DNA from: a virus
DNA: 22,919 nucleotides
Virus record (IMG/VR): IMGVR_UViG_3300025603_000704
Location: 1-22,919 of that record
Strand: one strand, 5' to 3'
Numbering within the stretch: position 1 is the stretch's first letter; each line of letters starts with the position of its first letter. The position numbers and the translations under genes are program-made. Positions 1 to 22,919 of this stretch are shown one piece after another. The notes beneath the pieces were generated by a model. That model did not search any database. It saw only the letters and a program-made list of their open reading frames with translations, and had not been told where the DNA came from.

Positions 1-483
1 ACCAAAAAAGTTACCAGTAACATTATTGTTATCAGTGTTGACAATAATAGTACTGTCATCGCCTGCAATATTAATTTTATAATTTTGTTGTTCATTGAAG
101 AAATCACTAATTGGTCTTGAAGACCAATTTGCACCGTCAAATACTACCGCATCACCATTTAATGGTGAACTTGAAACAGCTACTCCGCTGAGTTCGTTTA
201 GTGTAAGTACACCAACTCCTGGAACAGATATAGCTTCCCATTTGTTAGATGCGCTAACATAAGTTAGTACATCGTTATTAGATGCACCCGTTAAATCAGT
301 GTCAGTAAGTGAATTCAACGACAAAGATCCGCCTCCGCCAGCGCCTGTAACTAAGGTACCACCAACAGTAGAACCGTCACCTGCGTATAGTAACTTAGTG
401 TCAGTAGTGTAAATTAACTCACCTTCTACTGGTGTTATCAGTTGACGTTCACTATCTGTGCCGCGTCTTAGACGTAATGCCAT
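1..483 (-). CDS. Tail-fibre / receptor-binding-type structural protein, N-terminal part (runs off the window)
   Basis: The frame is open from an ATG at 483 to the window edge, so only the first 161 residues are seen. The N-terminus (MALRLRRGTDSERQLITP, followed by VEGELIYTTDTKLLYAGDG) closely resembles the N-terminal domain of phage major tropism determinant and tail-fibre proteins, which anchors the fibre to the baseplate. A Gly-rich linker (about residues 47-53) and Ser/Thr/Asn/Asp-rich beta-type sequence follow, as in fibre shafts. The start has a strong ribosome site (AGGAG, 8 nt upstream). A perfect T4 late promoter octamer TATAAATA lies at 515-522, which fits late expression of a virion protein. 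The C-terminal receptor-binding part is outside the window, so specificity cannot be judged. Confidence 0.8.
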   Translation of the reverse strand, partial: MALRLRRGTDSERQLITPVEGELIYTTDTKLLYAGDGSTVGGTLVTGAGGGGSLSLNSLTDTDLTGASNNDVLTYVSASNKWEAISVPGVGVLTLNELSGVAVSSSPLNGDAVVFDGANWSSRPISDFFNEQQNYKINIAGDDSTIIVNTDNNNVTGNFFG

Positions 484-514
484 GTGTTATACTCCTAGAA
501 TATCTTATTACTAG

Positions 515-522
515 TATTTATA
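515..522 (-). promoter_or_regulatory. T4-type late promoter (TATAAATA) for the tail-fibre gene
   Basis: The minus strand reads TATAAATA in the 62-base gap between the 105-aa gene and the tail-fibre start, about 30 nt upstream of the ATG. This is the exact late-promoter octamer recognised in T4 by the gp55/gp33/clamp-dependent RNA polymerase. No -35 element is needed for that class. Confidence 0.75.
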
Positions 523-545
523 CATTTTCAAAGATTACCATCAGT

Positions 546-863
546 CTATTTTCGTTTCTTCATAAAACTTTTGGTTCTCTTCTTAACATCAGCTACTACT
601 TTGGAAGTGTTCAATCTAAAGTCAACATGTGAGATTTCGTCATTATATTGCTCAAGAAAAGTTTCTAAACTATTTTCAATTATGTTAACATCGCCGTCGC
701 CTACAGACGACTGCTGATCCAAGTCAATTTCCCATATCTTACCATCATGAAAGTGTACATGTATGTTGTGTATGTATTCTATAGGAACTGCTTTAATCTC
801 AACATCGCCGAATATTTCTGGCCAGTGCTTAATAACTTCTGGTGGGAGTTTATTTTTAGGCAC
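546..863 (-). CDS. Conserved hypothetical phage protein, 105 aa
   Basis: I do not recognise a functional domain. The protein has a mixed alpha/beta N-terminal part with a hydrophobic, His-rich stretch (about residues 30-42, IHNIHVHFHD), an acidic middle, and a very basic C-terminal tail (VKKRTKSFMKKRK). Its start at 863 overlaps the end of the preceding gene by 8 nt, so it is probably translated from the same late message as the 212-aa and 79-aa genes upstream. The setting next to a tail-fibre gene makes a virion or assembly role plausible, but this is inference from position only. Confidence 0.65.
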   Translation of the reverse strand: MPKNKLPPEVIKHWPEIFGDVEIKAVPIEYIHNIHVHFHDGKIWEIDLDQQSSVGDGDVNIIENSLETFLEQYNDEISHVDFRLNTSKVVADVKKRTKSFMKKRK

Positions 864-1494
864 TTGTAGTAGTCTTCTTAGCGGCTACTTTCTTTTTAGT
901 TGGAACCAATTCTTCAGCTTGTCTGCGTAATTCAGCAGCTTCTTTACTCAACCGATCTGCATCACTGCGGAACTTCTTAGCAAGTGTTTCGTCTGTAATT
1001 ACACCGTCATCTGCAACAGCCGCAACACTAGGAGCAGCCGCAGCCATTTCACTAGCAGTCATTGCTGGCTCGCTAGTAGATGCTTGTTGAATAGTTTTTC
1101 CGTCGCTACCTGTAACTGCTAAATCGTTAACTGTAACTCCACGCTGTGCTGCAATAGCTTCATTAAGCTCACTTAGTTTAATAGATGAGTTTTGATTAGG
1201 AATCATTTCAACATCAGCAGTTTTAACTTTAACCATCTTACCAGTTGTGTGGAAACGTGCAAGCATGTTACTACCGTCTGATAGTTGTGTACGCATCATA
1301 ACAGTTGCTAAGTCATCTGCTTGTTGGCCAGATGCAGACTCAACTAACTTGATTAGTGAATCGTGATCGCCTGCTTCTAGGTTTTCAGTTGTTACTACAA
1401 CGCAATGATCTGGATCACCAGGCAATACTTTGTATGCGACAATTACTCTACGCTGATTGTGTGCCATTCGGCCTACATGTTTAAGTGCTGCCAT
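856..1494 (-). CDS. Conserved hypothetical phage protein, 212 aa, possible virion component
   Basis: The ATG at 1494 is preferred over an upstream in-frame start at 1527, because AAGGAG lies 7 nt before it and it directly follows the stop of the 79-aa gene. The protein begins MAALKHVGRMAHNQRRVIVAYKVLPG. A compact N-terminal domain (about residues 1-105) is followed by an Ala/Ser-rich linker and a helical, charged C-terminus that ends in Lys/Ala repeats (KKKVAAKKTTTSA). I recognise the overall pattern as one conserved in T4-like marine phages but know no function. Low-complexity KKAA-type tails are common in nucleic-acid-binding or assembly proteins, which is suggestive only. It overlaps the next gene by 8 nt. 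Confidence 0.7.
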   Translation of the reverse strand: MAALKHVGRMAHNQRRVIVAYKVLPGDPDHCVVVTTENLEAGDHDSLIKLVESASGQQADDLATVMMRTQLSDGSNMLARFHTTGKMVKVKTADVEMIPNQNSSIKLSELNEAIAAQRGVTVNDLAVTGSDGKTIQQASTSEPAMTASEMAAAAPSVAAVADDGVITDETLAKKFRSDADRLSKEAAELRRQAEELVPTKKKVAAKKTTTSA

Positions 1495-1495
1495 G

Positions 1496-1735
1496 TTATG
1501 CTCCTTGTGCCGGCTGCTGTTGTGCAACGGCTGCTAAAAATGTTTCTAGTTTACTGTAAGTTTGTCCTACAGTCATCATCTCATTAGGCTTAAAAGCGCC
1601 ACGTTGACTAGCAACATCAATGATACTTTTTAATGCTTGTAAGTCCTGTACAGTTAAGTCCGGGCCTTGTTGTTCTGTTGCTTGTTCTGCTTCCATCTCT
1701 GGTGCAGTTACTTCAACGTTTGTATCTTCGCTCAT
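1496..1735 (-). CDS. Small conserved phage protein, 79 aa
   Basis: The protein has an acidic, Glu/Gln-rich disordered N-terminus (about residues 1-26), then a helical core with LTVQDLQALKSIIDVASQRG and a motif FKPNEMMTVGQ, ending in a Gln/Ala-rich tail. The core pattern is familiar from T4-like marine phages, where it is annotated as hypothetical. AAGGAG lies 7 nt before the ATG. A late-type octamer AATAAATA sits about 35 nt upstream (1770-1777), so it probably heads the late transcript carrying the 212-aa and 105-aa genes. Function unknown. Confidence 0.72.
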   Translation of the reverse strand: MSEDTNVEVTAPEMEAEQATEQQGPDLTVQDLQALKSIIDVASQRGAFKPNEMMTVGQTYSKLETFLAAVAQQQPAQGA

Positions 1736-1769
1736 AAATGTTCTCCTTGTATAGTATATATGCGTACTT

Positions 1770-1777
1770 TATTTATT
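1770..1777 (-). promoter_or_regulatory. Late-type promoter octamer AATAAATA
   Basis: The minus strand reads AATAAATA, matching the NATAAATA form of the T4-like late promoter at seven fixed positions. It lies 35 nt upstream of the 79-aa gene start and overlaps the last codons of the 93-aa gene. Confidence 0.5.
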
Positions 1778-2054
1778 TGTACTTTAAATGTGGACACGCT
1801 AACATGAAATAACTCATGTCTTTTGTTTCTTCAAAACCGACAGTTAATACTTGAGTTAACTTGTTATTACTGTCTAAGCTTACGTTCTTACCAGCATAAA
1901 ATCTGTTCTTTAAATGCTGTTTAATCCATTTAATTAAACTGTCTTCCAAATTATATGTCATAGGTAAATTAACGTACTCAAAGTGTGGCGGAGCCGATTT
2001 GACTTGCCTCACTTCAAATACATTTAATGGATTAGGTGTTTTATTTTTTATCAT
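1773..2054 (-). CDS. Conserved hypothetical phage protein, 93 aa
   Basis: The start at 2054 overlaps the stop of the VWA/metallopeptidase gene by ATGA, so the two are translationally coupled. The protein starts MIKNKTPNPLNVFEVRQVKS and has a central amphipathic helix (EDSLIKWIKQHLKNRFYAGK, about residues 37-56), a beta-rich stretch and a short C-terminus. No signal peptide or membrane segment is visible. I do not recognise a characterised family. The tight coupling suggests that it works with or near the metallopeptidase protein, or is just a co-expressed small phage gene. Confidence 0.65.
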   Translation of the reverse strand: MIKNKTPNPLNVFEVRQVKSAPPHFEYVNLPMTYNLEDSLIKWIKQHLKNRFYAGKNVSLDSNNKLTQVLTVGFEETKDMSYFMLACPHLKYK

Positions 2055-3361
2055 GCAGCCGCATCGTAGTGTACTGATGTACCAAACGGTCCTTCTAAGT
2101 TCTTATCACGGTTGCTGTGGATAACAAATACTGTATCACAGTAGTCTGGATCACCCCAGCTATCCCATGCATAACCATCTGTAAACATAATTAGTTTCTT
2201 AGGAACATAATCTTGTTCTTTCATGTATGTCCAGTTCGCCATAAAGTCAGTGCCACCGCCACCCATTAGTTCGTAGTCTAACAAGTCTTTGCCATCGTTT
2301 GCAGCAAAATCTTCTTCATTGTATACGTCTGTGTCAAAGCACCATACTTTAATATTATAGTCTGGAAACTCGTCCATAATACCTTTAACTTCTCCTAGGA
2401 AGTCTTTACCTTGTACTTCACCAATTGAGCCGCTCATGTCTATACAAACAGCAACATCAATAGTGTCTTGGAAGTCCATGCTAGGTAATATAGCACCGCT
2501 CATTTGTCCTTTGCGTGAAGGACGACTAAATGTATAATCGCTTCTAATTGAACTTTGTACTGACTGCCGAATAATTTCACGCCAGTTCATCTTAGGCTCT
2601 GTAAGTTCTTTAATCATACGTGCAACTGCGCCTGGAACATTACCTGCTCCTGCACTCTGTGCCGCTGAAATCATATTCTCTTTGATCTCATCTTTAATTT
2701 GTTTTACTTCTTCTTTGCTGTACTTAGGCTTAGACTTGCTAGTAGCATTTCCGTTAACATCCTTACCAACTTCGCCATCGCTAACACCTTCGCCATCGTC
2801 TTCTGAGTCGAGGTGCTCGTCTAGCATTTCACCTAATTGCTTTAAGTACTCTTCGCCCATCTCTTTTGCTTTTTCGTATACATCATCATATACTTCTTCG
2901 CTTGTCCAGCCTTCATATTTAAAGTCCTGGTAGCATTGTACAATACTTGGTATAGTACCAATACGATCACGTACTAGTGTATTGTTTACAATATAGTCTG
3001 CGCTAATGTTATAGATCATAGGATCACGGTCATCTCTACGACCCATGTGATCAAATACCATATGCAAAATTTCGTGTGCAACAACAAACTCAATCTCTTT
3101 ATTATTCATCGCATTAAAGAATTGTGTGTTGTAGTACAAGTTACGACCATCAACGGCAGCAGTACCAAGCCACTCATCTGCTGCAACAATACGCAAACGT
3201 GTAGCCATGTTGCCAAAGAAAGGATGGCGCAATAGTAAACCAATACGTGCCGTAATAATACGGTCCATAACTATTACACGCATTTCTTCTAGTGCTTCTG
3301 GAGTAATATCTGGGTCCGGAGTAAAGTTTTTTAGTTCACTTTGTGTATCTTTAGTAGCCAT
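2051..3361 (-). CDS. Metallopeptidase-like plus VWA domain protein (DUF2201-type), partner of MoxR ATPase
   Basis: This 436-aa protein has two recognisable parts. The N-terminal part carries a zinc-peptidase motif HEILH (residues 96-100) with a downstream ISADYIVN segment that may supply a third ligand. The C-terminal part is a von Willebrand A fold with a MIDAS metal site: DMSGS (D308, S310, S312), GGGGTDF (T371) and FTDG (D395). A charged linker rich in Asp, Glu and Lys (about 180-235) separates them. In bacteria, metallopeptidase/VWA proteins of this class are encoded beside MoxR AAA+ ATPases and are thought to act with them as remodelling or chaperone machines. The same pairing is seen here with the gene at 3578-4663. 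Its own strong sigma70-type promoter lies at 3393-3421. The actual substrate is unknown, and catalysis is not proved by the motif alone. Confidence 0.85.
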   Translation of the reverse strand: MATKDTQSELKNFTPDPDITPEALEEMRVIVMDRIITARIGLLLRHPFFGNMATRLRIVAADEWLGTAAVDGRNLYYNTQFFNAMNNKEIEFVVAHEILHMVFDHMGRRDDRDPMIYNISADYIVNNTLVRDRIGTIPSIVQCYQDFKYEGWTSEEVYDDVYEKAKEMGEEYLKQLGEMLDEHLDSEDDGEGVSDGEVGKDVNGNATSKSKPKYSKEEVKQIKDEIKENMISAAQSAGAGNVPGAVARMIKELTEPKMNWREIIRQSVQSSIRSDYTFSRPSRKGQMSGAILPSMDFQDTIDVAVCIDMSGSIGEVQGKDFLGEVKGIMDEFPDYNIKVWCFDTDVYNEEDFAANDGKDLLDYELMGGGGTDFMANWTYMKEQDYVPKKLIMFTDGYAWDSWGDPDYCDTVFVIHSNRDKNLEGPFGTSVHYDAAA

Positions 3362-3392
3362 TATCGACGCCCCTTTGTTAACTTATACATAT

Positions 3393-3421
3393 ATTATAGC
3401 ACTGATTAGTATATATGTCAA
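3393..3421 (-). promoter_or_regulatory. Sigma70-type promoter for the VWA/metallopeptidase gene
   Basis: The minus strand has TTGACA (3416-3421), a 17-bp spacer, and TATAAT (3393-3398) preceded by TGC, an extended -10. This is a full consensus match. It lies 32 nt upstream of the gene start, just after the stop of the small lipoprotein gene. Confidence 0.85.
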
Positions 3422-3424
3422 CCT

Positions 3425-3562
3425 TTAATACTGGTCTTCATCATCACCAGACATCTTTTCTTTGGACCATTCAGCAGTTGCAGTAATATCCTTACCAAGT
3501 CCGCCTACAGTTGAACAAGCACCTAGTGCCATTGCCATTAGTACGATTAAAAATAATTTCAT
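3425..3562 (-). CDS. Entericidin-like small lipoprotein, 45 aa
   Basis: The ATG at 3562 has AGGAG 7 nt upstream, and the frame ends with TAA at 3425. The product has a short positive N-terminus, a hydrophobic stretch and a lipobox (LGAC, C16): MKLFLIVLMAMALGAC, then STVGGLGKDITATAEWSKEKM and an acidic tail. The order of lipobox, C-S/N-T-V, G-x-G-K-D-I and a short amphipathic helix is the pattern of the entericidin A/B family, tiny lipidated cell-envelope peptides linked to bacteriolysis and its control. The mature lipopeptide would be 30 residues in the host membrane. The gene starts 15 nt after the MoxR stop, so it is probably co-transcribed with MoxR. Alternatives are a spanin-like or superinfection-exclusion lipoprotein. 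Lipoprotein identity is firm; entericidin kinship is by motif only. Confidence 0.78.
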   Translation of the reverse strand: MKLFLIVLMAMALGACSTVGGLGKDITATAEWSKEKMSGDDEDQY

Positions 3563-3577
3563 TTGAATCTCCTATTA

Positions 3578-4663
3578 TTAAGCTTCTTGTGCGGCTTTAA
3601 TATACTTACCATAACGCTCATGGAATTCATCAAAACACGCTACTTCATCTGGATCAATGGGCAAACCGTACTGTGTTAGTGCAAGCTTGATGCCCATAAC
3701 AACTAGTTCAGTATCAAAGTTATCCATTGAAAAGCGCAGGAAGTTGTTCACTTTGTCATCGAACTTCTTGTCGCCTGCGTCACACGCTTCTTTAAGTTCA
3801 TAGCATAAGGACACAGTTAGTGAGTACATAGCACTAATCTCTTTGGAATTCATCTCTTTTACTTTGCCTGCTAGGATGTCAGTTGGATTAGGCATGCTAG
3901 ATGCAACTTTACGGTGCGCCATAAACTTAACTGCTAGTCCTTCACCAACTGCACCTGCTACTAAGTCAGTAGTAGTTGCTTCGTCTAGGTCATCGTCTAG
4001 CAATTCGCTAACAAAAGACCAACTACGAGGAGTTGCAAAGCTACGGCTTGAACTCTTAGGATCAAAGTCATATAAGTCTTTCTTTGCAAAGGTTAAGTAG
4101 CCAATAACGTCTGTGTTGATGTTGTTGTTAACACTCCACTGGAACCAGTCGTCAAAGTTAACAGAAAGTTCTAAGTGGATAAAGCGGTTAGCTAACGGAG
4201 CAGGCATCCTATAAGTAACACCCTTGTCAGCTTCACGGTTACCAGCCGCAACAATCATTACGTTGTCTGGTAGCTTGTAAGTGCCTACACGACGGTTAAG
4301 AATTAGTTGATATGCTGCCGCTTGCACACTAGGTGCTGCTGAGTTCATTTCGTCTAGGAATAGTATAATGTGATCAAATTGAGCAGCAAACTCTTCGCTT
4401 GGTAATTCACTAGGCGCACCCCACACCATAGTACCTGAGTTGCTGTCGAAGTATGGAATACCTTTAATATCTGTAGGTTCCCAAAGCGACAAACGAATGT
4501 CAATTAAATGTGAATTTGAAAAAGTGTCACAGATCTGTGATACAATATCAGATTTGCCAATGCCCGGAGCTCCCCAAAGGAAGATAGGACGTTTCTTTTT
4601 TAGTGCATGGGTAATACTGTTTTTTGCGCCATTTGGACTAACTGTGCGAGTTGAAGTATCCAT
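3578..4663 (-). CDS. MoxR-family AAA+ ATPase
   Basis: The 361-aa protein has the full AAA+ set: Walker A GAPGIGKS (31-38), Walker B IILFLDEMN (98-106), sensor 1 AAGNRE (138-143), and PAPLANRF (153-160) with the arginine-finger-type Arg. The LDEMN and PAPLANRF forms are typical of MoxR proteins, ring ATPases that remodel or activate partner proteins, usually VWA-domain partners. The metallopeptidase/VWA gene lies two genes downstream, which supports a working pair. A sigma70-type promoter is at 4709-4736, and the only ribosome-site-like sequence before the ATG is a loosely spaced GAGG. The C-terminal third (about 200-361) has no motif I can name. Target in the infected cell unknown. Confidence 0.88.
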   Translation of the reverse strand: MDTSTRTVSPNGAKNSITHALKKKRPIFLWGAPGIGKSDIVSQICDTFSNSHLIDIRLSLWEPTDIKGIPYFDSNSGTMVWGAPSELPSEEFAAQFDHIILFLDEMNSAAPSVQAAAYQLILNRRVGTYKLPDNVMIVAAGNREADKGVTYRMPAPLANRFIHLELSVNFDDWFQWSVNNNINTDVIGYLTFAKKDLYDFDPKSSSRSFATPRSWSFVSELLDDDLDEATTTDLVAGAVGEGLAVKFMAHRKVASSMPNPTDILAGKVKEMNSKEISAMYSLTVSLCYELKEACDAGDKKFDDKVNNFLRFSMDNFDTELVVMGIKLALTQYGLPIDPDEVACFDEFHERYGKYIKAAQEA

Positions 4664-4708
4664 GTTGTGTTCCCTCTTTGTTTAGTGCTTTATTTAAACT
4701 ATACATAT

Positions 4709-4736
4709 ATTATAGCACCATTACAGCATTTGTCAA
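4709..4736 (-). promoter_or_regulatory. Sigma70-type promoter for the MoxR gene
   Basis: The minus strand has TTGACA (4731-4736), a 16-bp spacer, and TGC-TATAAT (-10 at 4709-4714). The sequence around and after the -10 (TGCTATAATATATGTATA) is identical to that of the promoter at 3393-3421, suggesting duplication or a shared control element. Confidence 0.8.
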
Positions 4737-4745
4737 CCATTTTCT

Positions 4746-4776
4746 AAAAAAAGAACCTATTACAAATCAATAGGTT
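4746..4776 (-). terminator. Rho-independent terminator after the 127-aa gene
   Basis: On the minus strand an 8-bp perfect stem (AACCTATT / AATAGGTT, arms at 4769-4776 and 4754-4761) with a 7-nt loop is followed, after one C, by seven T residues (4752-4746). The stem starts within the stop codon of the 127-aa gene and lies just upstream of the MoxR promoter, so it separates two transcription units. Confidence 0.8.
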
Positions 4777-5158
4777 AGGATTTTTTTTGTCTATTAACTG
4801 CTTTTGTTAAGCCATATTTGCGCAAGTCGCCACTAAAAAGGGTGAGTTCAACTGCTTTCTTTTCGTTAGTTACTACAATACTTCGGTTTGTTAGATAGTA
4901 AGGACAGTCAATGAACTTGTCGAGGTGGATAATAACTTGGGTAGATAATGGTACATCTCTTGGATATGGTATGTCATATGTTGCCAATTCTATTAAGGTT
5001 AGCATATCAAACCCCATCTCTGTTAGTCGCAAGCCGCCTGAGTTTTTGTCTCTGTTGTTTTTCCACCAAAGTGGCATATACTCTTTTACGGCTGTTTCGT
5101 TTGTACTTTTGCCAAGTTCTTTCAGAAAGAGCTTAGTATATGTCTCTTTCCAGTTCAT
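4775..5158 (-). CDS. Conserved hypothetical phage protein, 127 aa
   Basis: It begins MNWKETYTKLFLKELGKSTN and includes GGLRLTEMGFDML (about residues 41-53) and a later YYLTNRSIVV segment. No signal peptide or membrane helix is visible. The LRLTEMGF stretch looks like a small winged-helix or DNA-associated fold, but that is a guess. I recognise this as a protein repeatedly found in T4-like marine phages without a known function. It is coupled by ATGA to the 96-aa gene and is followed immediately by a strong terminator, so it is the last gene of its unit. Confidence 0.7.
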   Translation of the reverse strand: MNWKETYTKLFLKELGKSTNETAVKEYMPLWWKNNRDKNSGGLRLTEMGFDMLTLIELATYDIPYPRDVPLSTQVIIHLDKFIDCPYYLTNRSIVVTNEKKAVELTLFSGDLRKYGLTKAVNRQKKS

Positions 5159-5445
5159 ACTTCAGTAACTACTTCGCCCGAAGTAAGTTTATATACTGAA
5201 AAGTCTTCACATCTAAACAGTTCGTTTAACTTTTTAGCAAGATTATGTGCATGACCTGGATTACTAAAGCTAGTCTTCTTATATTTAGGACCAGGGTAAT
5301 TAGTAAGCGCATTTGCACTTTTAAGATTAAATGGCTTTTCTTGATGAAATACTGCCCATATAGCGTCAGCTTCTAGAACTTGCTCGCTCTTATAGGTTTT
5401 ATTGTTTATATTTTCTAATATAACTGTTGGCTTTGGCCTACTCAT
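5155..5445 (-). CDS. Conserved hypothetical phage protein, 96 aa
   Basis: The small protein has a beta-rich N-terminus (PTVILENINNKTYKSEQVLE), a central PGPKYKKTSFSNPGHAHNLAKKLNELF stretch that looks like a conserved ligand- or nucleic-acid-contact segment, and a short C-terminal TSGEVV. The pattern recurs in T4-like marine phages, but the function is unknown. The start codon at 5445 lies in the 3' arm of a 9-bp inverted repeat whose loop holds the ribosome site, so its translation may be controlled. It overlaps the next gene by ATGA. Confidence 0.7.
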   Translation of the reverse strand: MSRPKPTVILENINNKTYKSEQVLEADAIWAVFHQEKPFNLKSANALTNYPGPKYKKTSFSNPGHAHNLAKKLNELFRCEDFSVYKLTSGEVVTEV

Positions 5446-5477
5446 ATGCGTAATTCCTTTTAATTAACTACGCATAT
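5444..5477 (-). promoter_or_regulatory. Leader hairpin enclosing the ribosome-binding site of the 96-aa gene
   Basis: Arms at 5469-5477 and 5444-5452 are perfect 9-bp complements (ATATGCGTA / TACGCATAT) with a 16-nt loop. The loop holds the AAAAGGAA ribosome site and the 3' arm includes the start codon. If the RNA folds this way the initiation region is partly hidden. Confidence 0.45.
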
Positions 5478-5484
5478 ATTTATC
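5477..5484 (-). promoter_or_regulatory. Possible late-type promoter octamer GATAAATA
   Basis: The minus strand reads GATAAATA, fitting NATAAATA, 32 nt upstream of the 96-aa gene. It touches the 5' arm of the leader hairpin. In AT-rich DNA an isolated match of this kind can be chance. Confidence 0.35.
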
Positions 5485-5507
5485 TTTTTGAAAAGTTATC
5501 TACGTAC

Positions 5508-5750
5508 TTAAAACTTAGAACCGCCATCTAAATTAATCTGAATAACTTCATCGTCGCTGTTGTTAGACTGCGCAACTAATAGTTCAAGGTCACCATGTAA
5601 GCGACTCATAACAGCACCTAATGTAAACGCTAAGTTTTTAGCTGTATTCATATCTAGTGTAACGTTAGGAGCTCTACTAGCTTCAGCAGCCTTTACAGCA
5701 TTTAAAAACTGTTGTAAAGGTATAGTATTCAATGGCTCAATGTTTGGCAC
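5508..5750 (-). CDS. Conserved hypothetical phage protein, 80 aa
   Basis: The protein is mostly helical: LQQFLNAVKAAEASRAPNVT, then LDMNTAKNLAFTLGAVMSRLHGDLELL, ending in an acidic strand and INLDGGSKF. The DMNTAKNLAFTLG..MSRL core is familiar from T4-like marine phages as a hypothetical protein. It overlaps the end of the preceding 159-aa gene by 14 nt, which fits co-translation with the RNase H unit. No motif gives a function. Confidence 0.65.
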   Translation of the reverse strand: MPNIEPLNTIPLQQFLNAVKAAEASRAPNVTLDMNTAKNLAFTLGAVMSRLHGDLELLVAQSNNSDDEVIQINLDGGSKF

Positions 5751-6216
5751 GACGAAGCTCCGATCTCATTTCTATTTCTGTTTTAAATGGGCCTTTAGAG
5801 TTATAACGTTCGATTGTGATTAACTTAGGACAAAAACTCTTAACCCAGCCTTTTTCAAACTCAATAATGTAGTAGCCTGCACAGTATGCACTTTTTGACT
5901 TGTTTGACTTAGTAAACAACGGAAGCTTGCGTACTACATCATACATTGTATTATAAGGACTTACGCTAGTAGGAAATCCATGCACTACACTATGTTTAGT
6001 AGTATCTTCTTGCACTTGCTCACTGTGTTCTGTCCAAATGATATCCACTCCAAACTTTTGTTTCATTTGACGCTTGTTATCAAAAAAGCATGTTTCTATT
6101 CCGCTACTAAACAAATAACGATCATCGTTCCATGCCATTGTGCCTATACGTTCGTTACTGTCATTTTCAACAATCCAAAACTTATCTTTTAATACTGGTT
6201 TTGCTTTTAATGTCAT
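5737..6216 (-). CDS. Conserved hypothetical phage protein next to RNase H, 159 aa
   Basis: The start is placed at 6216, because that ATG overlaps the RNase H stop as ATGA and GAGG lies 8 nt upstream; an upstream in-frame start at 6285 would lie inside RNase H. The protein begins MTLKAKPVLKDKFWIVENDS and continues NERIGTMAWNDDRYLFSS. It has several aromatic strands, a Lys/Ser-rich central loop and a basic C-terminus (MRSELRRAKH). It is likely a small nucleic-acid-related protein given its constant pairing with a replication nuclease, but there is no diagnostic motif. Function unknown. Confidence 0.7.
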   Translation of the reverse strand: MTLKAKPVLKDKFWIVENDSNERIGTMAWNDDRYLFSSGIETCFFDNKRQMKQKFGVDIIWTEHSEQVQEDTTKHSVVHGFPTSVSPYNTMYDVVRKLPLFTKSNKSKSAYCAGYYIIEFEKGWVKSFCPKLITIERYNSKGPFKTEIEMRSELRRAKH

Positions 6217-7199
6217 GCTGGGTACCTCGCTTGTAATGGTTCTGCATAAGCCTGTGCCTGGTCTGCAATACGTTGCATATCCCACTTTGCACAGAACTTC
6301 ATAAGACGCAAGCCTACTTGACTAATGTCTTTAGGAGTTGCATGTTCTGCAATAGTTGTATCGATAATCTCTCTAATGTCTGCAGGCTGTGCAGTCAAGT
6401 CACATAATACAACATTGCGATTGTAATCATCTAGCACACGATGTTCTACGCCTTCGTGATCAGTCCAGCGTTGCAGCATCATGTTATTCCAGTTGTAGCC
6501 TTTAGTGCCTTTGTCTTCGTATGCTTCAATAAGTCCAACTTTATTCTTAGTACCTTTCTTGCGTACACCAGGATAAGCACTAAACACGTTATCACTAGTG
6601 TCGCCACGCATACACTTTTCAAACAACATAAAGTCAGGCTGCGGCGCAGGCTTGCGCTCTTGTGTCTTCTTTTCAATAACAGGCGAACCGTCGTCGTTAA
6701 AGTAGCCTTTAGGTGTAATAGTTACATTAGCAACACCATTGTACTGTGTGCAGTTAGGGCCTACTAGTTGTGCAAAGTCGCCGTCTGTACTAATAATGAC
6801 ACAATGATCATCAGGGTGTGCTTGTACCCAACCTGCAATAAGATCATCTGCTTCTAGTTGCTTGTGTTGCATAACAGTACAGTTAGTCTTGTCTGTAACA
6901 AAGTTCTTAAACTCGTCGAAGATCTCCCAAAACGCTTTATCGTCTTCACTCTCTTGTACAGTCAACTTGTCACGAGCAACTTGCCTATTACGCTTGTAAG
7001 GCTCGTAATAGTCCTTGCGCCAGCTACGACCTTCTAAGCAGAACACAACATGATCTGCGTTAAAGTCTTTCCAAGCCTTTTTAATACTGTTAAGTGTGAT
7101 ATGTAGTGCCATGCCTACCTTCGTGTCAATATCGCCACGTACTACATGCCGAGCGCGGAAGAAAGTATTAGCTGTGTCTACTAGTACATAAGTTGCCAT
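6213..7199 (-). CDS. rnh: RNase H / 5'-3' exonuclease (T4 Rnh, FEN-1 family)
   Basis: This 328-aa protein matches the flap-endonuclease fold: N-terminal VLVDTANTFFRARH with catalytic D8, an EADDLIAGW acidic pair in the middle, STDGDFAQLV, and RGDTSDNVFSAYPGVRKKG, the acidic cluster followed by the helix-hairpin-helix. T4 RNase H is about 305 residues and removes RNA primers and flaps on the lagging strand. The extra length is mainly a loop before the GDTSDN motif (QERKPAPQPD). AAGG lies 7 nt before the ATG, and a consensus sigma70-type promoter sits at 7232-7260. The downstream 159-aa gene is coupled by ATGA. Confidence 0.9.
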   Translation of the reverse strand: MATYVLVDTANTFFRARHVVRGDIDTKVGMALHITLNSIKKAWKDFNADHVVFCLEGRSWRKDYYEPYKRNRQVARDKLTVQESEDDKAFWEIFDEFKNFVTDKTNCTVMQHKQLEADDLIAGWVQAHPDDHCVIISTDGDFAQLVGPNCTQYNGVANVTITPKGYFNDDGSPVIEKKTQERKPAPQPDFMLFEKCMRGDTSDNVFSAYPGVRKKGTKNKVGLIEAYEDKGTKGYNWNNMMLQRWTDHEGVEHRVLDDYNRNVVLCDLTAQPADIREIIDTTIAEHATPKDISQVGLRLMKFCAKWDMQRIADQAQAYAEPLQARYPA

Positions 7200-7231
7200 T
7201 GTATTGCCTTTTATTGTGTTAATTTAAATAT

Positions 7232-7260
7232 ATTATAACACATTAAGAAGAAGATGTCAA
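7232..7260 (-). promoter_or_regulatory. Sigma70-type promoter for the RNase H unit
   Basis: The minus strand has TTGACA (7255-7260), a 17-bp spacer and TATAAT (7232-7237) preceded by TGT, an extended -10. It partly overlaps the 3' end of the 2OG-oxygenase-like gene. Confidence 0.82.
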
Positions 7261-7647
7261 CCTATTAAAGATTTCATCATTCATAAATGGAATCGATACA
7301 AGTTGTTGAGGTATCTGCGTATGCAAATCAAACGCAATGCTGACTCTGGCATCTTCTCCAGTATATGTATCTACTCCGTGTGGCATGTACGTTGGGAACA
7401 TTGTTAATCCTCCAGCTGTATTTGGAAACTTATGTATAAGAGTATGATCATACGGTATGTAATAATTTGTTGTTGTTGGATACTCATCTAAATGCATATT
7501 GCCACTTAAATAACAGCGATGCTCTGTTCCATGAAAATGTGTGTCAATACTTTGATAATCTTCCCACTGAGATAAGTGCATTGGAATATTCCACGAAGGT
7601 GCAAACTCATTAGTAGGGTGCATACTTTTAATGGTTATAAGCTTCAT
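7243..7647 (-). CDS. Putative 2OG-Fe(II) oxygenase-like protein, 134 aa
   Basis: The C-terminal half shows the pattern of phage 2-oxoglutarate/Fe(II) oxygenases: a possible HxD pair in NMHLDEYP (H52, D54), GGLTMFPTYMPHGVDTY with the distal iron His (H90), and ARVSIAFDL with the 2OG-binding Arg (R101). The family fold is a jelly roll, and members hydroxylate proteins, bases or small molecules. At 134 residues this is shorter than full enzymes and could be a minimal or degenerate version. It is coupled by ATGA to the gene before it. A cupin-type binding protein is an alternative. Confidence 0.6.
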   Translation of the reverse strand: MKLITIKSMHPTNEFAPSWNIPMHLSQWEDYQSIDTHFHGTEHRCYLSGNMHLDEYPTTTNYYIPYDHTLIHKFPNTAGGLTMFPTYMPHGVDTYTGEDARVSIAFDLHTQIPQQLVSIPFMNDEIFNRLTSSS

Positions 7648-8048
7648 GAAACTTCACTTCTTCCTTTAGAAATAGGAACAACATTAATGTGTCCTGCGGC
7701 ACGAGTTGTGTCTCCGCCTTCTTCTTCTAGCATGTTATATACAATGTCACGGAACCATCTATCTACAATCTCTTCTTCAGGATCGTTATCAACACCATAT
7801 CCTGCTTCGACAAGTTGTGCGATAAAGTATTTGTTCCAGTCAAGTTCAAAGAATCCGTTACGCACATTCTCTTCGTTAACTTTAACATCGATAACATTTA
7901 CCCAAGGCTCTTTTTTGCGTGTGTGATAGTCTTTAGGATCACGTTGTTTAAGAAGTTCCATCTTTTCAGCTTCTACTTGTGCAACATCTTCAGCTAACTT
8001 TGCTTCTACTTTGTCTTGTCCTGTTAATTTCTTAATAAAGTTTTTCAT
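7644..8048 (-). CDS. Conserved hypothetical phage protein, 134 aa
   Basis: It has a charged helical N-terminus (about 1-40, probable coiled coil rich in Glu/Lys), then KKEPWVNVIDVKVNEENVRNGFFELDWNKYFIAQL and DPEEEIVDRWFRDIVYNML. The WVNV..G.FELDWN.YFI...G and EEEIVDRWFRDI motifs are highly conserved in T4-like marine phages, where the protein is of unknown function. AGGA lies upstream of the ATG, the start is almost contiguous with the metK stop, and the next gene is coupled by ATGA. It may be a small structural or replication accessory protein. Confidence 0.75.
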   Translation of the reverse strand: MKNFIKKLTGQDKVEAKLAEDVAQVEAEKMELLKQRDPKDYHTRKKEPWVNVIDVKVNEENVRNGFFELDWNKYFIAQLVEAGYGVDNDPEEEIVDRWFRDIVYNMLEEEGGDTTRAAGHINVVPISKGRSEVS

Positions 8049-8049
8049 A

Positions 8050-9138
8050 TTACCATCCTATTTTTTCCCACGGTACGTCTTTGTCACCAAAGTGTCCGTA
8101 AGTACAATTGTTGCTATAACTATTATAGTTGAATAAATCAAATCTGTCAATGATTCCTTTTGGACTTAGGTCAATTTCGTCACGTATAAATCTTTCGATA
8201 CTGCGATTGTGTCCGTTTGAATCAACGTAAATGCTTGTAGGCTGCTTAATACCAATGGCATAGCTTAGTTGTATATTACACCAATCTGCCATTTCGTCTG
8301 CTACTACATTCTTTGCTAACCATCTTGCCATGTATGCAGCACTACGATCTACTTTTGTAGGATCTTTACCACTAAAGGCGCCGCCGCCATGAGGAGCAAA
8401 ACCGCCGTAAGTATCAACAATAATTTTACGACCTGTAACTCCGGTATCACCATCGGGCCCACCAATAACAAAATTGCCAGTAGGGTTGAGATGCCACACA
8501 GTATTTTCATCAATTAAATCTCCAAGTTCTTCCATTGCAGCTAGTTTACACAAATGTCTTGCTTCTTCTATACAGCCTTCTGAGTGCTGAGTACTTATAA
8601 CAATTTGATCAATGCGTTTGATAACACCTTCACGTCTTGCACCGTTGTACTCAACACTTACTTGACTCTTAGCATCAGGACCTAATACATTGCCACGCTT
8701 TGTTTTTAAATTTTCTAGTATCTTGTGGCTGTAATGAATAGGCGCAGGCATCATACTATGTGTATGATTGCAAGCATAACCAAACATAAGCCCTTGATCA
8801 CCTGCACCAAAGTCGTCTGTACCTAGTGCAATGTCTGCACTTTGTTCATGTATTTCATTATATAACTTTAACTTGTGCCAAGAAAATCCATTCTGATCGT
8901 AGCCAATTTCTTTAACTTTGTTTCGAACAATTTGTTCTACTTGATCTCTAGTTACATTAAAGTTCTTAACTTCGCCTGCTAGTGTAACCATGTTGGTAGT
9001 TACTAGTGTTTCAACTGCTACTCGTGTTGTTGTATCGCCTGCGGCTAATCCAGCATCAACAAGCGCATCAGATATTTGATCTGCTACCTTATCTGGGTGT
9101 CCGTCACTTACTGATTCGCTTGTAAAAATGTGGTTCAT
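8050..9138 (-). CDS. metK: S-adenosylmethionine synthetase
   Basis: The 362-aa protein is a clear MetK, making SAM from methionine and ATP. It shows FTSESVSDGHPDKVADQ at the N-terminus (ATP/methionine site), FGAGDQGLMFGYA (hexapeptide P-loop-like region) and GGGAFSGKDPTKVDRSAAY in the C-terminal domain. Bacterial MetK is about 380-400 residues, so this is a compact form. AAGGA lies 6 nt before the ATG, which overlaps a small upstream ORF by ATGA. Its position directly after queE suggests it feeds SAM to that radical-SAM enzyme and to any phage methyltransferases, although general boosting of host methylation or polyamine supply is also possible. Confidence 0.95.
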   Translation of the reverse strand: MNHIFTSESVSDGHPDKVADQISDALVDAGLAAGDTTTRVAVETLVTTNMVTLAGEVKNFNVTRDQVEQIVRNKVKEIGYDQNGFSWHKLKLYNEIHEQSADIALGTDDFGAGDQGLMFGYACNHTHSMMPAPIHYSHKILENLKTKRGNVLGPDAKSQVSVEYNGARREGVIKRIDQIVISTQHSEGCIEEARHLCKLAAMEELGDLIDENTVWHLNPTGNFVIGGPDGDTGVTGRKIIVDTYGGFAPHGGGAFSGKDPTKVDRSAAYMARWLAKNVVADEMADWCNIQLSYAIGIKQPTSIYVDSNGHNRSIERFIRDEIDLSPKGIIDRFDLFNYNSYSNNCTYGHFGDKDVPWEKIGW

Positions 9139-9245
9139 ATTAGTCCTTTTTGTCTCATCTCATCTGGGTCCATAGGCTTCTTAGCTTGTGCCTTCATAGC
9201 CTTTTCGTGTTGTTCGTTTTTGTATGATTCACGTACCCCATGCAT
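9135..9245 (-). CDS. Possible small ORF between queE and metK, 36 aa
   Basis: A short frame begins at an ATG inside the queE end (9245) and stops at 9135 with an exact ATGA overlap with metK, the coupling style used throughout this window. The product is hydrophilic and helical (MHGVRESYKNEQHEKAMKAQ, then a PMDPDEMRQKGLI tail). The ribosome site before the ATG is weak (CGGAA). Without this ORF a 90-base gap would separate queE and metK, which is unusual here. No function can be assigned. Confidence 0.45.
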   Translation of the reverse strand: MHGVRESYKNEQHEKAMKAQAKKPMDPDEMRQKGLI

Positions 9246-10191
9246 TTCCGAATAAACTGATGTGTAGCCTTGGGGTGAAGCGCCATCCCTTTTCCATGCA
9301 GACTTCTGCCACTTCTTTAACGTTAAGGACATACTCTTCCGAACGTCCCCCAAGCGGCATACAATATACTGGACACTCAACGCCTGCGCCACGGTATGCT
9401 TGCACAGCTCTACCAGCTTCATCAATATCTGAACGATCAGCAACGACAAATTTAAGATACATGTCGCTACCATCAACAGTGGAGTAATTAAGAGCAACGT
9501 TAGGCTTAATAGCATCTTCCCAAGATTCTCCGCTAACGGATAGTTTAGGCGAACAACTCCATGTGACTGTAATTCTATTGCTATCGTTGAGATAGTGGTA
9601 TAAGTCATTATGTAATACTTGTGTAGTGTTTGTTTCAAATGTGACATTTTTTAGATCCTGCATACGTGGATGCTCAAATAGTTCGACATACAATCGTTGC
9701 CACGCCAACAACGGCTCGCCACCTGTCATAATTAAGTGGATGTCTTGTCCGTTATCCATTGTCCACTTGCCTTCTGGAGTAAGGGATAACAAATGTTCAA
9801 CAACTTCTTCAACTTCTGCAAGTTTGTTAAAGTTTTTAAATTCAGGATAGATACTTGCATACGTATCACAACCTGTATGAATAATAGGCAAGTCTGTAAA
9901 CTTTTCGGTCCTTGCAATAATACCATCATCAAGTAAGTCTTTTACTTCTTGATTGTATCTTTGACCATCTGCTTGTTTTTCTGCACGACTAGGTTCATCT
10001 TTACCAAGTCCAAAGTTCATGCAACGAAAGTTACAACCGAAGGTACGTAGGAATACACTAGGCACTCCTACAAACTTACCTTCGCCTTGTACGCTGTAAA
10101 ACGCTTCTGAATATCTTAGTTTCATACTTGACTTTCTGTTTACTGCTTCATGCGATGGATAGCCTTTTTCAAATACTGGAGATTCTGTCAT
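9229..10191 (-). CDS. queE: 7-carboxy-7-deazaguanine synthase (QueE), radical SAM, with split cluster motif
   Basis: QueE converts 6-carboxy-tetrahydropterin to 7-carboxy-7-deazaguanine with SAM and a [4Fe-4S] cluster. The sequence shows FYSVQGEGKFVGVPSVFLRTFGCNFRC (cluster Cys C53 and C57), CDTYAS (C108) which matches the canonical CDTxYA after the third Cys, MTGGEPLL (SAM-binding GGE), FETNTT, and the C-terminal RFTPRLHISLFGN typical of the family. The third Cys is separated from the second by 50 residues rather than 2, an apparent insertion (about 58-107). The 320-aa length exceeds typical bacterial QueE (about 210-240). AGGAG lies 8 nt upstream, and the start overlaps folE by ATGA. Confidence 0.88.
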   Translation of the reverse strand: MTESPVFEKGYPSHEAVNRKSSMKLRYSEAFYSVQGEGKFVGVPSVFLRTFGCNFRCMNFGLGKDEPSRAEKQADGQRYNQEVKDLLDDGIIARTEKFTDLPIIHTGCDTYASIYPEFKNFNKLAEVEEVVEHLLSLTPEGKWTMDNGQDIHLIMTGGEPLLAWQRLYVELFEHPRMQDLKNVTFETNTTQVLHNDLYHYLNDSNRITVTWSCSPKLSVSGESWEDAIKPNVALNYSTVDGSDMYLKFVVADRSDIDEAGRAVQAYRGAGVECPVYCMPLGGRSEEYVLNVKEVAEVCMEKGWRFTPRLHISLFGNAWGT

Positions 10192-10871
10192 CGTGCAAAC
10201 TCCTGTTGCAGTTTAATGTTATCGAAAAACTCTTTCTTTGTGCCCATGTCATCTTTAAATGCACCACGTAGTACAGTTGTTTGTGTTAAACTGCTAGTTG
10301 CCATAATGCCTCTGTTCTCACAACAACCGTGTGTTGCTTGTATATAAACACCTAAGTGTTCTGCATCAGTCGCCGACTGTATTTCACGAGCAATGTCATT
10401 TGCAAGTTCTTCTTGTAGTGTACCGCGTCTAGCACACCACTGTGCAATACGTGTGTACTTAGACAGTCCAATAAGTTTATCTGCTGCAATAATACCAATG
10501 TATGCAACGCCTGCTACTGGCTGGTGATGATGCGAACACATGCTTTTAAGTTCGCTACGTACTACTAGCATGCCTGCATAGCGATCATCGCTATCATTAG
10601 GAAATGCTGTTGCCGCCGGTGCAGGGTCGTATCGTCCTGCCATAATTTCATTGTAGTACATTTTAGCAAGACGCTTTGCTGTGCCTTTACTATTAGGATC
10701 GTTAAACCTATCAATTAATAGTGCGTCTAATACACCTTCAAATGCAATAGATGCTTCGTTGATTAATTCTTCTTTGTCACCAGTCTCTAATACTTCACTG
10801 ATATTGTCACCAGCCCAATGGCGAATGTTTGCTTCTTCAAGCCGGGCTTTGATTTGTACTATTTTGCTCAT
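10188..10871 (-). CDS. folE: GTP cyclohydrolase I
   Basis: FolE opens GTP to 7,8-dihydroneopterin triphosphate, the first step of folate and 7-deazaguanine synthesis. The 227-aa protein has the zinc-site motif MCSHHHQPVAG (C112, H115) and ATHGCCENRG (H181, C183), plus IGLSKYTRIAQWCARRGTLQEELANDIA, the conserved core. E. coli FolE has CEHH, so the Glu is Ser here, which is not a zinc ligand. The ribosome site GGAG lies 6 nt before the ATG, a consensus-type promoter is at 10927-10955, and queE follows with an ATGA overlap. The setting with queE points to 7-deazaguanine supply rather than folate. Confidence 0.94.
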   Translation of the reverse strand: MSKIVQIKARLEEANIRHWAGDNISEVLETGDKEELINEASIAFEGVLDALLIDRFNDPNSKGTAKRLAKMYYNEIMAGRYDPAPAATAFPNDSDDRYAGMLVVRSELKSMCSHHHQPVAGVAYIGIIAADKLIGLSKYTRIAQWCARRGTLQEELANDIAREIQSATDAEHLGVYIQATHGCCENRGIMATSSLTQTTVLRGAFKDDMGTKKEFFDNIKLQQEFAR

Positions 10872-10906
10872 TTATTTCTCCGAGTTATAGACGAGGATGT
10901 CATGTA

Positions 10907-10937
10907 AGTAGTATACTCATAATACAAGTATACTACT
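10907..10937. promoter_or_regulatory. Candidate operator palindrome at the folE promoter
   Basis: A perfect 11-bp inverted repeat AGTAGTATACT / AGTATACTACT with a 9-bp spacer covers the -10 box and expected start of the folE promoter. Because transcription should begin within it, it is more likely a dimer binding site in DNA than an RNA hairpin. Confidence 0.55.
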
Positions 10938-10955
10938 CTATTTAGGTTTTGTCAA
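10927..10955 (-). promoter_or_regulatory. Sigma70-type promoter for folE-queE-metK
   Basis: The minus strand has TTGACA (10950-10955), a 17-bp spacer and TATACT (10927-10932). It lies 56 nt upstream of folE and overlaps the end of the 69-aa gene at the -35. Confidence 0.78.
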
Positions 10956-11161
10956 GTATTAAAATATTTTTCTAACATATCAATACGATCAGTTGCATGA
11001 GCCATCTTGTCAAGTTCTTCTTGAATGGCTTCTACAATGTCACTATGCTCGCCAATACCAGTTGCATTGTTCATATACACCATGATATTAGTCTTTGCTC
11101 TTTCGAGCTCACCTTCGGCATGCATACGTGCTGCTTTGACTAATTGTTCTCTCAAGTTCAT
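10952..11161 (-). CDS. Conserved hypothetical phage protein, 69 aa
   Basis: The protein is all-helical and hydrophilic: MNLREQLVKAARMHAEGELE, then TNIMVYMNNATGIGEHSDIVEAIQEELDKMA. The NN..GIGEHSDI.EAI..ELDKMA pattern recurs in T4-like marine phages as a hypothetical protein. The Gly-Ile-Gly-Glu-His segment is the most conserved-looking part and may be a metal or turn motif. A purine-rich ribosome site (AAGGAAAAGGAA) precedes the ATG. Function unknown. Confidence 0.72.
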   Translation of the reverse strand: MNLREQLVKAARMHAEGELERAKTNIMVYMNNATGIGEHSDIVEAIQEELDKMAHATDRIDMLEKYFNT

Positions 11162-11180
11162 TTCCTTTTCCTTATTGTTA

Positions 11181-11720
11181 TTATTTGTATTCAGCTACAT
11201 TTTCCCAAGGGTAAACTAACCACACATCTTCTTCTGCTTTGTTAATTTCGTGACAAGTATATCGTACGTCACTAAAGTCGCTTGCTAAGTTTTCCGTTAG
11301 TGTAGCAAAACGAACATTCTGGTCCCAAACTGTTCCCCAACTTTTATCCATTGGCAAACAACTTTTAGGCCAGTCTTCTTTGATCCAATTGAAAGTAGCA
11401 CCAGTATCGTTGATATCATCTACAATAAGGATATTCTTGCGTAAAGGACCTGCTGTAGCACGTGGTTCACTTTCGTAACCAAATGCATCTTCAGCCATCC
11501 AAAGATTACTTTCGCTTTCACTGTCATCATCACGCAAGCTTACTTTAAGTGCTTCGCAACGTATGCCAGTCATATTACTAATAATAGTAGCAGGCACATT
11601 ACCCCCGCGTGTAAGACCTACAATGTAATCAGGACGCCAGTTATCAGCATACATTTGGTTAACAATGCTTACGCACATACGTTCAATGTCGGTCCAGCTA
11701 TAATAATGTTTCTTAATCAT
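11181..11720 (-). CDS. Purine-type phosphoribosyltransferase (xanthine/guanine PRTase-like)
   Basis: The 179-aa protein has the PRPP-binding motif ILIVDDINDTGATF (about residues 97-110), an N-terminal PDYIVGLTRGGNVPATIISN strand-loop (PPi loop) and a C-terminal WLVYPWE, which is typical of xanthine-guanine PRTases. Such enzymes convert free guanine, xanthine or hypoxanthine to the nucleotide. The Ser/Asp/Glu-rich loop (DDDSESESN) sits where the flexible hood loop lies in the family. It is coupled by ATGA to the HTH-like gene before it. Base specificity cannot be read from the sequence. In this phage it could recycle guanine released during DNA base exchange. Confidence 0.85.
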   Translation of the reverse strand: MIKKHYYSWTDIERMCVSIVNQMYADNWRPDYIVGLTRGGNVPATIISNMTGIRCEALKVSLRDDDSESESNLWMAEDAFGYESEPRATAGPLRKNILIVDDINDTGATFNWIKEDWPKSCLPMDKSWGTVWDQNVRFATLTENLASDFSDVRYTCHEINKAEEDVWLVYPWENVAEYK

Positions 11721-11905
11721 TTTCCCGCCTTTGAGTCTTTCTCTGCTTTAGTTAATTTATTATTCCAAGTGTTGTTACTAATACCAAGTTCTGAAGCCAT
11801 AGCTTTAGTTTTACCTTTAGTAACTTCTCCGCCCTTAGCTAAAAACTCTGCTTTCATTCGTTCCAGTTCATCGTCTTTAGGCTTTGCGTCGTGATTCATG
11901 CTCAT
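11717..11905 (-). CDS. Small HTH-like protein, 62 aa
   Basis: The ATG at 11905 overlaps the preceding stop as ATGA, so it is preferred over a second in-frame ATG at 11899. The protein is charged, with a helix ELERMKAEFLAKGGEVTKGK, then TKAMASELGISNNTWNNKLTKAE, which reads as a helix-turn-helix recognition pattern. Related small proteins with AKGG.VTK are common in T4-like marine phages. It might bind DNA as a small regulator, but no partner or target is known. Confidence 0.65.
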   Translation of the reverse strand: MSMNHDAKPKDDELERMKAEFLAKGGEVTKGKTKAMASELGISNNTWNNKLTKAEKDSKAGK

Positions 11906-12297
11906 GTGTTATCTTCTTTCTTGCCTTTGTAATCTTGTTCTACTAATTTGTATATAGTTTGAAAGTTTTCGTATGCCTTAGCAAGTGCAGGGTATTCCTC
12001 ACACATGTTATTAACAGTGTATATATCAGGTAATGCTTCTTTCCATAATGTAGGCACAATTTTAATGTTGTCCCAATCAAAACTAATCTGATCATCTGAA
12101 GAAATAGTATAACCAGTTATACCACTTATAGTAGTAATACTATCTAAATTAGGAGTACTAATAACAATAACACTACTGTTAGTATTAGTTGATACATTAA
12201 AAGTATAATCGGACCCTGTGTCAGTAATAAAAGCCTCGTCAGGATAATCGCTTAAATCAAGTGTAATAGTGTCAATCGCTTTGTTTGATTGTGTCAT
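11902..12297 (-). CDS. Hypothetical phage protein with conserved C-terminal helical module, 131 aa
   Basis: The N-terminal part (about residues 1-85) is beta-rich and full of Ser, Thr, Asp and Asn, like a small virion or fibre-type domain. The C-terminal part, LWKEALPDIYTVNNMCEEYP followed by ALAKAYENFQTIYKLVEQDYKGK, is a helical module seen at the ends of several short marine-phage proteins. The gene overlaps the end of the glycosyltransferase gene by 26 nt. Function unknown; the two-part make-up suggests a module shared between small phage proteins. Confidence 0.65.
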   Translation of the reverse strand: MTQSNKAIDTITLDLSDYPDEAFITDTGSDYTFNVSTNTNSSVIVISTPNLDSITTISGITGYTISSDDQISFDWDNIKIVPTLWKEALPDIYTVNNMCEEYPALAKAYENFQTIYKLVEQDYKGKKEDNT

Positions 12298-13348
12298 ACA
12301 ATGCTGCTCCGCTAAAGAATTCTTTGTTTAGTTTTATACGTTGCTTCTCTAAGGACACTTGTAAATCGGTATAGTTATCCATATAATTTACAATTTGTGC
12401 AACTACTTTGTCTCTATGATACAAGTATGCGTCATAGTTCTCAGTCCATTCACTAGGATATAAAAACTCAGGTAATGCCATTTCACTATAGCTTAGTCTA
12501 TCAGGCACCATAGGAATTGCATCAACTAATGCTCCTTCGTACCAACTAATGCCAAGTGTTTCTTGTAAGTTAGCACTAAACACCATCTTAGCTTCGCCTA
12601 ACAAGTTATGATACTCGTTTTTACTAAGTTCGTAGTCTTGACAAACAACAAACTCGTATTGTGGCAATCGCTCTGCAAGGTCTCTAAAAATATCAACTTG
12701 CTTCTCAGGCGCAACTCTATGCGGAAACAAAATTAAATCACGTTTTTGCATACCTTTGTATTGCTGCAAACTGTTGTGCAAATATTCCATAGGCCATCCG
12801 ACCCGCTTAATTGTTTCAGTTTCTCGTACATCATCGTCATCTTCGGTCCATTCTAGAACTCCTTTAGCAAACAAATCTATGTGGAATTCACTTGCATAAA
12901 AATTATGATCGTAGCAGCTAAACATACTATGTTCTGCACTGCGCACCCAAGGTTTATCACCAATAAGTCTTCCTAAGAAGTCTTGCGGATCATAACTGCC
13001 AGCATGCCACAAGCCGCCGATACGAATATCGACGCCTAGTAGTTCTGCCATATATTTAAGTTGTATAACTGTAGGGTTCCATGCATCAGTGTATAAAAAG
13101 TAGTCGCCGTCTTTAACTTGTCCGTTACAAAACATTTCGCCGATAGTTTCTAGTTGTTTACTCTTGTATACATTAGTACCGCCAAAGTTGAGGAACGCCC
13201 CAGGCGTAGTTGCCTGAGGAGTCTCCCCACCACTAATGACCACAACATTTTCATCAATAGCATGTTGCAGTTGTTTAGGGAGATACTCCTTCCACTGTTT
13301 AGTGTAACGAGTGTCTACTGCTTCGATATCTACAATGAAAATAGTCAT
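12272..13348 (-). CDS. GT-B fold glycosyltransferase (GT4-like)
   Basis: The 358-aa protein has a divergent N-terminal Rossmann half (about 1-190) and a C-terminal nucleotide-sugar half with LILFPHRVAPEKQVDIF (R211, E214, K215), LGEAKMVFSANLQETLGISWYEGALVD with an E-x7-E pair (E263, E271), and PMVPDRLSYSEM. This is the pattern of GT4 retaining glycosyltransferases. An acidic DDDD loop (about 169-173) lies between the halves. AAGGA lies 8 nt before the ATG. The acceptor is unknown: it could be phage DNA, a virion protein or a host surface glycan. No T4-type DNA-glucosyltransferase motif is evident to me. Confidence 0.75.
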   Translation of the reverse strand: MTIFIVDIEAVDTRYTKQWKEYLPKQLQHAIDENVVVISGGETPQATTPGAFLNFGGTNVYKSKQLETIGEMFCNGQVKDGDYFLYTDAWNPTVIQLKYMAELLGVDIRIGGLWHAGSYDPQDFLGRLIGDKPWVRSAEHSMFSCYDHNFYASEFHIDLFAKGVLEWTEDDDDVRETETIKRVGWPMEYLHNSLQQYKGMQKRDLILFPHRVAPEKQVDIFRDLAERLPQYEFVVCQDYELSKNEYHNLLGEAKMVFSANLQETLGISWYEGALVDAIPMVPDRLSYSEMALPEFLYPSEWTENYDAYLYHRDKVVAQIVNYMDNYTDLQVSLEKQRIKLNKEFFSGAALYDTIKQSD

Positions 13349-13353
13349 AGTTG

Positions 13354-13590
13354 TTATCCTTTAGTGTTGTTGTTAAAACGAGGCTTGCGCTCCCGTTGAA
13401 CAAAGTCTTTGCCGCCGTTGCGAGCTTTTGCTCGTACCCAACCTTGGTACTTTTGATAGGCAATCCAATTAGGATCTTCCTTCTTATAAAGTGCTCTTTC
13501 ATCAAACACTTTGCCTTCAAAGCGACAATAATCACGATACTGATCGAGATCGTTGAACACCTTATTTACTGCTGGATTAGCAATTGTCAT
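13354..13590 (-). CDS. Conserved hypothetical phage protein, 78 aa
   Basis: The ATG at 13590 is chosen over the upstream in-frame start at 13659, because GAGGA lies 9 nt before it and the longer form would sit inside the QueD-like gene. It begins MTIANPAVNKVFNDLDQYRD, then YCRFEGKVFDERALYKKEDPNW, and ends in a strongly basic tail (KARNGGKDFVQRERKPRF). It follows the QueD-like gene by 16 nt, a pairing that I recall from other T4-like marine phages. The basic tail suggests nucleic-acid contact, but the function is unknown. Confidence 0.72.
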   Translation of the reverse strand: MTIANPAVNKVFNDLDQYRDYCRFEGKVFDERALYKKEDPNWIAYQKYQGWVRAKARNGGKDFVQRERKPRFNNNTKG

Positions 13591-13606
13591 AATGTAAATC
13601 CTCTTG

Positions 13607-14071
13607 TTATGACTTGGGGTAATATATTGAACAGCCGTTTTCGCCATCTTCAGCGACATCTATCTCTACAAAGCGGCAGGGGTACTTTGCGGAAATTTCT
13701 TCGTACAAGTCATCTGCAATCATCTCACATGACTTGTGATTCAGTTGTATTACATCCTGTGCGTACAACCGTTCCATCCAGCGTTTAAACTGAATGAATT
13801 CTATGTCGCGATCGTTGTGAAACACTTCGATGCGAACTTTAAAGTGGAAAATATGACGATGAGGAATGCCGAGGAATGATACATCGTCCCACTCGCCTGT
13901 TGCTAATTTCGGGTCTGTGTCTGCACCCGGATACATATGCACCCCCTCTTTAGAGAACGTGACCCAGATACTACGATCTGCTTTATTCATTGCGTTTTCT
14001 GTTGCCATTTTTGCGTCTTCTTCCTTCATTCTGCGTCCCATATAATTATGATACGATTCGTGTTGTGTCAT
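13607..14071 (-). CDS. QueD / 6-pyruvoyl-tetrahydropterin synthase-like T-fold protein
   Basis: The 154-aa protein has the T-fold order of QueD: a first His in FSKEGVHMYPG (H45), HRHIFHFKVRIEV (H71, H73, matching the HGH zinc motif), the strand-helix DIEFIQFKRWMERLY, KSCEMIADDLYEEI (matching TSENLA..I), and VEIDVAEDGENGC near the end (E141 or E144 for the catalytic Glu). QueD turns dihydroneopterin triphosphate into 6-carboxy-tetrahydropterin, the QueE substrate. The Cys that normally sits 4 residues before HxH is absent, so activity may differ. The start at 14071 falls at the predicted transcription start. A later ATG at 14008 is an alternative, but the N-terminus is conserved in the 78-aa paralogue, which supports 14071. 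Confidence 0.6.
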   Translation of the reverse strand: MTQHESYHNYMGRRMKEEDAKMATENAMNKADRSIWVTFSKEGVHMYPGADTDPKLATGEWDDVSFLGIPHRHIFHFKVRIEVFHNDRDIEFIQFKRWMERLYAQDVIQLNHKSCEMIADDLYEEISAKYPCRFVEIDVAEDGENGCSIYYPKS

Positions 14072-14077
14072 AGTATT

Positions 14078-14106
14078 ATTATACTTTCTTTAGTTAGTGT
14101 TGTCAA
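14078..14106 (-). promoter_or_regulatory. Sigma70-type promoter for the QueD-like gene
   Basis: The minus strand has TTGACA (14101-14106), a 17-bp spacer and TATAAT (14078-14083). It is embedded in the 3' end of the homing-endonuclease gene. The predicted start of transcription is within a base or two of the ATG at 14071. Confidence 0.8.
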
Positions 14107-14767
14107 GTGTTTTTTTTGAACAGTTGTCAAAATGCCATCTTTTCATAGGACTATTGCCACCTGTTTTACCACAGTGCGGGCAAGTTACAGTATCTTGTGC
14201 AATACCTTTTAGAGCATCTGAACGTTTTTGATTAGATACAGGATCTTGTGTTTTACCCTGCTTTGCTTTAGAAATCTTTAGTTTAGTTGCTTCACTATGA
14301 TGCTTACCTTCCATACCAGATTTTACAGAACCATATCGTTCAATCTTTGTCTGAATAATCTTTCGTTTAGTTTCTTCGCTTAACACTTTACCTGTATGTG
14401 CTTCAGATAGACGCTGTCTGTGTTCTTTTGATTTCGTTTTGCCTTTATGCGAAGGAGGACGACAGTCTGTGAGTATATTCATAAGTATTCCAGACTCGTC
14501 AATACGCCTACCATACTTTGCAATAAGTGTTTCTTCTAAAGTGTAAGCAGATTCTTCGTCCATATCTTTCTGTATGATTTCAATAGCAGGTATTAAACCG
14601 TTGTCAAGTATACTTTTGATTTTCATATCCTTCATATGATTATCTGTAGAACGACCATTCTTTACAGCACGGAGATGATCCAAATGCCTTTTGTTGTCCC
14701 ACTTACCTTTACCTATATAAAACGGTTCCATTGTTTCTGGGTCTTTATAGCAATAAACATAATACAT
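14090..14767 (-). CDS. GIY-YIG homing endonuclease with NUMOD3 repeats
   Basis: The N-terminus MYYVYCYKDPETMEPFYIGKG is the GIY-YIG nuclease core, followed by an Arg/His-containing helix (KRHLDHLRAVKNG) and an ALEETLI-like helix with the catalytic Glu (TLEETLIAKYG). Two NUMOD3-type DNA-binding segments (SHKGKTKSKEHRQRLSEAHTG and GKHHSEATKLKISKAKQGK) and a C-terminal zinc-finger CPHCG...HFDNC follow, as in T4 Seg-type free-standing endonucleases. The ATG at 14767 is used; a TTG five codons earlier is possible, and neither has a ribosome site. It is probably a mobile gene that spreads by cutting homologous phage DNA. It sits between two ORFs that share an N-terminus. Confidence 0.88.
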   Translation of the reverse strand: MYYVYCYKDPETMEPFYIGKGKWDNKRHLDHLRAVKNGRSTDNHMKDMKIKSILDNGLIPAIEIIQKDMDEESAYTLEETLIAKYGRRIDESGILMNILTDCRPPSHKGKTKSKEHRQRLSEAHTGKVLSEETKRKIIQTKIERYGSVKSGMEGKHHSEATKLKISKAKQGKTQDPVSNQKRSDALKGIAQDTVTCPHCGKTGGNSPMKRWHFDNCSKKTLDNTN

Positions 14768-14812
14768 ATGTTTATTTAGCAAAACTTACCCTTATTATTC
14801 TAAAACTGACTC

Positions 14813-15049
14813 TTATAATCCTAAACCTGCAAGGAATGCTCGTAGCTTCTTACCTGTATCGTGTTCGTCGCCTTCACGATAACCATCTTCCATATAACGA
14901 AGAAACTCTTGATGCGTCATACCTGTGTCCTGCACTTTCTTGCCGTCGTATTCTTTACGAAAGGTTACCCAGACACTTCTGCTTGCTTCTGTCATAGTTC
15001 TTTCTTCTTTCAGTTTTCGGGAAATATAATTATGATAACGTTCTTGCAT
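14813..15049 (-). CDS. Short paralogue of the QueD-like N-terminus, 78 aa
   Basis: Residues 5-16 (YHNYISRKLKEE) and 24-32 (SVWVTFRKE) match the start of the QueD-like protein at 13607-14071 (YHNYMGRRMKEE, SIWVTFSKE), and the upstream promoters are also similar. After residue 32 the sequences part: this one continues through MTHQEFLRYMEDGYREGDEH to KKLRAFLAGLGL, with none of the zinc-site histidines of the T-fold. It may be a partial duplication fused to other sequence, or a small regulator sharing the leader. An internal ATG at residue 19, preceded by a GAAGAAAG site, is an alternative start. Confidence 0.6.
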   Translation of the reverse strand: MQERYHNYISRKLKEERTMTEASRSVWVTFRKEYDGKKVQDTGMTHQEFLRYMEDGYREGDEHDTGKKLRAFLAGLGL

Positions 15050-15055
15050 GTTAAT

Positions 15056-15084
15056 ACTATAACACTAATCAATGACTTTGTCAA
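15056..15084 (-). promoter_or_regulatory. Sigma70-type promoter for the 78-aa paralogue
   Basis: The minus strand has TTGACA (15079-15084), a 17-bp spacer and TATAGT (15056-15061) preceded by TGT. The predicted start falls on the ATG at 15049. It overlaps the stop of the 175-aa gene. Confidence 0.72.
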
Positions 15085-15592
15085 GTCCATAATCTTTCCA
15101 ATCAGTATAAACTTTACGATCCATTAAATTATGAACACTGTGGCACCATATCCCGCTATTTGTGTCACCCCATGTGTTGTCATCTAATTTAAGAGTCGCA
15201 TTATAATTAAACTGTTTAATATATGGAAGTTTGACACTAATCATACTAATAAATGTGTTATACTCGTCGTATCCTGATTCTAACACACCGTGACTATATT
15301 CAACACCAAAATCAAGTGTACACCAATAACCTTCTTTTAGTAATGGGAGAATCATATCATCCCACGCTTTCCAGTCGTCGGAATCTTCTGGAAAGTTTAA
15401 TCCAGGAGTAAAGCTCTGACTAGTCCCGAAGTATAAGTGTTTAATGCCATGCTCATCAGCACGTTTCTTAATTTCATCCGCAGGCTGTATACCTACAACA
15501 AACAGAGTTTGTTCACCATACATTGCAGTATGTTCAACTTCTGTTCCGATAAAGTATATTACATTTTGTCTTTCGTCGGTATTTAATCCCAT
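15065..15592 (-). CDS. Conserved phage protein of unknown function, 175 aa (paralogue of 17339-17788)
   Basis: The protein reads VIYFIGTEVEHTAMYGEQTL then FVVGIQPADEI, HLYFGTSQSFTPG, NFPEDSDDWKAWDDMILPLL, WCTLDFGVEYSHGVLE and a C-terminal LPYIKQFNYNATLKLDDNTW segment with GIWCHSVHNLMD. This is a recurrent protein of T4-like marine phages without a known function. The regular strands and the FGTSQSF loop suggest a nucleotide- or sugar-binding alpha/beta fold, which is a guess. The start overlaps the end of the alcohol-dehydrogenase-like gene by 10 nt. A second, chimeric copy lies at 17339-17788. Confidence 0.72.
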   Translation of the reverse strand: MGLNTDERQNVIYFIGTEVEHTAMYGEQTLFVVGIQPADEIKKRADEHGIKHLYFGTSQSFTPGLNFPEDSDDWKAWDDMILPLLKEGYWCTLDFGVEYSHGVLESGYDEYNTFISMISVKLPYIKQFNYNATLKLDDNTWGDTNSGIWCHSVHNLMDRKVYTDWKDYGLDKVID

Positions 15593-16482
15593 TTTATATA
15601 GCCTCTGCTGTAGTTGTCGGGTCTGTTTAAGCCATCTTCAAAAGCTTGTTGCCATTCTGTAGTTCTTGAATAACCTTTAGTCCAAAAGTCATCGATATCT
15701 ACTTGATTGTTAGTAATCATACTCTCTGCAAGTTCCATTGACTTAATAAAGCAATCTGCTCGCGGACTAGGAAATACAATAGTGCAAGCCTTCCAAAGTA
15801 AGTTACCAAAGTCTGATGTTAATTGTTTTTGCACTCCTAGTATTAGCAATGCTTCGTTATTAAACGCTACATCATCCAATATATTAGTTCTACTACTCAG
15901 ATCAATAACAACATCGTAAGCGCCGCTATACGACTGTTTTAGCGTGTCTCCCCACAGGTGTTTGTTATAACTGCCAACAACATCAACTGTTTCAAACGTA
16001 AGCCCAAATCTTTCAAGACTGTTATAAGCAATCCACGCTAAAAATCCACTTCCTAAAATTAAACACCTTTTATTAGGACCGACTCTAGTTTTAATAGCAT
16101 CCAACGGTTGCATTACTACATTAATACCACACGCAACAGGCTCCAGTATATATTTTGGATCTGCACTAGGAACAACTACAAATTCATTGTGTCTACAGTT
16201 GTAGTAGTCTGCATAAGCAGGCTCACCTCGGGTAGCTACAATGTCGCCAACCTTAACATTTTTAATCAACTCGCCAACTTGTGTAACTTCTCCTAGACCT
16301 TCGTGGCCTTGCATTTCTTTAGGAAGTGGACCAAAGTTGCCTACCATCATTTCTATATCACTGCGGCATACACCTGTCATTAGTGCTTTAACTTCTATCT
16401 CATCAGACTTGTGTGCAGGCTTAGACCATTCGATTTCCTCGAAGCTACCTTTGCCGTCTGTATATAATAATTTAACTTTCAT
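15583..16482 (-). CDS. Zinc-type alcohol dehydrogenase-like oxidoreductase (MDR family)
   Basis: The start at 16482 is set by an ATGA overlap with the preceding gene and a GAGG ribosome site; an upstream in-frame start at 16536 would lie inside that gene. The 299-aa protein has a GroES-like catalytic domain (LMTGVCRSDIEMM, then GHEGLGEVTQVGE, with the metal-site Cys and GHE), a loop with NCRHNEFVVVP, and a Rossmann domain with LILGSGFLAWIA. MDR enzymes oxidise alcohols or sugars with NAD(P). Family lengths are about 340-360, and the structural-zinc four-Cys loop is not seen, so it is a compact form. It is likely to act with the Gfo/Idh/MocA gene just before it on a sugar or polyol. Confidence 0.8.
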   Translation of the reverse strand: MKVKLLYTDGKGSFEEIEWSKPAHKSDEIEVKALMTGVCRSDIEMMVGNFGPLPKEMQGHEGLGEVTQVGELIKNVKVGDIVATRGEPAYADYYNCRHNEFVVVPSADPKYILEPVACGINVVMQPLDAIKTRVGPNKRCLILGSGFLAWIAYNSLERFGLTFETVDVVGSYNKHLWGDTLKQSYSGAYDVVIDLSSRTNILDDVAFNNEALLILGVQKQLTSDFGNLLWKACTIVFPSPRADCFIKSMELAESMITNNQVDIDDFWTKGYSRTTEWQQAFEDGLNRPDNYSRGYIKWD

Positions 16483-17342
16483 AGTGCCTCGATCTGTTTG
16501 TGAATCCAAATATCTTGTCTTACTTGTTGCTGCCAAAAATTATCATTGTCCACGTTATCAATCGCATCCTTTATCATATTATGATATGCTTCTTCAGGAC
16601 ACCATCCTAGTTCTATTGTAGTATCATTAATAGTAACACAACTTTCTTCTGTTGTCAAGTCTCTCCAGTTTGCATGCACCCGCCACCTTTCACCAAACGA
16701 CATTTCAACTTTATCGTCTACATCGTATGTTCCGTTGTAGTTAATAGTGCCGTAATCTGTACTATCGATGTTCTGCAAAGTCCATTGCTGTTCGCTAGTT
16801 TTCTTAGTAGCAGATGTGCTATACCAATACGGATTTAACGCAATGTAAAGGCTTAATAAGTGAGGCACTAGGTCTCTGCTAACTCCACCGTATGCGAGTT
16901 CTTTAGTAGTAAACCAACTGCCAGGATGCGGAATACAATTCTTTCTAATCCACTTAATATCAATGCTATTTGATTGCGCTGCGAGAGTTTGCATTTCACC
17001 GATGTTATCTCTCCACATATTATTCTTTACCATCATAATACGTGTGTCAGGATATTGACTTAATATGTCTATCCATTCTTTAGAGTTCTTAAATCCTGGC
17101 TTTTCTACAAATACAATTTTACTATATGGCGCAACCTGTTGTGTAAGTTGTGCATGAGTAAAATTAGGTGTGCATATGTTTACAGTATCGAAAAAGCCAT
17201 GCGCCACTAAAGCATCTTCTACTCTTGAAAAGTCTGCGTTCTTATCTGGGTTAGTATCAACAGTTATAACTTCAGCGTCTAATTGTGTTAAGACGCTTTT
17301 ATAAAGCTCACCAATGCCCATTCCTATTATAAGACTTTTCAT
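16479..17342 (-). CDS. Gfo/Idh/MocA-family NAD(P)-dependent oxidoreductase
   Basis: The 287-aa protein has an N-terminal Rossmann fold (SLIIGMGIGELYKSVL, then EVITVDTNPDKNADF), the family signature VNICTPNFTHAQL and IVFVEKPG (Lys of the EKP motif), and a C-terminal substrate domain with PHPGSWFTTKELAYGGVSRD, in which GG..RDL.PH matches the active-site GG.l.D.g.H region. Such enzymes oxidise or reduce sugars and inositols. It overlaps the genes on both sides by ATGA, so it is in one operon with the MDR enzyme. Substrate unknown. It may build an unusual sugar for virion or DNA decoration, or alter host surface glycans. Confidence 0.83.
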   Translation of the reverse strand: MKSLIIGMGIGELYKSVLTQLDAEVITVDTNPDKNADFSRVEDALVAHGFFDTVNICTPNFTHAQLTQQVAPYSKIVFVEKPGFKNSKEWIDILSQYPDTRIMMVKNNMWRDNIGEMQTLAAQSNSIDIKWIRKNCIPHPGSWFTTKELAYGGVSRDLVPHLLSLYIALNPYWYSTSATKKTSEQQWTLQNIDSTDYGTINYNGTYDVDDKVEMSFGERWRVHANWRDLTTEESCVTINDTTIELGWCPEEAYHNMIKDAIDNVDNDNFWQQQVRQDIWIHKQIEAL

Positions 17343-17788
17343 TCTAAACCTTTTTGTACTAAGTATGCATTAATACGATGCATTTCGTCTTTTAGATAAA
17401 GTTTCATAGTTTTCATTCTACGAACTTCGTCGGTTACATATAAGTTATCATATTCAATTAGTCCTGATTCTAAAAATGCTTCTGCAAGTGTAATAGGAAT
17501 ATCTAAACTACAAATTTTACCTGCTGTTAAGAATGCCTTGATCATATTCTCCCAAGGCGTCCATTGATCCGCATCTTCTGGAAAGTTTGTACCGGGATTA
17601 AAACTGTGATTGGCACCAAAGAAGATGTGTCCGCACTGTTCTTGGTCATAATGCTTTTGTATAACATCACAAGGTTGTACGCCTGTAACAAACAACGTCT
17701 TCATTCCAAATGCAGGAGTTTTTTCAACTTCTACACCTGTAAAAAAGATGATGTCGTTTGCTTCGCCTGTGTTGTAATCACGTTTCAT
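17339..17788 (-). CDS. Chimeric protein: 175-aa-type N-terminus fused to a DUF465-like C-terminal module
   Basis: The ATG at 17788 has GGAG 6 nt upstream and follows the stop of the nuclease-like gene, so it is preferred over a TTG at 17806. Residues about 10-105 (IIFFTGVEVEKTPAFG, then FVTGVQP, IFFGANHSFNPGTNFPEDAD, LDIPITLAEAFLESG) are related to the protein at 15065-15592. The last 32 residues (VTDEVRRMKTMKLYLKDEMH, then RINAYLVQKGLE) are nearly identical to the end of the 69-aa protein at 18386-18595. The usual C-terminal half of the first family is missing and has been replaced. The DNA is also about 85 percent identical there (see the repeat entries). It looks like a recombination product that is still open and coupled to the next gene by ATGA. 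Confidence 0.72.
   Translation of the reverse strand: MKRDYNTGEANDIIFFTGVEVEKTPAFGMKTLFVTGVQPCDVIQKHYDQEQCGHIFFGANHSFNPGTNFPEDADQWTPWENMIKAFLTAGKICSLDIPITLAEAFLESGLIEYDNLYVTDEVRRMKTMKLYLKDEMHRINAYLVQKGLE
17341..17441 (-). repeat. 101-bp dispersed direct repeat, copy A (DUF465-like module)
   Basis: This stretch aligns without gaps to 18388-18488; I count about 15 mismatches by eye. The core from the CGATGCATTTCGTC stretch to CTACGAAC differs at one base in about 50. Both copies encode the C-terminus of their gene in the same frame. Confidence 0.8.
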
Positions 17789-17789
17789 C

Positions 17790-18386
17790 TTACGCTCCAA
17801 ACTCAAAAAGTCGGTTGTTTGTATTAGTTGAAACTTTTTTTATATGTTCCATTGCACCTGGTGTAATACGATACTGATATTGTCCGCGTTCTTGTTTTTC
17901 AAAATAGCTCCAGTGATCATCACCTCGAATATATTTAGGCTTATGCTCATGCTCTACTAGAGCATAATTGTCAAGTACTGCCTGACCGTACTCCCATGCT
18001 GCTTTAAGTTTAGATTGTATTTCGTTACATGTAAAATCATAAACTTTTGCTTCAGTGACTACGTTGTCACCAGTAAGAATGTTCTCGTCATATTCAACAC
18101 GGTATTGCCGTTGGATCTTATCTCTAATATTGCTATATTCCCAAGGAGTATTTATAATGTCAGCTGACAGCATTGCGCCTACTGTATGACCACTTGTACT
18201 ACTCCGCAACCGACTTTTTATTTCAAGTCCATACTTGGGAAGATCTATACCTTTTCCTCGATTAACTTTGTAACCTTTATCTTCAAGATCGTCTTCGATC
18301 CACCTTCCGATGTTGCCATGATCTTGCGTCATCGGAATAACTGTTCCGGGGATTATTGCACTATTAAGTGATATTACTTTTACCAT
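17790..18386 (-). CDS. Putative PD-(D/E)XK nuclease, 198 aa
   Basis: The N-terminal half reads GNIGRWIEDDLEDKGYKV, then NRGKGIDLPKYGLEIKSRLR. The D48...E55-I-K57 arrangement in a strand-turn-strand is the active-site pattern of restriction-type PD-(D/E)XK nucleases, and E31 lies on the preceding helix as in that fold. It is followed by STSGHTVGAM and DKIQRQYRVEYDENIL. T4-like marine phages have related proteins of unknown function. The start overlaps the DUF465-like stop (TAATG). With a 7-deazaguanine pathway nearby, a nuclease that cuts unmodified host DNA is attractive but unproved. Confidence 0.55.
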   Translation of the reverse strand: MVKVISLNSAIIPGTVIPMTQDHGNIGRWIEDDLEDKGYKVNRGKGIDLPKYGLEIKSRLRSSTSGHTVGAMLSADIINTPWEYSNIRDKIQRQYRVEYDENILTGDNVVTEAKVYDFTCNEIQSKLKAAWEYGQAVLDNYALVEHEHKPKYIRGDDHWSYFEKQERGQYQYRITPGAMEHIKKVSTNTNNRLFEFGA

Positions 18387-18595
18387 TATTCCAGTCCTTT
18401 TTGTATTAGATAACTATTAATTCGATGCATTTCGTCTTTTAAATAAAGTTTCATAGTTTTCATTCTACGAACCTCCTCAGTTACGTATGCATTATTATAC
18501 AACGATTCTATCTCTTCGTCAAGCTCTCTGTGCTTACGCTTTAATTCGTCGTAGTGTGCGCGGAGTTTATCTTCGACTTCATCATAGTTGCTCAT
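18386..18595 (-). CDS. DUF465/YdcH-like small coiled-coil protein, 69 aa
   Basis: The protein reads MSNYDEVEDKLRAHYDELKR, then KHRELDEEIESLY, a short loop (NNAYVTEE) and VRRMKTMKLYLKDEMHRINS. The KHRELDEEI...LK..KLYLKDEM pattern is that of DUF465 (YdcH/SlyX-like) helical-hairpin proteins, short coiled coils of unknown function. GAGGA lies about 8 nt before the ATG, which overlaps the dpdA-like stop by 14 nt. The C-terminal helix is shared with the gene at 17339-17788. Confidence 0.78.
   Translation of the reverse strand: MSNYDEVEDKLRAHYDELKRKHRELDEEIESLYNNAYVTEEVRRMKTMKLYLKDEMHRINSYLIQKGLE
18388..18488 (-). repeat. 101-bp dispersed direct repeat, copy B (DUF465-like module)
   Basis: This is the partner of 17341-17441. 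In this copy the segment is the natural second helix of a complete DUF465-like protein, so it is the likely donor. Confidence 0.8.
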
Positions 18596-20141
18596 CCTGG
18601 AGTTCCTCTAATTTAGTTTCATCTAAAGTTTCTTGATCTTCGACTTCTTCAGGCTCTTCTATATCAAACAATGCATTAAAGTGTGTACTAGAGTTCACAG
18701 ACTTCTTACCTACTGCACCGCGTGTGCCAGGAATCTGCATCCATAACCTACTATTGTCTTCGACTATCTTGTTTGCTTCTTCTCTAGTAGTAGCAGCAAA
18801 AACAGCATCAATAACATCGCCAACAAATAGTTGCTCATGCTTTTCATTTACTAACATTGAAGGAACTTTGCCTGCATCGTATTGACGATTTGCTTCTTGC
18901 ACAGAGTTTAAATGCATCCATACATTATGTGCCATTAAGATTGCATAGCTAAAGCTATCCCAGGAAGTTTTGCCTTCCTTACCGATCCTGTTTAGATCAC
19001 CTGGTGCATAAATGCAAACATCTTTTACAGTAGTATGTTCCATTACAGGACTAGTAGCAAAGTTTTTGTGAATACCATCTTGTACTACTGCATCCTTAAA
19101 TAATCTAGTATCTTGCGAATACTTTTTGTCATCCATTGCTGCTGCCATTCGATAAGACCATTTGCCACGATCTTCGATTTCAGTCTCAGTATAAACTTGA
19201 CCATTTGCAGTTGCAAGGAAAGGACTAGCACAATCAAAGCTAACAGTAAACTTAGGATTATGATACTTGCGTACAGCACGTTGAATGTCAGTTAACACTA
19301 ATGCCCACTCTAATTTACTAGTACCTAAGAAGTGCATCCAGTCATGTAAGCCTTCTTCCAATAATCCGTCAAAGCGCAATGCAACTAGACGTTTTAGAAC
19401 TAAGTGGACATCACACATGTTTTGTCCGCCCATTCCCCAACCATTAAAATGATTGTCTGGATATATGGCAGGGTCGCAATACTTCTTCATACGATCATAC
19501 CAATCGTCTGCGTCAGTATGATTCTCGCCTTGTAGCACATTTAAGAATTTGCAGTTGCCATTACGATTGTTAATAAAATAATCATTATTAATTTCTGTAG
19601 CTCGACATGCTTCTTCGTATGTGCTAATTCCTGTAGCTTTTTGACCTTCTGGACTACGAGCAACCCATGCTGGAATATCTAAACACATTCCATAATCCAT
19701 TAAAGCATCCATCCAAGTTAAAACTTGCTTACGCTTTTTCATTGCAGCAGGACAATTCGGATCTTTCCAATCGCCGGGCCACTTGCCTTTACCAATCTGG
19801 AAACCGCCTGAATCGCCTAGTACAAAACTTTTGCCATCACGTGGACGAGTTCTAAACATTTCTTCTCGGTCATCTTGTTTGTTCAAGTCGAGATTAGCAT
19901 GTCCTGCAGAGTACAAGCACCACTTGTAATATAACAGTGGGCTTGTAGGATCTAAGTAATTAATACTTTCTACATCATTTGTAAAGTTTGTAGGCAATCT
20001 GGATGGTTCGATGTACGGGAATCGTTTTCTTTGATACCCGATAAATGCGGAGTAAAAACCAGATGTTGCTGGTAAAAACAAGGCATAATCTTTTTGTGTT
20101 GCTGTTAAGTCTGTATTCATGCTCTCCGCCGGTCCATCCAT
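18582..20141 (-). CDS. dpdA: DpdA-like DNA/tRNA-guanine transglycosylase
   Basis: The protein (519 aa from the ATG at 20141, immediately after the clamp stop; a second ATG at 20120 is possible) has the transglycosylase barrel motifs: GDSGGFQ (109-115; the Asp acts on the base), FLNVLQGEN (199-206), FNGWGMGGQ (232-240, matching the GyaiGG motif), MHFLGTSK and SFDCASPF with the likely nucleophile D303. Bacterial Tgt exchanges tRNA guanine for preQ1. DpdA homologues do this in DNA with preQ0-type bases. No CxCxxC..H zinc-site cluster is seen at the C-terminus, and the acidic tail (EEPEEVEDQE) is unusual. With folE, queE and the QueD-like gene in the window, exchange into phage DNA is the best reading; tRNA as target is not excluded. 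Confidence 0.8.
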   Translation of the reverse strand: MDGPAESMNTDLTATQKDYALFLPATSGFYSAFIGYQRKRFPYIEPSRLPTNFTNDVESINYLDPTSPLLYYKWCLYSAGHANLDLNKQDDREEMFRTRPRDGKSFVLGDSGGFQIGKGKWPGDWKDPNCPAAMKKRKQVLTWMDALMDYGMCLDIPAWVARSPEGQKATGISTYEEACRATEINNDYFINNRNGNCKFLNVLQGENHTDADDWYDRMKKYCDPAIYPDNHFNGWGMGGQNMCDVHLVLKRLVALRFDGLLEEGLHDWMHFLGTSKLEWALVLTDIQRAVRKYHNPKFTVSFDCASPFLATANGQVYTETEIEDRGKWSYRMAAAMDDKKYSQDTRLFKDAVVQDGIHKNFATSPVMEHTTVKDVCIYAPGDLNRIGKEGKTSWDSFSYAILMAHNVWMHLNSVQEANRQYDAGKVPSMLVNEKHEQLFVGDVIDAVFAATTREEANKIVEDNSRLWMQIPGTRGAVGKKSVNSSTHFNALFDIEEPEEVEDQETLDETKLEELQDEQL

Positions 20142-20142
20142 A

Positions 20143-20886
20143 TTACTTGCTCTGCGCTGGTAGAATATAATCGTATGTTGCCATACCTGAATCAACTGCA
20201 ATCTTCATTGCACCTTGATCGCTAATGCTCATAGTAATATCACCGCTCAGATTCAAAACAGCTTGTACTGCTGCTACGGGCCAACTCCAAGTATGCTGCA
20301 ATGTACCTGCTACTGCATTTTGGAATACAAACTCGCCTGCGTGTGTACTTGCATCGCCGAAGCTAAACACTAAGTCACTTACACCAGCAGTTGCTTTGGT
20401 AGTAACATTAAATGTAGGCTCTTCGGTATGTGCCGCACTCATTAACTTCATACGTCCGATACTAGCAACACTTGGCTTAAATTCTACAGCCCATGCAGCA
20501 CCTTTAAATGTAACATTTTTTAACTTCTCTTCGATAATTGCTTTGTTCATAAAGCGATAATCATTTTCAAAGTCACCTGCGTTGTTTTCAAAGTGAATAT
20601 GCGTTGGCATAGTTTCGCCATTACGTTCTGCTGTAATTACATCAATCTTAGCATCTTTCTGATACTCGGGATTTTTCAAATGCAATGCAAGTTTGTCTAA
20701 GTTAGGCATACCAAATGTGCCAACAAACTCAGTAACTGGTGTGTGGGTAGTTGCAGATAAGATAACACTCCTATCCTCTGCCATTGAATTAACACTAGTA
20801 GTACCATCTTCCGATGTGACTTTGACTAGTGGTAGGAAACCTAGTGCATGTGTGTGTGCTACTACGTCTTGTAAGATATCTTTCAT
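20143..20886 (-). CDS. 45: gp45-like DNA sliding clamp
   Basis: The 247-aa protein resembles marine T4-like clamps: a central strand-helix NPEYQKDAKIDVITAERNG, a VTEFVGTFGMPNLDKLALHL segment in the place of the gp45 domain-1 core, and a C-terminus of GDITMSISDQGAMKI then AVDSGMATYDYILPAQSK that fits the end of a clamp domain. T4 gp45 is 228 residues and forms a trimer that holds the polymerase and, in T4, activates late transcription. GGAG lies 7 nt before the ATG, a sigma70-type promoter is at 20911-20939, and the polymerase gene is nearby. Sequence similarity to T4 gp45 is weak by eye, so some doubt remains. Confidence 0.72.
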   Translation of the reverse strand: MKDILQDVVAHTHALGFLPLVKVTSEDGTTSVNSMAEDRSVILSATTHTPVTEFVGTFGMPNLDKLALHLKNPEYQKDAKIDVITAERNGETMPTHIHFENNAGDFENDYRFMNKAIIEEKLKNVTFKGAAWAVEFKPSVASIGRMKLMSAAHTEEPTFNVTTKATAGVSDLVFSFGDASTHAGEFVFQNAVAGTLQHTWSWPVAAVQAVLNLSGDITMSISDQGAMKIAVDSGMATYDYILPAQSK

Positions 20887-21638
20887 ACTGTTTCTCCATT
20901 GAATAAGTTTATTATAACGCCTTTTTTGGCCTTTGTCAAGTCTTTCTTTACTGAGTATTTAGGTTCGTACCCAAGTGCTTTCATTTTTTCTAAGTTAGCA
21001 CAAGTATAAAAACGCTCTCCCGGGGTATTTAGACGTACTGGAACATCAGTTGCTAAATCCTGGATCTTTACAGGAACTCCAGATCCAATATCAAGTACAC
21101 CTTTAACGTAATCACATTCTATTAAAATATTAATAGCATCAATCACATCAAGTAAGTGTACAAAATCTCTGTAGTGTCTAGTAACATATTCTAGTTCACC
21201 GTTAAATAGTTTATCAAAGAACATACCTTTACGCGGAGTATGAGACCATACTGTATGAAATCTCATTCCTAGTGTATTAGGATAACGTTCTGCAAGTTCT
21301 TCTAGCACATACTTAGACGCTGCGTAAGGGTTCAAATCGGGCTCGTAAGCACTCGAACTGCTCGCGTACAGTATACGTGTGTTTTGATAACGCTCAAACA
21401 AGCGCCTGCTTGCTTCGATGTTATTCATCCAGTATGCTGCTGGATCCTTAATGCTTTCTCTTACACCCGACCGTCCTGCTAAGTGTATAATTAAGTCAAA
21501 GTCTTTATTTGGAAAGTCACAAGTTAGTAAGTCATTTCCTTCCACTAAATCAATACCTGTAACAGTATGATTAAGTTTAAGTGCTCTTAATAGACTAGAG
21601 CCTATAAAGCCTCTATGTCCTGTTAGTAGTATATTCAC
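20883..21638 (-). CDS. NAD-dependent epimerase/dehydratase (extended SDR)
   Basis: The 251-aa protein starts with the SDR nucleotide motif LLTGHRGFIGSSLLRAL (GxxGxxG), continues with IIHLAGRSGVRES, and has ILYASSSSAYEP then NPYAASK (catalytic YxxxK). The C-terminal YRDFVHLLDVIDAI is the family DVA-type region. Such enzymes act on nucleotide sugars (epimerase, dehydratase or reductase). The start is GTG at 21638 with GAGAGG 5 nt upstream and a GTGA overlap with the ORF before. Its stop overlaps the clamp start by ATGA. The length (usual about 310) is short, with a compact C-terminal domain. Confidence 0.85.
   Translation of the reverse strand: MNILLTGHRGFIGSSLLRALKLNHTVTGIDLVEGNDLLTCDFPNKDFDLIIHLAGRSGVRESIKDPAAYWMNNIEASRRLFERYQNTRILYASSSSAYEPDLNPYAASKYVLEELAERYPNTLGMRFHTVWSHTPRKGMFFDKLFNGELEYVTRHYRDFVHLLDVIDAINILIECDYVKGVLDIGSGVPVKIQDLATDVPVRLNTPGERFYTCANLEKMKALGYEPKYSVKKDLTKAKKGVIINLFNGETV
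20911..20939 (-). promoter_or_regulatory. Sigma70-type promoter for the sliding clamp
   Basis: The minus strand has TTGACA (20934-20939), a 17-bp spacer and TATAAT (20911-20916). It lies inside the 3' end of the epimerase gene, allowing separate clamp expression. Confidence 0.8.
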
Positions 21639-21759
21639 GTAGCCTCTCCCATGTGTGTTGCCATCCTTCTACATGATGGTTTATACCGCTGTAGTTTGCT
21701 AGTTTTAATGGATAATCGTTGCCATCTATGTCGATGTCCTGTAGTAGTTTTCTTAGCAT
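21613..21759 (-). CDS. Alternative overlapping ORF, 48 aa
   Basis: In another minus frame an ATG directly after an in-frame TAA opens MLRKLLQDIDIDGNDYPLKL then ANYSGINHHVEGWQHTWERL, ending inside the epimerase. Its make-up (Asp, Asn, Trp, aromatic) looks more like a real protein than the basic C-terminus of the overlapping 78-aa ORF. No clear ribosome site is present. One of the two frames in this stretch is probably a remnant. Confidence 0.35.
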   Translation of the reverse strand: MLRKLLQDIDIDGNDYPLKLANYSGINHHVEGWQHTWERLREYTTNRT

Positions 21760-21871
21760 TTAACTTTGTACTACTTACTACAAGATTGTTAAGTTCGGTA
21801 TTATCTGTAACAACATACCGACTATCAGACTTAACAACTTCACCGCCTATATCCCAAATAATATCATTCAT
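21635..21871 (-). CDS. Small cupin-like ORF, probably truncated or frameshifted, 78 aa
   Basis: The N-terminal part, MNDIIWDIGGEVVKSDSRYV, then NLVVSSTKLNAKKTTTGHRH, matches the opening of small cupin proteins, with the first metal-site HxH (GHRH). After this the sequence (RWQRLSIKTSKLQRYKPSCRR) does not continue the cupin barrel and is unusually basic. The frame ends exactly at a GTGA overlap with the epimerase start, which argues that the whole frame is translated. The start overlaps the 36-aa ORF by 8 nt. Best read as a cupin gene that lost its C-terminal part. Confidence 0.5.
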   Translation of the reverse strand: MNDIIWDIGGEVVKSDSRYVVTDNTELNNLVVSSTKLNAKKTTTGHRHRWQRLSIKTSKLQRYKPSCRRMATHMGEAT

Positions 21872-21974
21872 ACATTAACTCCTTTAACTCTCTAAGCTTT
21901 TCCATAAGCTCTTCAATAGTATTTAGGTCCTGTTCGTTCTCCGTATCAATTTCTATCTCTAGTTTAATCTTCAT
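21864..21974 (-). CDS. Small coiled-coil peptide, 36 aa
   Basis: This short frame has a GGAG ribosome site 7 nt before its ATG (within the polymerase 3' end). The product is MKIKLEIEIDTENEQDLNTI then EELMEKLRELKELMYE, a charged helix with regular hydrophobic spacing. Its stop overlaps the cupin-like start by 8 nt. It fills the 100-base gap after the polymerase. No function can be assigned. Confidence 0.6.
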   Translation of the reverse strand: MKIKLEIEIDTENEQDLNTIEELMEKLRELKELMYE

Positions 21975-21975
21975 T

Positions 21976-22919
21976 TTACTCTCCAAAGTCAAACAAACTA
22001 GTAAATGTGTTATGACGCTTAGTATCCTCTAATGGATAGTTAAGCACACCAATTAAGTTGTCTAACTTATTATCAATAATAGTTTCCGCCATCGCTGCAT
22101 CATCAAACGGAAGTTCTTTGAACCATTCCGGCAAACGCATTTGATCTGTCGGATACGCTACGCTTGTATAGCCTAATGGATTAGGTTTTAGTTTGCAAAC
22201 AATAACTTTCATACCGTCTACAACTTCTTCAGAATACTTGTCGCCGTTCATTCGACGTAGTGTATTCCAGTTAATACTTGCTCGAACGTGTCCGGGCATG
22301 TTAGCTTTACCTTGCTTCTCTTCTAAGCGGCGATAGTGTCCAACTTTGTTTGCACGTTTAGGTGAACCTTTCTCCCAACCCGGGCGCTCATGGAACTGTT
22401 GACGGAACTCTGTAATACGCTCAAGTACATCAGTACGCGGCTTATCAGTAAGTACCATAAGTAATAGCTCGCTTAGAAACTCCTGCATAAACACAGGTGT
22501 ATCCGACCTACGTAAGTCTAAGCCCATTGCTTTTACTTTACCAACTTTACCGTCAATGTCTGTTCTAAAGCCTTCGTTGTCAACTACTAATGCTGCATAA
22601 CGCTTCTTAGTAATATACAAGCCCGACTGTGCAACAATCTCGCGTCCTGCTGCAATAACAGTTGCACGACTCTTTGGACAATGATGCGACTTTGCCATCA
22701 TCTCAGTAAACGTACCATCAACTGCGCCACATATCTGATCATACAATGTAATTGCTTTATCAGTATCCCATTCGATCTTACCTGATTCGATATCATTTTG
22801 TAAAGTAGGCCAAGCACTAAAGTAGACCGAATCTGTGTTATGAACCAAATGTCCATTTGCAAAGAAAAACGGATCGTCTTCGGCAATGCTTATATCATAT
22901 ACGTACTGGTCGCCTGTGT
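21976..22919 (-). CDS. 43: Family-B DNA polymerase (gp43-like), C-terminal part, with the end of an intein
   Basis: The open frame enters from the window edge. After the intein end, the polymerase resumes at TDSVYFSAWPTL, the second half of the catalytic motif C (YGD/TDS). Downstream are ITKKRYAALVVDNEG (KKRY motif), KVGKVKAMGLDLRRSDTPVF, typical of T4-like polymerases, and a C-terminus of FTSLFDFGE, which fits the clamp-binding C-terminal peptide of such enzymes. About 280 residues follow the motif, as expected for T4 gp43. The N-extein and most of the intein lie outside the window. The gene is followed by small ORFs, then the epimerase and clamp. Confidence 0.9.
   Translation of the reverse strand, partial: TGDQYVYDISIAEDDPFFFANGHLVHNTDSVYFSAWPTLQNDIESGKIEWDTDKAITLYDQICGAVDGTFTEMMAKSHHCPKSRATVIAAGREIVAQSGLYITKKRYAALVVDNEGFRTDIDGKVGKVKAMGLDLRRSDTPVFMQEFLSELLLMVLTDKPRTDVLERITEFRQQFHERPGWEKGSPKRANKVGHYRRLEEKQGKANMPGHVRASINWNTLRRMNGDKYSEEVVDGMKVIVCKLKPNPLGYTSVAYPTDQMRLPEWFKELPFDDAAMAETIIDNKLDNLIGVLNYPLEDTKRHNTFTSLFDFGE
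22837..22919 (-). other. Intein C-terminal segment in the DNA polymerase
   Basis: The frame at the edge reads YVYDISIAEDDPFFFANGHL then VHN directly before TDSVYF. This is the intein block F/G pattern (VYDl.v......FfaNG..vHN) ending in the splice-site His-Asn, with Thr as the +1 nucleophile. Only about the last 27 intein residues are visible. Confidence 0.88.

What the first reader, a model, noticed from the sequence alone, without database searches (positions are those of the whole stretch)
3425..3562. Entericidin-like toxin/antidote lipoprotein carried by a phage
Seen: a 45-aa frame with a lipobox (LGAC), good ribosome site, and C-S-T-V-x-G-x-G-K-D-I as in entericidins. It is short enough to be missed by gene callers. 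Known: entericidins are tiny envelope lipoproteins tied to programmed bacteriolysis. Inference: the phage may use it for lysis timing, lysis inhibition or superinfection exclusion.
Basis: partly seen in the sequence, partly recalled or inferred. Interest (0 to 1): 0.68.

Follow-up and report, generated by a model that had tools for sequence, protein, structure and literature searches.

The report
Entericidin-like lipoprotein family in phages
A real 45-residue lipoprotein gene in an uncultivated virus turns out to belong to a widespread, apparently undescribed family of tiny phage lipoproteins that share only the front half of bacterial entericidins; it probably alters the envelope of the infected cell, but nothing here shows that it is a toxin, an antidote or a lysis timer.

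Summary
Bases 3425-3562 (minus strand) encode a 45-aa prelipoprotein with an AGGAGA ribosome site and the lipobox LGAC; it is the only lipobox ORF with a ribosome site in the window. It is under purifying selection (mature-part dN/dS 0-0.14). Relatives occur in 155 IMG/VR contigs; C, T, GxGKD and one K are invariant in 28 diverse members. An entericidin profile separates this family cleanly from other lipoproteins (E 1e-7 to 6e-5 against about 1). But resemblance stops at mature residue 16: the second half reads AEWxKEKM instead of GGxAI. The window protein misses the Pfam and NCBIfam cut-offs and has no ecnA/ecnB partner: entericidin-like, not a shown entericidin. It sits in the moxR transcription unit behind a perfect sigma70 consensus promoter, where most relatives have a terminator. 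In freshwater phages it is the middle of a tight three-gene operon: 42-aa membrane protein, this lipoprotein, 185-aa lipoprotein. No PHROG or Pfam family covers these genes, and no isolated phage was found with the lipoprotein. Most likely role, inferred: an early-made outer-membrane peptide that conditions the infected cell's envelope, superinfection exclusion being one form; lysis is less likely.

The parts
3425..3562 (-). CDS, 45-aa entericidin-like prelipoprotein (mature part 30 aa, starting at Cys16)
3568..3573 (-). Ribosome binding site AGGAGA, 5 nt before the ATG
3515..3526 (-). Lipobox L-G-A-C (residues 13-16; Cys16 is the predicted lipidated residue)
   Evidence: sequence; Cys invariant in 28 family members
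3485..3502 (-). G-L-G-K-D-I motif (residues 21-26), the part shared with entericidins
3452..3475 (-). A-E-W-S-K-E-K-M (residues 30-37), the phage-family signature that replaces the GGxAI half of entericidins
4709..4736 (-). Perfect sigma70 consensus promoter (TTGACA-N16-TATAAT) of the moxR-lipoprotein transcription unit; terminator-like hairpin with T run just before it at about 4747-4776
3578..4663 (-). Upstream gene in the same unit: MoxR-type AAA+ ATPase (phrog_1297); stop codon 15 nt before the lipoprotein ATG
3393..3421 (-). Perfect sigma70 promoter of the next gene, 3 nt after the lipoprotein stop codon
2051..3361 (-). Downstream gene: DUF2201 metallopeptidase / VWA-like protein, own promoter

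Best explanation
A phage accessory gene for a tiny lipoprotein. Shown: it is a conserved protein-coding gene; it belongs to a large phage family whose mature N-terminal half (CxTVxGxGKD) matches bacterial entericidins and whose second half (AEWxKEKM) is its own; it lies in the moxR transcription unit behind a perfect sigma70 consensus promoter, at a site where most relatives have a terminator. Inferred: the signal peptide is cut at Cys16, the protein is lipidated and, with Ser (not Asp) at +2, carried to the outer membrane as a 30-aa lipopeptide with a short helix. Made early by host RNA polymerase, it conditions the envelope of the infected cell through a conserved envelope component or the membrane itself, rather than executing lysis; keeping out a second phage is one plausible form. 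In other phages it is the middle gene of a coupled operon with a 42-aa membrane protein and a 185-aa lipoprotein, which suggests work on the envelope together with partners; the window copy stands alone.
For: Coding and conserved. Specific entericidin resemblance: mature-only hhalign probability 96.9 over 16 columns; an HMM from 12 bacterial entericidins scores members at E 1e-7 to 6e-5, best unrelated lipoprotein about 1. Same junction in relatives carries a terminator and promoter instead; present in three scattered moxR lineages. Sigma70 promoters: moxR unit and within 1.2 kb upstream in 66 of 85 family loci, none in shuffles, no TATAAATA late motif. Operon partners: 42-aa membrane protein overlapping by 4 nt in 66 of 93 loci, 185-aa lipoprotein in 68 of 99. 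Invariant residues across unlike phages point to a conserved target.
Against: Function, localisation and timing are untested. Sigma70-like promoters do not prove early expression in this lineage. Partner genes are absent from this fragment, so the operon argument may not carry over. The predicted helix is not clearly amphipathic in the window protein, so a direct membrane action is not supported by sequence. In some jumbo-phage contigs endolysin- and holin-like genes lie about 3 kb away, which keeps lysis open.
Confidence: 0.5

Rival explanations
1. Superinfection exclusion in the strict sense (Cor/Llp type): the lipoprotein binds one outer-membrane receptor from the periplasmic side and stops adsorption of further phages.
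For: Small phage lipoprotein with early-type promoter; T5 Llp is a proven case of a small phage lipoprotein jamming FhuA (PMC9586334); weak matches to Cor (phrog_1119, E 0.045) and Llp (8a60, E 0.061).
Against: Those matches fall mainly in the signal peptide. The invariant motif in phages with very different gene content does not fit a receptor-specific blocker. Mature part is only about 25-30 aa.
Confidence: 0.22
2. Lysis accessory: an EcnB-like peptide that weakens the outer membrane, or an EcnA-like peptide that delays lysis.
For: Entericidin-type N-terminal half; E. coli EcnB overproduction raised bacteriolysis and EcnA countered it, as reviewed in PMC7296081; endolysin-like or holin-like genes near it in six or seven loci and GH108 in four; Melnitz, which has a relative of the 185-aa partner, has a cell wall hydrolase next to that gene.
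Against: No lysis gene near it in the window; moxR unit with sigma70 promoter; no late-promoter motif within 1.2 kb upstream in 85 loci; Atu8019 of the entericidin family is not lytic.
Confidence: 0.18
3. O-spanin or part of a short trans-envelope spanin-like pair with the overlapping 42-aa membrane protein.
For: Genes for a single-membrane-segment protein and the lipoprotein overlap by 4 nt in 66 of 93 loci, as many spanin pairs do; weak Rz-like PHROG matches of one relative (E 0.017).
Against: Mature lengths of about 20 and 25-30 aa cannot bridge the periplasm as known two-component spanins do; not proline-rich; sigma70 rather than late promoter context; no partner in the window.
Confidence: 0.04
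4. Partner of the flanking MoxR/VWA pair, acting with it on the membrane.
For: Gene lies between moxR and vwa; RavA-ViaA of E. coli act at the inner membrane (PMC9489729).
Against: Most moxR-vwa loci lack it; the family mostly sits in other neighbourhoods.
Confidence: 0.06

Closest known systems
Entericidin EcnA/EcnB family (Pfam PF08085; NCBIfam NF007487, NF007319, NF052367)
   Same: Tiny lipoprotein; mature part begins C-x-T-[VI]-x-G-x-G-x-D; clear profile similarity over residues 1-16 of the mature part.
   Different: K fixed in GxGKD, Ser/Gly mostly at +2 instead of Asn, second half AEWxKEKM instead of G-[GN]-x-[AI]; window and relatives below every curated cut-off tested; no ecnA-ecnB tandem; phage-borne.
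T5 Llp and phi80/N15 Cor superinfection-exclusion lipoproteins
   Same: Small phage lipoproteins, early type of promoter.
   Different: No sequence relation beyond the signal peptide; Llp and Cor are about 77-80 aa and receptor-specific (own knowledge; Llp-FhuA from PMC9586334).
Atu8019 of Agrobacterium (entericidin-family lipoprotein)
   Same: Small lipoprotein, mature part 32 aa, annotated as entericidin (PMC7296081).
   Different: Bacterial; linked to vesicle docking, no lytic activity seen; direct alignment with the phage family not made here.
Methylophilales phage Melnitz gp73-gp77
   Same: Carries a distant relative of the 185-aa partner (gp76), a small membrane protein gene before it (gp75) and a relative of a marine neighbour gene (gp65).
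   Different: Has no member of this lipoprotein family at that place; gp73 is an unrelated tiny lipoprotein.

Membership tests
Entericidin EcnA/B (PF08085) | Short lipoprotein with lipobox and mature start C-[N]-T-x-x-G-x-G-x-D | tested here: met
   Sequence; hhalign 96.9 over 16 columns. Asn at +2 is Ser here.
Entericidin EcnA/B (PF08085) | Second half of the domain: invariant Gly at mature position 15 and following small/hydrophobic residues | tested here: not met
   Gly15 invariant in 12 bacterial entericidins, Ala/Ser followed mostly by E/D-W/Y/F in the phage family; alignment ends at 16.
Entericidin EcnA/B (PF08085) | Score above the curated cut-off | tested here: not met
   Window: no match at E 10; matching relatives 13.9-20.0 bits against 23.3; NCBIfam EcnB 16.8 against 94. 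A Nitrospirota entericidin reaches 32.4 in the same Pfam scan.
Entericidin EcnA/B (PF08085) | Tandem ecnA-ecnB toxin-antidote pair, as in E. coli | tested here: not met
   E. coli pair seen; only one lipobox ORF in the window. The plasmid entericidin loci read here show one annotated copy each, so this is a feature of the E. coli locus rather than of the whole family.
Entericidin EcnA/B (PF08085) | Bacteriolytic or antidote activity | not testable with these tools
   Needs expression; contested even for bacterial members.
Superinfection-exclusion lipoproteins (Cor, Llp) | Sequence homology beyond the signal peptide | tested here: not met
   phrog_1119 E 0.045; 8a60 E 0.061 over residues 1-35.
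Superinfection-exclusion lipoproteins (Cor, Llp) | Early expression | tested here: inconclusive
   Perfect sigma70 consensus promoter upstream of moxR, no terminator between; timing not measured.
Superinfection-exclusion lipoproteins (Cor, Llp) | Blocks adsorption or DNA entry of a second phage | not testable with these tools
   Needs a host and phages.
O-spanin | Adjacent inner-membrane spanin gene with a long periplasmic domain | tested here: not met
   None in the window; the overlapping gene of relatives has only about 20 residues beyond its membrane segment.

The most novel reading that the evidence does not exclude
The lipoprotein is the conserved core of an undescribed phage envelope device: a 42-aa membrane peptide, an entericidin-like outer-membrane lipopeptide and a 185-aa lipoprotein, translationally coupled and expressed early, used by many uncultivated phages to remodel or seal the envelope of the infected cell; the window's phage kept or acquired only the lipopeptide.
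Probability: 0.35. Interest if true: 0.68.

Novelty: new variant of a known kind. Interest (0 to 1): 0.5.

Why it matters
Entericidins are conserved in bacteria but poorly understood. A phage family that has kept their front motif under strong selection, in over a hundred contigs, would show which part matters and give a simple system (a 30-aa lipopeptide with two coupled partners) in which to test what entericidin-type peptides do. These genes lie below the size cut of many gene callers and outside PHROGs and Pfam, so a common phage envelope function may have been overlooked.

Tried and rejected
Pfam, PHROGs and NCBIfam for the window protein: no match above any cut-off. tblastn of four family forms against 50,697 phage records: no family member; the hits were chance matches or, in Acinetobacter phage MD-2021a, an ordinary entericidin between dapE and a DUF1853 gene, as in Acinetobacter itself; the S-SSM7 hit lies inside a 307-aa protein. 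First DNA motif was one codon too short and found unrelated proteins; corrected. The scan of genome contigs found only ordinary Nitrospirota entericidins, but its patterns were narrow, so absence from bacterial genomes is not shown; a wider search by class could not be run because no suitable genome handle was at hand. Structure of the 185-aa partner: moderate model (pLDDT 72), no significant fold match, so no function is claimed; I had provisionally called it LPP20-like in the notes, which no tool supports. Rfam: nothing. Amphipathic-helix idea: hydrophobic moment of the window segment is no higher than in shuffles.

Full report
Observation. No other ORF with a lipobox and a ribosome site exists in the window. 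The window is a 22.9-kb IMG/VR virus fragment. Its DNA polymerase and other proteins are closest, at 34-51%, to Pseudomonas jumbo phages such as PA5oct and to Sinorhizobium phage Phosso, so it comes from an uncultivated lineage with unknown host.

Reality of the gene. Six contigs carry an identical protein, one a 91% and two records a 73% identical one, all at the same junction. Between the three forms the mature part has dN/dS of 0, 0.14 and 0.12; these rest on few sites but agree.

Setting. The gene stands 15 nt after the stop codon of a MoxR-type ATPase and 3 nt before the -35 box of the next gene, a DUF2201 metallopeptidase/VWA protein. In about 80 viral loci with the same moxR gene, the short gap normally holds a hairpin terminator and a sigma70-like promoter; only the window group, L088 and L025/L026 hold the lipoprotein gene. 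In L088 a hairpin without a T run is still seen by eye before the gene; in the window it is gone. On a moxR tree the carriers form three lineages; flanking genes and the lipoprotein differ by similar amounts between the window and L088, while the lipoprotein differs more than its flanks from L090. Gain by recombination and repeated loss both fit. The moxR-lipoprotein unit starts at a perfect TTGACA-N16-TATAAT.

A phage family. Motif and profile scans found relatives in 155 viral contigs. In 28 diverse members C, T, two G, K, D and a later K are invariant. The consensus is C-[SGN]-T-[VI]-x-G-x-G-K-D-[IVM]-x-x-x-A-[ED]-[WYF]-[TS]-K-[ED]-K. These contigs were collected with patterns built on the front motif, so its invariance is partly by selection; the conserved AEW/KEKM half, which lies outside the patterns, and the silent-site divergence are not.

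Relation to entericidins. Bacterial entericidins from E. coli, plasmids and Nitrospirota share C-N-T-x-x-G-x-G-x-D-[IV] but then have G-[GNS]-x-[AS]-[IVL]. Profile comparison of mature parts alone gives 96.9 probability over 16 columns. As a control, an HMM from the bacterial proteins was run on 148 distinct lipoprotein candidates of the fetched loci: all top hits were family members (E 1e-7 to 6e-5; the one exception in rank is a family member cut at the wrong Cys), and the best other lipoprotein had E about 1. Yet Pfam and NCBIfam cut-offs are missed. I therefore call it entericidin-like: probable shared ancestry or motif, not demonstrated membership.

Neighbourhoods elsewhere. In 66 of 93 loci the lipoprotein start overlaps by 4 nt the stop of a 42-aa membrane protein (MKAFIAGTIFGLVLATVGFSGIARMLDKGVDTVKTQSQELAK and variants), and in 68 of 99 a 185-aa lipoprotein follows at once. 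Neither has a PHROG or Pfam family beyond the lipid-attachment motif. A sigma70 promoter with at most one mismatch lies within 1.2 kb upstream in 66 of 85 loci, often perfect and about 180 nt before the gene, against none in shuffles; TATAAATA, the T4-type late motif, is absent. Downstream genes of these phages include ClpP, Band 7/SPFH and Bax1-I family proteins. Jumbo-phage contigs (L091 and kin) carry endolysin- and holin-like genes about 3 kb away.

Mechanism. Shown are the gene, its selection, its family and its place in the moxR unit. Export, lipidation, outer-membrane location and early timing are inferred from lipobox, +2 residue and promoters. AlphaFold gives one helix over residues 2-38 at moderate confidence, which says little for so short a protein. 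Early-type promoters, varied neighbourhoods and one fixed motif argue for conditioning the envelope by way of a widespread target, rather than for lysis or a receptor-specific block; this is a judgement, not a result. Literature held here has no report of phage entericidin-like proteins that I could find, and the one small entericidin-family protein whose lytic activity was tested in a paper read here was not lytic (PMC7296081).

Limits. The fragment is incomplete, hosts are unknown, isolates are lacking, and the search for bacterial chromosomal relatives was narrow.

Noticed in passing
window 21976-22917 (-): The DNA polymerase frame begins with what looks like the end of an intein (...FFFANGHLVHN/TDSVYF), placed in the DTDS motif of family B polymerases; read by eye.
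   Followed up: no
window 9229-10871 and 18582-20201 (-): GTP cyclohydrolase-like, QueE-like radical SAM (both by eye) and a 539-aa protein found only in PA5oct-like, Phosso and one Vibrio phage (Tgt-like by eye): possible 7-deazaguanine DNA modification set; a SAM synthetase-like gene is at 8050-9138.
   Followed up: partly
window 2051-3361 (-): PHROGs labels this family (phrog_1314) HNH endonuclease, while Pfam shows a DUF2201 metallopeptidase plus VWA-like domain (E 7e-44 and 1e-14); the PHROG name looks wrong.
   Followed up: partly
window, minus strand: 3421, 4736, 7260, 8150, 14106, 20939: Six perfect sigma70 consensus promoters (TTGACA, N16-17, TATAAT), all on the coding strand, none on the other.
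   Followed up: partly
L113, L146, L183, L185, L159 and others: Freshwater phages with this lipoprotein operon also carry Band 7/SPFH, Bax1-I (TMBIM) and ClpP genes within a few kb.
   Followed up: partly
L237 4123-5657 (phage Melnitz gp73-gp76): Partly syntenic block in a cultured marine phage: an unrelated 40-aa lipoprotein (gp73), a small membrane protein (gp75) and a distant relative of the 185-aa lipoprotein (gp76), annotated only as hypothetical.
   Followed up: partly

Follow-up and report, generated by a model that had tools for sequence, protein, structure and literature searches.

Gene content of the window

Which base does a virus place in its DNA when it carries FolE, QueE and a guanine transglycosylase, and QueC is missing? 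The question is raised by the window, a stretch of 22,919 nucleotides from a virus record in IMG/VR that holds most of a DNA-modification module, with the genes for FolE, QueE and the DpdA-like transglycosylase all on the minus strand. We conclude that the conserved gene set very probably swaps guanine in virus DNA for a 7-deazaguanine via a shortened pathway. Megablast with the whole window returned no phage match. The 15 best-listed matches of its DNA polymerase were to Phosso, the PA5oct group, Atu_ph07 and 2.275.O, the jumbo phages Phosso and PA5oct being nearest among the matches listed. The features of the window are as follows:

8050..9138, minus strand: S-adenosylmethionine synthetase, sporadic (Pfam C-terminal domain, 2.5e-57)
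9229..10191, minus strand: QueE, 7-carboxy-7-deazaguanine synthase, radical SAM (phrog_2076, 1.4e-49)
10188..10871, minus strand: FolE, GTP cyclohydrolase I (Pfam PF01227, GTP_cyclohydroI, 7.3e-38)
11181..11720, minus strand: xanthine/guanine phosphoribosyltransferase-like protein (Pfam Pribosyltran, 3.1e-11)
12272..13348, minus strand: GT, a GT-B glycosyltransferase with an EX7E motif (Pfam Glycos_transf_1 in the family, PDB profiles, linkage)
13607..14071, minus strand: QL, a QueD-like T-fold protein, candidate CDG-processing enzyme, DpdL-like (phrog_17812, 3.4e-32)
15065..15592, minus strand: F15065, an orphan 175-aa family, constant module partner (linkage; AF2 pLDDT 89.8)
15583..16536, minus strand: zinc alcohol dehydrogenase (ADH)-like oxidoreductase, accessory candidate (Pfam ADH_N, 2e-10)
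16479..17342, minus strand: GFO/IDH/MocA oxidoreductase, accessory candidate (Pfam, 7.7e-6)
18582..20141, minus strand: DpdA-type guanine transglycosylase, TGT fold, 519 aa (AF2 model, Foldseek, VIA, hhalign)
20143..20886, minus strand: protein between DNA polymerase and DpdA (phrog_12062, function unknown, 3.1e-29)
20883..21638, minus strand: nucleotide-sugar epimerase, accessory candidate (Pfam Epimerase, 5.2e-20)

An earlier note on this DNA had assigned the FolE, QueE and DpdA-like genes as above and had remarked that QueC was missing; the profile matches to FolE and QueE, a structural model of the DpdA-like protein that matches TGT and DpdA structures, and the lack of QueC from the 22,919-base record bear this out. 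That note passed over the phosphoribosyltransferase, the glycosyltransferase and the orphan family at 15065-15592. Its T4-like label for the phage was examined here through the polymerase matches given above.

The FolE domain scored 130.2 bits against a Pfam cut-off of 27, and NCBIfam FolE models matched the same protein below their cut-offs. Five NCBIfam QueE models matched QueE at 1e-7 to 1e-11, all below cut-off; its cluster cysteines C53, C57 and C108 and the residues of its GE, TGGxP and SxK motifs are invariant in the 14 aligned sequences of alignment A8, with 50 residues separating the second and third cysteine. The S-adenosylmethionine synthetase is possibly the source of SAM for QueE. 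The phosphoribosyltransferase matched the NCBIfam xanthine phosphoribosyltransferase model at 1.1e-12, below cut-off. For relatives of the 20143-20886 protein, the annotation reads sliding clamp in Phosso and structural protein in PA5oct.

A DpdA2-related transglycosylase

The protein at 18582-20141 had no sequence match in Pfam, PHROG, NCBIfam or PDB, and a PDB profile search with it gave chance-level matches only. Its AlphaFold model (pLDDT 86.3, pTM 0.86) has the TIM-barrel fold of TGT: the 50 PDB matches listed by Foldseek are all TGT or DpdA at probability 1.00, with the DpdA structure 7ui4 at rank 45, and VIA aligned the model with TGT/DpdA at Z 18.3 over 302 residues. The catalytic aspartates D110 and D303, which lie in DSGGFQ and FDCxxP, are invariant in 25 rows of the family alignment, and hhalign paired DSGGFQ and FDC with their counterparts in E. 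coli TGT. The nearest profile was that of the DpdA2 set, comprising nt-1 and its relatives (E 4e-6, versus 0.18-0.63 for unrelated controls), and other DpdA types matched weakly (0.0016 and 0.0024); judged by these profiles, the transglycosylase is DpdA2-related. The CxCxxC zinc motif, present in E. coli TGT, is absent from 18/18 and 25/25 aligned rows of the window family. A scan of the 12 other DpdA-type sequences, one of which had been trimmed to 290 residues, did not find it either. Lacking this motif, the protein was ruled out as a tRNA-specific TGT. It groups with proteins of PA5oct, Phosso and 2.275.O, which share 37, 32 and 29% identity with it, respectively; nt-1 was not among the listed tblastn matches. 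Synteny with the DNA polymerase and DpdA2 as the closest profile form the context in which it would insert a 7-deazaguanine into DNA.

The part of PMC6884629 concerned with Vibrio phage nt-1 describes DpdA2 and a dG+/preQ0 cluster. There, too, a TGT-related transglycosylase belongs to a FolE/QueD/QueE pathway, and both transglycosylases have the catalytic DSGG motif and no CxCxxC motif. Unlike the window, nt-1 carries QueC; it also has a gene annotated as PTPS-like and showed no QL.

A QueD-like protein in phages without full-length QueC

The earlier note had called 13607-14071 (QL) a QueD-like T-fold protein, in effect the QueD of the pathway. Profile searches gave no PTPS match to QL, and a PDB profile search gave chance-level matches only; hhalign related it to phage QueD at E 2.6e-5, with other comparisons at 0.044 or worse. 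Residues H45, H71, H73, H85, R88, E91, S114-C115-E116 and E141 are invariant in 35 rows, and the zinc histidines among them, H45, H71 and H73, align with those of E. coli QueD. The catalytic residues of QueD are missing. The position of its catalytic cysteine is not Cys in six QL proteins aligned with seven QueD proteins, nor in the 35 rows. Asp/Asn-His directly precedes SCE in only 8/35 rows, the window included (as Asn-His), and thus there is no conserved Asp-His pair. A separate PTPS gene, the true QueD, lies at another place in 10/11 named phages with QL and in 9/18 large IMG/VR records with QL. With the catalytic cysteine missing and a true QueD elsewhere in relatives, QL was ruled out as QueD. 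QueD itself was not found in the window, in D479 or in a 34.7 kb record whose overlap with the window is 100% identical.

Full-length QueC was found in 0/11 named phages and 0/18 large, possibly incomplete, IMG/VR records with QL, and no QueC match at E<1e-5 occurred in the 260 QL-bearing loci among 315 loci examined, where absence of QueC or QueD from fragment records is not provable. Weak partial QueC-like matches were seen in D479 (32.8 bits, above the family cut-off), in X1 (below cut-off) and in 6/18 large IMG/VR records (three above cut-off); three loci with such matches also scored 25-28 bits against a small QueC profile. QueC is present and no QL was seen in nt-1, 2.275.O and pf16, which have related transglycosylases. 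Phages with DpdA2-type enzymes are thus split: nt-1 and pf16 have QueC without QL, and ACP17, X1 and BUCT-ZZ01 have QL without full-length QueC. Since QL is not QueD, full-length QueC was not found in the phages with QL, and no QL was seen in those with QueC, QL probably stands in for QueC with 7-carboxy-7-deazaguanine (CDG) as its substrate; decarboxylation would be the simplest reaction. There is reportedly a precedent in DpdL, a QueD paralogue said to have been described by Cui et al. in 2023 as a 7-carboxy-7-deazaguanine decarboxylase, whose step is said to follow QueE and to yield 7-deazaguanine without QueC. It is to this described step that we liken QL.

Glycosyltransferase and F15065 as constant partners

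The glycosyltransferase, of the retaining GT-B kind, itself has no Pfam match, and 14/18 members of its family match Glycos_transf_1 (PF00534), at best 8e-12. A PDB profile search gave three matches, all glycosyltransferases, at E 0.04-0.29. Within the EX7E motif, E263 and E271 are invariant in the 5-row alignment A2, and E271 alone in the 18-row alignment A6. The window F15065 had no notable match in Pfam, PHROG or NCBIfam (PHROG matches of other members were at best 0.006), and its PDB profile search gave chance-level matches only. Its predicted fold looks like a pared-down, QueE-like alpha/beta half-barrel that lacks the cluster cysteines, a middling match: VIA scores against three QueE chains (Z 6.3, 6.1 and 5.8 over 123-126 of 175 residues) were not above those of unrelated rows. 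Foldseek found no PDB chain at E<=0.001 and, at the same level, one match in the viral library, a 132-aa protein of ACP17, which we take as a homologue. A resemblance in strand order and motif had prompted a test of F15065 as a QueE homologue; hhalign gave no profile similarity and hence no sequence support.

Linkage was counted with one locus per near-identical group and in loci of at least 20,300 bases only, shorter ones being dropped; the four anchored sets overlap. Each query contributed its 80 best matches (or all 50), for three queries the best 80 of 592-594 confirmed, and the loci are therefore biased to close relatives. In 50 loci selected for holding DpdA, QL, GT and F15065, the counts of these four are given by construction. 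Occurrence in the full-flank loci was as follows (QL-, DpdA-, GT- and F15065-anchored, in this order):

DpdA: 15/16, anchor, 13/13, 17/17
F15065: 15/16, 14/14, 13/13, anchor
QL: anchor, 14/14, 13/13, 17/17
GT: 16/16, 14/14, anchor, 17/17
20143-20886 protein: 16/16, 14/14, 13/13, 16/17
phosphoribosyltransferase: 15/16, 12/14, 13/13, 9/17
epimerase: 13/16, 5/14, 11/13, 4/17
GFO/IDH/MocA oxidoreductase: 1/16, 4/14, 1/13, 15/17
ADH-like oxidoreductase: 1/16, 4/14, 1/13, 15/17
S-adenosylmethionine synthetase: 1/16, 0/14, 0/13, 6/17

No ORF matched two module profiles (loci up to L294). Rows of alignments A5-A11 are chosen representatives; A12 is A5 minus ACP17, L032 and the second window copy, and A13 is A7 minus three named-phage rows plus ten IMG/VR rows.

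The GT family is present in 6/12 QL-bearing records, the window counted, and QL occurs without it in six named phages. GT also lies within the deazaguanine gene group of ACP17, X1, BUCT-ZZ01, PA5oct and Phosso, where the gene order or the DpdA type differs. PA5oct has homologous DpdA, GT, QL, QueE and F15065, and polymerase, clamp and DpdA follow each other there as in the window; its F15065 is about 28 kb from its DpdA, and no FolE was found in the 16 kb examined. Phosso has GT and QL, no F15065, and a DpdA far from both. The gene set is therefore separable. A deazaguanine synthesis and incorporation system is named for PA5oct in PMC7824862, whose pertinent section does not count GT, QL or F15065 among its components. 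Among the literature matches listed, neither a glycosyltransferase nor F15065 had a recognised link to deazaguanine DNA. As constant partners, GT and F15065 suggest that the inserted base undergoes further decoration, possibly by a sugar.

Proposed pathway and alternatives

Given the QueC-less set and the constant linkage of GT and F15065, we conclude that the deazaguanine module works without QueC, uses a DpdA2-related transglycosylase and probably has a branch that adds a sugar. FolE and QueE, with QueD from elsewhere in the phage or from the host, would convert GTP to CDG, leaving QueC unused. CDG would then be processed by QL, most likely through loss of the carboxylate, which would yield 7-deazaguanine, and the transglycosylase would swap guanine in phage DNA for this product. 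Guanine released in the exchange may be salvaged to GMP by the phosphoribosyltransferase, whereby the GTP pool would be refilled. GT and F15065 would join the same process, most likely decorating the inserted base or its precursor further. We infer the DNA target, CDG as the substrate of QL, its decarboxylation, the salvage of guanine and the roles of GT and F15065, and give the whole scheme a probability of roughly 0.6. The fold, the catalytic residues and the constancy of the linkage support the earlier note in its proposal of a phage-encoded 7-deazaguanine pathway with a transglycosylase acting on phage DNA. Its preQ0 route is not supported, given the QueC counts above and a QueD-like protein that is a second, non-QueD T-fold protein; its alternative, a pathway stopping at a base such as carboxy-deazaguanine, comes closer.

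One point against the scheme is that, if QL decarboxylates CDG, the plain 7-deazaguanine has at C7 no obvious oxygen or nitrogen to which a glycosyltransferase could attach a sugar. A more specific proposal, which we put forward tentatively, is that the DNA contains glycosylated 7-deazaguanine, a QueC-less base inserted by DpdA and given its sugar by the linked GT-B enzyme, with F15065 as a base-binding partner and perhaps a cluster-less relative of QueE. The sugar would be joined either through a carboxylate or another C7 handle, or directly to the electron-rich C7, giving a C-glycoside. There is an analogy in T4-type phages, where a GT-B type enzyme glycosylates hydroxymethylcytosine alongside a base-modification pathway. 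The target there is 5hmC, whereas here it would be deazaguanine; no hydroxymethylase was found among the window proteins scanned, which were part of the total.

The sugar-related genes might instead serve surface-polysaccharide remodelling, with glycosyltransferase, epimerase and oxidoreductases linked to the deazaguanine genes by neighbourhood only. The patchy occurrence of the epimerase and both oxidoreductases across loci fits this, as does the assignment of phage glycosyltransferase clusters to polysaccharide synthesis in a passage of PMC7824862 on cyanophages; yet GT recurs as regularly as QL and DpdA do, sits within the deazaguanine group in the five phages named above, and is the one single member of its family in the core, which makes this explanation rather doubtful. 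QL might also bind or activate CDG without decarboxylation, the final base being dCDG or a CDG ester or amide, such as a glycosyl ester made by GT. The carboxylate would be an acceptor for GT, whose family accompanies QL in half of the QL-bearing records, and the invariant H85, R88 and E91 of QL lie in a stretch unlike QueD. However, six named phages have QL without the GT family, so the step of QL itself cannot depend on GT, and the DpdL precedent is reportedly a decarboxylase; we consider this outcome unlikely.

That QL is a functional QueD, that the host or a different locus supplies QueC, and that the inserted base is preQ0 or derived from it, is in our view quite unlikely. QL and QueD do have the T-fold in common, the window is a fragment, and QueC is present in many hosts; against this stand the missing catalytic Cys, the lack of a conserved Asp-His pair, the true QueD that accompanies QL in nearly all named phages, and the QueC-bearing phages 2.275.O, nt-1 and pf16, which show no QL. 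Finally, the pathway could raise queuosine-type modification of host or phage tRNA rather than of DNA, as the TGT fold is common to tRNA enzymes. This is very improbable: in the named phages and large records with QL, no full-length QueC and therefore no complete preQ0/preQ1 route was found, the zinc motif is absent from the window DpdA family, DpdA2 is the closest profile, and synteny with DNA polymerase is seen in PA5oct and 2.275.O.

Implications

Deazaguanine DNA is a known anti-restriction device. The routes to it in the corresponding part of PMC6884629 run through preQ0. A widespread viral module without QueC, with a constant glycosyltransferase and an orphan protein, points to uncharted DNA chemistry; a sugar on deazaguanine in DNA, if true, would to our knowledge be new. 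The module also gives a testable function to families filed as unknown, phrog_17812 and F15065, and phages carrying one or both of them (Phosso, the PA5oct group and ACP17) have been isolated.

Genome organization

The window is a linear fragment of 22,919 bases that makes up the complete IMG/VR record, and the genes considered here follow one another on the minus strand in this order:

21976–22848, minus strand, family-B DNA polymerase (5' end cut)
minus strand, nucleotide-sugar epimerase
minus strand, clamp-like protein
18582–20141, minus strand, TGT-fold transglycosylase (DpdA)
minus strand, two oxidoreductases
15065–15592, minus strand, orphan 175-residue protein (F15065)
13607–14071, minus strand, QueD-like T-fold protein (QL)
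12272–13348, minus strand, GT-B glycosyltransferase (GT)
11181–11720, minus strand, phosphoribosyltransferase (PRT)
10188–10871, minus strand, FolE
9229–10191, minus strand, QueE
minus strand, MetK

The coordinates assigned to FolE, QueE, QL and the transglycosylase in an earlier note are correct, and its identification of FolE and QueE is firm. In QueE, 50 residues separate the second and third cluster cysteines; this spacing is 35–50 residues in 13 of 14 aligned phage QueE proteins and 2 in the other. The DNA polymerase is nearest to those of the Sinorhizobium meliloti phage Phosso, the PA5oct group and Atu_ph07 (43–47%, among the matches listed, 15 of 425 phage records). By eye, the start of the polymerase frame (22837–22917, minus strand) resembles the C-terminal end of an intein (FFFANGHLVHN, then TDSVYF), and in PA5oct a Hef-like homing endonuclease sits between polymerase pieces. 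Downstream of the module, 7243–7647 encodes a short 2OG-Fe(II) oxygenase-like protein (PF13759, 1.7e-6).

The QueD-like protein is not QueD

Among the PHROGs, QL falls in phrog_17812, which has no assigned function. Profile comparison matched it to QueD with an E value of 2.6e-5, the remaining comparisons being 0.044 or worse, and Pfam PTPS was matched by one of 35 QL members, at just 0.17. The zinc histidines and the C-terminal glutamate are in register with E. coli QueD. The QueD catalytic cysteine is missing from six QL proteins aligned with seven QueD proteins, and likewise at this site in 35 rows; there is no conserved Asp-His pair (Asp/Asn-His directly precedes the SCE motif in 8 of 35 rows). 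A His-x2-Arg-x2-Glu motif (H85, R88, E91) is invariant across the 35 rows. QL was found in 12 of 13 records searched, comprising 11 named phages and the window, with Vibrio phage 2.275.O the record without it. Ten of these 11 phages encode a PTPS-family QueD elsewhere in the genome, the exception being Vibrio phage D479, where QL is present and no PTPS-family QueD was found; such a QueD also occurs in 9 of 18 large IMG/VR records. With the catalytic cysteine lost and a separate QueD in most of the named QL phages, we reject the earlier reading of QL as QueD.

A proposed role for QL in the step after QueE

Among the 13 records, only 2.275.O gave a full-length QueC match (E 1.7e-51, positions 2–207); D479 gave a partial match above the cut-off (positions 133–201, 32.8 bits) and X1 one under it. 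Six of the 18 large IMG/VR records had QueC matches at E<=0.001, three of them above the cut-off, and the longest stretch listed covered at most 74 of 210 positions. No QueC match at E<1e-5 was present in any of the 260 QL-bearing loci among the 315 loci examined. Weak matches of 25–28 bits came from three other loci of QL records (D479, G010 and G008). QueC is present in nt-1 and pf16, both DpdA2 phages, in which QL was not seen; ACP17, X1 and BUCT-ZZ01 combine a DpdA2-type DpdA with QL and lack a full-length QueC. The simplest reading is that QL performs the step after QueE that QueC performs elsewhere. Decarboxylation of 7-carboxy-7-deazaguanine (CDG) to 7-deazaguanine would fit as this step and would match DpdL, an enzyme ascribed to Cui et al. 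in 2023 that reportedly has this activity.

The transglycosylase

None of the family libraries searched (Pfam, PHROG, NCBIfam) names the window transglycosylase, and Pfam TGT was touched by 1 of 18 family members (E 0.031). An AlphaFold model of good quality (pLDDT 86.3, pTM 0.86), for which 25 sequences from the window and IMG/VR were used, was compared with the PDB using Foldseek. Each of the 50 matches listed is either a tRNA-guanine transglycosylase or a DpdA, and 7ui4, the DpdA that inserts preQ0 into DNA, ranks 45th; further structural comparison gave Z 18.3 over 302 residues. Catalytic aspartates D110 and D303 are invariant in 25 rows, none of which contains a CxCxxC motif. In profile comparison by hhalign, DpdA2 from phage nt-1 and its relatives came closest (E 4e-6); E values were 0.0016 and 0.0024 for two other phage DpdA types, 0.0018 for E. 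coli TGT, 0.36 for 9g DpdA and 0.18–0.63 for unrelated controls. A tblastn search gave 13 records of named phages as relatives, made up of the PA5oct group, Phosso and 2.275.O.

Two more putative transglycosylase types were seen in QL phages (L005, L006, L008, L010, L011, L013), one comprising proteins of RHph_I1_18, Ahp1, Bakedbeans and D479, the other proteins of phiST and MA9V-3. They match each other (hhalign 2.7e-14), and the role given to them comes from visual inspection of DN[SG]-type motifs.

A linked gene set in related phages

Scanning IMG/VR with QL, DpdA, GT and F15065 yielded 266 further loci (the best 80 of 592–594 matches, or all 50, per query). Co-occurrence was counted with one locus per near-identical group and only in loci 20,300 bases or longer; the four anchor sets overlap and are biased toward close relatives.

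Co-occurrence of module genes by anchor, with QueD counted inside the same stretch
QL (n = 16): DpdA 15, F15065 15, GT 16, FolE 15, QueE 14, PRT 15, QueD 2
DpdA (n = 14): F15065 14, QL 14, GT 14, FolE 14, QueE 11, PRT 12, QueD 1
GT (n = 13): DpdA 13, F15065 13, QL 13, FolE 13, QueE 13, PRT 13, QueD 0
F15065 (n = 17): DpdA 17, QL 17, GT 17, FolE 17, QueE 11, PRT 9, QueD 3

The most frequent order was DpdA-F15065-QL-GT-PRT-FolE-QueE (33 loci, duplicates included). Parts of the set are retained in the named phages despite differing gene order: ACP17 has QueD-FolE-F15065-DpdA2-GT-QL-QueE, and in PA5oct the order is DpdA-GT-QL-QueE, F15065 lies some 28 kb off and the 16 kb examined contain no FolE. 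The GT family is present in 6 of the 13 records searched for QL and F15065 in 3; QL therefore accompanies several DpdA types, and GT a subset.

GT contains the EX7E motif, and 14 of 18 family members match Glycos_transf_1. In 50 loci chosen for carrying DpdA, QL, GT and F15065, sugar-nucleotide genes form a patchy context, with an epimerase in 24, ADH plus GFO in 21 and a cytidylyltransferase-like protein (by eye) in 25. The F15065 model (pLDDT 89.8, pTM 0.85) has structural matches that include three QueE chains (Z 6.3, 6.1 and 5.8 over 123–126 of 175 residues), values level with unrelated rows, of which the top one is an anti-sigma factor complex at Z 6.5. No PDB match at E<=0.001 came from Foldseek alone, and profile comparison to QueE gave no signal. 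A relationship between F15065 and QueE may be taken as a lead from the model.

Mobile insertions

Related locus L032 is 98% identical to the window over 14951–17431 and 18388–21742 and 89% over 9780–13983. The window has two extra segments relative to L032: about 13984–14950, with a GIY-YIG homing endonuclease, and about 17432–18387, flanked by repeats of 112 nt that are 83% identical and holding most of a truncated second F15065 and another ORF. Mobile elements have therefore entered the module, and its core reading frames are still open.

Between F15065 and QL, in the segment absent from L032, 14090–14782 and 14813–15049 hold the GIY-YIG/NUMOD3 endonuclease together with a 45-nt partial copy of the start of QL (73%). 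The second F15065 copy, within 17339–18595, is truncated and of a different subtype; it is followed by ORF 17790–18386, whose GLEIKSR motif, read by eye, suggests a PD-(D/E)xK nuclease and which has no Pfam match.

Proposed pathway

Most likely, FolE, QueD (from the host or elsewhere) and QueE would convert GTP to CDG, QL would convert CDG, and DpdA would exchange the QL product into DNA, the freed guanine being recycled to the nucleotide pool by PRT; GT and F15065 would then add to the base or control it. This mechanism is weakest in its chemistry: plain 7-deazaguanine itself is without the usual sugar acceptor, so GT would use the earlier carboxylated form, form a C-glycoside or do another job.

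In the literature searched, we found no description of the exchange of QueC for QL or of the constant GT and F15065. PMC6884629 assigns DpdA and DpdA2 phages to the preQ0 route, and remarks that a phage lacking QueC alone could carry a CDG modification. Deazaguanine modification was already predicted for this lineage, since PMC7824862 reports a deazaguanine synthesis and incorporation system in PA5oct.
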